Below are positions 1-64,000 of a DNA stretch of 64,000 nt, piece after piece. The notes under the pieces were generated by a model. That model saw only the letters and a program-made list of their open reading frames with translations. It made no database searches and was not told where the DNA came from. Source of the stretch: Posidonia oceanica (taxonomy: Eukaryota > Streptophyta > Magnoliopsida > Alismatales > Posidoniaceae); NCBI GenBank assembly GCA_037176725.1, contig JAZBRS010000014.1, forward strand, positions 75,870,501 through 75,934,500, in the 5' to 3' direction. The first letter of the stretch is position 1, and each line of letters begins with the position of its first letter. The position numbers were made by a program, and so were the translations under genes.

Positions 1-1
1 T

Positions 2-1204
2 ATCTGGGACTTGATCCACACCTCTGCCGAACACCGCGAGGCTTTTCTTCGTGTGTTCCAGGCTGCCCATGTGTCCCAGTCCATTGAGCCTTCAGCCTTG
101 GAGAGCATGGTTGGGTTGATTGCGGAGCCCCAGGTCATCTCTTTTACGAGTGATGAGCTGCCTCCGGCGGGGATTAATCACAACCAACCCCTATTCGTCA
201 CGGTGCAGTTCAAAAACTTTCGCATTCCCCTAACACTGGTTGATAATGGGTCAGGCCTTAACGTCTGCCCCTTGCGTACTGCAACCAAGCTCGGATTCAA
301 AGCCGAGGACATCACGCCAGCCGTGAAGGGAATGACAGCCTTTGACAACACACACCATGACGCTCTAGGGATCCTGATTATTCCTCTTGCTATTGGCCCG
401 GTTGTCTTCGACGTAGAATTCTATGTCGTCGACTTGCAGCCGAACTTCAATCTTCTGCTTGGGCGCCCTTGGCTCCACAAGCATCAGGTCCTTCCTTCGA
501 CCCTCCATCGAATGATAAAGTACCGTCGCGGCGACGATGTCATTGTCGTCATGGCGGAGAACTTTGAGAAGGAGCGGATCGAAGCAGTCTCTCCCGTGTC
601 TTCACAATCTATCCCGTTTGACCCCGAGACTTCTGAAGCCCTATATCGCGTTAATCGGTGTGAGCCGGTTAACTTCATTCCTGATCTTGAACGTGTCAAC
701 TCCTTGACCGTTCACAGCAACCCCTTTCGAATAGTCAAGAATGTATGTCACAGGTGGGGTTACATAAAGGGTACGCCGCTCGGGCGTCACGGCCAGGGGA
801 TCGCAGAGCCGATCGTAGCAGTGGAGCAAAGGAAATCTGAAGGCCTCGGCTACGAGCCCAAGACCAACGAAGATCACTGCTCTCAGCTCAACAATCCAGA
901 ATCAGCCATTCCCAGAGACCTCACTAACTTTACCAGTGCAGGAACCCTGGGATCGACCGACGATCAAGACACGGTACCGACAGAGGATTGGGTGTGTGTT
1001 GAGGACTACTACTCGGATGAGGAGCAGTCTGGCACAACAGAGGCAGTCCCAACCGGCACAGCAGAAACAGTGATCAGAGCAGAGGCCACACAGTCAGTCT
1101 ATTTAGCTCTTCCTCTGGCAGAAACAGCAGGCAGCTCAGCAGGCCCTGTGGCAGAACTGGCAAGTTCCTACTCTTTTGCAGCCACATCAGCTTCCCGAGT
1201 ATAG
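2..1204 (+). CDS. Gag-pro polyprotein fragment with aspartic protease (partial at left edge)
   Basis: The frame is open to the left edge, so no true start is visible. It corresponds to the C-terminal part of the intact gag-pro frame of element C (from about 44160), at roughly 90 percent identity by eye. The protease active site reads V-D-N-G-S-G with its Asp codon at 242-244; DNGS in place of the retroviral DTG/DSG is usual in plant Tat-type elements. Downstream are the NLLLGRPWLH block and a STLH-x-MIKY block, both typical of these proteases, then a G-rich segment (GYIKGTPLGRHGQG). The role is cleavage of the polyprotein in the particle. The frame ends at TAG 1202-1204, where the related copy reads through, so the polyprotein is broken here. 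Confidence 0.88.
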   Translation: MWDLIHTSAEHREAFLRVFQAAHVSQSIEPSALESMVGLIAEPQVISFTSDELPPAGINHNQPLFVTVQFKNFRIPLTLVDNGSGLNVCPLRTATKLGFKAEDITPAVKGMTAFDNTHHDALGILIIPLAIGPVVFDVEFYVVDLQPNFNLLLGRPWLHKHQVLPSTLHRMIKYRRGDDVIVVMAENFEKERIEAVSPVSSQSIPFDPETSEALYRVNRCEPVNFIPDLERVNSLTVHSNPFRIVKNVCHRWGYIKGTPLGRHGQGIAEPIVAVEQRKSEGLGYEPKTNEDHCSQLNNPESAIPRDLTNFTSAGTLGSTDDQDTVPTEDWVCVEDYYSDEEQSGTTEAVPTGTAETVIRAEATQSVYLALPLAETAGSSAGPVAELASSYSFAATSASRV

Positions 1205-1774
1205 ACAGCAGCAGTGCAGGAGTTAGAGACACTCCTTCTCGCAGAATCAAGCATGCTACCAGTGGTCACAGCAACATCAGTGCCACTGTCCCTATCTCTG
1301 GAGGGGCAGTCAATCAACTCTGTCAGCAGCGCGGCTCAGCCCGCTTCAGCAGCCACATCTCCAGGAATGCAGCAGGCGCAGTCCGCTTCACATCCTCCTG
1401 ACAACCAGCAGCAGCTCTCATGGCAAGACCCCATGGTGTCAGAGGCTGCACTCTCTCAGTTACGGCCCGATACAAAAGGCCAACTGAGCACTACACTCTC
1501 CGGGCCCTTGAGCCCTCTGAAGAGCACCCCTGCTTACTCTCCAACAGTGACCCTGGCAGCGTATCCATCTATGGCACCGCTGACTTGTCTATTTGGGCCT
1601 TCTACATCAGAGTTGCCACCATCGGACGCGCCCGTGAACCAGATCATGCAGATTCCAAGGGCAGCAATCCGTCTTGCAGCCGGGCCAGTGCCGCAGGCCC
1701 CCGGCGCCTACTACGTCGACTCCCCCTCGGACGAGGAAGAAGGAGTGGCGATAGAAGCCTAGGTCGATTCTTGG
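1205..1774 (+). pseudogene. Protease-RT spacer of element A, interrupted by stop codons
   Basis: The gag-pro frame continues in phase from 1214 to 1762, ends at TAG 1760-1762, and continues in phase again from 1775. The second stop is CAG in element C, so it is a C-to-T change. The encoded spacer is rich in Ser, Ala, Gln and Pro and has no recognisable domain. Ogre elements of legumes carry an intron between protease and RT. Here the phase is kept through the whole spacer, so no intron is needed to join them. Confidence 0.75.
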
Positions 1775-4700
1775 ATGTCCGACTTAGAGCTACTCTATGA
1801 AGAACAAATCAAGTCGATAGCAGAAGACCTGGCAGAGCATCAAGCCGCAGAAAGGAAAGGGAAAGCCGTGGTTACGGACCCCCCTCTGCATGAAGACCAT
1901 GCCTCTATCATGGTCCTGGAAGAAGACTCAGCAGCGCCGGACTCCCCTAGACTAGATGAGCTCATCACTCTCCAATCAGAAGGCGGGTCTAGGTGCTTTG
2001 TGCAACACATGCCTCATTTGAGCAGCATAGCAAGCGGCAATGCCCAGATCAGCCGCCAGTCTGGCATACCCTCCCCAAGCACACTAGAAGACCCGGAGGA
2101 GGAAGCATCAGTGGTGCAAGCAGCAGCAGTAACAGAGCAGAAAGCAGAATCAGTAACAAAGCAGTCAGCAGCCTCAGCAGCAGAACAGTCAGCAGCATCA
2201 GCAGCAGAATCAGCAAGGCCCTCAGCAGAATTAGCAGAGCACTCAGCAGAATTAGTCAGGCCAGAGCAAACAGCAGAAGGAGTTGCTGAGACGGAAGTCG
2301 CGCACCGAGGCTACAAGAACACTCGAGTAAGCGTGACCATCCGGAAGCGTCACCAGGGCCAGGCAGCGGAACACATGCACTCTTTCGACATCACAAGCCC
2401 TTCCTTTGAGAAAGTGATCCTCTCGGAACTTATTGCTTATGGAGAGGAGGATGATACGGGCATGGATGAGACTGATGAATCATTGCCCGAGTTCCGGCCC
2501 TATGACGACAACCCAGAAGGCCCCAACCTCCATGTTGAAGAAGAAACAGAGGTTGTCAACATCGGCACAGCTGAGGAAGTCAGAGAAGTTCGTATCAGTG
2601 CCCAGCTGTCCTCCCAGGCTCGAGCAGAGTTCACCGCATTCCTGAAAGAATATGCGGATGTCTTCGCCTGGAGTTACGAGGATATGGTCGGCCTTGACAT
2701 AGAAGTTGTGGTGCACAATCTGCCCTTAAACCCGGATGCCAAGCCAGTGAAGCAGAAACTAAGAAGATGGCGACCACAGTGGTTGCTAATGATCAAAGAA
2801 GAGATAATGAAGCAGCTCAGGGTCAACTTTCTGAAGGTCGTTCTTTATCCTGAATGGCTGGCAAACATTGTACCTGTGCCCAAGAAAGATGGCCGAATCC
2901 GGATCTGCATCGACTACAGGGACCTGAACAAGGCGAGTCCCAAGAACGACTTTCCATTGCCTCACATAGACGTCCTAGTCGACAATACAGCGGGCCACAA
3001 GATGCTCTCCTTCATGGACGGCTTTTCTGGATACAATCAAATCAAAATGGCAGAAGAAGACATGGAAAAGACTTCATTCATCACCCCTTGGGGAGTCTTC
3101 TGCTACCAAGTCATGTCGTTCGGCCTGAAAAATGCTGGTGCGACCTATCAGAGGGCCATGACTGCGCTGTTCCACGACCTCATGCACCAAGAATTAAAGG
3201 TCTACGTAGACGATTTGATTGCCAAAATCAAAGAGCCTGAAGATCATCTTACCTGTCTCAAAAAGCTCTTTGACCGTCTACGGAAGTACAAGCTGCGCCT
3301 GAATCCCAAGAAGTGCGTATTCGGGGTGTCTTCTGGCAAATTGCTCGGCTACATTGTTAGTCAAAGGGGGATTGAGGTGGACCCGTTGAAAGCACAAGCC
3401 ATCGTGGACATGCCACCCCCCAGGACTGAAAAAGAAGTCAGAAGTCTGCTTGGGCGTTTACAATATATTAGCCGCTTCATTGCACAGCTTACGCCCATCT
3501 GCGAGCCCATATTCAAGCTCTTGAAGAAGAATGCGCAGATTCACTGGAGCGAGGAGTGTCAGGCTGCATTTGCCAAGATCAAGCAGCTGTTGATCAAGCC
3601 TCCTGTCCTGGTCCCGCCTATACCAGGGAGACCTTTGCTTCTCTACCTTTCTACCACGCAGCATTCCATGGGCGCCGTCTTGGGTCAACATGACGAATCT
3701 GGTAGAAGGGAACGCGCCATCTATTACCTGAGCAAGAAATTTAATGAATGCGAAACCAGGTACAGTACACTAGAGAAGACCTGTTTGTCCCTTGTCTGGG
3801 CTGCACAGAAACTAAGGCACTACATGATGGCATACCCAGTACAGCTCTTATGCCGGCATGATCCTATCAAGTTCCTTTTCCAAAAGCCGACCATGGTGGG
3901 CAGATGTGCTAAGTGGCAAGTGTTATTGTCTCAGTACGACATCACCTTTGTCACACAGAAATCCATGAAGGGTCAGGCCATGGCAGACCATCTTGCTGAC
4001 CTTCCTCTGCCTGAATACCAACCCCTCCAGACACAGTTTCCTGATGAAGACATTCTCTTTGCAATGGAGGACTCTGAGCAAAAAGATCCTGAAGAGCAAG
4101 AGGAATGGCAGCTCTACTTTGATGGTGCAGTCAACAAAAAGGGCCGAGGCGTAGGCGCAGTGCTGACCACGCCCCAAGGACAGATGATTCCCTTCGCGAG
4201 GAAGCTGACTTTCACATGCACAAACAATGAAGCGGAGTATGAAGCATGCATCCTAGGGTTGAAAGTCGCCCTCGAACATGAGGCGCAGAGGCTGCATGTG
4301 CACGGTGATGCCATGCTGGTAATTTCTCAAGTGAACGGCGACTGGAGGACAAAAGATCCCAAGCTTGTGCCGTATCACGAACACCTACTGAGGCTGATGG
4401 AAGAATTTGAGAGCATCTGCTTCACATACATGAACAGAGCCAAGAACGCGTACGCAGACGCATTGGCAACTTTGGCATCCTGGCTCACTATATCTGAAGA
4501 CAGTGCAGTGGATGTATCTGTTACTCGCATTGAGCAGCCTGCATATTGCCTGAACATAGAAGAGGCGGATCCAGCAGAGGAGCAGCCCTGGTATCGAGAT
4601 ATAAAATCTTTCCTAGAGTCCGGCACTTTTCCTCCCGATACCGCAGCAGCAGACAAGAGAACTCTGGCGCGTCTGGCGTCAAAGTATGTGTTGGGGGCTG

Positions 4701-5830
4701 GGCAGCTATACAGAAGGTCATACAATCAGATGCTACTGCGCTGCCTGAACAAATCGGAGGCTGACACGCTGATGCTCCAAGTGCATGCGGGGACCTGTGG
4801 CCCGCACATGAACGGCGTCCTCCTGGCCAAGAAGATCATGCTGCAAGGATATTTCTGGCAGACCATGGAAGCCGACTGCTGCCGGTTCGTGCGTAGATGC
4901 CACAACTGTCAGATTCATGGTAACTTCATCAAGGCCCCTCCACATCAGCTGCACAACATGTCCTCGCCGTGGCCTTTCTCCACCTGGGGGATCGATGTCA
5001 TTGGCGCCATCCACCCTGCTGCTTCAAATGGTCATCGTTACATTCTGGTAGCGATCGATTACTTTACCAAGTGGGTGGAAGCAGCCTCTTACAGAACAGT
5101 CACCGCTGTGGCAACAGAAAAATTTATCAGAAACAATATCGTTGCCCGATATGGGGTTCTGCACTTAGTCGTCTCTGATAATGGCACAAACTTCATTGCC
5201 AGAAGGATCGAGGAATTCCTGCAGAGTCTTAAGATCAAGCATCATCGATCCTCACCCTATCGGCCACAGATGAACGGAGCTGTGGAGTCTGCAAACAAGA
5301 ACATTGTCAAGATTCTGAAGAAAATGGCAGAAACCCACAAGGATTGGCACGACAAGCTCCCGTACGCACTCTGGGCGTACAGGACATCAATCCGGACCTC
5401 TACAGGAGCCACCCCGTACTCTCTGGTGTACGGAATGGAAGCGGTGTTACCGGTTGAAGTAGAGATCCCCTCTCTGTGGATCCTACGAGAAGCTGGGTTG
5501 GAAGAGGCAGAATGGGTCGAAGACCGCTGCATCCAATTGAACTTAATTGATGAGCGCAGACTGCAAGCTATGCACAATGCTCACTGCTATCAGAAGCGGA
5601 TGGCCAGAGCATTCCTGAAGAAGGTCCAACCCAGAAGCTTTCAGCCAGGGGACCTTGTCTTGCGCGCCATTCATTTACCTGATGGTCGAGGGAAATTCCG
5701 ACCCAATTGGTGTGGCCCCTTTGTGGTCAAGCAGATCTTTTCGGGAGGCGCTGCAACTCTTGAGGATATGGACCGGGTCGAGCAGTCTGAGCCCGTCAAC
5801 CTCTGCTATCTGAAGAAGTACTATCAGTAG
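1775..5830 (+). CDS. Pol polyprotein: RT, RNase H, second RNase H, integrase
   Basis: This 1351-codon frame is open throughout. After an Ala/Ser/Gln-rich spacer (about residues 100-170) comes RT, with KKDGRIRICIDYRDLNKASP, then YVDDL at residues 477-481. The gypsy-type RNase H follows (YLSTTQHSMGAVL to ADHLADLPLP). A second, archaeal-like RNase H starts at YFDGA (Asp 783) and has NEAEYEA and NAYADALA acidic motifs; this duplicate domain is the hallmark of the Tat/Ogre group. Integrase has an H-H-C-C finger (VHAGTCGPH, CHNC) and catalytic Asp1074, Asp1135 and Glu1171; the last two are separated by 35 residues, the canonical spacing. It ends in an RGKFRPNW block. All catalytic residues looked for are present. 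The Met at 1775 follows a stop and is not a natural start: the natural protein is the longer gag-pro-pol polyprotein. Confidence 0.95.
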   Translation: MSDLELLYEEQIKSIAEDLAEHQAAERKGKAVVTDPPLHEDHASIMVLEEDSAAPDSPRLDELITLQSEGGSRCFVQHMPHLSSIASGNAQISRQSGIPSPSTLEDPEEEASVVQAAAVTEQKAESVTKQSAASAAEQSAASAAESARPSAELAEHSAELVRPEQTAEGVAETEVAHRGYKNTRVSVTIRKRHQGQAAEHMHSFDITSPSFEKVILSELIAYGEEDDTGMDETDESLPEFRPYDDNPEGPNLHVEEETEVVNIGTAEEVREVRISAQLSSQARAEFTAFLKEYADVFAWSYEDMVGLDIEVVVHNLPLNPDAKPVKQKLRRWRPQWLLMIKEEIMKQLRVNFLKVVLYPEWLANIVPVPKKDGRIRICIDYRDLNKASPKNDFPLPHIDVLVDNTAGHKMLSFMDGFSGYNQIKMAEEDMEKTSFITPWGVFCYQVMSFGLKNAGATYQRAMTALFHDLMHQELKVYVDDLIAKIKEPEDHLTCLKKLFDRLRKYKLRLNPKKCVFGVSSGKLLGYIVSQRGIEVDPLKAQAIVDMPPPRTEKEVRSLLGRLQYISRFIAQLTPICEPIFKLLKKNAQIHWSEECQAAFAKIKQLLIKPPVLVPPIPGRPLLLYLSTTQHSMGAVLGQHDESGRRERAIYYLSKKFNECETRYSTLEKTCLSLVWAAQKLRHYMMAYPVQLLCRHDPIKFLFQKPTMVGRCAKWQVLLSQYDITFVTQKSMKGQAMADHLADLPLPEYQPLQTQFPDEDILFAMEDSEQKDPEEQEEWQLYFDGAVNKKGRGVGAVLTTPQGQMIPFARKLTFTCTNNEAEYEACILGLKVALEHEAQRLHVHGDAMLVISQVNGDWRTKDPKLVPYHEHLLRLMEEFESICFTYMNRAKNAYADALATLASWLTISEDSAVDVSVTRIEQPAYCLNIEEADPAEEQPWYRDIKSFLESGTFPPDTAAADKRTLARLASKYVLGAGQLYRRSYNQMLLRCLNKSEADTLMLQVHAGTCGPHMNGVLLAKKIMLQGYFWQTMEADCCRFVRRCHNCQIHGNFIKAPPHQLHNMSSPWPFSTWGIDVIGAIHPAASNGHRYILVAIDYFTKWVEAASYRTVTAVATEKFIRNNIVARYGVLHLVVSDNGTNFIARRIEEFLQSLKIKHHRSSPYRPQMNGAVESANKNIVKILKKMAETHKDWHDKLPYALWAYRTSIRTSTGATPYSLVYGMEAVLPVEVEIPSLWILREAGLEEAEWVEDRCIQLNLIDERRLQAMHNAHCYQKRMARAFLKKVQPRSFQPGDLVLRAIHLPDGRGKFRPNWCGPFVVKQIFSGGAATLEDMDRVEQSEPVNLCYLKKYYQ

Positions 5831-7331
5831 CCGAAAGCGGCCCCGTTGCAGATGCCCTTCTCCCACTTGCACTTGCATTCTCGCCTCTTGCCACATCTTT
5901 TCAAATCATCATCGTCATCCTTTCAACTCTTGCATTCTCTCTCTCCAAAATCATCATCGTCATCCTCTCAAGCATTGTATCTTTGGCCCGGTGATGAAAA
6001 CCAGAAGTGCTTGCCTGCTCTGGAAAGAGTCACCCTACCTCACCTGGCACTACTCAGATGTCTTAGCTAGTGAGGGAGCCACCACCAACGAGGACAGGCG
6101 AACCGCCTAATCTCGCAAGGACATACACCTCTGAGGGAGAAAAAATGTTAGGATGTGAGTCTGGAAAAAGCGAGAGTAAACACCTAGGTTTGGGCACATC
6201 CAAGGAACAGAAGACGAAGACAGAAGCCGGCCCTAGAGATAGGGGTGTGCAGTCTAACCCTGCTCCTTCCACCCATCACACAGCAGACCCAAAACCTAAA
6301 TCCATTACATTTCAAACACCCTCCTTTTGCCACCAAAATGGGGATAGCAAAAGCCTGAAAAAAAAAAAGAGAAAAGCAAAACAACAAGCCAAAAAAAAAA
6401 GAGAAAAGAGATAGAACAAAAACCCAAAAAAAAAGGGAAAAAGCAAGCAAAGCAAAAAAAAAGCAAAAAAAAGAAAAGAAAAATAACACACAACAAAAAA
6501 AAAGAGAAGAAGAAAAAAAATGCAGCCCGAAAAGCACAGGCACCATTATCCCCCATGCTTCACTAGAGATCCCCAGCATGTCGAGCTTAAAAGAATCTAC
6601 CACATCCCTTCAAGAGCGAACACTCACCCTTCTCCTGGCTAGGGGCAGAGAAAGACTGCATACCTATGAGGGAGAAATCAATCAAGAAAAAAAAAGAGAG
6701 CTGAAAGAATAGGTGTAGGTCTTGAGAGTTTGGCCAAATAGCCTGTCTCACCACACCACCACCTGTACAATGCCAACACCTGTTCCGGAGTGCCACCAGC
6801 AAGCCAAGAGTCTAGGTAGGGCCCAGTGAGTCAGGGACCACCCCCTTCCTTTGCAGCAGGCACCAAGCACTCCGTATGCTGAGGGCATCCAAGCATACTC
6901 ATTCATCCAAGCATACTCATTCATCCAAGCATACTACTCATCTTCATAAGCATATCACCTGCATCATGCATACATGCATCTTCTTCTATCATTCCTTTTC
7001 CTATCAATTTCTCCCGCTCTGCAACGCGCTTCGGCCCTGAGACAGTACTCCTCCCCAGCAGAGCATATCGACGCCACTCGAGCTGCGCTGGTCCAGATCC
7101 CCTGCCAGCCCTCGCCCCCTTACCCGCAAGACTGCTGCAGAATCCCCCTTGCTTATTTGAGCTTAATTGCTATGTTCTGTTATCAACTGCTATGATGCTT
7201 ATGGAACTACATTTTCAGTCTCAGCTTCTGCTTGTTGTCAATGACTACATACCTGCGAGATCTGACTGTTTATTGATAGCAGGTACCTTCAAGCTCTGCA
7301 ACTATCAGCCTGTGTCTCTACGATCAGCGCA
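5831..7331 (+). other. Non-coding spacer between pol and the accessory ORF (element A)
   Basis: No supported gene. The stretch is collinear with 47257-48744 of element C. It begins with two copies of a TCATCATCGTCATCCT-containing segment, then has an A-rich purine tract at about 6355-6520. It also holds short CAAGCATACTCATTCATC repeats at about 6890-6950. Short frames here are not conserved in length between A and C. A sub-genomic promoter or splice acceptor for the next ORF could lie here but none is evident. Confidence 0.7.
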
Positions 7332-8534
7332 ATGGGCTTCCCAACTCTGCTGACTCCCGCACACTGCTCGGAGACCCTGCGAGAATGGATCGTCAGGCTC
7401 ACTCAGGAAGACAGTGAGAAGCTGCGCCTCTGGGGGATCCCAACTAAACTGCTGAAGGCCGCTGACGTGGAAGTCAGCCGTCACCTTCTGTGTGCCGCCG
7501 CAAGATTCTGGAAACCGGCGCACCATGTCTTTCGCTTTGGCAAAACTGAGCTGACACCTACACTGGAAGAGGTGCGTCGAATCTGCGGCTTTTCCAAGAT
7601 CCTGGGGCCGCCTGTTTTCATGAGGCGAGATGGATATCTCAAGGTCCTGAGCCAGCTAACTGGGCTCCCCACTCGAACCTGCCAACAAAGACTGATCTGC
7701 ACCAGTGGGCCTGAACCTATGCTTCGCCTTGCGCACTTCGATGATATCATGAACAAGCGCGCAGAACTCGGAGATGAGCTGTGGCTCCGAGGATTTGTTA
7801 TCCGCTTCCTAGGCGAGCTGATCTTTACTCATGGCCGACTAACGGTGGCCATTGAGGTTGCAGAGATTGCATTAGCTGTGGTGACCCAACACATAGACCT
7901 GGCACCAGTTGTCCTGGTAGAGACCTATCGCGGGCTGGACCGCGTCTCTCAACGCTGCCGCCACTTCCACGGTTGCGGAGTACTCATACAAGTCTGGCTG
8001 ACTGCGCACTTAGAGATGAACCTCTTGCGCTCTCAAGTGCATGCCTTTGAAGCTTACTGCAGCAGCGCCCGTGCCAAGATAGACAAGAGCGTCAAAGAAG
8101 AATACGAGAGGCTGTCAGCACTGACGGACAACGCTGTAACCTGGCGTATTGTCACCTCTGTAGCTGAGCCATTTACTGTCTTCTTCAGCGCACGCAGCGC
8201 ACGGCTGATCTTTCTACCAGGCTTCACAGCAGGCGTAGAGTACCATCCAATCAGGGTCATGCGCCAGTTCGGCTTCCAGCAGAGCGCCTTCATTGACAGT
8301 ACAGCGCCCAAGCTTCTACAGATGTACCCTCTCAGCACAACTGCCCCAACCAAGAAGCTCGCTAGTCTGATGCAGCATGGGGTCCAATCAACAGACATTG
8401 CAGCAGTGAGAGGTGTAGGATGCACCCCAGAATATGAAGCTGAAGTCCGAGAGCTCTGGCCTATTTCTGAGGTCCCGCCAGGCGGCCCCCTATTCCTAGA
8501 CTCCAGGCAGTCGAAGAAGGCCCGAACTGACTAG
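7332..8534 (+). CDS. Accessory ORF downstream of pol, 400 aa, retroelement-associated plant domain (DUF7745-like)
   Basis: An ATG-to-TAG frame of 400 codons lies between pol and the 3' repeats, in the same sense as pol. Element C has an ORF of identical length at 48745-49947 and about 86 percent amino-acid identity by my count. The N-terminal half (RHLLCAAARFWKPAHHVFRF, then ELTPTLEEVRRICGF) resembles a domain found in plant retroelement-linked proteins, which I recall as DUF7745 and which has been seen in extra ORFs of Ogre-type elements; this match is from memory. No signal peptide, clear membrane segment or catalytic motif is visible. The C terminus is basic (SKKART), possibly nuclear or nucleic-acid binding. 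Ogre elements normally carry their extra ORF upstream of gag; here it is after pol. The function is unknown. Confidence 0.8.
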   Translation: MGFPTLLTPAHCSETLREWIVRLTQEDSEKLRLWGIPTKLLKAADVEVSRHLLCAAARFWKPAHHVFRFGKTELTPTLEEVRRICGFSKILGPPVFMRRDGYLKVLSQLTGLPTRTCQQRLICTSGPEPMLRLAHFDDIMNKRAELGDELWLRGFVIRFLGELIFTHGRLTVAIEVAEIALAVVTQHIDLAPVVLVETYRGLDRVSQRCRHFHGCGVLIQVWLTAHLEMNLLRSQVHAFEAYCSSARAKIDKSVKEEYERLSALTDNAVTWRIVTSVAEPFTVFFSARSARLIFLPGFTAGVEYHPIRVMRQFGFQQSAFIDSTAPKLLQMYPLSTTAPTKKLASLMQHGVQSTDIAAVRGVGCTPEYEAEVRELWPISEVPPGGPLFLDSRQSKKARTD

Positions 8535-8849
8535 GCCATTGTGCAATCATCATGTGGTCTTCTTTCAAGCCATGCTGTACCTCTTTTGGCCTGCCACAGG
8601 CATTGTACTCATCAAGTTTTATCAATGAAAAAACTGTTTCTGCTATCTGCTTGCACTACAAGACTGTTCAATGCATTGCATATTCATTATCATCATCATC
8701 TCAGGCCCTCTGGCCAGACTTGCAGCCATCACAATGCAGCAAAGTCCCCAGCACCCAATCCGGAGCCCAGAACCTCTGCGGACCCGCGTCGTCAAGCTAT
8801 GCCATCTGGCGTCCCCAGCTGGTCGCCCCCAGCTGGATCATCATCCCCT
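8535..8849 (+). other. Spacer after accessory ORF (element A)
   Basis: Non-coding and collinear with 49948-50261 of element C. It leads into the tandem repeats. It contains an early CCAGCTGG...CCAGCTGG inverted repeat near 8817-8836 of the kind multiplied in element C. Confidence 0.55.
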
Positions 8850-9182
8850 GCGGGCTGGCACCCCAAACTGCTCGGCGAAAGGTCCGTCAACCTCTCATCC
8901 TCCTCAGCTGATCATCCCCAACTGAGTCCCCTGCGGGCTGGCACCCCAAACTGCTCGGCGAAAGGTCCGTCAACCTGTCATCCTCCTCAGCTGATCATCC
9001 CCAGCTGAGTCCCCTGCGGGCTGGCACCCCAAACTGCTCGGCGAAAGGTCCGTCAACCTGTCATCCTCCTCAGCTAATCATCCCCAGCTGAGTCCTCAGC
9101 GGGCTGGTACCCCAAACTACTCGTCTGACAAGCACGACAATCTTGTCATCACCCTTGCTTTCGATGCCAAGGACGCGTTGGC
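8850..9182 (+). repeat. 83-bp tandem repeat in 3' UTR of element A
   Basis: The unit begins GCGGGCTGGCACCCCAAACT. Starts at 8850, 8933, 9016 and 9099 are exactly 83 bp apart. Each unit holds an inverted repeat around CTCAGCTG and CAGCTGAG. Element C has the same family with a 114-bp unit. This is the known hypervariable 3' UTR zone of Tat-lineage elements. Confidence 0.85.
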
Positions 9183-9185
9183 CAG

Positions 9186-9280
9186 CCCCTGGTGTCATCC
9201 CTGACACCAGGGGCATCTTTTGATCGCCCCTTGGTATCATTCTTCCCCTCTTTCCCCTATGATATTCCTGGTGTCATAGG
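9186..9280 (+). other. Two inverted repeats (hairpin candidates) in 3' UTR of element A
   Basis: CCCCTGGTGTCA at 9186-9197 pairs with TGACACCAGGGG at 9202-9213: 12 bp with a 4-nt loop. CCTATGATA at 9256-9264 pairs with TGTCATAGG at 9272-9280, with one T.G pair. Equivalent hairpins occur in element C with compensated changes. Confidence 0.7.
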
Positions 9281-9378
9281 ATGATTTCTTCTCATCATTA
9301 CCTCATCCCCTCTTTACCGGCCGATAAGTCCGATATCTTATCAATCAATCATTCTCATCATTTCCTTATCCCCACTTT

Positions 9379-9800
9379 CTCATCATGATCTCATCCCCCT
9401 CTTTAGCAATAGCTCTCATCATGATCTCATCCCCCTCTTTAGCAATAGTTCTCATCATGATCTCATCCCCTCTTTAGCAATAGCTCTCATCATGATCTCA
9501 TCCCCCTCTTTAGCAATAGCTCTCATCATGATCTCACCCCCTCTTTAGCAATAATTCTTATCATGATCTCATCCCCCTCTTTAGCAATAGCTCTCATCAT
9601 GATCTCACCCCCCTCTTTAGCAGTAATTCTCATCATGATCTCACCCCCTCTTTAGCAATAACTCTCATCATGATCTCACCCCCTCTTTAGCAGTAACTCT
9701 CATCATGATCTCATCCCCTCTTTATCTCATCATGATCTCATCCCCTCTTTAGCAGTAACTCTCATCATGATCTCACCCCCCTCTTTAGCAATAGTTCTCA
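9379..9800 (+). repeat. About 34-36 bp tandem repeat (TCATCATGATCTCATCCCC) in element A
   Basis: About a dozen imperfect copies of a unit built on CTCATCATGATCTCATCCCC followed by CTCTTTAGCAATA. Unit length varies, so no reading frame is held. Each unit carries the short palindrome ATCATGAT. Element C has the same family as a much more regular 36-bp array. Confidence 0.88.
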
Positions 9801-9833
9801 TCAATACCTCATCCCCTCTTATCAACAATCAAG

Positions 9834-10132
9834 CACTCTCAGGCTGATATCCTAAACTATCAACAATCAAGTACTCTCAGGCTGATATCCTAAACTATCA
9901 ACAATCAAGCACTCTCAGGCTGATATCCTAAACTATCAACAATCCAGCACTCTCAGGCTGATAACCTAAACTATCATCTGGGCCGATCCATGGTTGGCCC
10001 ACAGTTGTGTTATACGGCTGACATCCAGTAACTGTCCCTTGCAATTGTGGTTTCCAGTTGATAGGTCTGTAAACTATCCGCCAGTTGATAGGTCTGTAAA
10101 CTATCCACCAGTTGATAGGACTGTAAACTATC
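9834..10132 (+). repeat. GATA/TATC mini-hairpin repeat array, left part (element A)
   Basis: Copies of GGCTGATATCCTAAACTATC (spacing about 38 bp), then GTTGATAGG-x-CTGTAAACTATC units. Each unit is a short inverted repeat (GATA or GATAG paired with TATC or CTATC). The array is interrupted at 10132 by element B and resumes at 24627. Confidence 0.88.
10128..10132 (+). repeat. Left target-site copy of element B (CTATC)
   Basis: CTATC immediately precedes B's 5' LTR and CTATT (24622-24626) follows its 3' LTR end. Four of five bases agree, the pattern expected for a slightly mutated 5-bp duplication. Confidence 0.65.
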
Positions 10133-12027
10133 TGTTGACACCCCATCTTGGCAGGCTTGGATCCTTGGAGCCCTCCTGATGATTGCTGGACTCAAACCCC
10201 AAAACCAAACCCTAATCCTCTTCTTTACCCTCCAAAATCAGCCCATCTTGACCTAAGCCTTTACCCCTCTTCCCAAGCTCAAAACCTAACCAAAATCCAT
10301 AGGAAAACCCACCAACACCCACTTAGCAAGCCTACCCAAGAACCCAAAAATTCCCAAACCTAGACCATTCCCAAAAACCCTAGAAAACCTAGGCAAAACT
10401 CCCCTTTTTCTACACCTTGAAACCCCTCCCAGACCTTCTTAGAATCAAACCATAACTTCAGGACCAACACCTCAAATCGTAGACTACCCACTCACCAATT
10501 TTCACCCCATTCCAAGACCCTTAAGACCCCCTTTCATCCAAGTTATCCTTTTCTCTCTCTGGGATTATCATTTTCTCTCTCCTCTCTCTCTCCTGATTAT
10601 CACCTCTCTTTTCATCCCCTTTTTGCCCTTTTTCTGGCCTGGCTGTGGGCCCCATTTGTGCTTCTATCCTTCCTCTATCTTATTCCTATTTTTACTTTAT
10701 TTTTAACACTTTCTCTAATTTTCAAAAAAACCTTTTCCTTCAACCCATCTCTTTTCCCTTATCTCTTTCTTTTTCCCTTCTCTTCTTCTTTCTCTTTTCC
10801 CCTTTCTTTCTCTTGCAAAAATTCATAAAAACCACTAAAAATCTGTAAAATCCCAAAACATAAAGGAAACAAATCAGAACCCTAAGAAAAACAATTAAAA
10901 AACATTAAACAAGCAATTAAAAACCTAAACTTAACTAAATCAAACTAAAAGGGAAACCAAGCATGTAAGCTAAAAAATGCAAAACAAATCTAAAGAAAAC
11001 ACTGAAAAATCAAGGAAAAAACTAAAATAAAACCAAAACCCACCAAAAGTAAAAACCCCATCAAAAGAATTAAAAAAAAAACCCTAAAAAGAAGAATTAA
11101 AAATCAAACATTAAAACAAGTAATTAAAGAAGCAAAAGACTTAACCTAACAAACCTAAGAAAAAACAAATTAAAAAACTTAATTAAAAGGAAAAGAAAAA
11201 CCCATTTAAAAGACTTAAAAACACCCCATCAAACCAGAAAAATCTAACTAAAAACTTCAAGAAAAATCAACAAATAAAAATCAAAGCATAATTTGAAAGA
11301 CTTAAGAAAAGAAAACCCTAGAAGACTAAAACTAAAAATCCAAAAACAATCCTGATTAATACGAAAATAAATCCTAAAAAATCCTAATCAATATCCTAAA
11401 TGCTTAACAAGGGAAACACAATTTTTAAAACAATTTAAAACAAGGTTTAACAAACATTTAATCAAGTGAAAACCAATTAAAAGCAAAATTAAAACCCTAA
11501 AACCCTAATCAAGCCCAAAACACATTAATCAACCCAAAATGGCCATTAAAAAATTTAATTAAAATCCTAATCTACATCACAACCTTTCTAATATTTTTAT
11601 TTATTTTTAGTTCATTTTTACTAATGTTATTTCCCCATTCTACCCTCTCTTCTTTCTTACCTCTCTTTTTCTTTCTTTCCTTTCCTTACTGGGCCCAATC
11701 CAGCCCGTTTTTCTTTTTTCCTTTATTTCTTTTTTTCCTTCGGCCCGCAGCAGTCCGGCCCGCCTTCTCCACCCCTTCTTCCTCCTTCACCTTCTCTGCA
11801 TTTTTTTCTTTCACCGGTTTTCTCCCGCGGCCAGCAACAGTCCTCCCTCCTTCTTTTTTGAATTCAACCTTCCATCCAATCATCCACGGAGCTCGCCGCT
11901 TCTCCTCTATCTCAGCACCATTTCCGGGAGGCATTGAATGCCAATCGCCTCGCCGACGCCCGTCGTTTCTGCTGCAGTGCCGCCGGTGGAATTCAAACCT
12001 CCAGCGCGCCCAGCAGCCTCCGTCCTC

Positions 12028-12038
12028 TGATAAAAGCC
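12028..12038 (+). promoter_or_regulatory. Candidate TATA element in B LTR
   Basis: GATAAAAGCC lies about 1.9 kb into the LTR. The same relative place reads CATATAAGCC in E (minus strand, 22191-22200), GATATAACCC in A (27788-27797) and CATAAGCC in C. A purine-rich leader follows. This suggests the U3/R boundary, but no transcript evidence is available. Confidence 0.35.
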
Positions 12039-14413
12039 AGCCCTTCAATCCTCCTTCATCGCTTTTTGACGCTCCGAGAGAGAGAGAGCTGAAATCCAGA
12101 GAATTCTCCAGCAAAACCTTCTTCTTCTCCCTCTGAAAATTCAGCAGAACTTCCCCTTCCTTTTCCAGCAATCCAAGCCCCTTCCAAGCCTCAACTTCTC
12201 TCCCAATTGATCCCCCAAGTTCACCCAGAAACCCAGCAATCTTCCTCCACCCTTCCACGGCCTTTCCACCACCCAGAACCACCACTAGTTCACCTGAATC
12301 CACCGCAGAAGCTAACTGCAAGCCAACTCCAATCCCTCCTGAAATTACCTTCACCACAGTCCACCGCATCTTCCCAAACCTTCCCCAGATACTCACCTGC
12401 ACTCCACCTTCCAGAAACACCAGACCTTCAACCCTATCCCTCACCACCGCCTGAGATTTCCACTACAAACACCTTGCCTCACTTCTGTCCAGAATCAGCC
12501 CGTCTTTCCAATTTCTCGCCACACGCTCCAGAACCCCAATCCAACCATCCAAACCCCTTCGCCGGACCTCCAGCAAACCTCCGGAAGGCTCCGCTTCGCC
12601 GGACGAGCAGCGGACAAGGCCCCCCACCTCCGGCTGCTCACTGTCAACCCAAAAGACCCAATCTTCCGCTCGGGCTGCAGAAGCATCATCCGATCATCCG
12701 AGGAGCTCCGGAGCTTCGTCCTGAAGACGCTCGAACCACCGTGAGCCGCCAGCATCCACCGCAGCGACCAGACGACCATCGCCGGCCAGCTCCGACACAG
12801 CTGAGGTCGGGAGGACGCTCCAGACACGGACACAGGTATTTTCTTACCTTCCCCGCTCTCTCTCCTCCTCCTGCTGCTTCCCCGCCGATCAGAGTCAGCT
12901 TCCAAGCCTTCCTGCTCCGTCCTCGACTCGCCGGTCTTCCTGTCTTCTCCGGCGCCGGCCTCCTGCCCTCCGGACGCTCCGGCCAACAGAACGATCCCCT
13001 GCCGATCTCCAGAGCTCCGTGCGAACGCCGGTAGCACCCTCCGCCGCCTCGCGCCTCCCCAAGCTCCCTGTGCCGGCGGTGCTGAGGTCCGGTGGCTCAC
13101 TGCTACAGTACCTCTCACCGCCGGCAGATTACTGTAGCTTTATTTTCTTAGTAATATAGTTTCTGTGTTGATATTGCATTCTTGCCTTAAGTTTTTACAT
13201 TTTTGCGTTCTGGTCCTCTGTTCATTTAATATGCTTAGTTTTTAATTTAATACCATGCTAAATTGCTGCTTTTATCTCTGCTTTTCTGTATTTGCAATCT
13301 AGTCCTGTTACTGTGCTGTGCTGTTGTATTATTTTGCATTTTAGCCCCTCTGTTTTCGTTTTTTTGCACTTAGGTCCTGCAGTAAATCAGTTCATTTAAT
13401 TGCATATAGTTTACCATATGAAATTGCATTCTGCATCCCTACATATTTCTGATTTTGCATATAGGTCCATGCACTGTAGAAACTTAGGTTTTATTTTTAA
13501 TTTTTGCATACTGCATTGCATATTTTGCCTCCTGTTTTTGCACATTTGCATTTAGGTCCATTTTAAATGGACAGTAATTGTTTTCCAAGCATTTTAGCCT
13601 ATTGCATTGCATTTTGGCCCCTGTTTTTTCCAGAAATTGCACATCAGTCCTTTTCAGTGTTTTCAGAGCATATTTACCATACAAAATTGCATATTTGACC
13701 CCTGCATGATTCAAAAATCACACATAGGTCCTTGCATCTTTTAAAAACTATGTAAAAAGACTATTTTGCCCCTAAAAATGCATCTTAGCTCCTATGCTTA
13801 CAAAATTGCATGTAGACCCTCCACTTGCATCCCTAGACTCCCCAGAACCCTGTTTTTTGGAAAATTTGCATTTCAGACCCTAGTTTTTCCAAAATTGCAT
13901 TCTGATTTCTTTTTGTCTTCAAAACTTCTTCCAATGCATACCCTCTTTTCAAATTAGCTTTCTGAGCCCAGTCTTTTGCGAAATAACCCTCTGCCCTCTC
14001 CTGTTTTCAAAACCCTCCTCTGTGGACCCCATCTTTTGTGAAAATTTGCATTTTAGCCCCTTTGCTTTTTTCAAAAAATGCTTTTGAACTCCTGTCTTTT
14101 CCAAGTTTGTTCCCCTTGTTTCTCCTTGCTTGTGCATGCATTCTGCATTCATTTAGTCTTGCATTTTAGCATCCTTTTGCACACACTAAGCACCTTTAGC
14201 TCCCCTTCACCTGGGAGGACCTTTTGCACACCCCTAGGACCTCCCGAACACCTAGATCTGTTCTTCTCCCCTGTTCTGGCCTTCTTGCCTTGAAGCTGCG
14301 ATATCTTCCGATCCGGCCGTTGGATCTTCTCAAATAAGCTGCCCAGGCGACCGCAGCGAAGCGCTATTCGGCATGGACCAAGCAGATCTCAGATCAGGCT
14401 CCCGGATTTCCAG

Positions 14414-14740
14414 GTAAGTCCTCCTAAACTCCTGCATTGCATTCATTTGCATGCCATTTGCATAGTTTTCCTCGTTTTCGATTTCTGTCTCTTTGAGCAT
14501 GTAGAATAGGGCCTCCTCTTCTTGTCTATCAACTCAGATCTCCATTTCGCGTTTCCCTATGTGTTTTGTGTTGAGTTTTCCCTGGATTTACCACTTAATG
14601 TGACTTTCTTCCCCCTTTTCCACGATCCGATCGCATCGCGAGCTTTGGGCAGCATGCGAGACACACCGTGGAGCGGTTTAGTGGGAAACGGTCGCAAAAG
14701 AGGTGGTAATCCCTCCGTTTGCTCACTCTTCCCTTTGTAG
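14414..14740 (+). other. Candidate intron in the LTR leader (element B copy)
   Basis: The donor TTTCCAG|GTAAGT and acceptor CCCTTTGTAG|GTCTTC are canonical plant splice sites 327 nt apart. Every full LTR copy keeps both: A 30489-30815, C5' 38181-38506, E on the minus strand, and C3' (from 58193, where the exon end is CTAG). An upstream conserved CAG|GT also occurs at 12836. Splicing is inferred only from the motifs. Confidence 0.4.
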
Positions 14741-15771
14741 GTCTTCACACCTACCCTAGGTGGTCCTAAACAACGTCTGTTCTTACACACACATTGTTTT
14801 GCTCCTCTTTGGCATCTTCTGATCTCTTCTTTGCATTTAGCATTCGTACAGTTTTCCGAGGTTTTATCTCGCAGCTTTTGGCACCGTTTTGCGTGCCCGT
14901 TCTCGTTTGGCACCGTTTTGCGTGCCTGCTTTGTCTTTCGCATCGTTTTGCGCGCTCGCCCTGTTTTTGGCACAGTTTTGCGTGCCTGTCACCGTCTTTT
15001 GCACCGATTTGCGTGCCGCCTTGCTTTCTCGCCCATTTTACGTACCGACCTTGTCTTTTTGCACCATTTTGCGTGCTTTCTTGTTTTTCGCCTCGTTTTG
15101 CGTGTTTTACGCCATTTTCTCTTGCATGTCGATCGCATTGCATGGTTTTGCCGCTGTTTTGCTTTTCCGCTTGCATTTGCATATAGGGCTGTGATGCTTA
15201 CTGTCTGGAGTTATCACGAGCTAGGTTTCGCCTGGTTCGGAACACAGACAGCGTAGCTGAGCATTTAGAAAGCACGTTTACCTTCCTTTCTCTGCATCTC
15301 TCCACTTAGAGCACACCTTAAGCATTCATTTAGGCATTCATAGGCACATAGGCATTCAATCCTGCATTTCCCTGCGTATGCGAGCGTAAGCCTAGAAAGA
15401 CCGATTCTCGGGCGTGTCGGGGGTGCCTAACACCTTCCCCACATGTAACAGGAGTCCTTACCCTGTCTTTTGGCCCGCAGTGACCATACCGCCCTTATCC
15501 TAGGCTAGAGTCATCTCATTTGCATGTATTTGCATTTGTTTCCTTTGCATTACTTTGCTTTGCATTTCTTGCTCGGTTTTGCGTGTTAATTCGCGCATTT
15601 CCCCCTGGTTTTCCTTGTCTCCCGTTAATAGACATGGTGGCGACTCTGATTTGTCTTATCTTTCTCTTTTCTCCTCGATTTCAAGTGTTTTCGAGTCGAG
15701 CCTCTTCCTCGGATCCAATCGCCGCTAAATAGCGAGCCTGATTCCGATCGGGATCGCTACAGTGGTGACTC

Positions 15772-15790
15772 CGCTGGGGATGATTAGACT
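15772..15790 (+). promoter_or_regulatory. tRNA primer-binding site of element B
   Basis: GTGGTGACTCCGCTGGGGA directly follows the LTR end. The other copies read GTGGCGACTC, so B has one change. The motif agrees with the tRNA-Arg type site reported for Ogre elements, as I recall it; it starts minus-strand cDNA synthesis. Confidence 0.8.
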
Positions 15791-16033
15791 CCGGCTTTCG
15801 TTCCCGGCTTTTTGCTCGCTTGTTTTCGCAATTTTGCTTGCCTTGTGTGCCTTCTTTGCCTGCTTTGCTCGTTTTTCTGTGCAAACTCCTAGAAAGTCGC
15901 TTTGTGGCTACTTTGCTTAGGTTTTGCACCTCTTTCGCCTCGGTTTATGCTCCCTTTTCGCTTGGCTCTGCTTCTCTGCTTGTTTATTTACTTATTGTCT
16001 TGCTTATGCTCTTACTTCCTTTACAGCTTACTT
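15791..16033 (+). other. Leader remnant of element B up to the B/E breakpoint
   Basis: This matches the first about 260 bp of element C's leader (from 39477). At about 16033 the sense leader (TTTACAGCTTACTT) switches abruptly into the antisense gag of element E (GTCGAATGGG). No gene is present. Confidence 0.75.
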
Positions 16034-16932
16034 GTCGAATGGGTCGCACCTAAGTGCTCCTCTGGATCTACCATAGCGTCGCCTGGTGGAGCAACGGGAT
16101 GGCCGGCGTATCCGTGCTGGGGGACAGTGTATGCAGGAGTGTATGCAGGATGCTGGACTTGGTGAAGAGGAGAAGAATAAATGCCATGCTGTGCTGGGAT
16201 AGGGAGAGGATGACGGAGCGCCAGTTGCTGTACAGGCGGGGTGCCAGACAGCGAGCCAGCGAGGTACTGGGCTCCAGCCGATCCAAAGGATTGACCACCA
16301 GAAGGAAGTGGAGCATGCTGTGCTAAGTGTTGTGCGGGAGGCGGTAGACGGGCCCCCATCGTCGGAACCGTGAGCAGTTGCGACGATGGTCGAGGCGGAG
16401 GTGCAGAGGTTGGTGCATGAAATGCAGGAACTGGCCTTGGAGGAACCTCAGGGACGACAGAGACAGAAGAAGGGCGAACTGATAGAGCCATGCCCTGCAG
16501 TCTCTAGGCGAGCTCCATCAGGTGCTGGTACTGCGCCTCAGGCGTCTCGGCAACGGGAACGCTGAAGTGCAGTGCCGGCGGGGATTGAGAAGCAAGGGGT
16601 ACGGACACAGATGGTCCGGGAAGGGGGGATTCTACAGAAAAGGTCGCAGCAGCGGTGGAAGGGATGTCGAAAGCGACGTATCACTAGGACAGAGGGGGCA
16701 GTGGTGTCTCCGGAGCGCGAGTAACGGCCGTCAAGATAGACTCGGCGACCGGATCCGGAGAAAGGGAGGCTTGCCACTGTCCCGGGGTGTACTGAGAACC
16801 TAGAGACGTCAGAGGAGGAAACCCTGGCGTCGGAGGGGGAACAAGGGGGACAGAAAGAGCAACCGGAGGGGCCAGAACGGAAACACCCTCCGTGACAGGA
16901 GTAAAAGAAGGCTCACTAACGTACTGGGCCAT
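16034..16932 (-). pseudogene. Broken, truncated gag of element E
   Basis: The start codon is at 16932 (MAQYVSEPS), matching the gag start of element C. In the same frame are TAG at 16684-16686 and TAG at 16504-16506; both are CAG in the intact C sequence. The Pro/Ser/Gln-rich N-terminal domain is present (MALSVRPSS, PPPRPSSQLLTVPT, HPAYTPAYTVPQHGYAGHP). The element breaks off just after DPEEHLGATHS, before the capsid-like domain. Gag would form the particle; this copy cannot. Confidence 0.85.
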
Positions 16933-18237
16933 CGCTGACCTAGAGCGTGTGAGAACAGGGCTGCGACGAGTATTCAAGCGGTGAGTCCTAAGAGGAGCTA
17001 TCGTCGCAAATGCGGATAGCCCAGAGGGGGAACGGTCGCGAACTAAGTCGCAAAAGGGTGTCAACGAGGGTCGATACTCGAGCTCTGGCAAAGGGAAACT
17101 CGCTTACCGATCACGCTGACACAACAGAAGGAAATTAGGGTTAGAAACTAAAAGATGAATGCAAATGAGTTAGTTAAGTGGCATGAATGATGTGCATGCT
17201 TTCTAGTATGCCCCCTTACCTAACTAGTGTTTCCTAGCAAGGCTGTCTACTCCGGGTATCCCTGGATGTACGGGTCACCGACTCAGGTCAGAAAAAGTAG
17301 GTCCCCTGTCTAACTCCCGGCCCAAAGCTCAGGTAATGACAGGGTGGTGCGTTGGTGGCCTCTACCCCACCAAAGCGTGGGTGGTACCCTCTACTAACAC
17401 CGACACGACCCCCGGACAAGGAGGGGACGGACCGACCAACTTATGCCACGCCCAAAGTAGTGGAATAAGAGGCCGGAACCGTCTTTCGCAGACTAGTAGG
17501 TAGACTCAGAGGAGAAGAATGCATGCCCTATATGATGCTTATGCAAATGATTAGAGTTTTTTTTCTTGCACATTTTATTAACCAAAGGGAGTGAAGGATT
17601 GTTTGCAGTCTCTAGTTGCCCCTAGGAGTTCCTTTTACTTGCATTTTTTAGTTAACCATGGGGGAAGCAGACAAGTCTCTACTATTCTAAGCATGGCAAG
17701 TGCAAAAGGGAGGAAAATCAGTCAAAATGGCAAGCAACCATCATACAACACAACAAAAGGCATGTTCATGGCATGTGCGAGTGTTTGTGAATATGATGGT
17801 GAAAAAGAAACATTCATCAAGTCAAAAAGCATGTAAGCATAGTATGTGCGTGTGTAGTGACATAGCAAGAGTGTAAAAGAAGCATTCAACGTTCAAAAAG
17901 CATGTATTTTAGCCAAACAAAGTATGTAGACATGTAATGTGCGAGAATTAAAGCAGTAATAAGCAAGTAAAGTAAAGTAAAAGTAAGCAGACTGTAAAGG
18001 AGATAAGGGCACAAGCAAGACAGTAAGTAAATAAACAGGCAAAGGAGCAAAGCCAGGCAAAGGAAAGCGCAAACCGAGGCAAAAGAGGTGCAAATCCTAA
18101 GCAAAGTAGCTACGAAGCGACTCGCTAGGTGTTTGCACAGAAAAGCGAGCAAAACAGGCGAAGAAGGCACACAAGGCAGACAAAGCTGCAAAACAGGCGA
18201 GCGAAAAGCCGGGAACGAAAGTCGGAGTCTAGTCTTC
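16933..18237 (-). other. 5' leader of element E
   Basis: Non-coding leader between primer site and gag, homologous to 39477-41189 of C and 32865-33722 of D. A block containing GCATGCCCTATATGATGCTT (about 17520-17540) is conserved in all three leaders and is a candidate packaging or structural signal. The stretch 17600-17900 has simple repetitive GCATG-rich sequence. Confidence 0.7.
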
Positions 18238-18256
18238 TCCCCAGCAGAGTCGCCAC
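18238..18256 (-). promoter_or_regulatory. tRNA primer-binding site of element E
   Basis: On the minus strand this reads GTGGCGACTCTGCTGGGGA, immediately downstream of the LTR terminus at 18257. Confidence 0.8.
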
Positions 18257-21200
18257 TGTAGCGATCCCGATCGGAATCAGGCTCGCTATATTTGGCGGCG
18301 ATTGGATCCGAGGAAGAGGCTCAACTCGAAAACGCTTGAAATCGAGGAGAAAAAGGAAAGATAAGACAAATCAGAGTCGCCACCATGTCTATTAACGGGA
18401 GACAAGGAAAATCGGGGAAATGCGTGAATTAACGTGCAAAACCGAGCAAGAAATGCAAAGCAAAGCAATGCAAAGGAAAACAAATGCAAACAAATGCAAA
18501 TGAGATGACTCTAGCCTAGGATAAGGGCAATACGGTCATTGCAGGCCAGAAGACAGGGTAAGGACTCCTGTTACGCGCGGGGAAGGTGTTAGGCACCCCC
18601 GACACGCCCGAGAATCGGTCTTTCTAGGCTTACGCTCGCATACGCAGGAAAATGCAGGATTGAATGCCTATGTGCCTATAAATGCCTAAATGAATGCTCA
18701 AGGTGTGCTCTAAGTGGGAAGAAACAAAGCAAGGAAGTAAACGTGCTCTCTAAGTGCTCAGCTACGCTGTCTGTGTTCCGGACCAGGCGAAACCTAGCCC
18801 GTGAGAACTCCAGGCAGTAAGCATCACAGCCCTATATGCAAATGCAGGCGAGAAAGCAAAACAACGAGGAAACCATGCAATGTAGTCGGCATGCAAGGGA
18901 AAACGGCGTAAAACACGCAAAACCAGACGAGAAAAGAGCAAGGCATGCAGAACGGAGCGAAAGAATAAAACCGGCACGCAAAACAAGCGAGAAAGCAAGA
19001 CAGCACGCAAAACGAGACAAGGGAGCAAAGAGGCACGCAAAATGGTGCAAAAACGAGAGCGGCATGCAAAACAAGCGAGAAAGCAAGGCAGCGCGCAAAA
19101 CAAGGCAAGAAAACAGAGGGGCACGCAAAACGGTGCCAAAACGAGAATAGGCACGCGAAACGGTGCCAAAATAGCGAAGCAAAAACCTCGGAAAAAGCCA
19201 TGCGAATGCAAGAATGCAGGAAAAGATTAGAAGAGGCCAAAGGGGAGGCGAAACAACGTGTGTGTAAGAACAGACGTCGTTTAGGACCACTCAGGGTAGG
19301 TGTGAAGACCTACAGAGGGGAGAGGGGGCAAACGGAGGGATTACCACCTCTTTGCGACTGTTTCCCGCTGAACCGTTCCACGGTGTGTCTCGCATGCTGC
19401 CCAAAGCTCGCGATGCGATCGGATCGTGGAAAAGGGGGAAGAAAGTCACATTAAGTGGTAAATCCAGGGAAAACACAACACAAAACACTCAGGAATACGC
19501 AAAACGGGGATTGGAAGATACAAGCAGAAAGGGGAGACCCTATTCTACATGCTCAAAGAAACAGAAAGCGAAAACAAGGAAAACTGTGCAAATGGCATGC
19601 AAATGAATGCAATGCAGGGGTTCAGGAGGACATACCTGGAAATCCGGGAGCCTGATCTGAGATCCATCTGGTCCATGCTGAAGAGCGCTTCGCTGCGGTC
19701 ACCTGGGCAGCTCACTTGAGAAGATCCAACGGCCGGATCGGAAGATATCGCAGCTCCAAGGCAGGAGGGCCAGAATAGGGGAGAAGAACAGATCTAGGTG
19801 TTCAGGAGGCCCTAGGGATGTGCAAAAAGGTCCTCCCAGGTGAAAGGGAGCTAAAAGTGCTTAGTGTGTGCAGAAGGATGCTAAAATGCAAGACTAAATG
19901 AATGCAGGATGCATGCAAAAGCAAGAAAAAGCGAAGAGAAGCAACTGGAAAAGTCAGGAGTTCAGAAAGCATTTTGAAGGAGAAAGGGACTAAAAATGCA
20001 AATTTTCCAGAAAACGGGGGCCCACAGGAAAGGATTTTGAAAACAGGGGAGGACAGGGTTTCATTTTGCAAAAAAACTAAGCTCAGAAAGCTGTTTTGAA
20101 AAGAAGGTATGCTTTAGAAGAGGTTTTGAAGCCAAAAAGAAATCAGAATGTAATTTTGGAAAAAACTGGGGTCTAAAATGCAAATTTTCCAGAAAACAGG
20201 GTTCTGGGGAGTCTGAGGATACTAGTGGAGGGTCTACATGCAATTTGGTAAACATAGGAGCTAGGATGCAAGTTAGGGGCAAAATGGTCTTTTTACATGG
20301 TTTTTGAAAGATGCAAGGACCTATGTGTGATTTTCAAATCATGCAGGGGTCAAATATGCAATTTTATATGGAAAAATGCTCTGAAAATCAGATAACAGGA
20401 CTGTAGTGCAATTTTTGGAAAAAACAGTGTTGAAAATGCAATATAATAAGCCAAAATACATGCATAACAGCTACTGTCCATTTAAAATGGACCTAGATGC
20501 AAAAATGCAAAACCAGGGGGGAAAATATGCAATGCAGCAAGCGAAAAATAAAAATAAAACCTAAGTCCTACAGTGTAATGGACTAAAATGCAAAAACAGA
20601 AACTAAGAAGGTCCTAGAATGCAATGCAGTATGGCAAAATACATGCAAATGAATGAACTGATTTAAGACAGGACTTACATGCAAAAACCAAAAGCAGAGA
20701 GGCTAAACTACAAAATATTATAACAGCACAGCACAGTAACAGGACTAAAAGGCAAATATGGAAAAACGGAAACATAAGTTGCAATTTAGCATGGTACTTA
20801 ATTAAAAACTAAGCAGAATAAATGGCAGGAGGACTGAAACGTAAAAATAACAGAACTTAAGCTAGACATGCAATATTTACACCTAAAACTATATAAACAA
20901 GAAAATAAATGCACAGTAACTGGTCGACGGCGACGAGTACTGTAGCAGAACGCCGGCAGTACTCGTGGCCACCGACAGGGGAGGCTGAGGAGGCGCGGGA
21001 GGGCGGAGCTTGATGCTGGCATTCGTGCGGAGCTTCGGAAACTGCTGGAGCGGCATTCTGTTGGTCGGAGCGTCCGGAGGAACAGCAGCCGGCGCCGGAG
21101 AAGGAGAACTGACCGGCGAGTCGAGGACGGAGCAGGAGATTGGGAAAGCTACTTCTGGGCGGCGGGAAAGCATCAGGGGGAGAAGAGGAAGCTAGGGGAG

Positions 21201-24084
21201 GTTAGACTGACCTGATTCCGCGTCTGAGTCGCCCTCCCGACGTCGGTGGCTTCAGCAGTCGCCGGAGGAGGCCGTCCGGTCGCTGCGGGCGTCGCCGGTC
21301 GCTCGCGAAGGTTGGAGCTGCCTCAGAACATCCCTCCGGTGCTTCCTGATCGACCGGACTGAAGCTCTACAGCTCGGGTGAGGATTCGGCACTTTTGGGT
21401 TCTCGGAATGCTGCCGGAGGTCGGAGAGGGTGTTTGCTGCTCCTCAGGCTGGATGGAGTGTTCTGGAAGATTGCTGGAGGTTCGGGGAGTGATTCTGGGT
21501 GATTGGATTGCTGTTCTGGAGGCTGTGGAGGAAGTTTGAGAGTTGAGTCGATTTTTGGTTAGTGGTTGATGCAGGTGTTTGTAGTGGAGTTCTCGGTTTG
21601 TAGTGGGTGGCTGGGTTTGATGGTTGGTGTTTTGAGAAGGTGGAGGTCCAGTGAGTCTCTGGATGAAGTTTGGGAGAAGGCGGTGAGCTGGAGTAGAGGG
21701 AATTGTGAATGGAGTTAGGTTGGGTTTACAGTTGGAGCTTCAGGTGGTGTTCAGGTGATTTGGGGTGGTTCCAGGCAGTGGAAAGGCAATGGGGCGGTGG
21801 AGGATGAAGGTCTGGTGTTGGGTGAGATTGGGGAAGCAAAGGGGAGAAGAATGGAGGCTGGGAAAGGTGTCGGATTACTGGGAAAGAAAGAGGAGGATTT
21901 GCTGAAGATTTCGGCAGAGAGGGGGAAAGGAATTGGGTGGAAGCTGCTGGAGAATTGGAGGCTCTCTCCGGGACGCAAAGGTGGACGCTCAAACCACTCC
22001 CTCTGACCACTCTCTCTTCTGGAAATGGAGGAGGCAGAGAAGAAGAGGAAGGAGTCGTTTCAAGTGGAAGAAAAGGGTGGAAATGCTCTCTGGAATTGGA
22101 CGCGACTCTGGGTTCGCTCCGGAATTCTCTGTCCGCTCTGAAGTTGAAGATCGCTCACTGCCCCCCTTTCAACGGAGCTGAAGGACGCAGGCTTATATGA
22201 GGAGGAGCTGCCGGCACGCGCGCTGAAAAAATTTGAATCCAACGGCGTTGCACTGCAGCAGAGGAGACGGCGAGGCGACCGACACTCAATGCCTCCGGAT
22301 TTGGTGCTGAGATGGAGGAGTCGGCGAGCTGCTGTAGACCGAAATGATGGAGGCTTGAATTTGAATGGATGGAGGGAGATCTGTAGCAGCGAGCTCGCGG
22401 GAGGAATCCAGCTGACGCGCGAGGAAGAAGAAGGAGGGAGAAGGAGCGTGGGCCGGACTGTGCTGCGGGCCGAAGAAGAAAAATAAAAGGATAAAAAGAA
22501 GAAACGGGCCGGAGGGCCCAGTGAAGAAAAGGAAGAAAGAAAAAGAGAAGTAAGAAAGAAAGAGAGGGTAGAATGGGGAAATAAAATTAGTAAAAAGGAA
22601 CTAAAAATAAATAAAAATATTAGAAGGGTTGTGCTATAGATTAGGATTTTAATTAAAATTTTTAATGGTCATTTTGAGTTGATTAACGTGTTTTGGGCTT
22701 GATTAGGGTTTTAGGGCTTTGGTCTTGTTTTTAATTGGTTTTCACTTGATTAAATGTTTGTTAAACCTTTTTTAAATTGTTTTAAAAATTGTATTTCCCT
22801 TGTTGGACACTTAGGATATTAATTAGGATTTTTTAGGATTTAATTTCGTATTAATCAGGGTTGGTTTTAGGTTTTAAAGTTTTGGTCTTCTTAGGTTTTT
22901 TTTCTTCTTAAGTCTTTTAAGTTATGTTTTGATTTTTATTTATTGATTTTTCTTGAAGTTTTTAGTTGGATTTTTCTGGTTTGATAGAGTGTTTTCAAGT
23001 CTTTCAGATGTGTTTTTCTCTTCTTTTTTAATTAAGTTTTTAACTTGTTTTTCTTATGTTTATTAGGTTAAGTCTCTTGCCTTCTTTAATTATTTGTTTT
23101 AGTGTTTGATTTTTAATTCTCTTTTTTTAGGGTTTGTCTTTTAATTCTTCTGATGGGGTTTTTATTTTTGGTGGGTTTTGATTTTATCTTAGCTTTTTTC
23201 TTGATTTTTCAGTGTTTTCTTTTGATTTGTTTTGCATTTTTTAGCTTACATGTTTGGTTCTCTTTTTAGCTTGCCTTAGTTAACTTTAGGTTTTTAATTG
23301 CTTGTTTAATGTTTTTTAATCATTTTTCTTAGGGTTCTGATTTGTTTCTTTTATGTTTTGGGGTTTTACAGATTTTTAGGGGTTTTTATGGATTTTTGCA
23401 AAAGAGAGAAAAGCAAAAGAGAAAGAGGAAAGAAATGGAAGAAAGAGGGAAATAAAAGGAAAAGAGATAGGTTGGACGAAAACGATTTTTAAAATTCAGA
23501 GAAAATATTAAAAATAAAGTAAAAATAGGGATAAGATAGAGGAAGGATAGAAGTACAGAGGGGGCCCACAGCCAGACCAGAAAAAGGATAAGAAAGGGAT
23601 GAAGAGAGAGATGATAATCAGGAGAGAGAGAGGAGAGAGAAAATGATAATCCCGGAGAGAGAAAAGGATAATTTGGGTGAAAGGGGGTCTTAATGGTCTT
23701 GGAATGGGGTGAGAATTGGTGAGTGGGTAGTCTAGGGTTTGAAGTCTTGGTTCTGAAGTTTTGGTTTGATTCTAAGGAGGTTTTGGAGAGGTTTCAAGGT
23801 GTAGAAAAAGGGTAGTTTCACCTAGGTTTTCTAGGGTTTTCAAGGATGGGTTGGGTTTGGAAACTCCTAGGTTTTTGGGTAGGTTTGTTGAGTGGATAGT
23901 GGTGGGTTTTTCTATGGATTTTGGTTAGGTTTTGAGGTTGGGAAGGGGGGTAAAGGTTTGGGCCAAAACAGGCTGATTTTGAAGGGTAGAGAGGAGGATT
24001 AGGGTTAGGGTTTGGTTGGGGTTTGATCCAGCAATCACCAAGAGGGCTTCAAGGGTCCGGGCCTGCCAAGATGGGGTGTCAACA
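18257..24084 (-). repeat. 5' LTR of element E (5.83 kb, antisense)
   Basis: On the minus strand it starts TGTTGACACCCC (ending at 24084) and ends GATCGCTACA (18257). The block order of the B LTR is repeated in reverse. The candidate donor CAG|GT (21214/21211), the second donor near 19634 and the conserved U5 box (about 18540-18635) are all present. Confidence 0.93.
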
Positions 24085-24621
24085 CTCACGAGCTAGGTTT
24101 CGCCTGGTTCGGAACACAGACAGCGTAGCTGAGCATTTAGAAAGCACGTTTACCTTCCTTTCTCTGCATCTCTCCACTTAGAGCATACCTTAAGCATTCA
24201 TAGGCACATAGGCATTCAATCCTGCATTTCCCTGCGTATGCGAGCGTAAGCCTAGAAAGACCGATTCTCGGGCGTGTCGGGGGTGCCTAACACCTTCCCC
24301 GCACGTAACAGGAGTCCTTGCCCTGTCTTTTGGCCCGCAGTGACCATACCGCCCTTATCCTAGGCTAGAGTCATCTCATTTGCATGTATTTGCATTTGTT
24401 TCCTTTGCATTGCTTTGCTTTGCATTTCTTGCTCGATTTTGCGTGTTAATTCGCGCATTTCCCCCCGGTTTTCCTTGTCTCCCGTTAATAGACATGGTGG
24501 CGACTCTGATTTGTCTTATCTTTCTCTTTTCTCCTCGATTTCAAGTGTTTTCGAGTCGAGCCTCTTCCTCGGATCCAATCGCCGCTAAATAGCGAGCCTG
24601 ATTCCGATCGGGATCGCTACA
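24085..24621 (+). repeat. Remnant of 3' LTR of element B
   Basis: These 537 bp match 15213-15771 of B's own 5' LTR, including the GTGCCTAACACCTTCCCC box and the terminal GATCGCTACA. A small deletion removes one CATTCATTTAG segment. Its left end is the insertion point of E. Confidence 0.9.
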
Positions 24622-25320
24622 CTATTGCTAGGCTGATATCCTAAACTATCACCAGCAATTGCATTATACGGCTGATATCCAGTAACTATCCCTCATCATT
24701 GCACGTTCCAGTTGATAGGCCTATAAACTATCCGCCAGTTGATAGGACTGTAAACTATCGTTCCAGTTGATAGGACTGTAAACTATCGTTCCAGTTGATA
24801 GGACTGTAAACTATCGCTAGGCTGATATCCTAAACTATCACGTGCAATCATGTTATACGGCTGACACCCAGTAACTGTCCCTCGCAATGCCGTTTCCAGT
24901 TGATAGGACTGTAAACTATCCGCCAGTTGATAGGCTTGTAAACTATCCGCCAGTTGATAGGTCTGTAAACTATCGCTCCAGTTGATAGGACTGTAAACTA
25001 TCCGGCATTTGCGTTATACGGCTGATACCCAGTAACTATCACTCATGGTTTGTGGCTTCCAGTTGATAGGTCTGTAAACTATCCGCCAGTTGATAGGTCT
25101 GTAAACTATCCGCCAGTTGATAGGACTGTAAACTATCCCACACAACCATGTTATATGGCTGATATCCAGTAACTATCACTCACAACTGCCCTAGGCTGAT
25201 AACCTAAACTATCACTCTAGGCTGATAACCTAAACTATCACTCCAGGCTGATAACCTAAACTATCGCTCTAGGCTGATAACCTAAACTATCACTCCCGAT
25301 TGATAGGACCGTAAACTATC
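24622..25320 (+). repeat. GATA/TATC mini-hairpin repeat array, right part (element A)
   Basis: More than twenty short inverted-repeat units with three loop types: GTTGATAGG-x-CTGTAAACTATC, GGCTGATATCCAGTAACTATC and GGCTGATAACCTAAACTATC. Units with GACA have TGTC in the partner arm (for example near 24861). A GATAAG-8 nt-CTTATC hairpin closes the array at about 25326-25345. Confidence 0.88.
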
Positions 25321-25815
25321 CGAACGATAAGCCCATCACCTTATCACCCTTTTTGGCGTGACCTTGCCCCAGGAAGGCAAAGTCATGCACCTCCTTTTTT
25401 GCGATAGGAGAGTTGGCCTCTCTCCCCTCGCACCCCTCTTTTCTCTTTGCTAGCTTGCTCCCCGGGCGGGGACGAGCTGCACCCTGCTTCTTTGCTTTGT
25501 CGCGCGAGTCCGGCCTTCCTGCCAGATCCTTGCGCCACATCGCGCCCTTTTAGCATTTTCTCTTGCATCATCTCTGCATCTTCTCAGCTAGCATTGCATG
25601 CTACTTTAGTATCATTGGCATCACTTGCACAGCATCAGCATTTTGGCTAACTTTTGTACTAACTCTTGCATCGCATTTGCATTAGCATGCATTACACACT
25701 TAGCATTCATCCATCTGCACCCTGCATTTTGCATTGCGGCAACGGGCTACGATCTTAAGTGCATCCGCCGAATAAGTAGCTCACGCCCATAGCAAATCGC
25801 TGCTCCCGCCGGTCA
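25321..25815 (+). other. Spacer between repeats and polypurine tract (element A)
   Basis: No gene seen. The region is collinear with 53161-53665 of element C and includes a stretch rich in GCAT (25560-25720). A CTCCCCGGGCGGGGAC palindromic segment sits near 25458. Confidence 0.6.
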
Positions 25816-25882
25816 GATGGGGTGCCTTGTCAACCCTGAGCAGCGGCCTCGCTCCGCTTGACCTTGCTCAGGGAGGGGCATC
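25816..25882 (+). promoter_or_regulatory. Polypurine tract and surrounding stem (element A)
   Basis: The tract AGGGAGGGGCATC (25870-25882) abuts the LTR start and would prime plus-strand DNA. It overlaps the 3' arm of CCCTGAGC (25834-25841) with GCTCAGGG (25866-25873). Upstream GATGGGGTG-CC-TTGTCAAC (25816-25834) is complementary to the LTR start GTTGACACCCCATC. Confidence 0.82.
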
Positions 25883-28800
25883 TGTTGACACCCCATCTTG
25901 GCAGGCTTGGGCCACTTGGAGCCCTCCTGGTGATTGCTGGACTCAAACCCAAAACAAACCAAACCTTAACCCTCCTCTTTACCCTTCAAAACCAAGCAAA
26001 CTTGACCTAAGCCTTTACCCCTCTTCCCAAGCTCAAAACCTAGCCAAAATCCATAGGAAAACCCACCAACACCCACTTAGCAAACCTACCCAAGAACTTA
26101 GAAACTTTCAAACCTAGACCATTCCCAAAAACCCTAGAAAACCTAGGTAAAACTACCCTTTTTCTACACCTCAAAACCCCTCCAAAACCTTCTTAGAATC
26201 AAACCAAAACTTCAGAAGCAACACCTCAAATCGTAGACTGCCCACTCATCAATTTTCATCCCATTCCAAGACCTTTAAGACCTCCATTCACCCAAATTAT
26301 CCTTTTCTCTCTCCGGGATTATCATTTTCTCTCTCCTCTCTCTCTCCTGACTATCATCTCTCTTTTCATCCCCTTCTTGCTCCTTCTCTGGTCTGGCTGT
26401 GGGCCCCCTTTGGGCTTCTATCCTTCCTCTATCTTATCCCTATTTTTACTTTATTTTTAACACTTTCCCTAATTTTCAAAAAATCCTTTTCCTTCAACCT
26501 ATCTCTTTTCCTTTTATCTCCCTCATTTTTCCATTTCTTTCCTCCTTCTCTTTTCCTCTTCTCTCTTTTGCAAAAATCCATAAAAAACCCTAAAAATCTG
26601 TAAAACCCCAAAACATAAAAGAAACAAATCAGAACCCTAAGAAAAACAATTAAAAAATATTAAACAAGCAATTAAAAACCTAAACTTAACTAAATCAAGC
26701 TAAAAGGAAAACCAAGCATGTAAGCTAAAAAATGCAAAACAAATCAAAAGAAAACACTGGAAAATCAAGAAAAAAACTAAAATGAAATCAGAACCCACCA
26801 AGAGTAAAAACCCCATCAGAAGAATTAAAAAACAAACCCTAAAAAGAAGAATCAAAAAACAAACATTAAAACAAGTAATTAAAGAAGCAAAAGACTTAAC
26901 CTAACAAACCTAAAAAAAAAAAAACAAATTAAAAAGCTTAATTAAAAGAAAAAGAAAAAAAACACATTAAGAAAGACTTAAAAAACACCCCATCAAACCA
27001 GAAAAATCTAACTAAAAACTTCAAGAAAAATCAACAAATAAAAATCAAGGCATAATTTAAAAGACTTAAGAAAGAAAAAAAACCCTAAGGAGACTAAAAC
27101 TTAAAAACCTGAAAACAACCTTGATTAATACGAAAATAAATCCTAAAAAATCCTAATCAATATCCTAAGTGTCCAACAAGGGAAACACAATTTTTAAAAC
27201 AATTTAAAAAAGGTTTAACAAACATTTAATCAAGTGAAAACTAATTAAAAGCAAAACCAAAACCCTAAAACCCTAATCAAGCCCAAAACACATTAATCAA
27301 CCCAAAATGGCCATTAAAAAATTTAATTAAAATCCTAATTCACATCACAACCTTTCTAGTATTTTTATTTATTTTTAGTTCCTTTTTACTAATTTTATTT
27401 TTCCCATTCTACCCTCTCTTCTTTCTTACTTCTCTTTTTCTTTCTTTCCTTTCCTTACTGGGCCCAATCCAGCCCATTTTTCTTTTTTCTTTTATTTCTT
27501 TTCCTTCGGCCCACAGTCCGGCCTCCTTCTTCCTCCTTCTTCCCCACCTTCTGCATTTTTTTTTCTCAGCTTCTCTCCCGCGAGCGGCCAGCTACAGCCC
27601 TCCCTCCACCATTTAAAATTCGAAGCTTCCATCTCATCAGTCCACAGCAGCTCGCCGCTCTCTCCCATCTCAGCACCAATTCCGGGAGGCATTCAATGCC
27701 CGTCGTCTCGCCGGCACCCATCGCCTCAGCTGCAGTGCGACGCCGTTGAATTCAAAAATCCCAGCGCGCGCACCGGCAACTCCTCCTGATATAACCCTCC
27801 AGTCATCTCCTCTTTTTTTCGCCCTTTGATCATCTAGAGAGAGAGAAGGAGAGATCAGGGCTCATCAGTTAGTTATCAGCAAACCTGAGAGAGAAACCAG
27901 AGAGCATCAGTAGCATTCTCCCCACCTGAGCGACCTCCTTTCCCCTTCCCCTTCACCCTCCAATTCCAAAAAGGAGAGAGTAGGAAGAGAGAGCCTGAGG
28001 GAGTTCTTCGCATCCCGGAGAGAGAGCTGAAGTCCAGAGAGAATCCCCAAGCAAACAACTCTTTCTTCTCCCTCTGAATTCAGCAGCCTTCCCCCTTCTT
28101 TTTCCTCAGATACCAAGCCCATTCCGACCCTCATTTCTCTCCCATTTCATCCTCCAAATTCACCCAGCACGTCAGTACCTTTCCCCCTCCACTTCATGGC
28201 CATTCCACTACTAAAACACCTCCAGACCACCTGAAACTCCACCCATAAGCCAATTCAAGACCCATCTGCAATTGCCTTCACCACCGTCCACCACATCCTC
28301 CCAAACTCCACCCAGATAATCCCCTGACCTCCACCTTCCCAAAGCACCTGACCTTCAGCCCTCTCCCTCACCACAGACCAAGATTTTCACTACAAACACC
28401 TATCACTCCCGCTGATCAGAAACCAGACCACCCTCCAGTCTCTCTCCACACTCTCCAAAAACCCAATTTGACTCTCCGGAATCACTCCCCGAACCTCCAG
28501 CAGTCATCCAGAACCACCCGTCCAGTCTGACGAGCAGCAAGCAACCCCTCCGACCTCCGGTTACCACCTGTGAACCCAAAGTTGTCGAATTGCCGCGAGA
28601 CCTCTGAAGCTTCTGTCCAACCGACTGGGAAGCGCCGGAAGAACATTCTGAAGCAGCTCCAGCCCTCGCGAGCAGCCGGCGACGCCTGCAGCGACCGGAC
28701 GACCTCCACCGACGACTGCTGAAGCCATCGACGTCGGGAGGACATCTCAGACGCGGAATCAGGTGAACTCAACTTCCCTTAGTCTTCTTTTCTTCCCGTG

Positions 28801-31792
28801 CTGCTTCTCCGCCCTTTAGAATAGCATTTCCAGCCTTCCTGCTCCGAATCCGGCTCCGATCAAATCGTCTTCTCCGGCGAGCTCTTCCGGTCGTCACGTC
28901 GCTCCGGCCAGTAGAACGCGACTCCGGAGGTTGTCGCAGGACCGCACGAACCTCAGGAAGCTTCTCCGGCCCTCAGAACACAGCGTCGCTGTGTCAATCG
29001 GTCGGACGAACCTTCTGAAGCTCTGTGGAACTCCGGCGACCGTTCCAGTCCGTTCCAGGTCGCGCCGTCCTCCGTCGATCACATCCTGATCTCCGTCAGC
29101 GTCAGGAGCAGCTCCTCCGCCCACCCGCGCGTCTCCAGCAGCCCTGTGTCGGTGGTCGCGGGCGCTGGCTGCCTGCTGCTACAGTGCCCACGGCCGTCGG
29201 CCGTTTACTGTTTATTTATTTTTCCGTTTGTATAGTTTGTTAGTAAATATTGCATGTTTGGTCTAAGTTTTCTTATTTTTGCGTTCAGGTCCTTATATCA
29301 TTTAATCTGCTGTCTTTTTTATTTAAAACCATGCTAAATTGCATTAAGTGTTTGTGTTTCTCTGTATTTGCCCTTCGGTCCTTTTACTGTGCATTCTAGT
29401 TGTAATTTTTTATGTTTTAGCCCCTCTGTTTTTAATTTTTGCATCCCGGTCCTGCAGTAGTTTATTTAATTTAAATGCATGAACTTTGCCTTATTATATT
29501 GCATTCCAGACCCCTGTCTTTTCTCATTTTTGCACTTTCATCCTCTGCACTGTAGAACTTAGGTTTAAATTTTAATTTCTGCTTGTTGCATTGCATATTT
29601 GCCCCCCTGTTTTCTTTTTTTTGCATGTAGGTCCATTTTAAATGTGCAGTAACTGTTTTCCATGCATTTTGGCTTATTGCATTGCATTTTTAACCCTGTT
29701 TTTCCCAAAAATTGCACATCAGTCCTGTCTACTGATTTCAGAGCATGTTTACCATATAAAATTGCATATTTGACCCTTGCATGATTTCAAAATCACACAT
29801 AGGTCCTTGCATCCTTTAAAAATCATGTAAAAAGACTGTTTTGCCCCTAAAGTTGCATCTTAGCTCCTATGCTTACAAAATTGCATGTAGACCCTCCACT
29901 TGCATTCCCAGACTCCCCAGAACCCTGTTTTCTGGAAAATTTGCACTTTAGACCCTAGTTTTTTCCAAAATTACCCTCTGATTTCCATTTGCTTTCAAAA
30001 CTTCTTCCAATGCATGCCCTCTTTTCAAAATAGCTTTCTGAACCCAATCTTTTGCAAAATAACCCTCTGCCCTCTCCTGTTTTCAAAACTCTCTCCTGTG
30101 GGCCCCATCCTTTTTTGAAAATTTGCATTTAGCCCCCTTCTCTTTTCAAAAATGGCATTTGAACCTCTGTTTTTCTAAAAATTACCCTCTTGTCTTTTCT
30201 TGCATCTTGCATGCATCCTGCATTCATTTAGCTTTGCATTTTAGCATCCCTTTGCACACACTAACCACCTTTAGCTCCCCTTCACTTGGGAGGACCTTTT
30301 GCACGCCCCTAGGACCTCCTGAACACTTAGATCTATTCTTCTCCCCTGTTCTGGCCCTCCTGCCTTGAAGCTGCGACATCTTCCAATCCGACCGTTGGAT
30401 CTTCTCAAGCAAGCTACCCAGACGACCACAGCGAAGCGCTCTTCAGCATGGACCAAGCAGATCTCAGATCAGGCTCCCGGATTTCCAGGTATGTCCTCCT
30501 GAACCCCTGCATTGCATTCATTTGCATGCCATTTGCATAGTTTTCCTCATTTTCGATTTCTGTCTCTTTGAGCACGTAGAATAGGACCTCTTCTTCTTGT
30601 CTATCAACTCAGATCCCTGTTTCGCGTACTCTTGGGCGTTTTGTGTTGAGTTTTCCCTGGATTTACCACTTAATGTGACTTTCTTCCCCCTTTTCCACGA
30701 TCCGATCGCATCGCGAGCTTTGGGCAGCATGCGAGACACACCGTGGAACGGTTTAGCGGGAAATGATCGCAAAAGAGGTGGCAATCCCCCCGTTTGCTCA
30801 CTCTCCCCTTTGTAGGTCTTCACACCTACTCTGTGTGGCCCCGAACAGCGCCTGTTCTCACACTTGCGTTGTTCTACTTCTCCTTTTACTGCTCCTAATC
30901 CTTTCCTTGCATTTGCATTTGCACGGCTTTTTCCGAGGTTTTATCTCGCAGCTTTTGGCACCGTTTTGCGTGCCCGCTCTCGTTTTGGCACCGTTTTGCG
31001 TGCCTGCTTTGTCTTTCGCGTCGTTTTGCACGCTCGCCCTGTTTCTGGCACAGTTTTGCATGCCCGTCATCGTCTTTTGCACCGATTTGCGTGCCGCCTT
31101 GTCTTTTTGCACCGTTTTGCGCGCTTTCTTGTTTTTCGCCTCGTTTTGCGTGTTTTACGCCGTTTCCTCTTGCATGTCGATCGCATTGCATGGTTTTGCC
31201 GTTGTTTTGCTTTTTTCGCTTGCATTTGCATATAGGGCTGTGATGCTTACTGCCTGGAGTTCTCACGAGCCAGGTTTCGCCCGGTTCGGAACACAGACAG
31301 CGTAGCTGAGCACTTAGACAGTACGTTTACTTCCTTGCCCTGCATCTCTCCACTTAGAGCACACCTTGAGCATTCATTTAGGCATTCATAGGCACATAGG
31401 CATTCAATCCTGCATTTCCCTGTGTATGCGAGCGTAAGCCTAGAAAGACCGATTCTCGGGCGTGTCGGGGGTGCCTAACACCTTCTCCGCACGTAACAGG
31501 AGTCCTTGCCCTGTCTTTTGGCCCGCAGTGACCATACCGCCCTTATCCTAGGCTAGAGTCATCTCATTTGCATGTATTTGCATTTGTTTCCTTTGCATTC
31601 CTTGCTTGGTTTTGCGTGTTAATTCACGCATTTCCCCCGGTTTTCCTTGTCTCCCGTTAATAGACATGGTGGCGACTCTGATTTGTCTTATCTTTCTCTT
31701 TTCTCCTCGATTTTAAGTGTTTTCGAGTCGAGCCTCTTCCTCGGATCCAATCGTCGCTAATAGCGAGCCTGATTCCGATCGGGATCGCTACA
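25883..31792 (+). repeat. 3' LTR of element A (5.91 kb)
   Basis: It starts TGTTGACACCCC and ends GATCGCTACA, with the same block order as the B LTR. Candidate donors are at 28763 (GAATCAG|GTGAAC) and 30489 (TTTCCAG|GTATGT), with an acceptor at 30815. It is clearly diverged from the C LTRs, especially in 27500-29200, so A and C are not sister copies. Confidence 0.93.
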
Positions 31793-32864
31793 ACCGGGAT
31801 GCGGAACTTCAGTGGGAGCACCGCCTCTGGGAAGTAACAGAGGTTCTGGAAATGGTAAGACTGGTGGTCTGTACCCTGCACTTGTTGAAGTGCTTTCTCC
31901 AGAACAGCGAACCTGTTGTCGTTGGATTCTGGAGCTGCTGCCAAAGGAGGTGGTATAGTAGGGGCAGGAGCCACATACGCCACATAGGACGCACCATGGT
32001 GCTCCTCTGGGTCTACCATCACATCGCCTGGTGGAGCGACAGGATGGGCGGCGTATCCGTGCGGGTGTGTTGTGTGTGCTGGCATGTATGCTGGGGTAGG
32101 GTATTGCTGATGCAGGGGGTATGAATAACTAGCATGCTGTGTAACAGGTGATGCAGAGTGCTAGAGCATCTGCTGCTGCACCGGCACGGTGTCGGGCTGT
32201 AGGCCAGAGGGATACTGCGCTCCGACCAGTCCTAAGGACTAACCACTAGGTGCCAGAGGAGGATACTGTGTAGGGTGTTGTGCATATGCAGGAGGCAGAA
32301 GCTGAGCCCCCATCGCCTGAGCAGTGAGTAGTTGAGGCGGTGGTCTAGGCAGGGGAGCAGAGGGGAATGCTTGCGACGTGAGAGCAGGTCGCAGCGGAGC
32401 CTCGGGAGCAGCAGGAGTGAATGAAGGGCAAAGAGATAGAGCCATGCCTTGTAGTCTCTGGGCGGTCTCCATCAGCTACTGATACAGCATCTCAGGGGAC
32501 CCGTCAGTAGGTATGCTGAGTTACAGGATCGGTAAGGGACCAGAATCAAGCGGCTGGGACACAGATTGTCCAAGGGGCGGAGGTCCTAAGGCGAGATTCA
32601 CCACAGCAGGGTGGGTGTCAAAAGTGACATTGCCCTAGGGAGGAGGAGTCAGTGGTGTCTCCGGAGCGCGAGTGGCAGTTACCAAGACAGTCTCGGCAAC
32701 CAGGTCCGGCGGAGCTGCCACTGCCCCACAGAATAAGAGGGAGGCAGCTGCACCAGAGAAGGAGACGCTAGCACAGTGGGAGTCAATGCGAGAGCCGAAG
32801 GGACCGAAAGAGGGGCCGCCTCTGGGGCAACAGGGACCTGGGAATCACTAACAAACTGGGCCAT
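31793..32864 (-). pseudogene. Broken gag of element D, interrupted by element A
   Basis: On the minus strand it starts at 32864 (MAQFVSDS). Pro-rich blocks follow (PPPQLLTAQAMGAQLLPP, HGYAAHPVAPPGDVMVDPEE), then VLEKALQQVQGTDHQSYHFQ and LCYFPEAVLPLKF, where A's LTR cuts in. Several in-frame stops exist, for example around 32250 and 32480 in comparison with element C. The capsid-like domain and everything after would lie beyond the left edge of the window. Confidence 0.82.
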
Positions 32865-33722
32865 CGCTGACCAAGAATGGGTGATCACAGGGCTATGAGA
32901 GGGGGCAAGAGGGCAAATCCTAGGAGGAGCTATGTTCGCTAAGGCGAAGTAGCTCGAAAGGGGGGATGATCAGAAGTAGGGGTCGCAACAGGGGCGTCAG
33001 TAAGAGAAGGCACTCAAGCTCCAGCTAAGGAACTCGCTGACTGACCTCTGCATGAAAGGCAAACAAATAACAAGGGATTAGAACCCGAAAGTAAAAAATG
33101 CAAGTGCTTTAATGTATGATATGAATGCAGATGTATGCTTTCTAGCATGCTCTCCCTCACCAATCTAGGGTGTCCTAGTAGGCAGTCTACTTCAGACGCT
33201 CACGGGTGTACAGGTTGCCGACTCAGGTTAGAAAAAGGCAGGTCCCACGTCTTAAACCCGGCCCAAAGCTCAGGTGGTGACGTAGTGGTGCGTAGGTGGC
33301 CTTGACCCTGCCAGAAGCATGGGTGGTACCCTCTACTAACACCGACGCGACCCCCTGACAAGGGGGGACAGACCGATCTACTTACACCACGCCAAAGCGT
33401 TGGGGGCAAGAGACTGGGACTACCCTTCTCAGACTATAGGTGGACTCAGATGAGAAGAATGCATGCCCTATATGATGCTTTATGCAAATGCTTCGCATTT
33501 TATCTTGCATATTTTATTAACTCAAGGAGGTGCAGGTGTGTTGCAGTCTCTAGTTGCTCCTAGAGGTTCTTTTTACTTGCTATTTTTAATTAGCCATGGG
33601 GGAAGCAATCAGTCTCTACTTGTCCTTAGGCTTAATGCAAAAGGGGAAGAAAATCACCCAATCATGGCAAGCAGACAACACACATCATTGCAAAAGGCAT
33701 GGGCATGGCATGTGTATGTGTG
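32865..33722 (-). other. 5' leader of element D, first part
   Basis: Non-coding. It is homologous to the leaders of E (16933-18237) and C (39477-41189). The GCATGCCCTATATGATGCTT block is at about 33461-33480. The leader is cut by element C at 33722 and resumes at 59476. Confidence 0.75.
33718..33722 (+). repeat. Left target-site duplication of element C (GTGTG)
   Basis: GTGTG precedes TGTTGACA of the 5' LTR, and GTGTG (59471-59475) follows CTACA of the 3' LTR. An exact 5-bp duplication is the normal Ty3/gypsy integration product. Confidence 0.93.
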
Positions 33723-36700
33723 TGTTGACACCCCATCTTGGCAGGCCCGGACCCTTGGAGCCCTCTTGGTGATTGCTGGATCAAACCCCAACCAAACCCT
33801 AACCCTAATCCTCCTCTCTACCCTTCAAAATCAGCCTGTTTTGACCTAAACCTTTACCCCCCTTCCCAACCTCAAAACCTAACCAAAATCCATAGGAAAA
33901 TCCACCACTATCCACCCAACAAGCCTACCCAAAAACCTAGAAATTTCCAAACCTAACCCATTCCCAAAAACCATAGAAAACCTAGGTGAAACTACCCTTT
34001 TTCTACACCTTGAAATCCCTCCAAAACCTCCTTAGAATCAAACCAAAACTTCAGAACCAAGACTTCAAACCCTAGACTACCCACTCACCAATTCTCACCC
34101 CATTCCAAGACCATTAAGACCCTCTTTCACCCAAATTATCCTTTTCTCTCTCCGGGATTATCATTTTCTCTCTCCTCTCTCTCTCCTGATTATCATCTCC
34201 CTCTTCATCCCTTTCTTATCCTTTTTCTGGTCTGGCTGTGGGCCCCCTCTGTGCCTCTATCCTTCCTCTATCTTATCCCTATTTTTACTTTATTTTTAAT
34301 ATTTTCTCTGAATTTTAAAAATCGTTTTCCTCCAACCTATCTCTTTTCCTCTTATCTCCCTCTTTTTTCCATTTCTTTCTTCCTTCTCTTTTACTTTTCT
34401 CTCTTTTGCAAAAATCCACAAAAACCCATAAAAATCTGTAAAACCTCAAAACATAAAAGAAACAATTCAGAACCCTAAGAAAAACAATTAAAAATATATT
34501 AAACAAGCTATTAACAACTTAAACTTAACTAAATCAAGTTAAAAGAAAAACCAAACATGCAAGCTAAAAAATGCAAAACAAATCAAAAGAAAACACTGAA
34601 AAATCAAGGAAAAATCAAAAATGAGATCTAAACCCAGCAAAAGTAAAAACCCCACTAAAAGAATTAAAAAACAAACCCTAAAAAAGAAGAATTAAAAATC
34701 AAACACTAAAACAAGTAATTAAAGAAGGCAAAAGACTTAATCTAATAAACATAAGAAAAACAAGTTAAAAACTTAATTAAAAAAGAAGAGAAAAACACAT
34801 CTGAAAGACTTGAAAACACTCTATCAAACCAGAAAAAAAACCAACTAAAAAACTTCAAGGAAAATCAACAAATAAAAATCAAAACATAACTTAAAAGACT
34901 TAAGAAGGAAAAAACCCTAAGAAGACTAAAACTTAAAAACCTAAAACCAACCCTGATTAATACGAAATTAAATCCTAAAAAAATCCTAATCAATATCCTA
35001 AGTGTCCAACAAGGGAAATACAATTTTTAAAACAATTTAAGAAAGGTTTAACAAACATTTAATCAAGTGAAAACCAATTAAAAGCAAAACCAAAACCCTA
35101 AAACCCTAATCAAGCCCAAAACACATTAATCAACTCAAAATGACCATCAAAAAATTTAATTAAAATCCTAATCTACAGCACAACTCTTCTAATATTTTTA
35201 TTTATTTTTAGTTCCTTTTTACTAATTTTATTTCCCCATTCTACCCTCTCTCTCTTCCTTCTTTCCCATTTTTCTTTCCCTTTTTTTTCCTTACTGGGCT
35301 TATCAGCCCGTTCCCTTTCTTCTCTATTTCCTTTTTCTTGTTTCTCGGCCTACAGTCCGGCCTTCCCCACCCTTCTTCTTCCTCAATCTTCCTCTGTGTT
35401 TTTTTTTCTTCTTTCCCACCGATTCTCCCGCGAACGGCCAGCTGCAGTATTCCCTCCTCCGGTTTGAATTCAAGCTTCAATCCTTTCAATCTACAGCAGC
35501 CCGCCGTCTCCTCCATCTCAGCACCAAATCCGGAGCCGGTCGCCCCGTCCCCTCCGCTGCAGTAACCGCCGGCCGAGTTTGAATTCTCAGCTCGCGCCCA
35601 GCAGTAGCAGCTCCTCATTCATAAGCCTCCCGTCCTCCCTTCAATCCGGAGTGTAAGACAGAGTGCTAGACAGAGCCGGAGTGTGAGCAAGCAAGAGTGA
35701 GAGTGTGAGTGACAGAGCGACCCAGAGAGAGAACCCAACCTGAGAGAGACCAGAATCCAGAGGATTTTTCTCCACCTGAAAGACCGTTCTCCCTTCTTCC
35801 TCTTCATCCTTCCAATTCAGGAGAGAGCAGAAGAGAGTTCGAGAGTCCAGTGCATCCCGGAGAGGCCACCCAATTCCCCAGAATTCCCCTCCTGAAACCT
35901 CTTCCTTTCCTTCCTCAAAACTCAGCAGACTCTTCCCCTTCTTTCCCAATAGCCCAGCACCCATTCAAGCCTCAATTTCCCTCTCAATCACTCCCCCAAT
36001 TTCACCCAGAAACCCAGTCATCTCCCAGCATCGTTCCCCAGCCATTCCACTACCTAATCTGCCCTGAAACACCACCTGAAGCCGACTGCAACCCAACTGG
36101 ACCCAACTCACAATTCCCCTCTCCGCAGCCCGCAGCTTCTTCCCAAACTCCACCTAGAAATCCACCAGACATCCACCTTTCCAGAGCCTCCGACAGCAAA
36201 CCAAACCATCCACCACAGCCCCCAAGTTCCACAACAAACACCTTGCTTCGTTTCAGCCCAGAAATCGACCCAATCCTCAATTCCACTCCCCGCTCTCCAG
36301 AAGACCTCTCCGAGTATCCAACTTCACTCGCCAGACTTCCAGCAATCTCCCGGAAGGCTCCATCCGAGCCGACGAGCAGCAGACACCCCCCCCGGCCTCC
36401 GGCTGTCACCTGTGAACCCAAATCGGCCAAATCTCCACCTGAGCTGCGAAGCTTGCGTCCGGTCGATCAGGAAGCTCCGGAGGAACGTTCTGAAGCCACT
36501 CCATCCCTCGCGAGCAGCCGACAGCACCCGCAGCGACTGGACGAACGCCGCCGGCCGCTTCTGGAACCACTGACGTCGGGAGGACATCTCAGACGCGGAC
36601 TCAGGTACATTTTGCTTCCCTTAGCTTCCTCTTCCTTCCCTCTTGCTTCTCCAGCCTATAGATTAGGATTTCCGGTCTTCCTGCTCCGTCCCCGACTCGC

Positions 36701-39457
36701 CGGTCAGTTCTCCTTCTCCGGCGCTGGCTGCTCTTCCTCCGGACACTCCGACCAATGGAGCGAACTCCGGATAGTTCCCAGAGCTCCGGACGAACGCCAG
36801 CACCAAGCTCCGCCGGTCTGCGCCTCCCCAACCTCCCCTGTCGGCGGTCACGAGCACTGCCGGCGTTCTGCTACAGTGCTCGTCGACCGCCGACTAGCAC
36901 TGTTCATTTATTTTCCTATTTGTATAGTTTAGATGTAAATATTGCATGTTTAGCTTAAGTTTTTCAATTTTTGCATTCCAGTCCTTCTGCCATTTATTAT
37001 GCTTAGTTTTAAATTGAATACTATGCCAAATTGCTGTTTTTATTTCCATTTTTCAGTATTTGCTTTTCAGTCCTGTCACTGTGCATTTCAGTTATAATAT
37101 TTTGTAGTTTAGCCCCTCTGCTTTTGATTTTTGCATGTAAGTTCTGTCTTAAATCAGTTAATTTAGTTGCATGCATTTTGCCATATTGCATTGCATTTCA
37201 AGTCCCTGCATGTTTCTGATTTTGCATGTAGGTCCATGCACTGTAGGAACTTAGTTTTTATTTTCTTATTTTGCATACTGCATTGCATTTCTTTTCCTCT
37301 GTTTTTGCATATTTGCATTTAGGTCCATTTTAAATGGACAGTAGCTGTTATGCATGTATTTTGGCTTATTGTATTGCATTTTCAACCCTGTTTTTTCCAA
37401 AAATCACACATCAGTCCTGTTCCCTGTTTTTCAGAGCATGTTTTCCATATAAAATTGCATATTTGACCCCTGCATGATTTGAAAATCACACATAGGTCCT
37501 TGCATCTTTTGAAAAATCATGTGAAAAGATCATTTTGCCCCTAGGTTGCATCCTAGCTCCTATGCTTACCAAATTGCATGCAGACCCTCCACCAGTATTC
37601 TCAGACTCCCCAGAACCTTGTTTTCTGGAAAATTTGCATTTTAGACCCCAGTTTTCTTAAAATTACTTTCTGATCCCTTTCTGCTTTCAAAACCTCTTTC
37701 AAAGCATACCTTCTTTTCAAAACAGCTTTCTGAGCCTAGTTTTTTGCAAAATGGACCCCTGTCCTCTCCTGTTTTCGAAATCCTTTCCTGTGGACCCCTG
37801 TTTTCTGGAAAATTTGCATTTTTAGCCCCTTTCTTTTTCAAAATGCTTTCTGAAATCCTGGCTTTTCCCAGTTTCTTCTCTTTGCTTTTTCTTGCTTTTG
37901 CATGCATCCTGCATTCATTTAGTCTTGCATTCTAGCATCTTCTTGCACACACCAAGCACTTTTAGCTCCCCTTCACCTGGGAGGACCTTTTTGCACACCC
38001 CTAGGACCTCCTGAACACTTAGATCTATTCTTCTCCCCTGTTCTGACCCTCCTGCCTTGAAGCTGCGATATCTTCCGATCCGGCTGTTGGATCTTCTCAA
38101 GTGAGCTGCCCAGGCGACCGCAGCGAAGCGCCCTTCAGCATGGACCAGACAGATTTCAGATCAGGCTCCCGGATTTCCAGGTATGTCCTCCTGAACCCCT
38201 GCATTGCATTCATTTGCATGCCATTTGCACAGTTTTCCTTGTTTTCGCTTTCTGTCTCTTTGAGCATGTAGAATAGGGCTTCCCCTTTCTGCTTGTATCT
38301 TCCAATCCCCGTTTCGCGTATTCCTGAGTGTTTTGTGTTGTGTTTTCCTTGGATTTACCACTTAATGTGACTTTCTTCCCCCTTCTCCACGATCCGATTG
38401 CATCGCGAGCTTTGGGCAGCGTGCGAGACACACCGTGGAATGGTTTAGCGGGAAACAGTCACAAAGAGGTGGTAATCCCTCCGTTTGCACACTCTCCCCT
38501 CCGTAGGTCTTCACACCTACTCTGAGTGGTCCTAAACGACGTCTGTTCTTACACACACGTTGTTTTGCCTCCCCTTTGGCCTCTTCTGATCTTTTCTGCA
38601 TTGTTGCATTCGCATGGCTTTTCTGAGGTTTTTGCTTCGTTGTTTTGGCACCGTTTCGCGTGCCTGCTCTCGCTTTTGCACCGTTTTGCGTGCCTCTTTG
38701 CTTCCTTGTCTCGTTTTGCGTGCTGCCTTGCTTTCCTGCCTGTTTTGCATGCCGGTTTTGTTCTTTTGCTCCGTTCCGCGTGCCTTTCTTGTTTCTCGCC
38801 TTGTTTTGCGTGTTTTACGCCGTTTTCCCTTGCATGTCGATTGCATTGCATGGTTTTCTCGCTGTTTCACTTTTTCGCCTGTATTTGCATATAGGGCTGT
38901 GATGCTTACTGTCTGGAGTTCTCACGAGCTAGGTTTCGCCTAATTCGGAACACGGACAGCGTAGCTGAGCACTTAGAGAGCACGTTTACTTCCTTGCTTT
39001 GTTTCTTCCCACTTAGAGCACACCTTGAGCATTCATTTAGGCATTTATAGGCACATAGGCATTCAATCCTGCATTTTCCTGCGTATGCGAGCGTAAGCCT
39101 AGAAAGACCGATTCTCGGGCGTGTCGGGGGTGCCTAACACCTTCCCTACGCGTAACAAGAGTCCTTGCCCTGTCTTCTGGCCCGTAATGATCGTACTGCC
39201 CTTATCCTAGGCTAGAGTCATCTCATTTGCATTTGTTTTCCTTTGCATTGCTTTGCTTTGCATTTCTTGCTCGGTTTTGCGTGTTAATTCACGCATTTCC
39301 CGGTTTTCCTTGTCTCCCATTAATAGACATGGTGGCGACTCTGATTTGTCTTATCTTTCCTTTTTCTCCTCGATTTTAAGCGTTTTCGAGTTGAGCCTCT
39401 TCCTCGGATCCAATCGCCGCTAAATCAGCGAGCCTGATTCCGATCGGGATCGCTACA
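33723..39457 (+). repeat. 5' LTR of element C (5.74 kb)
   Basis: TGTTGACACCCC to GATCGCTACA, followed by the primer site. Near its start are two telomere-like CCCTAA units (about 33795-33808). Candidate splice donors are at 36605 and 38181, with an acceptor at 38506. A 407-codon Pro-rich frame (35709-36932) runs through the C-rich leader, but its 3' LTR twin is broken. Confidence 0.95.
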
Positions 39458-39476
39458 GTGGCGACTCCGCTGGGGA
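39458..39476 (+). promoter_or_regulatory. tRNA primer-binding site of element C
   Basis: GTGGCGACTCCGCTGGGGA directly after the LTR. It matches the E and D sites apart from single bases. Confidence 0.85.
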
Positions 39477-40785
39477 TTAGACTAGACTCCGGCTTTCGTT
39501 CCCGACTTTTCGCTCGCTTGTTTTGCAGCTTTGTCTGCCTTGTGTGCCTTCTTCGCCTGTTTTGCTCGCTTTTCTGTGCAAACTCCTAGCGAGTCGCTTC
39601 GTAGCTACTTTGCTTAGGTTTTGCACCTCTTTTGTCTCGGTTTGCGCTTTCCTTTGCCTGGCTTTGCTCCTTTGCCTGTTTATTTACTTACTGTCTTGCT
39701 TGTGCTCTTATCTCCTTTACAGCCTGCTTACTTTTACCTTGCTTTACCTTACTTGCTCATTATGGCTTTAATTCTTGCACATTACATGTCTACATACTTT
39801 GTTTGGCTAAAATACATGCTTTTTGGATGTTGAATGCTTCTTTTACACCCTTGCTATGTCACTACACACGCACATACTATGCTTACATGCCTTTTGACTT
39901 GATGAATGCTTTTCTTCACCGTCATATTCACAAACACTCGCACATGCCATGAACATGCCTTTTGTTGTGTTGTATGATGGTTGCTTGCCATTTTGACTGA
40001 TTTTCTTCCCTTTTGCACTTGCCATGCTTAGGATAGTAGAGACTTGTCTGCTTCCCCCATGGTTAACTAAAAAATGCAAGTAAAAAGAACTTCTAGGGGC
40101 AACTAGAGACTACAAACAATCCTTCACTCCCTTTGGTTAATAAAATGTGCAAGATAAAAAACTCTAATCATTTGCATAAGCATCATATAGGGCATGCATT
40201 CTTCTCCTCTGAGTCCACCTACTAGTCTGCGAAGGACGGTTCCGGCCTCTTGTTCCACTGCTTTGGGCGTGGCATAAGTTGGTCGGTCCGTCCCCTCCTT
40301 GTCCGGGGGTCGTGTTGGTGTTAGTAGAGGGTACCACCCACGCTTTGGTGGGGTAGAGGCCACCAACGCACCACCCTGTCATTACCTGAGTTTTGGGCCG
40401 GGAGTTAGACAGGGGACCTACTTTTTCTGACCTGAGTCGGTGACCCGTACATCCAGGGATACCTGGAGTAGACAGCCTTGCTAGGAAACACTAGTTAGGT
40501 AAGGGGGCATACTAGAAAGCATGCACATCATTCATGCCACTTAACTAACTCATTTGCATTCATCTTTTAGTTTCTAACCCTAATTTCCTTCTGTTGTGTC
40601 AGCGTGATCGGTAAGCGAGTTTCCCTTTGCCAGAGCTCGAGTATCGACCCTCGTTGACACCCTTTTGCGACTTAGTTCGCGACCGTTCCCCCTCTGGGCT
40701 ATCCGCATTTGCGACGATAGCTCCTCTTAGGACTCACCGCTTGAATACTCGTCGCAGCCCTGTTCTCACACGCTCTAGGTCAGCG
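39477..40785 (+). other. 5' leader of element C
   Basis: Non-coding, homologous to the E and D leaders. It contains the conserved block near 40180-40200 (antisense and sense versions agree). A GGGTACCACCCACGCTTTGG segment near 40330 is also kept in E and D. No conserved long frame is seen before gag. Confidence 0.7.
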
Positions 40786-41103
40786 ATGGCCCAGTACGTT
40801 AGTGAGCCTTCTTTTACTCCTGTCACGGAGGGTGTTTCCGTTCTGGCCCCTCCGGTTGCTCTTTCTGTCCCCCTTGTTCCCCCTCCGACGCCAGGGTTTC
40901 CTCCTCTGACGTCTCTAGGTTCTCAGTACACCCCGGGACAGTGGCAAGCCTCCCTTTCTCCGGATCCGGTCGCCGAGTCTATCTTGACGGCCGTTACTCG
41001 CGCTCCGGAGACACCACTGCCCCCTCCGTCCTAGTGATACGTCGCTTTCGACATCCCTTCCACCGCTGCTGCGACCTTTTCTGTAGAATCCCCCCTTCCG
41101 AGC
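40786..41103 (+). pseudogene. Duplicated N-terminal gag segment with a stop codon (element C)
   Basis: A first ATG (MAQYVSEPS) at 40786 opens 82 codons and ends in TAG at 41032-41034. The same segment is repeated 404 bp later, starting at 41190. The offset is not a multiple of three. This first copy shares its stop and its YTPGQ variant with element E. The second copy has CAG and YVPGQ. Confidence 0.85.
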
Positions 41104-41189
41104 TATTCGCACTTGCGACGATAGCTCCTCTTAGGAAGCACCGCTTGAATACTCGTCGCAGCCCTGTTCTCACACGCTCTAGGTCAGCG

Positions 41190-44100
41190 ATGGCCCAGTA
41201 CGTTAGTGAGCCTTCCTTTACTCCTGTCACGGAGGGTGTTTCTGTTCTGGCCCCTCCGGTTGCTCTTTCTGTCCCCCTTGTTCCCCCTCCGACGCCAGGG
41301 TTTCCTCCCCTGACGTCTCTAGGTTCTCAGTACGTCCCGGGACAGTGGCAAGCATCTCTTCCTCCGGATCCGGTCGCCGAATCCATCTTGACGACCGTTA
41401 CTCGCGCTCCGGAGATGCCACTGCCCCCTCCGTCCCAGGGATACGTTGCTTTCGACATCCCTTCCACCGCTGCTGCGACCTTTGCTGTAGAATTCTTCCC
41501 TCCCGGACAGTCTGTGTCCGTGCCCCTTGCTTCTCAATCCCCGTCGGCACTACACTTCAGCGTCCCTGCTGTCGAGACACCCGAAGCGCAGTACCAGCAC
41601 CTGATGGAGCTTGCCCAGAGACTGCAGGGCATGGCTCTATCAGTTCGTCCTTCTTCTATCTCTGTCGTCCCTGAGGTTCCTCCGAGGCCAGTTCCTGCAT
41701 TTCATGCATCAACTTCCACACCTCCGCCTCGACCATCGTCTCAGCTGCTCACGGTTCCGACGATAGGGGCCCGTTTCCCGCCTCCTCCTGCACAACACTT
41801 GGCACAGCATGCTCCACTTTCTTCTGGTGGCCAATCCTTTGGATCGACTGGTGCCCAGTACCTCACTGGCTCACTGTCTGGCACCCCGCTTGTACAACAA
41901 CTGGTGCTCCGTCATCCACCCCCTAACCCAGCACAGCATGGCATTTATTCTTCTCCTCTTCACCAAGTCCAGCATCCTGCATACACTCCTGCATACACTG
42001 TCCCCCAACACGGATACGCCGGCCATCCCGTTGCTCCACCAGGCGACGCTATGGTAGATCCGGAGGAGCACTTAAGTGCGACCCATTCGGCGTATGTGCT
42101 CACTACCCCTGCTGATCCCTCTCCAACAGCAGCAATTCTAGACCCCATCAATAACCGGATGGACGTCTTGGAGAAGGCACTACGACTAGTGCAGGGTACT
42201 GAGCACCAGACCTACCAATTTCGGGACCTCTGCTGCTTTCCAGAGGCAGTACTCCCTTCGAAGTTCAAGATCCCGGACTTCGAGAAGTATAATGGTAGGG
42301 GCTGCCCCGTAGCACAGCTGAAGGCGTATTGCGGTGATCTCGCTCAGCTTCAGGCTGACGAGAGGTTGCTGATCCGCTTGTTCCAGAAGAGTTTGACCGG
42401 GCCGGCACTCAAGTGGTTCACATCACTCGATATGTCAGCCATCAAGACTTGGAACGACCTCAGTCAGGCGTTCCTGGAACAATACTCCTTCAACCTCGAT
42501 CTGGTCCCAAAGAGGGCGGACTTGATCGCAATCAAGCAGAATTCTGGCGAGCCGTTCGGGGAGTACGTCGGCCGCTGGCGTGCCCTTGCCTCTCAGGTTC
42601 GAGATAGACCCTCTGACGAGGAGTCTATCGAGATCGTTATCAAAGGGGCGCAGCCGTCTCTCGGAGCTCTGCTTAGCATCCAACCAGTCACTACTTTTGC
42701 GGCACTCATCAGAGCTGGAGCGCGCATGGAGAGTTCTTTGCGGAGTGGCAACTTCCCGGCTCTCTCTGCGTTCGCTAAGCAGGCAGTGATCAGCAGTAAC
42801 AGTGCCAACAGCAGCGCCTCCAACAACAACAGCGGCAGCAGCAACAACCGCCCGAAGAGGAAGGATTCGCCAAAACCCGCTGTTGCATTCGTCGATTCTC
42901 CTGCTGTGCCTGTTCGCTTGCCGTCTCGGCCTGCCCCAGCTCAGATGGTGTACGCTCCTGCACCTAGGAACCCGCACACACCGCACATCACTACCACCGC
43001 TAGACCGGTCTATCCTGCCGCACCGGCCCAGCAAGGCTCATACCCAAGGCGAAGAAGACCACCCGCTGAGAGGAGGAATTTCACCCCACTGGTGGAACCA
43101 CTCACGGTCATCTTGCCGAAGGTGGCATCGCTCCTGAAGTTCCCGGAGGTTCGTCTGCCGCCAAGCCCTCTGCCGCATTGGTTTAGGCCGGACCTCTTCT
43201 GCAATTTCCATCGAAGCGTCGGGCATTCGACGGACAATTGCTTCTCCCTGCGGAACGCGATTCAGGACCTGATCGAATCGGGAACGATTGTGATCGACAC
43301 GCACGAGGCATCCACTCAAGCACGCACTCATGCATCTGCATCTCCAGCTGTTCCCCCGCATTCTGGCATCATCCGCCAACCTTTACCGGAGCACTCTTAT
43401 CCGGGAGGGGCGGGAACCTCAGGCATCCACTCTGTCTTTCCTTCTGGGCCTGCTACTTCTGTAGTGGACCCTTCTGATCTCATCTCTGACATCTCTGAGC
43501 CTTTCCCAGTCAGTCTCTATCTTGCGGCAGTTGCCGACTCCGAGTCGGGAATCCATTTGATCCGACCGCGTGCTAGGTCGGAGCGCCCTCTCGCGCCCCC
43601 CACCGTGCTCCCTCAGGCTCAATCCCCTGTACACCTCTTAGCCAGAGCCCAGCCTAGTTCTCCCATCCACCTTTTAGGGCAGCCTCAGCTACACCTTCTA
43701 GGCAGACCTCAACCTGCCCCAGTCTTTCCACCCCAACAACCATATCCCCTAGATAGACCTCAATATCCTGTAGGTCCCCCTGTAACCCCTCCTGTGCTCA
43801 CAGCACATGCTCCAGTCGTCATTGATTTGACCCTGGACACCCATCGTGTCCCTTACAGCTACGCCACAGAAATGTGCGCGGAAGTAACGCGATCGGGGAG
43901 GGTTTATAGGCCCCCAGCACCGGCAACAAGGCCAACTCACCCTGGACCTGTTATACCCCCACCCTCAGGCCAACCCTTAGCAGATCCAACCCCGGATCAG
44001 CCTGTAGTTAGCCAAATCCCTAGCCAACCTGTAGTAACCCAGCTTCCTGTCACCACCCCTTTGGAACCTGCTAGAATCACCCCTCCAGCTACTAGGAGAA

Positions 44101-45611
44101 GCCAACCTAAAGCAGACCTAACCTCCCAGCTTAAGAGGGTTAAAGCTGACATCTCCATCTGGGATTTGATCCACACTTCTGCCGAGCACCGCGAGGCTTT
44201 TCTTCGCGTGTTCCAGGCTGCTCGTGTGTCCCAGTCCATTGAGCCTTCTGCCTTGGAGAGCATGGTTGGGTTGATCGCGGAGCCCCAGGTCATCTCTTTT
44301 ACAAGTGATGAGCTGCCTCCGGCAGGGATTAATCACAACCAGCCCCTATTCGTCACGGTGCAGTTCAAAAGCTTCCGCATTCCCCTAACACTGGTTGATA
44401 ACGGGTCGGGCCTTAACGTCTGCCCCTTGCATACAGCAATCAAGCTCGGATTCAAAGCCGAGGATATCACGCCAGCCGTGAAGGGAATGAGTGCTTTTGA
44501 CAACACTCACCATGACGCTCTAGGGATTCTGATTATCCCCCTGGCTATCGGTCCGATCGTCTTTGACGTAGAATTCTATGTCGTCGACTTGAAGCCTAAC
44601 TTCAATCTTCTGCTTGGGCGCCCTTGGCTCCACAAGCATCAGGTCCTTCCTTCGACCCTCCATCGAATGATAAAGTACCGTCGTGGCGATGATGTCATTG
44701 TCGTCATGGCGGAGAACTTTGAGAATGAGCGGATTGAAGCAGTCTCTCCCGTGTCCTCGCAATCTATCCCGTTTGACCCCGAGACTTCTGAAGCCCTCTA
44801 TCGCGTTAACCGGTGCGAGCTAGTTAACTTCATTCCTGATCTTGAACGTGTCAACTCCTTGACCGTTCACAGCAACCCCTTTCGAATGGTCAAGAATGTA
44901 TGTCACAGGTGGGGTTACATAAAGGGTACGCCGCTCGGGCGTCACGGCCAAGGGATCGCGGAGCCGATCGTAGCAGTGGAGCGAAGGAAATCTGAAGGCC
45001 TCGGCTACAAACCCAAGCCCAACGAAGATCACTGCTTCCAGCTCAAAGATCGTGCGCCAGCCATCCCCAGAGACCTCACTAACTTTACCAGTACAGGAAT
45101 TCTGGGATCAACCGACTACCAAGCCACAGCACCGGCAGAGGATTGGGTGTGTATTGAGGACTACTACTCGGATGAGGAGCAGTCTGATGCAACAGAGGCA
45201 GTCCCAATCAACTCAGCAGAAACAGTGGTCAGAGCAGAGGCCCCACAGTCAGTTTATTTAGCTCTCCCTCTGGCAGAAACAGCAGGCAGCTCAGCAGGCC
45301 CTGTGGCAGATTCATGTTCCCATCCTTCAGCAGCCACAACAGTTCTCCAAGAACAGTCAGCAGCAGTGCAGGAGTCGGAGACACTCCTCCTGGCAGAACC
45401 AAGCATGCTACCAGCGGTCATAGACACATCAGTGCCACTGCCCCCATCTCTGGAGGGGCAGTCCATCAACTCAGTCAGCAGCGTGGCCCAGCCCGCTCCC
45501 TCAGCATCATCTTCAGGAATGCAGCTGGCGCAGTCCGCTCCGCATTCTCCTGACAACCTGCAGCAGTCATCATGGCAAGACCCTATGGCGTCAGAAGCTG
45601 CGCTCTCTTAG
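41190..45611 (+). CDS. Gag-pro polyprotein of element C (1473 aa)
   Basis: The start chosen is the second MAQYVSEPS; the frame is open from 40941, but that extension is read out of frame through the duplicated segment. Order: a Pro/Ser-rich N-terminal region; a Retrotrans_gag capsid-like domain at about residues 362-517 (FEKYNG to ARMESSLRSGN, including WFTSLDMSAIKTWNDL and FLEQYSFN); an Asn/Ser/Gly linker; and a C-x2-H-x4-H-x4-C zinc knuckle at residues 671-684. A Pro-rich linker with repeated LLGRPQ-like units follows, then the protease with D1070-N-G-S. Gag builds the particle and binds RNA; protease processes it. The frame ends at TAG 45609-45611, which is CAG in element A, so the link to pol is cut by one C-to-T change. 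Confidence 0.9.
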   Translation: MAQYVSEPSFTPVTEGVSVLAPPVALSVPLVPPPTPGFPPLTSLGSQYVPGQWQASLPPDPVAESILTTVTRAPEMPLPPPSQGYVAFDIPSTAAATFAVEFFPPGQSVSVPLASQSPSALHFSVPAVETPEAQYQHLMELAQRLQGMALSVRPSSISVVPEVPPRPVPAFHASTSTPPPRPSSQLLTVPTIGARFPPPPAQHLAQHAPLSSGGQSFGSTGAQYLTGSLSGTPLVQQLVLRHPPPNPAQHGIYSSPLHQVQHPAYTPAYTVPQHGYAGHPVAPPGDAMVDPEEHLSATHSAYVLTTPADPSPTAAILDPINNRMDVLEKALRLVQGTEHQTYQFRDLCCFPEAVLPSKFKIPDFEKYNGRGCPVAQLKAYCGDLAQLQADERLLIRLFQKSLTGPALKWFTSLDMSAIKTWNDLSQAFLEQYSFNLDLVPKRADLIAIKQNSGEPFGEYVGRWRALASQVRDRPSDEESIEIVIKGAQPSLGALLSIQPVTTFAALIRAGARMESSLRSGNFPALSAFAKQAVISSNSANSSASNNNSGSSNNRPKRKDSPKPAVAFVDSPAVPVRLPSRPAPAQMVYAPAPRNPHTPHITTTARPVYPAAPAQQGSYPRRRRPPAERRNFTPLVEPLTVILPKVASLLKFPEVRLPPSPLPHWFRPDLFCNFHRSVGHSTDNCFSLRNAIQDLIESGTIVIDTHEASTQARTHASASPAVPPHSGIIRQPLPEHSYPGGAGTSGIHSVFPSGPATSVVDPSDLISDISEPFPVSLYLAAVADSESGIHLIRPRARSERPLAPPTVLPQAQSPVHLLARAQPSSPIHLLGQPQLHLLGRPQPAPVFPPQQPYPLDRPQYPVGPPVTPPVLTAHAPVVIDLTLDTHRVPYSYATEMCAEVTRSGRVYRPPAPATRPTHPGPVIPPPSGQPLADPTPDQPVVSQIPSQPVVTQLPVTTPLEPARITPPATRRSQPKADLTSQLKRVKADISIWDLIHTSAEHREAFLRVFQAARVSQSIEPSALESMVGLIAEPQVISFTSDELPPAGINHNQPLFVTVQFKSFRIPLTLVDNGSGLNVCPLHTAIKLGFKAEDITPAVKGMSAFDNTHHDALGILIIPLAIGPIVFDVEFYVVDLKPNFNLLLGRPWLHKHQVLPSTLHRMIKYRRGDDVIVVMAENFENERIEAVSPVSSQSIPFDPETSEALYRVNRCELVNFIPDLERVNSLTVHSNPFRMVKNVCHRWGYIKGTPLGRHGQGIAEPIVAVERRKSEGLGYKPKPNEDHCFQLKDRAPAIPRDLTNFTSTGILGSTDYQATAPAEDWVCIEDYYSDEEQSDATEAVPINSAETVVRAEAPQSVYLALPLAETAGSSAGPVADSCSHPSAATTVLQEQSAAVQESETLLLAEPSMLPAVIDTSVPLPPSLEGQSINSVSSVAQPAPSASSSGMQLAQSAPHSPDNLQQSSWQDPMASEAALS

Positions 45612-46356
45612 TTATGGCCCGATACAAAAGGCCAACTGAGCACTACATTCTCCAGGCCCTTGAGCCCTCCAAAGAGCACCCCTGCTTACTCTTCGACAGT
45701 GACCCTGGAAGCTTATTCATCAGTAGCACCGCTGGCCTGTCTATTTGGGCCTTCTACATCAGAATCGCCATCAGCGGACGCGCCCGTGAACCAGATCATG
45801 TAGACTCCAAGGGCAGCAATCCGTCTTGCAGCCGGGCCAGTGCCGCAGGCCCCCGGCGCCTACTACGTCGACTCCCCCTCAGACGAAGAAGAAGGAGTGG
45901 CGATAGAAGCCCAGGTCGATTCTTGGATGTCCGACTTAGAGTTGCTCTTTCAAGAACAGATCAAGTCGATAGCAGAAGACCTGGCAGACCATCAAGCTGC
46001 AGAAAGGAAAGGAAAAGCCGTAGTCACGGATCCTCCTCTGCAAGAGGACCATGCTTCTATCATGGTCCTAGAAGACTCAGCAGCGCCGGACTCCCCTAGA
46101 CCAGATGAGCTCATCACTCTTCAACCAGAAGGCGGGTCTAGGTGGTTTGTGCAACCCATGCCTCACCTGAGCAATGCATCGAGCGGCAGTGACCAGATCA
46201 GCCGCCAGTCCGGCATATCCTCCACGAGCACACTAGAAGACCCAGAGGGAGGAGCATCAGCAGTAGATGCAGCAGCAGTAGAGCAGAATGCCTCAGCAGT
46301 AAAGCAGTCAGCAGCCTAAGCAGCAGAACAGTCGGCAATTTCAGCAGCAGAATCAG
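45612..46356 (+). pseudogene. Protease-RT spacer of element C after the stop
   Basis: The frame continues in phase with gag-pro (open 45840-46319, MPQAPGAYYVDSPSDEEEG) and matches A's spacer. It ends at TAA 46317-46319, where A reads TCA. The sequence then runs into the deletion junction. It is Ser/Ala/Gln-rich with no known domain. Confidence 0.75.
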
Positions 46357-47256
46357 CAAGGCCCCTCCACATCAGCTGCACAACATGTCTTCGCCATGGC
46401 CTTTCTCCACTTGGGGGATCGATGTCATCGGCGCCATCCACGCTGCTGCTTCAAATGGTCATCGTTACATTCTGGTGGCGATTGATTACTTTACCAAGTG
46501 GGTGGAAGCGGCTTCTTATAGGACAGTCACCGCTGCGGCAACAGAAAAATTTATCAGAAACAATATTGTTGCCCGATATGGGGTCCCGCACTCTGTCATC
46601 TCTGATAACGGCTCAAACTTCATTGCCAAAGGATCGAAGAATACCTGCAAAGTCTCAAGATCAAGCACCATCGATCCTCGCCCTATCGGCCACAGATGAA
46701 CGGAGAAGTGGAATCTGCAAACAAGAACATTGTCAAGATCCTGAAGAAAATGACAGAAATCCACAAGGATTGGCACGACAAGCTCCCGTACGCGCTCTGG
46801 GCGTACAGGACATCAATCCGGACCTCTACAGGAGCCACCCCGTACTCTCTGGTGTACGGCATGGAAGCGGTGTTACCTGTTGAAGTGGAGATCCCCTCCC
46901 TGCGGATCCTGCGGGAAGCTGAGTTGGAAGAAGCAGAATGGGTCGAAGACCGCTGCGTCCAACTGAACCTGATTGATGAGCGTAGATTGCAAGCCATGCA
47001 CAATGCTCACTGCTATCAGAAGCGGATGGCCAGAGCATTCTTGAAGAAGGTCCAGCCCAGAAGCTTCCAGCCAGGGGACCTTGTCTTGCGCGCCATTCAT
47101 TTGCCTGACGGTCGAGGGAAATTCCGACCCAATTGGCGTGGCCCCTTTGTGGTCAAGCAGATCTTTTCGGGAGGCGCTGTAACTCTTGAGGATATGGACC
47201 ACGTCGAGCAGTCTGAGCCCGTCAACCTCTGCTATCTGAAGAAGTACTATCAGTAG
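46357..47256 (+). pseudogene. Integrase remnant of element C; RT and RNase H domains deleted
   Basis: The spacer joins directly to the integrase core at CAAGGCCC (46357-46364), a sequence present at both corresponding edges in A (2214-2221 and 4930-4937). The loss is therefore about 2716 bp and removes RT, RNase H, the second RNase H and the integrase zinc finger. Core Asp (WGIDVIGAI), second Asp (ISDNGSNF) and Glu (NGEVESANK) codons remain. A one-base loss near 46627 splits the core between frames 46385-46699 and 46696-47256. The protein cannot be made whole from this copy. Confidence 0.9.
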
Positions 47257-48744
47257 CCGAAAGCGGCCCCGTTGCAGATGCCCATCTCCCACCTGCACTT
47301 GCATTCTCGCCTTCTTGCTTCAACTCTACTTCAAATCATCATCGTCATCCTTTCAACTCTTGCATTCTTTTTCTTCAAATCATCATCGTCATCCTCTCAA
47401 ACATCGCATCTTCTGCCCGGTGATGACAACCGAAAGTGCTTGCCTGCTCTGGAAAGAGTCACCCTGCCTCACCTGGCACTACTTAGATGTCTTAGCGAGT
47501 GAGGGAGCCACCACCAATAAGGACAGGCGAACTGCCCAATCTCACAAGGATATACACCTCTGAGGGAGAAAAAATGTTAGGTTGTGAGCTTGAAAAAAGT
47601 GAGAATAGACATCTAGGTTTGGGCACCTCCAAGGAACAGAAGACGAAGACAGAAGCCGGCCCTAGAGATAGGGATGTGCAGTCTAACCCTGCTCCTTCTA
47701 CCCATCACACAGCAGACCCAAAGTCTAAATCCATTACAATTCAAGCACCCTTCTTTTGCCACCAGAATGGGGATAGCAAAAGCCTGGAAAAAAAAGAGGA
47801 AAAAGATCAAGCAAAAAAAAAAAAAAAGAAAAAGAAAAAAGAGATAGAACAAAAACAAAAACAAAAAGCGAGAAAAGCAAGCAAAACAAAAAAAAAAGAA
47901 GAAAAGGGCAAAGGTAGCCCAAAAAAAAAACACAGGCACCGTTATCCCCCATACTTTACTAGAGATCCCCAGCATGTCAAGCCTGGAAAAGGGGTCTACC
48001 ACATCCTCCCAAGAGCAAACACATACCTTCTCCTAGCTAGGGGCAGAGAAAGACTGCATACCTATGAGGGAGAAACCTTTCAAAAAAAAGAGAGCTGAAA
48101 GAATAGGTGTAGGTCCTGAGAGTGCAGCCAGTAGCCTGTCCTCACCACATCACCACCTGTATGATGCCAACAACCTGTTCCGGAGCGCCACCAATAAGCC
48201 GAGAGTCTAAGTAGGGCCCAGTGAGTCAAGGACCACTCCCTTCCTCTGCAGCAGGCACCAAAGCACTCCGTATGCTGAGGGCACTCAAGCATACCCATCC
48301 ACCCAAGCATATCCATCCATTCAAGCATACTCATTCGTCCAATAATATTCATCCTCATAAGCATATCACTAGCATCTTGCATTCATGCATCTTCTTTCTT
48401 TCCTCTCCCCTTCCGCCAATCTCTCCGCTCTGCAACACGCTCAGGCCCTGAGGTAGTACTTCTCCCCAGCAGAGGCACATCGACGACACTCAAGCTGCGC
48501 TGGTCCAGATTTCCTACCAACCCTCGCCCCCGTGTCCGCAAGGCTGCTGCAGAATCCCCCTGCTTATCAGTGCTTAATTGCTGTGTTCTGTTATCACTTT
48601 GCCTAGATGCATATTGGAACTGCATTTTCAGTCTCAGCTTCTACTTGCTGTCAGTGATTACATACCTACGAGATCTGACTGATTATTGATGGCGGGTACC
48701 TTCAAGCCTTGCAGTAATCAGCCTGTCTTCTGCAACCAAGTATA
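47257..48744 (+). other. Non-coding spacer between pol and the accessory ORF (element C)
   Basis: Collinear with 5831-7331 of A. It has the TCATCATCGTCATCCT duplication, the A-rich tract (about 47790-47930) and CAAGCATA repeats near 48290-48330. A Lys-rich frame at 47499-48098 is a by-product of the A-rich tract and is not kept in A. Confidence 0.7.
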
Positions 48745-49947
48745 ATGGGTTTTCCTACTCTGCTGACTCCCGCACATTGCTCAGAAACCCTGCGAGAATG
48801 GATCGGCAGGCTCACTCAAGTAGATTGTGAAAAGCTGCGCCTGTGGGGCATACCAACCAAGCTGCTAAAGGCTGCTGATGTGGAGGTCAGCCGCCACCTT
48901 CTGTGCGCCGCCGCGAGATTCTGGAAGCCGGCGCACCATGTCTTCCATTTCAACAAAACTGAGCTGACACCTACACTGGAAGAGGTGCGTCGGATATGCG
49001 GCTTTTCAAAGATCTTGGGGCCGCCTGTTTTCATGAGGCGCGACGGATATCTCCGGGTCCTGAACCAACTGACTGGGCTCTCCACTCAAGCCTGCCAACA
49101 GAACCTAATCTGCACCAGTGGACCAGAGCCTATGCTTCGCCTTGCACACGTTGATGATATCTTGAACAAGCGTGCTGACCTCGGAGATGAGCTGTGGCTC
49201 CGAGGGTTTGTCATTCGCTTCCTGGGCGAACTAATCTTTACTCATGGCCGACTGACAGTGGCCATCGAGGTCGCAGAGATTGCATTAGCTATGGTGACCC
49301 AGCACATAGACCTGGCACCAGTCGTCTTGGCAGAGACTTATTGCGGGCTGGACCGCATTTCTCATCGCTACCGCCACTTCCACGGTTGCGGAGCACTCAT
49401 ACAAGTCTGGCTGACCGCGCACTTAGAGATGGACTTCCTGCGCCCTCAAGTGCACGCCTTCGAAGCCTACTGCAGCAGCGCCCGAACCAGAGCAGACAAG
49501 AGCGTCAAAGACGAGTACGAGAGGCTGTCAGCACTGACTGACGACGTTGTGATCTGGCACATCGTTCCCTCTGCAGCAGAGCCATTCACAATCTTCTTCA
49601 GCACGCGTGACACGCGGCTGATCATTCTTCCAGGCTTCACAGAAGGCGTAGAGTACCATCCAATCAAGGTCATGCGCCAGTTCGGCTTCCAGCAGGGCGC
49701 CTTCATTGACAGTACAGCGCCCGAGCTTCTACAGACTTATCCTCTCAGCACCACTGCCCCGACCAAGAAGCTCGCTAGTCTGATGCAGCACGGGGTCCAA
49801 TCTACAGACGTTGCAGCTGTGAGAGGTACTGGATGCACTCCTGATTATGAAGCCGAAGTCCGACAGCTCTGGCCAATCACTGAAGTCCCGCCAGGCGGCC
49901 CCCTATTCCCCGACTCCAGGCATCCAAAGAGGGCCCGAGTTGACTAG
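48745..49947 (+). CDS. Accessory ORF downstream of pol, 400 aa (element C copy)
   Basis: The ORF is the same length and position as 7332-8534 in A, about 54 substitutions apart, with no indel and no stop. In the first 110 codons most nucleotide differences from A are silent third-position changes. This suggests the protein was under selection while the elements were active. The conserved central block (WLRGFVIRFLGELIFTHGRL, then TVAIEVAEIALA) is unchanged. The resemblance to plant retroelement DUF7745-type proteins is from memory. The C terminus is basic (PKRARVD). The function is unknown; structural, RNA-binding or chromatin roles are all possible. Confidence 0.82.
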   Translation: MGFPTLLTPAHCSETLREWIGRLTQVDCEKLRLWGIPTKLLKAADVEVSRHLLCAAARFWKPAHHVFHFNKTELTPTLEEVRRICGFSKILGPPVFMRRDGYLRVLNQLTGLSTQACQQNLICTSGPEPMLRLAHVDDILNKRADLGDELWLRGFVIRFLGELIFTHGRLTVAIEVAEIALAMVTQHIDLAPVVLAETYCGLDRISHRYRHFHGCGALIQVWLTAHLEMDFLRPQVHAFEAYCSSARTRADKSVKDEYERLSALTDDVVIWHIVPSAAEPFTIFFSTRDTRLIILPGFTEGVEYHPIKVMRQFGFQQGAFIDSTAPELLQTYPLSTTAPTKKLASLMQHGVQSTDVAAVRGTGCTPDYEAEVRQLWPITEVPPGGPLFPDSRHPKRARVD

Positions 49948-50261
49948 GCCCTTGTGCGACCATCATGTGGTCTTCTTTCAAATTGTGCTGTACATTTCTG
50001 GCCTACCGCAGGCATTGTACTTATCAAGATCATATCAATGGAAACTGTTTCTGCTTTCTGCTTGCACATCAAGACTCTTTGCTGCATTGCATATCATCAT
50101 CATCATTATCTTGGGCCCTCTAATCAGACTTGCAGACATCCCAATGCGGCGAAGTCCTCAGCACCCAATCCGGAGCCCAGAGCATCCGCAGGCCCGCGAC
50201 ACCAAACTCCGCCGTCCGGCGTCCCCAGCTGGTCATCCCCGGCTGGACCGCTGTCCTCTGC
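49948..50261 (+). other. Spacer after accessory ORF (element C)
   Basis: Non-coding and collinear with 8535-8849 of A. No conserved frame is seen. Confidence 0.55.
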
Positions 50262-51115
50262 GGGCTGGCACCCCAAACTGCCCGGTGAAAGGTCCGTCAA
50301 CCTGTCATCCTCCTCAGCTATTCATCCTCAGCTGAGTCCCTTGCGGGCTGGCACCCCAAACTGCTCGGCGATGGGTTCGTCAACCTATCATCCATCCACT
50401 CGCTTATCTATCTTTGCATCCTGATGCCAGGGGCGCATCAGCCATCCCCTGGTATTATCCTGATACCAGGGGCATCTTTTGGCCGCCCTGTGGTATCATC
50501 CCCAGCTGATCATCCCCAGCTGAGTTCTCTGCGGGCTGGCACCCCAAACTGCTCGGCGAAAGGTCCGTCAACCTGACACTTTTCTCGGCTGGTCATCCCC
50601 AGTCGAGTCCCCAGTTGGTCGCCCCCAACTGGATCATTATCTCTGCGGGCTGGCACCCCAAACTGCTCGGCGAAAGGTCCGTCAACCTGACACTCTTCTC
50701 AGCTGGTCATCCCCAGTCGAGTCCCCAGTTGGTCGCCCCCAGCTGGATCGTTATCTCTGCGGGCTGGCACCCCAAACTGCTCGGCGAAAGGTCCGTCAAC
50801 CTGACACTCTTTTCGGCTGGTCATCCCCAGTCGAATCTCCAGTTGGTCGCCCCTAGCTGGATCATTATCTCTGCGGGCTGGCACCCCAAACTGCTCGGCG
50901 AAAGGTCCGTCAACCTGACACTCTTCTCGACTGGTCATCCCCAGTCGAATCCCTAGTTGGTCGCCCCCAGCTGGATCATTATCTCTGCGGGCTGGCACCC
51001 CAAACTGCTCGGCGAAAGGTCCGTCAACCTGACACTCTTCTCGACTGGTCATCCCCAGCTGAGTCCCCAGCTGATCGCTCTCAGCTGAGTCCCTTGCAGG
51101 CTGGAACCCCAAACT
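50262..51115 (+). repeat. 114-bp tandem repeat family in 3' UTR of element C
   Basis: The unit begins GCGGGCTGGCACCCCAAACT. Starts at 50645, 50759, 50873 and 50987 are exactly 114 bp apart, with irregular members before them (50262, 50345, 50529). The extra 31 bp relative to A's 83-bp unit carries a CAGTTGG...CCAACTG or CAGCTGG...CCAGCTG inverted repeat. Because 114 is a multiple of three, false frames open on both strands. Confidence 0.9.
50446..50472 (+). other. Hairpin CCCCTGGTAT/ATACCAGGGG (element C)
   Basis: Arms at 50446-50455 and 50463-50472. It is related to CCCCTGGTGTC/GACACCAGGGG at 51184-51210 and to the A hairpin at 9186, with G-C pairs replaced by A-T pairs on both arms. Confidence 0.7.
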
Positions 51116-51183
51116 ACTCGTCTGACAAGCACGACACTCTTGTCATCACTCTCTGCTTTCGATGCCAAGGACGCGCTGGCCAA

Positions 51184-51274
51184 CCCCTGGTGTCATCCCG
51201 ACACCAGGGGCATCTTTTGATCGCCCCTTGGTATCATTCTTTCCCTCTTTCCCCTATGACGTTCCTGGCGTCAT
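51184..51274 (+). other. Two hairpin candidates in 3' UTR of element C
   Basis: CCCCTGGTGTC (51184-51194) pairs with GACACCAGGGG (51200-51210). CCTATGACG (51253-51261) pairs with CGTCATGGG (51269-51277). The second differs from A's version but stays paired. Confidence 0.65.
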
Positions 51275-51404
51275 GGGATGATTTCTTCTCATCATTCCCT
51301 TATCCCTTCTTTGCCGGCCGATAAGTCCGATATCTTATCATTCTCATCATTCCGTCATCCCCTCTTTGCCGGCCGATAAGTCCGATATCTTATCAATCAA
51401 CACT

Positions 51405-52072
51405 TCTCATCATGATCTCATCCCCCTCTTTAGCTTAATTTCTCATCATGATCTCATCCCCCTCTTTAGCTTAATTTCTCATCATGATCTCATCCCCCTC
51501 TTTAGGTTAATTTCTCATCATGATCTCATCCCCCTCTTTAGCTTAATTTCTCATCATGATCTCATCCCCCTCTTTAGCTTAATTTCTCATCATGATCTCA
51601 TCCCCCTCTTTAGATTAATTTCTCATCATGATCTCATCCCCCTCTTTAACTTAACTTCTCATCATGATCTCATCCCCCTCTTTAGATTAACTTCTCATCA
51701 TGATCTCATCCCCCTCTTTAGCTTAATTTCTCATCATGATCTCATCCCCCTCTTTAGCTTAATTTCTCATCATGATCTCATCCCCCTCTTTAGGTTAATT
51801 TCTCATCATGATCTCATCCCCCTCTTTAGGTTAATTTCTCATCATGATCTCATCCCCCTCTTTAGCTTAATTTCTCATCATGATCTCATCCCGCTCTTTA
51901 GCTTAATTTCTCATCATGATCTCATCCCCCTCTTTAGCTTAACTTCTCATCATGATCTCATCCCCCTCTTTAGCTTAACTTCTCATCATGATCTCATCCC
52001 CCTCTTTAGCTTAATTTCTCATCATGATCTCATCCCCCTCTTTAGATCAACTTCTCATCATTATCTCATCCC
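51405..52072 (+). repeat. 36-bp tandem repeat array (TCTCATCATGATCTCATCCC) in element C
   Basis: Eighteen nearly perfect 36-bp units plus one degenerate unit. They are flanked on both sides by GATAAGTCCGATATCTTATC, itself a hairpin (GATAAG/CTTATC). Since 36 is a multiple of three, a false frame (51366-52118) encodes a repeating SHHDLIPLF peptide. The A copy of the array is not in phase, so I treat it as satellite-like DNA and not as a protein. Confidence 0.95.
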
Positions 52073-52149
52073 CTCTTTGCCGGCCGATAAGTCCGATATC
52101 TTATCATTCTCATCATGATCTTGCCCCCTCTTATCAATCAATCAATCAC

Positions 52150-53160
52150 TCGTGCTAGGCTGATATCCGAAACTATCTCAGGCTGATATTCCTAAACTAT
52201 CATCTATCAATCACTCGTGCTAGGCTGATATCCGAAACTATCTCAGGCTGATATTCCTAAACTATCTTCTGGTCGATCCATGGTCGGCCCGCAGTTGTGT
52301 TATACGGCTGACATCCAGTAACTGTCCCTCGTAATTGCACTTCTCTAGTTGATAGGTCTGTAAACTATCCACCGGTTGACAGGACCGTAAACTGTCGCTC
52401 CAGTTGATAGGTCTGTAAACTATCGCGTGCAATTACGTTATACGGCTGACATCCAGTAACTGTCCCTTGCAATTGCGGTTTCCAGTTGATAGGACTGTAA
52501 ACTATCCTCCAGTTGATAGGTCTGTAAACTATCCACCGGTTGACAGGACCGTAAACTGTCGTTAGGCTGATATTCCTAAACTATCACCAGCAATTGCATT
52601 ATACGGCTGATATCCAGTAACTATCCCTCATCATTGCGCGTTTCCAGTTGATAGGTCTGTAAACTATCCGCCGGTTGACAGGACCGTAAACTGTCGCTCC
52701 AGTTGATAGGTCTGTAAACTATCCGCCAGTTGGTAGGACTGTAAACTACCACGCGCAATCATGTTATACGGCTGACATCCAGTAACTGTCCCTCGCAATG
52801 CCGTTTCCAGTTGATAGGACTGTAAACTATCCTCCAGTTGATAGGTCTGTAAACTATCCGCCGGTTGACAGGACCGTAAACTGTCGCTCCAGATGATAGA
52901 CTGTAAACTATCCGGCATTGCGTTATACGGCTGATATCCAGTAACTATCCCTCATGGTTTGTGGTTTCCAGTTGATAGGTCTGTAAACTATCCGCCAGTT
53001 GATAGGTCTGTAAACTATCCGCCAGTTGATAGGACTGTAAACTATCCCACAACCATGTTATACGGCTGATATCCAGTAACTATCACTCACAACTGCCTCT
53101 GGTTGACAGGACCGTAAACTGTCACTCCCGGTTGATAGGACCGTAAACTATCCGGACGAT
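52150..53160 (+). repeat. Covarying mini-hairpin repeat array in element C
   Basis: About 30 short inverted repeats in tandem. The commonest unit is GTTGATAGG-x-CTGTAAACTATC; others are GTTGACAGGACCGTAAACTGTC, GTTGGTAGGACTGTAAACTACC, GGCTGATATCCAGTAACTATC and GGCTGACATCCAGTAACTGTC. In every unit I read, a change in one arm is matched in the other. The loop keeps TAAAC or GTAAC. Confidence 0.92.
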
Positions 53161-53665
53161 AAGCCTGTCACCTTATCATTTTTTTTTTCCTTTTCGGCGT
53201 GACCTTGTCCCAGGAAGACAAAGTCACGCACCCCCTTTCTGCGATAGGAGAGTTGGCCTCTCTCCCCTCGCGCCCCTTTCTCTTCTCTCTGCTAGCTTGC
53301 TCCCCGGGCGGGGACCAGCTGCACCCTGTTTTCCTTCGCTTTGTCGTGCAAGTCTGGCCTCCCTGCAAGATATTCGCACCACATCGCGCCTTTTTATCAT
53401 TTCTCCTGCATCATCTCTGCACTTTCTTAGCTAGCACTGCATATCACTTTAGCATCATCGGTATCACTTGCACAGCATCAGCATTTTCTTCTAGCTGCAC
53501 TAACTTTTATACTAACTCTTGCAATGCACTCGCATCAGCATGCATACACACAGCACAGCATCCATCTGCACTGGCATCTTGCATTGCGGCAACGGGCTAC
53601 GATCTTCGGTGCATCCGCCGAATAAGTAGCTCACGCCCATAGCAACCCGCTGCTCCCGCCGGTCA
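53161..53665 (+). other. Spacer between repeats and polypurine tract (element C)
   Basis: No gene. It is collinear with 25321-25815. It opens with GATAAG...CTTATC and contains the CCCCGGGCGGGG palindrome (about 53302) and a GCAT-rich stretch. Confidence 0.6.
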
Positions 53666-53732
53666 GATGGGGTGTCTTGTCAACCCTGAGCAGCGGCCGC
53701 GCTCCGCTTGCCCTCGCTCAGGGAGGGGCATC
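53666..53732 (+). promoter_or_regulatory. Polypurine tract inside a two-part stem (element C)
   Basis: The outer arm GATGGGGTGTCTTGTCAAC (53666-53684) is complementary to the LTR start GTTGACACCCCATC (53734-53747). The inner stem is CCCTGAGC (53684-53691) with GCTCAGGG (53716-53723). The polypurine tract AGGGAGGGGCATC (53720-53732) begins in the inner 3' arm. Confidence 0.85.
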
Positions 53733-56700
53733 TGTTGACACCCCATCTTGGCAGGCCCGGACCCTTGGAGCCCTCTTGGTGATTGCTGGATCAAACCCCA
53801 ACCAAACCCTAACCCTAATCCTCCTCTCTACCCTTCAAAATCAGCCTGTTTTGACCTAAACCTTTACCCCTCTTCCCAACCTCAAAACCAAACCAAAATC
53901 TATAGGAAAATCCACCACTATCCACCCAACAAGCCTACCCAAAAACCTAGAAATTTCCAAACCTAACCCATTCCCAAAAACCATAGAAAACCTAGGTGAA
54001 ACTACCCTTTTTCTACACCTTGAAATCCCTCCAAAACCTCCTTAGAATCAAACCAAAACTTCAGAAACAAGACTTCAAACACTAGACTAGCCACTCACCA
54101 ATTCTCACCCCATTCCAAGACCATTAAGACCCTCTTACACCCAAATTATCCTTTTCTCTCTCCGGGATTATCATTTTCTCTCTCCTCTCTCTCTCCTGAT
54201 TATCATCTCCCTCTTCATCCCTTTCTTATCCTTTTTCTGGTCTGGCTGTGGGCCCCCTCTGTGCCTCTATCCTTCCTCTATCTTATCCCTATTTTTACTT
54301 TATTTTTAATATTTTCTCTGAATTTTAAAAATCGTTTTCCTCCAACCTATCTCTTTTCCTCTTATCTCCCTCTTTTTTCCATTTCTTTCTTCCTTCTCTT
54401 TTTCTTTTCTCTCTTTTGCAAAAATCCACAAAAACCCATAAAAATCTGTAAAACCTCAAAACATAAAAGAAACAATTCAGAACCCTAAGAAAAACAATTA
54501 AAAATATATTAAACAAGCTATTAACAACTTAAACTTAACTAAATCAAGTTAAAAGAAAAACCAAACATGCAAGCTAAAAAATGCAAAACAAATCAAAAGA
54601 AAACACTGAAAAATCAAGGAAAAAACTAAAATGAGATCTAAACCCAGCAAAAGTAAAAACCCTACTAAAAGAATTAAAAAACAAACCCTAAAAAAGAAGA
54701 ATTAAAAATCAAACACTAAAACAAGTAATTAAAGAAGGCAAAAGACTTAATCTAATAAACATAAGAAAAACAAGTTAAAAACTTAATTAAAAAAGAAGAG
54801 AAAAACACATCTGAAAGACTTGAAAACACTCTATCAAACCAGAAAAAAAGCCAACTATAAAACTTCAAGGAAAATCAACAAATAAAAATCAAAACATAAC
54901 TTAAAAGACTTAAGAAGGAAAAAACCCTAAGAAGACTAAAACTTAAAAACCTAAAACCAACCCTGATTAATACGAAATTAAATCCTAAAAAAATCCTAAT
55001 CAATATCCTAAGTGTCCAACAAGGGAAATACAATTTTTAAAACAATTTAAGAAAGGTTTAACAAACATTTAATCAAGTGAAAACCAATTAAAAGCAAAAC
55101 CAAAACCCTAAAACCCTAATCAAGCCCAAAACACATTAATCAACTCAAAATGACCATCAAAAAATTTAATTAAAATCCTAATCTACAGCACAACTCTTCT
55201 AATATTTTTATTTATTTTTAGTTCCTTTTTACTAATTTTATTTCCCCATTCTACCCTCTCTCTCTTCCTTCTTTCCCATTTTTCTTTCCCTTTTTTTTCC
55301 TTACTGGGCTTATCAGCCCGTTCCCTTTCTTCTCTATTTCCTTTTTCTTTTTTCTCGGCCCACAGTCTGGCCTTCCCCACCCTTCTTCTTCCTCAATCTT
55401 CCTCTGTGTTTTTTTTTCTTCTTTCCCACCGATTCTCCCGCGAACGGCCAGCTGCAGTATTCCCTCCTCCGGTTTGAATTCAAGCTTCAATCCTTTCAAT
55501 CTACAGCAGCCCGCCGTCTCCTCCATCTCAGCACCAAATCCGGAGCCGGTCGCCCCGTCCCCTCCGCTGCAGTAACCGCTGGCCGAGTTTGAATTCTCAG
55601 CTCGCGCCCAGCAGCAGCAGCTCCTCATTCATAAGCCTCCCGTCCTCCCTTCAATCCGGAGTGTAAGACAGAGTGCTAGACAGAGCCGGAGTGTGAGCAA
55701 GCAAGAGTGAGAGTGTGAGTGACAGAGCGACCCAGAGAGAGAACCCAACCTGAGAGAGACCAGAATCCAGAGGATTTTTCTCCACCTGAAAGACCGTTCT
55801 CGCTTCTTCCACTTCATCCTTCCAATTCAGGAGAGAGCAGAAGAGAGTTCGAGAGTCCAGTGCATCCCGGAGAGGCCACCCAATTCCCCAGAATTCCCCT
55901 CCTGAAACCTCTCCCTTTCCTTCCTCAAAACTCAGCAGACTCTTCCCCTTCTTTCCCAATAGCCCAGCACCCATTCAAGCCTCAATTTCCCTCTCAATCA
56001 CTCCCCCAATTTCACCCAGAAACCTAGTCATCTCCCAGCATCGTTCCCCAGCCATTCCACTACCTAATCTGCCCTGAAACACCACCTGAAGCCGACTGCA
56101 ACCCAACTGGACCCAACTCACAATTCCCCTCTCCGCAGCCCGCAGCTTCTTCCCAAACTCCACCCAGAAATCCACCAGACATCCACCTTTCCAGAGCCTC
56201 CGACAGCAAACCAAACCATCCACCACAGCCCCCAAGTTCCACAACAAACACCTTGCTTCGTTTCAGCCCAGAAATCGACCCAATCCTCAATTCCACTCCC
56301 CGCTCTCCAGAAGACCTCTCCGAGTATCCAACTTCACTCGCTAGACTTCCAGCAATCTCCCGGAAGGCTCCATCCGAGCCGACGAGCAGCAAACACCCCC
56401 CCCCCGGCCTCCGGCTGTCACCTGTGAACCCAAATCGGCCGAATCTCCACCTGAGCTGCGAAGCTTGCGTCCGGTCGATCAGGAAGCTCCGGAGGAACGT
56501 TCTGAAGCCACTCCATCCCTCGCGAGTAGCCGACAGCACCCGCAGCGACTGGACAAACGCCGCCGGCCGCTTCTGGAACCACTGACGTCGGGAGGACATC
56601 TCAGACGCAGACTCAGGTACATTTTGCTTCCCTTAGCTTCCTCTTCCTTCCCTCTTGCTTCTCCAGCCTATAGATTAGGATTTCCGGTCTTCCTGCTCCG

Positions 56701-59470
56701 TCCCCGACTCGCCGGTCAGTTCTCCTTCTCCGGCGCTGGCTGCTCTTCCTCCGGACACTCCGACCAACGGAGCGAACTCCGGATAGTTCCCAGAGCTCCG
56801 GACGAACGCCAGCACCAAGCTCCGCTGGTCTGCGCCTCCCCAACCTCCCCTGTCGGCGGTCACGAGCACTGCCGGTGTTCTGCTACAGTGCTCGTCGACC
56901 GCCGACTAGCACTGTTCATTTATTTTCCTATTTGTATAGTTTAGATGTAAATATTGCATGTTTAGCTTAAGTTTTTCAATTTTTGCATTCCAGTCCTTCT
57001 GCCATTTATTATGCTTAGTTTTAAATTGAATACTATGCCAAATTGCTGTTTTTATTTCCATTTTTCAGTATTTGCTTTTCAGTCCTGTCACTGTGCGTTT
57101 CAGTTATAATATTTTGTAGTTTAGCCCCTCTGCTTTTGATTTTTGCATGTAAGTCCTGTCTTAAATCAGTTAATTTAGTTGCATGCATTTTGCCATATTG
57201 CATTGCATTTCAAGTCCCTGCATGTTTCTGATTTTGCATGTAGGTCCATGCACTGTAGGAACTTAGCTTTTATTTTCTTATTTTGCATACTGCATTGCAT
57301 TTCTTTTCCTCTGTTTTTGCATATTTGCATTTAGGTCCATTTTAAATGGACAGTAGCTGTTATGCATGTATTTTGGCTTATTGTATTGCATTTTCAACCC
57401 TGTTTTTTCCAAAAATCACACATCAGTCCTGTTCCCTGTTTTTCAGAGCATGTTTTCCATATAAAATTGCATATTTGACCCCTGCATGATTTGAAAATCA
57501 CACATAGGTCCTTGCATCTTTTGAAAAATCATGTGAAAAGACCATTTTGCCCCTAGGTTGCATCCTAGCTCCTATGCTTACCAAATTGCATGCAGACCCT
57601 CCACCAGTATTCTCAGACTCCCCAGAACCTTGTTTTTTGGAAAATTTGCATTTTAGACCCCAGTTTTCTTAAAATTACTTTCTGATCCCTTTCTGCTTTC
57701 AAAACCTCTTTCAAAGCATACCTTCTTTTCAAAACAGCTTTCTGAGCCTAGTTTTTTGCAAAATGGACCCCTGTCCTCTCCTGTTTTCGAAATCCTTTCC
57801 TGTGGACTCCTGTTTTCTGGAAAATTTGCATTTTTAGCCCCTTTCTTTTTCAAAATGCTTTCTGAAATCCTGGCTTTTCCCAGTTTCTTCTCTTTACTTT
57901 TTCTTGCTTTTGCATGCATCCTGCATTCATTTAGTCTTGCATTCTAGCATCTTCTTGCACACACCAAGCACTTTTAGCTCCCCTTCATCTGGGAGGACCT
58001 TTTTGCACACCCCTAGGACCTCCTGAACACTTAGATCTATTCTTCTCCCCTGTTCTGGCCCTCCTGCCTTGAAGCTGCGATATCTTCCGATCCGGCCGTT
58101 GGATCTTCTCAAGTGAGCTGCCCAGGCGACTGCAGCGAAGCGCCCTTCAGCATGGACCAGACAGATTTCAGATCAGGCTCCCGGATTTCTAGGTATGTCC
58201 TCCTGAACCCCTGCATTGCATTCATTTGCATGCCATTTGCACAGTTTTCCTTGTTTTCGCTTTCTGTCTCTTTGAGCATGTAGAATAGGGCTTCCCCTTT
58301 CTGCTTGTATCTTCCAATCCCCGTTTCGCGTATTCCTGAGTGTTTTGTGTTGTGTTTTCCCTGGATTTACCACTTATTGTGACTTTCTTTCCCCTTCTCC
58401 ACGATCCGATTGCATCGCGAGCTTTGGGCAACGTGCGAGACACACCGTGGAATGGTTTAGCGGGAAACAGTCACAAAGAGGTGGTAATCCCTCCGTTTGC
58501 ACACTCTCCCCTCCGTAGGTCTTCACACCTACTCTGAGTGGTCTTAAACGACGTCTGTTCTTACACACACGTTGTTTTGCCTCCCCTTTGGCCTCTTCTG
58601 ATCTTTTCTGCATTCTTGCATTCGCATGGCTTTTCTGAGGTTTTTGCTTCGTTGTTTTGGCACCGTTTCGCGTGCCCGCTCTCGCTTTTGCACCGTTTTG
58701 CGTGCCTCTTTGCTTCCTTGTCTCGTTTTGCGTGCTGCCTTGCTTTCCCGCCTGTTTTGCATGCCGGTTTTGTTCTTTTGCTCCGTTCCGCGTGCCTTTC
58801 TTGTTTCTCGCCTTGTTTTGCGTGTTTTACGCCGTTTTCCCTTGCATGTCGATTGCATTGCATGGTTTTCTCGCTGTTTCGCTTTTTCGCCTGTATTTGC
58901 ATATAGGGCTGTGATGCTTACTGTCTGGAGTTCTCACGAGCTAGGTTTCGCCTAATTCGGAACACGGACAGCATAGCTGAGCACTTAGAGAGCACGTTTA
59001 CTTCCTTGCTTTGTTTCTTCCCACTTAGAGCACACCTTGAGCATTCATTTAGGCATTTATAGGCACATAGGCATTCAATCCTGCATTTTCCTGCGTATGC
59101 GAGCGTAAGCCTAGAAAGACCGATTCTCGGGCGTGTCGGGGGTGCCTAACACCTTCCCCACGCGTAACAGGAGTCCTTGCCCTGTCTTCTGGCCCGTAAT
59201 GACCGTACTGCCCTTATCCTAGGCTAGAGTCATCTCATTTGCATTTGTTTTCCTTTGCATTGCTTTGCTTTGCATTTCTTGCTCGGTTTTGCGTGTTAAT
59301 TCATGCATTTCCCCGATTTTCCTTGTCTCCCGTTAATAGACATGGTGGCGACTCTGATTTGTCTTATCTTTCCTTTTTCTCCTCGATTTTAAGCGTTTTC
59401 GAGTTGAGCCTCTTCCTCGGATCCAATCGCCGCTAAATCAGCGAGCCTGATTCCGATCGGGATCGCTACA
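53733..59470 (+). repeat. 3' LTR of element C (5.74 kb)
   Basis: Near-identical to 33723-39457, with scattered substitutions. For example, CCAG|GTATGT at the second donor is CTAG|GTATGT here. It ends GATCGCTACA and is followed by GTGTG. Confidence 0.95.
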
Positions 59471-59475
59471 GTGTG
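59471..59475 (+). repeat. Right target-site duplication of element C (GTGTG)
   Basis: It matches 33718-33722. The interrupted leader of element D continues directly after it. Confidence 0.93.
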
Positions 59476-59770
59476 TGAGCATGATAGTGAAGGGAAAAAC
59501 ACTTATCATAGCAAAAAGCAGGTATGCATAGCATGTGCAGGTGCAGTGGCATTGCATTGGTGTAAAAGAAAGCATTCATCGTTTAAAAGGCATGCATAGT
59601 GTGCCAAGCAAGTATTTAGACATGTGATGCAGGCAAATAAAGTAGCGCAAGCAATCATGGCATAAAGCAGGTAAATGAACAAGCAAGTAGGTAAGCAAGT
59701 AAAGCAAAAGAAAAGGCAAGCAAAACACAAAAGCAAGTGGTGAGAAGGCCAAGGCGAAAGCCGGAGTACT
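59476..59770 (-). other. 5' leader of element D, second part
   Basis: Non-coding leader continuing from 33722, aligned with the leader of E (17780-18237). GCAAGTA/AAGCAAG-type simple repeats lie near 59680-59720. Confidence 0.72.
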
Positions 59771-59791
59771 GATCCCCAACGGAGTCGCCAC
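59771..59791 (-). promoter_or_regulatory. tRNA primer-binding site of element D
   Basis: On the minus strand it reads GTGGCGACTCCGTTGGGGAT, directly after the LTR terminus. It is almost the same as in C despite the diverged LTR. Confidence 0.83.
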
Positions 59792-60420
59792 TGTGGTAAT
59801 CCTGAATTCTGATCGTCCATGCACGATACCAAAGCTCGCGTGCACCGATCAAAATAGGCTCACTATATGCGGCAGGATCTGAGGGAAGAAACTCGACTCG
59901 AAAACGCTGGCAAAAGAAAAGAAAAGAAATGATAAGACAAAATCGGAGTCGCCACCAGGTCTATTGAATTGGAAGACAAGAAAAATCGAGGGTAAAGCAT
60001 GAAAAGACATGCAAAACCGGATGCGAAGAGGGGGCAAAGGGATGCTATGCTATGCTATGACTCATGCCTAGGATAAAGGAAAGGTTGATGCGAGCCAAGA
60101 GAAAGGGCAAGGACTCCTGTTATGCATGGGGAAGGTGTTAGGCACCCCCGATACGTCCGAGAGTCGGTCTTTCTTAGGCAAACTCGTGCTAATGCAGGGA
60201 AGTGCTAGCCTAATGCCTAGATGCCCTGAATGTCTACCTGCTATGCATGGGAAATAAACGTGCTATCTATGTGCTCAACAACGCTGCTAGTGTTCCGAAC
60301 TGGGCGGACCCTGGTTCGTGAGAACTCCTAGGCAGTAAGCATCATAGCCCTAATGTAGATGCAGGCGATAAAACAAAGCTGCGGGGAAAATCAAGCGATG
60401 CAAACGACGTGCAAGCGATA

Positions 60421-60740
60421 AAGCAAAGCAAGTGCGGAAAACGGTGCGAAAGCGTGGAAAACGATGCAAGGCACGGAAATCGATGTAGGGGCGCGGAAAT
60501 CGATGTAGGGGCACCGAAAACAATGCAAAGGCGCGGAAATCAATGTAGGGGCGTGGAAAACAATGCAGGGGCACGAAAAATAATGCAAAGGCGTGGAAAT
60601 CGATGCAGGGATGCGGAAAACAATGCAGGGGCACAGAAAACAATGCAAAGGCACGGAAAACAATGCAAAGGCGCGAAAATCGGTGCAAGGTGTAGAAAAC
60701 GATGTTGGGCGTGGAAAACAATGCAAGGCACGGAAAACGA
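60421..60740 (-). repeat. About 27-bp tandem array in D LTR
   Basis: Repeated plus-strand units such as GGCGCGGAAAACAATGCA. It lies at the same LTR position where A, B, C and E carry a roughly 36-bp GCACCGTTTTGCGTGCC array, next to shared GCATCAnAGCCCTA sequence. The two arrays look related but the monomers have drifted. Confidence 0.75.
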
Positions 60741-61002
60741 CGAGCAAAGCAAAATCAACACTTTAAAACTGTGTCAAGCCAACGGCAAGCATTGGACGCA
60801 GGCAACAGCGGCGTCTAACAACTGCTAGAGGCAAACAGCATGCAAGTTTTGGAAAACAATGCATTCTAGCTATATGGATGCAGTACAGATGTAGGAATGC
60901 AGCTAGATGGGTGCATGACATGCAAGACTAACCTAATAGAGGATTAGAAGAGGAAACAGAGCAATGGGTAAGCTAGGATCAAGGATCAAAGCAAGCAGGA
61001 GT

Positions 61003-62915
61003 GTTGGACGTCCTTGTGCATGGCGTCCAACGTTAGACGCCAAAGAGGCAGGCGTCTAACACAGGCCAGAGAGAAACAAAAGAAAAAAACATACAAAAGA
61101 AAAATAAAAACGGGAGCATGCATTTGGGCTACTGGAGGTAAGCACAGAATGAGCATACAAGCATGGGATCACACAAAAAGCCAGAAACCTACCAACTGCA
61201 GCATGTGCCAGGCCAAAGGCACAACCAGAAGGTTGGACGCGAGCTAGGCTGGCGTCCAATGTTGGATGCTTGCACCAGCAACGTTCAACGTCCTGGGAGG
61301 GACAAACACACAAGAAACTTGCGTAAAATTAGCAAATAAACTAAAGAAGCCATGGAATAATTGCAAGGGAAGCTGAACATGCATGGAAACATAGGAGAGA
61401 TGCAAGCAAATAGATAAGGGCTTCATGCAAACTTTAAACAACTGAACAGAGGAGTTGGGGCGTTAGACGCTGGAGATAGCAGCATCCAACGTTGGACGCT
61501 GATGTCTCTAGCGTCCAACGGCCACAGCATGCAGACCTACCTATGCTAAGGGGGAGCTCAGCTCTAAACCCCATCTATATGCATGTAGACATACTGATGA
61601 CATGTAAGAGCAAACAAGAACATGCATAGCAAGCATATAGCTCATGGAAAGTAAGAGAGGAAGGACATGCATAAGAGTAAATAGGTAAAGAAAAACTCAT
61701 AGAAAATAGCATGCAACTTAAGAAAGAGAAGGAAGCTTAAGCATGGTTGCCATAGAGGCCAGGTATTTCTAAGCATACACAGATCATGCATAGACATCAA
61801 AAGGAAGCAAGGTGTAAGCAAGGCAGCAAGCTACAGCTAACAGAGGTGTTGGACGCTAAATGAACCAACGTCCAATGTTGGACGTGGCTCACCCAGGCGT
61901 CCAACGCAGGCAGATGGCAGAATGAACTTAGAGCATGCAAAGATGATTCAAGCAAGCATGGAACAAGCAAATAGGCATGGCATAGCATTAAAGGACATGC
62001 AAGGAAGACATACAGCATGGATTTACAAAATAACAAGCAGTAGCAAGGCATGGAAAGCATTAGAACAAGAGCAAAGCAAAACAGGGTGTTGGACGCTAGC
62101 CTATGCCGCATCCAACGTTGGACGCACCAGCTGGTGCGTCCAACACACTGAACTTCCTTCTGGCCACAAATCGCGGCCAAAAGGATTCAAAAAAATCAAG
62201 AAAGTGCATGGAAGCAAGCTACCTAGCATGCATGAGCCTAGGAGATGGAAAACCTACCTTGTGGCGGCCTGAAACGGCGGTTCCACCTTGGTCACCGGCG
62301 CTACAGATGTAATGGCAGAGGCTACTCCAGCGAGCTCGCGTGGGCTACTGGGAGCACCAGAAGGATCGAGGACAGAGATGGGAGTTCACTCTACGCTCTG
62401 GAGGTGGCGAATTCTCTCTGGGCTTTGTGTGTTGAGTCCTGGAAGAAGGCAAAGTTGCTATTTTGTTCAACCGGAGCATGGGTTCTGGTGCATTGGGTCA
62501 GAGTTTGCAGAGGGAATTCGCAAGCTTGCCGGCGATGGCAGGAGCTTCTGGGTGTGGGGAAGCCACGAGGAATGTCAGGAGGGGGCATGGGAGCTGTCAG
62601 AGGACGGGCGAAGTCGCGGTGGTGGCAGTTACGGGCGGCGGAAGTCAGCATGTGGCAGTGAGGGCCGAGAGAGCGGAATCGGCGCTGAGGAGGAAGGGAT
62701 GGCTAGTAACTCGGCCTTGGAAGGTAGTGGATGGTGTGGAGTGTGAGAGGGGACGGGTAGTAAGTGCGGGGAGGCAGTGGAGTGGACGGGCGGTGAGCCG
62801 AAGGGGGCGGAGCAGCCGCTGCTACAACCGAGCCGTTGGACGTCGAAGCAGGAGGCGTCCAACGTTGGACGCTAGCACAAGGCGCGTCCAACGTTGGACG
62901 CTGCCTACGCTAGCG
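61003..62915. repeat. Dispersed GTTGGACGC / GCGTCCAAC palindromic modules
   Basis: Six clusters (about 61003-61043, 61233-61290, 61460-61520, 61850-61905, 62087-62142, 62832-62915). Each has GTTGGACGC-like and GCGTCCAAC-like arms separated by 10-20 bp, often two hairpins joined at GCGTCCAACGTTGGACGC. They are separated by unrelated, A-rich sequence. Confidence 0.82.
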
Positions 62916-63141
62916 TACAACATGCTCAGTTGGCAAAAGCTGCAAATGGACTTGGGCTTGGGCCTAGAAGGGTTTAAAAAATGTGAAAAGACTTGGGTCA
63001 AGGCTTGGAGGTTTGGATAAGGTTTTAGGCTTGGTTTTGGGTTGGAAAAAGGGTTAGAAAAAAGGAGCGCCATTCTAGAGTCCACACAAGCCTGCAAGAG
63101 AAAACAACCAACTTCCAGGCTATTAGAATGGGGTGTCTACA

Positions 63142-63206
63142 GATGCCCCTCCCTAAGCGAGGTCAAGCGTAGCAAGACCGCTGCTTAGGGTAGACAAGAC
63201 ACCCTA
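63142..63206 (-). promoter_or_regulatory. Polypurine tract and stem of element F
   Basis: On the minus strand AGGGAGGGGCATC abuts TGTAGACACC. The inner stem is CCCTAAGC/GCTTAGGG (63183-63190 and 63151-63158). The outer arm GTCTAC (63190-63195) pairs with GTAGAC of the LTR start (63135-63140). Confidence 0.82.
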
Positions 63207-63610
63207 CTTGACACCGGCAGGAGCGTAATATCACTGTAGGCGTGAATCATTCACCCGGTGGATGCACCGGAAAACATGACTCTGAGCCATAATGCAAATG
63301 CAGATGCAAGTGCTGTTGCCGATGCAATGCGTGCCGGTGCGAATGCTATGCATGCCGATGCAACTATTTACCATGCAATGCTGTTAGTAAAAGAATGCGG
63401 TGCTGATGCAGAAGGGATGCAAAGAAAGCTGCAATGCAATGCGTGGGTTCGGGGATTAGTCCGAGCTCACAAAGGGGGATGCCTGACAAAACTGACAGGC
63501 TTGGCATCCGAGCAGTTGGGGCTGCTAGCCCAACAAGCAAGAGGGGTAGACAATTGGACGGCTGTCGACCGAGCAGTTAGGGCTACCAGCCCGCAGGGGA
63601 AACAGAAGCA
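63207..63610 (-). other. Spacer and inverted repeats in 3' UTR of element F
   Basis: No gene. The GCAT-rich part (63290-63430) matches in style the spacers at 25560 and 53400. A GTTGGG...CCCAAC hairpin sits near 63515-63534 and a GGGCT...AGCCC hairpin near 63578-63592. Confidence 0.6.
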
Positions 63611-64000
63611 GCTTGTCCTCGCCCGAGGAAGCAAGCAAGAAAAGAAAGGGGGTAGGCAAGCGTGGGCATCGTCTGCACGGAGCGAAGCCACGCAAGGGTA
63701 GATCCTCGCACGAGGATACAGGGCAGGACTCTGAGCATACGAGGTCCGAGAAGAGCTTGTCCTCGCCCGAGGAAGTAAGCAAGAAAAGAAAGGGGGCAGG
63801 TAAGTGTGGGCATCGTCCGCACGGAGCGAAGCCACGCAAGGGCAGATCCTCGCACGAGGATACAGGGCAGGACTCCGAGCATACAGGGTCCGAGAAGAGC
63901 TTGTCCTCGCCCGAGGAAGCAAGTAAGAAAAGAAAGGGGGCAGGCAAGCATGGGCATCGTCCACACGGAGCGAAGCCACGCATGGGCTGATCCTCGCACG
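63611..64000 (-). repeat. 144-bp tandem repeat in 3' UTR of element F
   Basis: Units begin at 63611, 63755 and 63899, exactly 144 bp apart, with a fourth expected off the edge. Each unit holds TCCTCGCCCGAGGA and ATCCTCGCACGAGGAT, both near-perfect hairpins. The multiple-of-three length opens false frames on both strands. Confidence 0.92.

Follow-up and report, generated by a model that had tools for sequence, protein, structure and literature searches.

The 64-kb stretch of Posidonia oceanica DNA analyzed here (the window) forms a nest of large LTR retroelements; the genome to which it belongs measures 2.96 Gb in 80 contigs. Within it we delimited a full-length Ogre-like Ty3 LTR retrotransposon on the plus strand (33723-59470; the host element, or copy C) from a comparison of its LTRs, from Pfam matches and from its flanks, read by eye. 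The 5′ LTR (33723-39457, +) and the 3′ LTR (53733-59470, +) share 98.9% identity over 5741 aligned bp, with 60 mismatches; GTGTG was read by eye at both outer borders from the LTR ends and flanks, and the polypurine tract (PPT) AGGGAGGGGCATC (53720-53732) stands immediately 5′ of the 3′ LTR. Pfam identified gag and G-patch domains in the host element, and RT, RNase H, an additional RNase H and integrase in a neighboring copy, copy A. The pol order, read in copy A, is RT_RNaseH (618-721), RVT_3 (782-900) and Integrase_H2C2 (992-1048); an additional RNase H between RNase H and integrase has been reported as a rule common to Ogre and Retand (PMC6317226). Downstream of pol, both A and C contain a 400-amino acid accessory ORF with a plant mobile domain (PF10536), which in the host element (48745-49947, +) also matched DUF7745 (Pfam E 6.7e-20 and 7.9e-15, above the cut-off). 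A plant mobile domain is reported for 57% of Ogre elements (PMC6317226), and the ORF agrees with Ogre, yet is not exclusive proof of it. An assignment to the Ogre lineage (Ty3, Tat clade) fits because of the RNase H order and this ORF. A direct duplication of 404 bp (40698-41493), 94% alike, surrounds the beginning of the gag frame in the host element, and a 1188-nt inverted repeat with 99% complementarity (16619-17806 and 39912-41099) occurs between two oppositely oriented elements.

Tandem arrays are present between the last large ORF and the 3′ LTR of the host element, where the arrays reported by TRF span 50526-53047. Arrays in this position are known in Retand and Ogre, where their function is unknown (PMC11963269, PMC3305785). 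The first consists of 114-bp tandem repeats (50526-51087, +; TRF), each with a pseudoknot candidate of the form GGG-CT-GGCA-C-CCC-AAAC-TGCT, which starts at 50533, 50647, 50761, 50875 and 50989. It is followed by an 11-bp hairpin, CCCCTGGTGTC/GACACCAGGGG (51184-51210, +; by eye), which copy A shares, and by a 9-bp hairpin (51253-51277, +) in which the C-A alignment, read by eye and without a control, shows a G-C to A-U double change. Single units of the form CGG-CC-GATAAG-T-CCG-ATAT-CTTATC occur at 51315, 51370 and 52081. Between the 114-bp array and the pseudoknot array stand about 19 copies of a pyrimidine-rich 36-bp repeat with the core CATCATGATC (51404-52078; 96% matches in TRF), which has no obvious stem. 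The array studied here, array C (52156-53152, +), lies between the last large ORF and the PPT; two pattern extractions gave 30 units (19 of type 1, 6 of type 2 and 5 of type 3), in agreement with the earlier note, which had counted about 30. The same note had placed the array just after the accessory ORF, whereas a gap of about 2.2 kb, holding the 114-bp and 36-bp arrays, separates the two. Past the array we found an end hairpin, GCGTGACCTTGTC/GACAAAGTCACGC (53197-53229, +), and, by eye, a hairpin running into the PPT, CCCTGAGC/GCTCAGGG (53684-53732, +; 53684-53691 with 53716-53723). The latter overlaps the PPT and may bear on plus-strand priming; its counterpart in a relative at the window end, CCCTAAGC/GCTTAGGG, differs from C by a double change, read by eye without a control.

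Two further copies of the array occur in the window. Array A (9840-10132, +; pattern extraction and LTR comparison) has 8 units and ends at a direct junction with the LTR at 10133, and array B (24629-25320, +; pattern extraction and duplex energies) has 22 units in three arms. In copy A, the final pseudoknot unit abuts the LTR start (10108-10133), the PPT is missing and ATC is shared at the junction, an arrangement suggestive of a deletion or template switch there. In copy B, an apparent LTR end (CTACA) abuts the array (24610-24640) and the coding region is gone. Junctions at the array were thus seen in two of the three copies (A and B).

Every unit contains a pair of inner arms, which we call S2. 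The units were extracted first with anchors that left the arms free apart from the first G, and then with a stricter pattern in which the arm letters were restricted too. The S2 arms were perfectly complementary in all 60 units (8 in A, 22 in B and 30 in C), which bears out the earlier note's claim that arm changes are always paired. The forms were GATA/TATC in 49 units, GACA/TGTC in 10 and GGTA/TACC in one. Compared instead with the left arm of the following unit, right arms matched in 36 of 57 comparisons, against 60 of 60 within their own unit. When right arms were redealt among the 34 type-1 units, all matched in none of 10,000 shuffles, and among the 11 type-2 units in 26 of 10,000; the 15 type-3 units have a single arm form and are therefore uninformative in this test. 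Spacers within the stem-closed arms measure only 2-3 nt, so that no degenerate or broken unit can be hidden there. The loop was said to keep TAAAC or GTAAC; both loop ends were seen, and AAAC ends occur as well.

Such perfection could have a simple origin. In an ordinary minisatellite, a few founder inverted repeats would have been copied and homogenized, so that pairing is inherited rather than maintained and serves no function. The units show 23 distinct sequences when 6 nt of flank are included, yet only three inner-arm forms, and many are identical; among the type-1 units of C, the five with GACAG arms are near-identical copies, and tandem arrays at this place have been reported for Retand and Ogre with function unknown (PMC11963269, PMC3305785). 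Because about three double changes within arrays A-C suffice to produce three forms, founder-unit copying accounts for much of the S2 signal. We nevertheless consider a functionless minisatellite unlikely: broken inner arms number 0 of 60, and further points against it come from the arm stems, from copy B and from related elements, as set out below. As the S2 signal alone could stem from about three founder events, we sought independent layers of evidence.

One such layer is a second helix, S1. In most unit forms, the flank 5′ of the left arm is complementary to part of the loop, which would allow an H-type pseudoknot. The description of the units as mini-hairpins therefore holds for the S2 arms but is incomplete: it leaves out the pairing of flank and loop in most unit forms (candidate pseudoknots) and the higher order of arms. 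Type-1 units (52345-53152, +) combine S1 CAGT/ACTG or CGGT/ACCG, L1 T, S2 GATAG/CTATC, GACAG/CTGTC or GGTAG/CTACC, L2 G and L3 TAAA, as in CAGT-T-GATAG-G-ACTG-TAAA-CTATC and CGGT-T-GACAG-G-ACCG-TAAA-CTGTC. Type-2 units lie between the arms (52304-53084, +; starts at 52304, 52442, 52603, 52768, 52927 and 53062) and have the form ACGG-CT-GATA-T-CC(A)GT-AAC-TATC, with S1 ACGG paired with CC(A)GT and S2 GAYA/TRTC. Type-3 units read TAGG-CT-GATA-A-CCTA-AAC-TATC. The sterics of an H-type pseudoknot call for a short L1 over S2 and a longer, A-rich L3 over S1, and the unit loops (L1 T or CT; L3 TAAA, AAC, AAAC or TAAC) obey this rule.

We analyzed covariation in the 34 type-1 units of A, B and C, which collapse into 11 distinct rows. 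With both helices, the covariation score was 0.277, reached by none of 500 shuffles, and slid partners gave at most 0.085; 92.9% of cells were paired (reached by 2 of 500 shuffles), compared with 24-51% for slid partners. Across the 11 rows, S2 had 100% of its cells paired and S1 84.1%. Double changes in S2 fall at columns 8/24 and 9/23, and in S1 at one site only, columns 3/15 (A-U in 7 rows, G-C in 4); the inner end of S1 is weak, with the pair at columns 5/13 formed in 6 of 11 rows. S1 is kept less strictly than S2. Two crossing helices that both carry compensatory change, as expected of an H-type pseudoknot, were thus found in type 1, at a single S1 site. A covariation check of the kind that the earlier note proposed, run here within arrays A-C, gave a divided answer: the two-helix score of type 1 exceeded all shuffles, but the number of pairs with a double change over the whole structure, 3, was reached by 108 of 500. 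Type 2 alone (11 units, 5 distinct rows) was not significant, its score being reached by 56 of 500 shuffles; every cell was paired in the 5 rows, with one double-change pair.

A search with S2 given and a strict geometry detected S1 helices with 3 or more Watson-Crick pairs in eight of the 11 unit forms. When the letters of loop and flank were shuffled, an equally good result arose with a probability of 0.000-0.063 in each of these eight, values that are not negligible singly. No S1 of 3 Watson-Crick pairs was found by this search in the other 3 of 11 forms, of which one is bulged, one has a longer L2 and one offers GG/CC only. When motif starts with an S1 of 3 bp and an S2 of 5 bp were counted, a procedure in which one unit may count more than once, C had 29 against a shuffled mean of 0.31 (maximum 2), A 8 against 0.13 and B 26 against 0.29. 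A non-overlapping search over whole 3′ regions on the plus strand gave 23 against 3.3 in C, 11 against 0.8 in A and 14 against 1.8 in B, and 12 of the 23 matches in C fall outside the array. None of 14 control tests (7 regions, both strands) exceeded its shuffled maximum. Counts on the minus strand were also above shuffles in B (9 against 2.6, maximum 5) and A (6 against 2.1, maximum 4), which is expected because inverted repeats abound. Rfam yielded no match at the gathering score across the whole 64-kb window, and within 50300-53760 only two sub-threshold hits, both antisense (E 3.9 and 7.9), the former to a plant-virus xrRNA. Hairpin counts against shuffles were dropped as evidence, since such counts alone are not specific: in the gag ORF they are likewise above shuffles (21 hairpins, shuffled mean 10.5, maximum 18).

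The geometry of the units also favors a strand. The plus strand is preferred because a first loop of 1-2 nt and an A-rich third loop fit an H-type knot, and because S2 of the GGG-type units often ends in G-U on the plus strand, which equals A-C on the minus strand. On the minus strand, by the usual geometry rule, a single nucleotide of the type-1 knot would have to span the shallow groove along 5 bp. Fold energy was uninformative as a strand test, the minus strand having the lower mean energy in each of the nine regions, including the controls. These observations bear on whether the paired sites might act as double-stranded DNA, either as palindromic protein-binding sites or as cruciforms. The GATA/TATC arms resemble GATA/I-box sites, and such inverted repeats could be dimer sites; Retand elements, moreover, are reported to encode a probable DNA-binding protein (PMC11963269). 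A DNA-binding site would hold its letters, whereas the arm letters vary provided that they pair; S1 crosses S2, which is impossible in a cruciform; G-U ends are tolerated on the plus strand; and the strands of the arm stems described next lie far apart. We regard a role as DNA sites as very improbable.

A second layer lies above the units. Between successive type-2 units stand groups of 3-5 units, and each group is bordered by inverted sequences of its own. In array C, these form five arms on the plus strand: arm 1 (52330-52437; CGTAATTGCAC/GTGCAATTACG, 52330-52340 with 52427-52437, 11 bp, 3 type-1 units, -16.6 kcal/mol, present in 4/4 folds), arm 2 (52468-52598; TGCAATTGC/GCAATTGCA, 52468-52476 with 52590-52598, 9 bp and more beyond a bulge, 4 units, -16.4, 4/4 folds), arm 3 (52629-52763; CATCATTGCGCGT/ACGCGCAATCATG, 52629-52641 with 52751-52763, one mismatch, 4 units, -15.6, 4/4 folds), arm 4 (52794-52922; CGCAATGCCG/CGGCATTGCG, 52794-52803 with 52913-52922, 10 bp, 4 units, -18.7, 9/10 pairs in 3/4 folds) and arm 5 (52953-53057; CATGGTTTGTGG/CCACAACCATG, 52953-52964 with 53047-53057, 11 bp with one bulge, 3 units, -15.2, outer 7 bp in 4/4 folds). 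A further stem closes the five arms (52291-53096, +), pairing GCAGTTGTG (52291-52299), 5′ of the first type-2 unit, with CACAACTGC (53088-53096), 3′ of the last (duplex -14.8 kcal/mol; in the minimum free energy (MFE) fold of 3/4 fragments). Arm stems measure 9-13 bp, each with its own sequence, and their strands lie 82-113 nt apart. The nine own duplexes (five arms and the closing stem of C, three arms of B) averaged -15.8 kcal/mol; the 66 cross pairings of non-homologous arms averaged -6.0 kcal/mol, and only one reached the weakest own value. That each arm has its own stem, with weak cross pairings, argues against the copying of a few founders.

Folding, which the earlier note had suggested as a check, bore on the arm stems. 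All six stems appeared in the MFE structures of the 811-, 881- and 1101-nt fragments (3 of the 4 folded), and the 811-nt fragment, cut at the closing stem, had a z of -3.69 (20 shuffles); the MFE structure of the 921-nt fragment lacked both the closing stem and arm 4, each with a probability of 0.25. Inside the arms, this pseudoknot-free fold favors contacts between units, and it therefore neither supports nor tests the knots.

The spacing of the arm strands is also relevant to hairpin-templated correction, in which one arm would template the repair of the other during reverse transcription or replication, so that the array would be a mutational by-product without selection. This process would account for the perfect S2 arms and the paired changes, and in two of the three copies the array is bordered by a deletion junction with a few letters in common, the trace expected of template switching (by eye). 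It poorly explains arm strands 82-113 nt apart with other units between them. Loop lengths and the A-rich L3 are nearly fixed and the palindromes are not growing; the crossing S1 and S2 both show paired change; and similar loops occur with other stems in relatives. We consider templated correction improbable.

A comparison of copies B and C provided a third layer. Among 225 structure pairs scored, 8 double changes keep the pairing: two in S1, four in S2, one in an arm stem (the arm-3 pair 52638/52754, G-C in C and A-U in B) and one in the end hairpin (pair 53208/53218, U-A to C-G in B). One of the S2 changes (53107/53121) falls where the aligned B-C units are non-homologous. Random partners gave a mean of 0.97 double changes of any kind over 2000 rounds, with a maximum of 5, and this excess over random partners again argues against a minisatellite. 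One S1 double change, in the same non-homologous stretch, fails to pair. Single changes break five S1 pairs (two in that stretch) and one S2 pair (also there), and none in arm stems or end hairpins; single changes to G-U number two in S1 and one in end hairpins, with three more at S1 positions unpaired in C. The substitution rate was 0.067 at paired sites and 0.103 at unpaired sites.

We then considered three relatives in the 200 kb of flanks (L001, L008 and L011), which match piecewise at about 68-82% identity in protein-coding and 3′-end pieces and whose 3′ regions differ in sequence from that of the host element. One related 3′ region, with two-tier hairpins and GGG-type pseudoknot candidates, lies at the window end on the minus strand (63142-64000) and runs upstream into L011. 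Many units of the relatives are two-tier hairpins around CCTC/GAGG. We picked 68 of these for a paired inner stem, and because of that selection the outer stem is the only test. With the best of six registers and G-U allowed, the outer stem was fully paired in 42 of 68, compared with 29.9 after redealing (0 of 2000 as high); at a looser cut (4 of 5), the count of 57 of 68 was hardly above the redealt 53.8 (97 of 2000 as high). Outer-stem forms include GCTTG/CAAGC, GTCTG/CAGAC and GCCTG/CAGGC. A reading of the CCTC...GAGG units as pseudoknots was ruled out, as the crossing helix pairs fully in 19 of 68 and the nested outer stem in 42; this misreading made up 6 of 11 and 6 of 13 pseudoknot-search hits in the relatives' regions X and Y.

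The GGG-CT-GGCA-C-CCC-AAAC-TGCT unit type is common to A, C and the relatives. Its S2 was fully paired, G-U allowed, in 21 of 28 anchor matches, against a shuffled mean of 13.6 (0 of 5000 as high), in forms that include GGCA/TGCT, GGTA/TACT, AGCA/TGCT, GACA/TGTC, GATA/TATC and GGCA/TGCC, among others. Of the seven misses, three are anchors resembling other sequences, and the rest are a mismatch in one unit of C and three of L001. Taken alone, L001 did not rise above chance, with 7 hairpins against a mean of 3.6 (maximum 8) and 6 pseudoknots against 2.2 (maximum 8). The L008-L011 comparison (81% identity overall) was left out of the covariation analysis because an upstream stretch is misaligned and the remainder looks, by eye, like post-insertion decay. 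L001 also contains (7200-8020) a run of roughly twelve units, each about 62 bp long, in which GACTC/GAGTC hairpins take turns with CCTC/GAGG hairpins. That relatives with other sequences show likewise paired change is a further point against a minisatellite. Two or three homogenized founders, the counter-explanation raised in the earlier note, suffice for the inner arms taken alone; they leave the arm stems, the end hairpin and the relatives unexplained. The note's reading of paired change as the mark of a maintained structure accordingly draws its support from the arm stems, the B-C double changes and the relatives, while much of the pairing within the array is explicable by copying.

Comparison with described arrays places array C in a known class. 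The five interleaved minisatellites of GmOgre (PMC3305785) and the arrays of Retand (PMC11963269) occupy the same place in the same or a sister lineage, with interleaved types and variable copy number. These texts describe sequence repeats, whereas the units of array C pair and change in pairs. The words "pseudoknot", "hairpin" and "secondary structure" do not occur in PMC11963269, nor do "hairpin", "secondary structure", "stem-loop" and "palindrom" in PMC3305785, and among the matches listed and the open papers we found no report of pseudoknots or pairing in the 3′ arrays of plant LTR elements. We therefore assign array C to a known class of arrays, to which the pairing adds a new feature.

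Complementarity is present at three levels, and double changes go beyond the controls. We propose, with a probability of about 0.55, that the array specifies a structured RNA on the sense strand of an Ogre-like 3′ UTR, most likely a cis-acting platform for the full-length RNA. We infer that the sense RNA folds as proposed in cells: small H-type pseudoknot units in groups of 3-5 would sit in stem-closed arms (five in C), single type-2 units would separate the arms and one stem would close the whole. Base pairing rather than sequence would be selected over cycles of retrotransposition, so that paired changes persist, while unit copying within the array would spread variants. The resulting multivalent platform on the full-length RNA would be bound by a host or element protein, for which the plant mobile domain protein is an attractive candidate. 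Its position and build, which are like those of retroviral export elements, suggest that it may be used for nuclear export of the intron-retaining genomic RNA, or for packaging.

The HIV Rev response element is a multi-arm RNA that forms a multivalent protein platform. The array, if folded as proposed, would resemble it in this build. The CTE, the RTE and the MTE of musD are likewise cis-acting structured RNAs of LTR elements, and the array fits them in its position and, if folded as proposed, in its build; they act in animal hosts through the NXF1 pathway, whereas plants, according to a review, use TREX rather than this receptor. We are aware of no plant element in which export through such a structure has been demonstrated.

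The main alternative to an export or packaging platform, and the next most likely function, would be support of translation or stability, in which the array binds eEF1A or blocks an exonuclease like a viral tandem-pseudoknot domain. Like the proposed fold of array C, the tobamovirus UPD is built of tandem pseudoknots in a 3′ UTR in plants; its structure rather than its sequence matters, and eEF1A/GTP binds it (PMC4683447). It differs in having three consecutive pseudoknots (PMC4683447), compared with about 30 candidates in stem-closed arms in a retrotransposon. The single Rfam match that points this way, the plant-virus xrRNA, is sub-threshold and antisense (E 3.9). The element's transcript should carry a cap and receive its poly(A) tail in the 3′ LTR, which lessens the need for such support. 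We judge this function unlikely in itself, although it is compatible with a cis-acting platform.

Beyond this element, we tentatively suggest, at somewhat less than even odds, that Ogre-lineage retrotransposons possess a class of modular 3′ RNA scaffolds of about 800 nt to 3 kb, built of pseudoknots in one family and of two-tier hairpins in others, whose units turn over in sequence and number while selection preserves their structure. On this view, the hypervariable, satellite-like 3′ regions found in Tat elements would be multivalent platforms of RNA that evolve fast and that the plant mobile domain protein may recognize, in a partnership like that of Rev and the RRE. Should the units prove to be RNA folds under selection, these arrays would gain a testable function, and array C would explain how a "hypervariable" region is conserved, namely in structure and not in sequence. 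According to a December 2025 review, the RNA export of plant LTR retrotransposons has not been directly studied (PMC12786077). The array would be a candidate cis element for this step.
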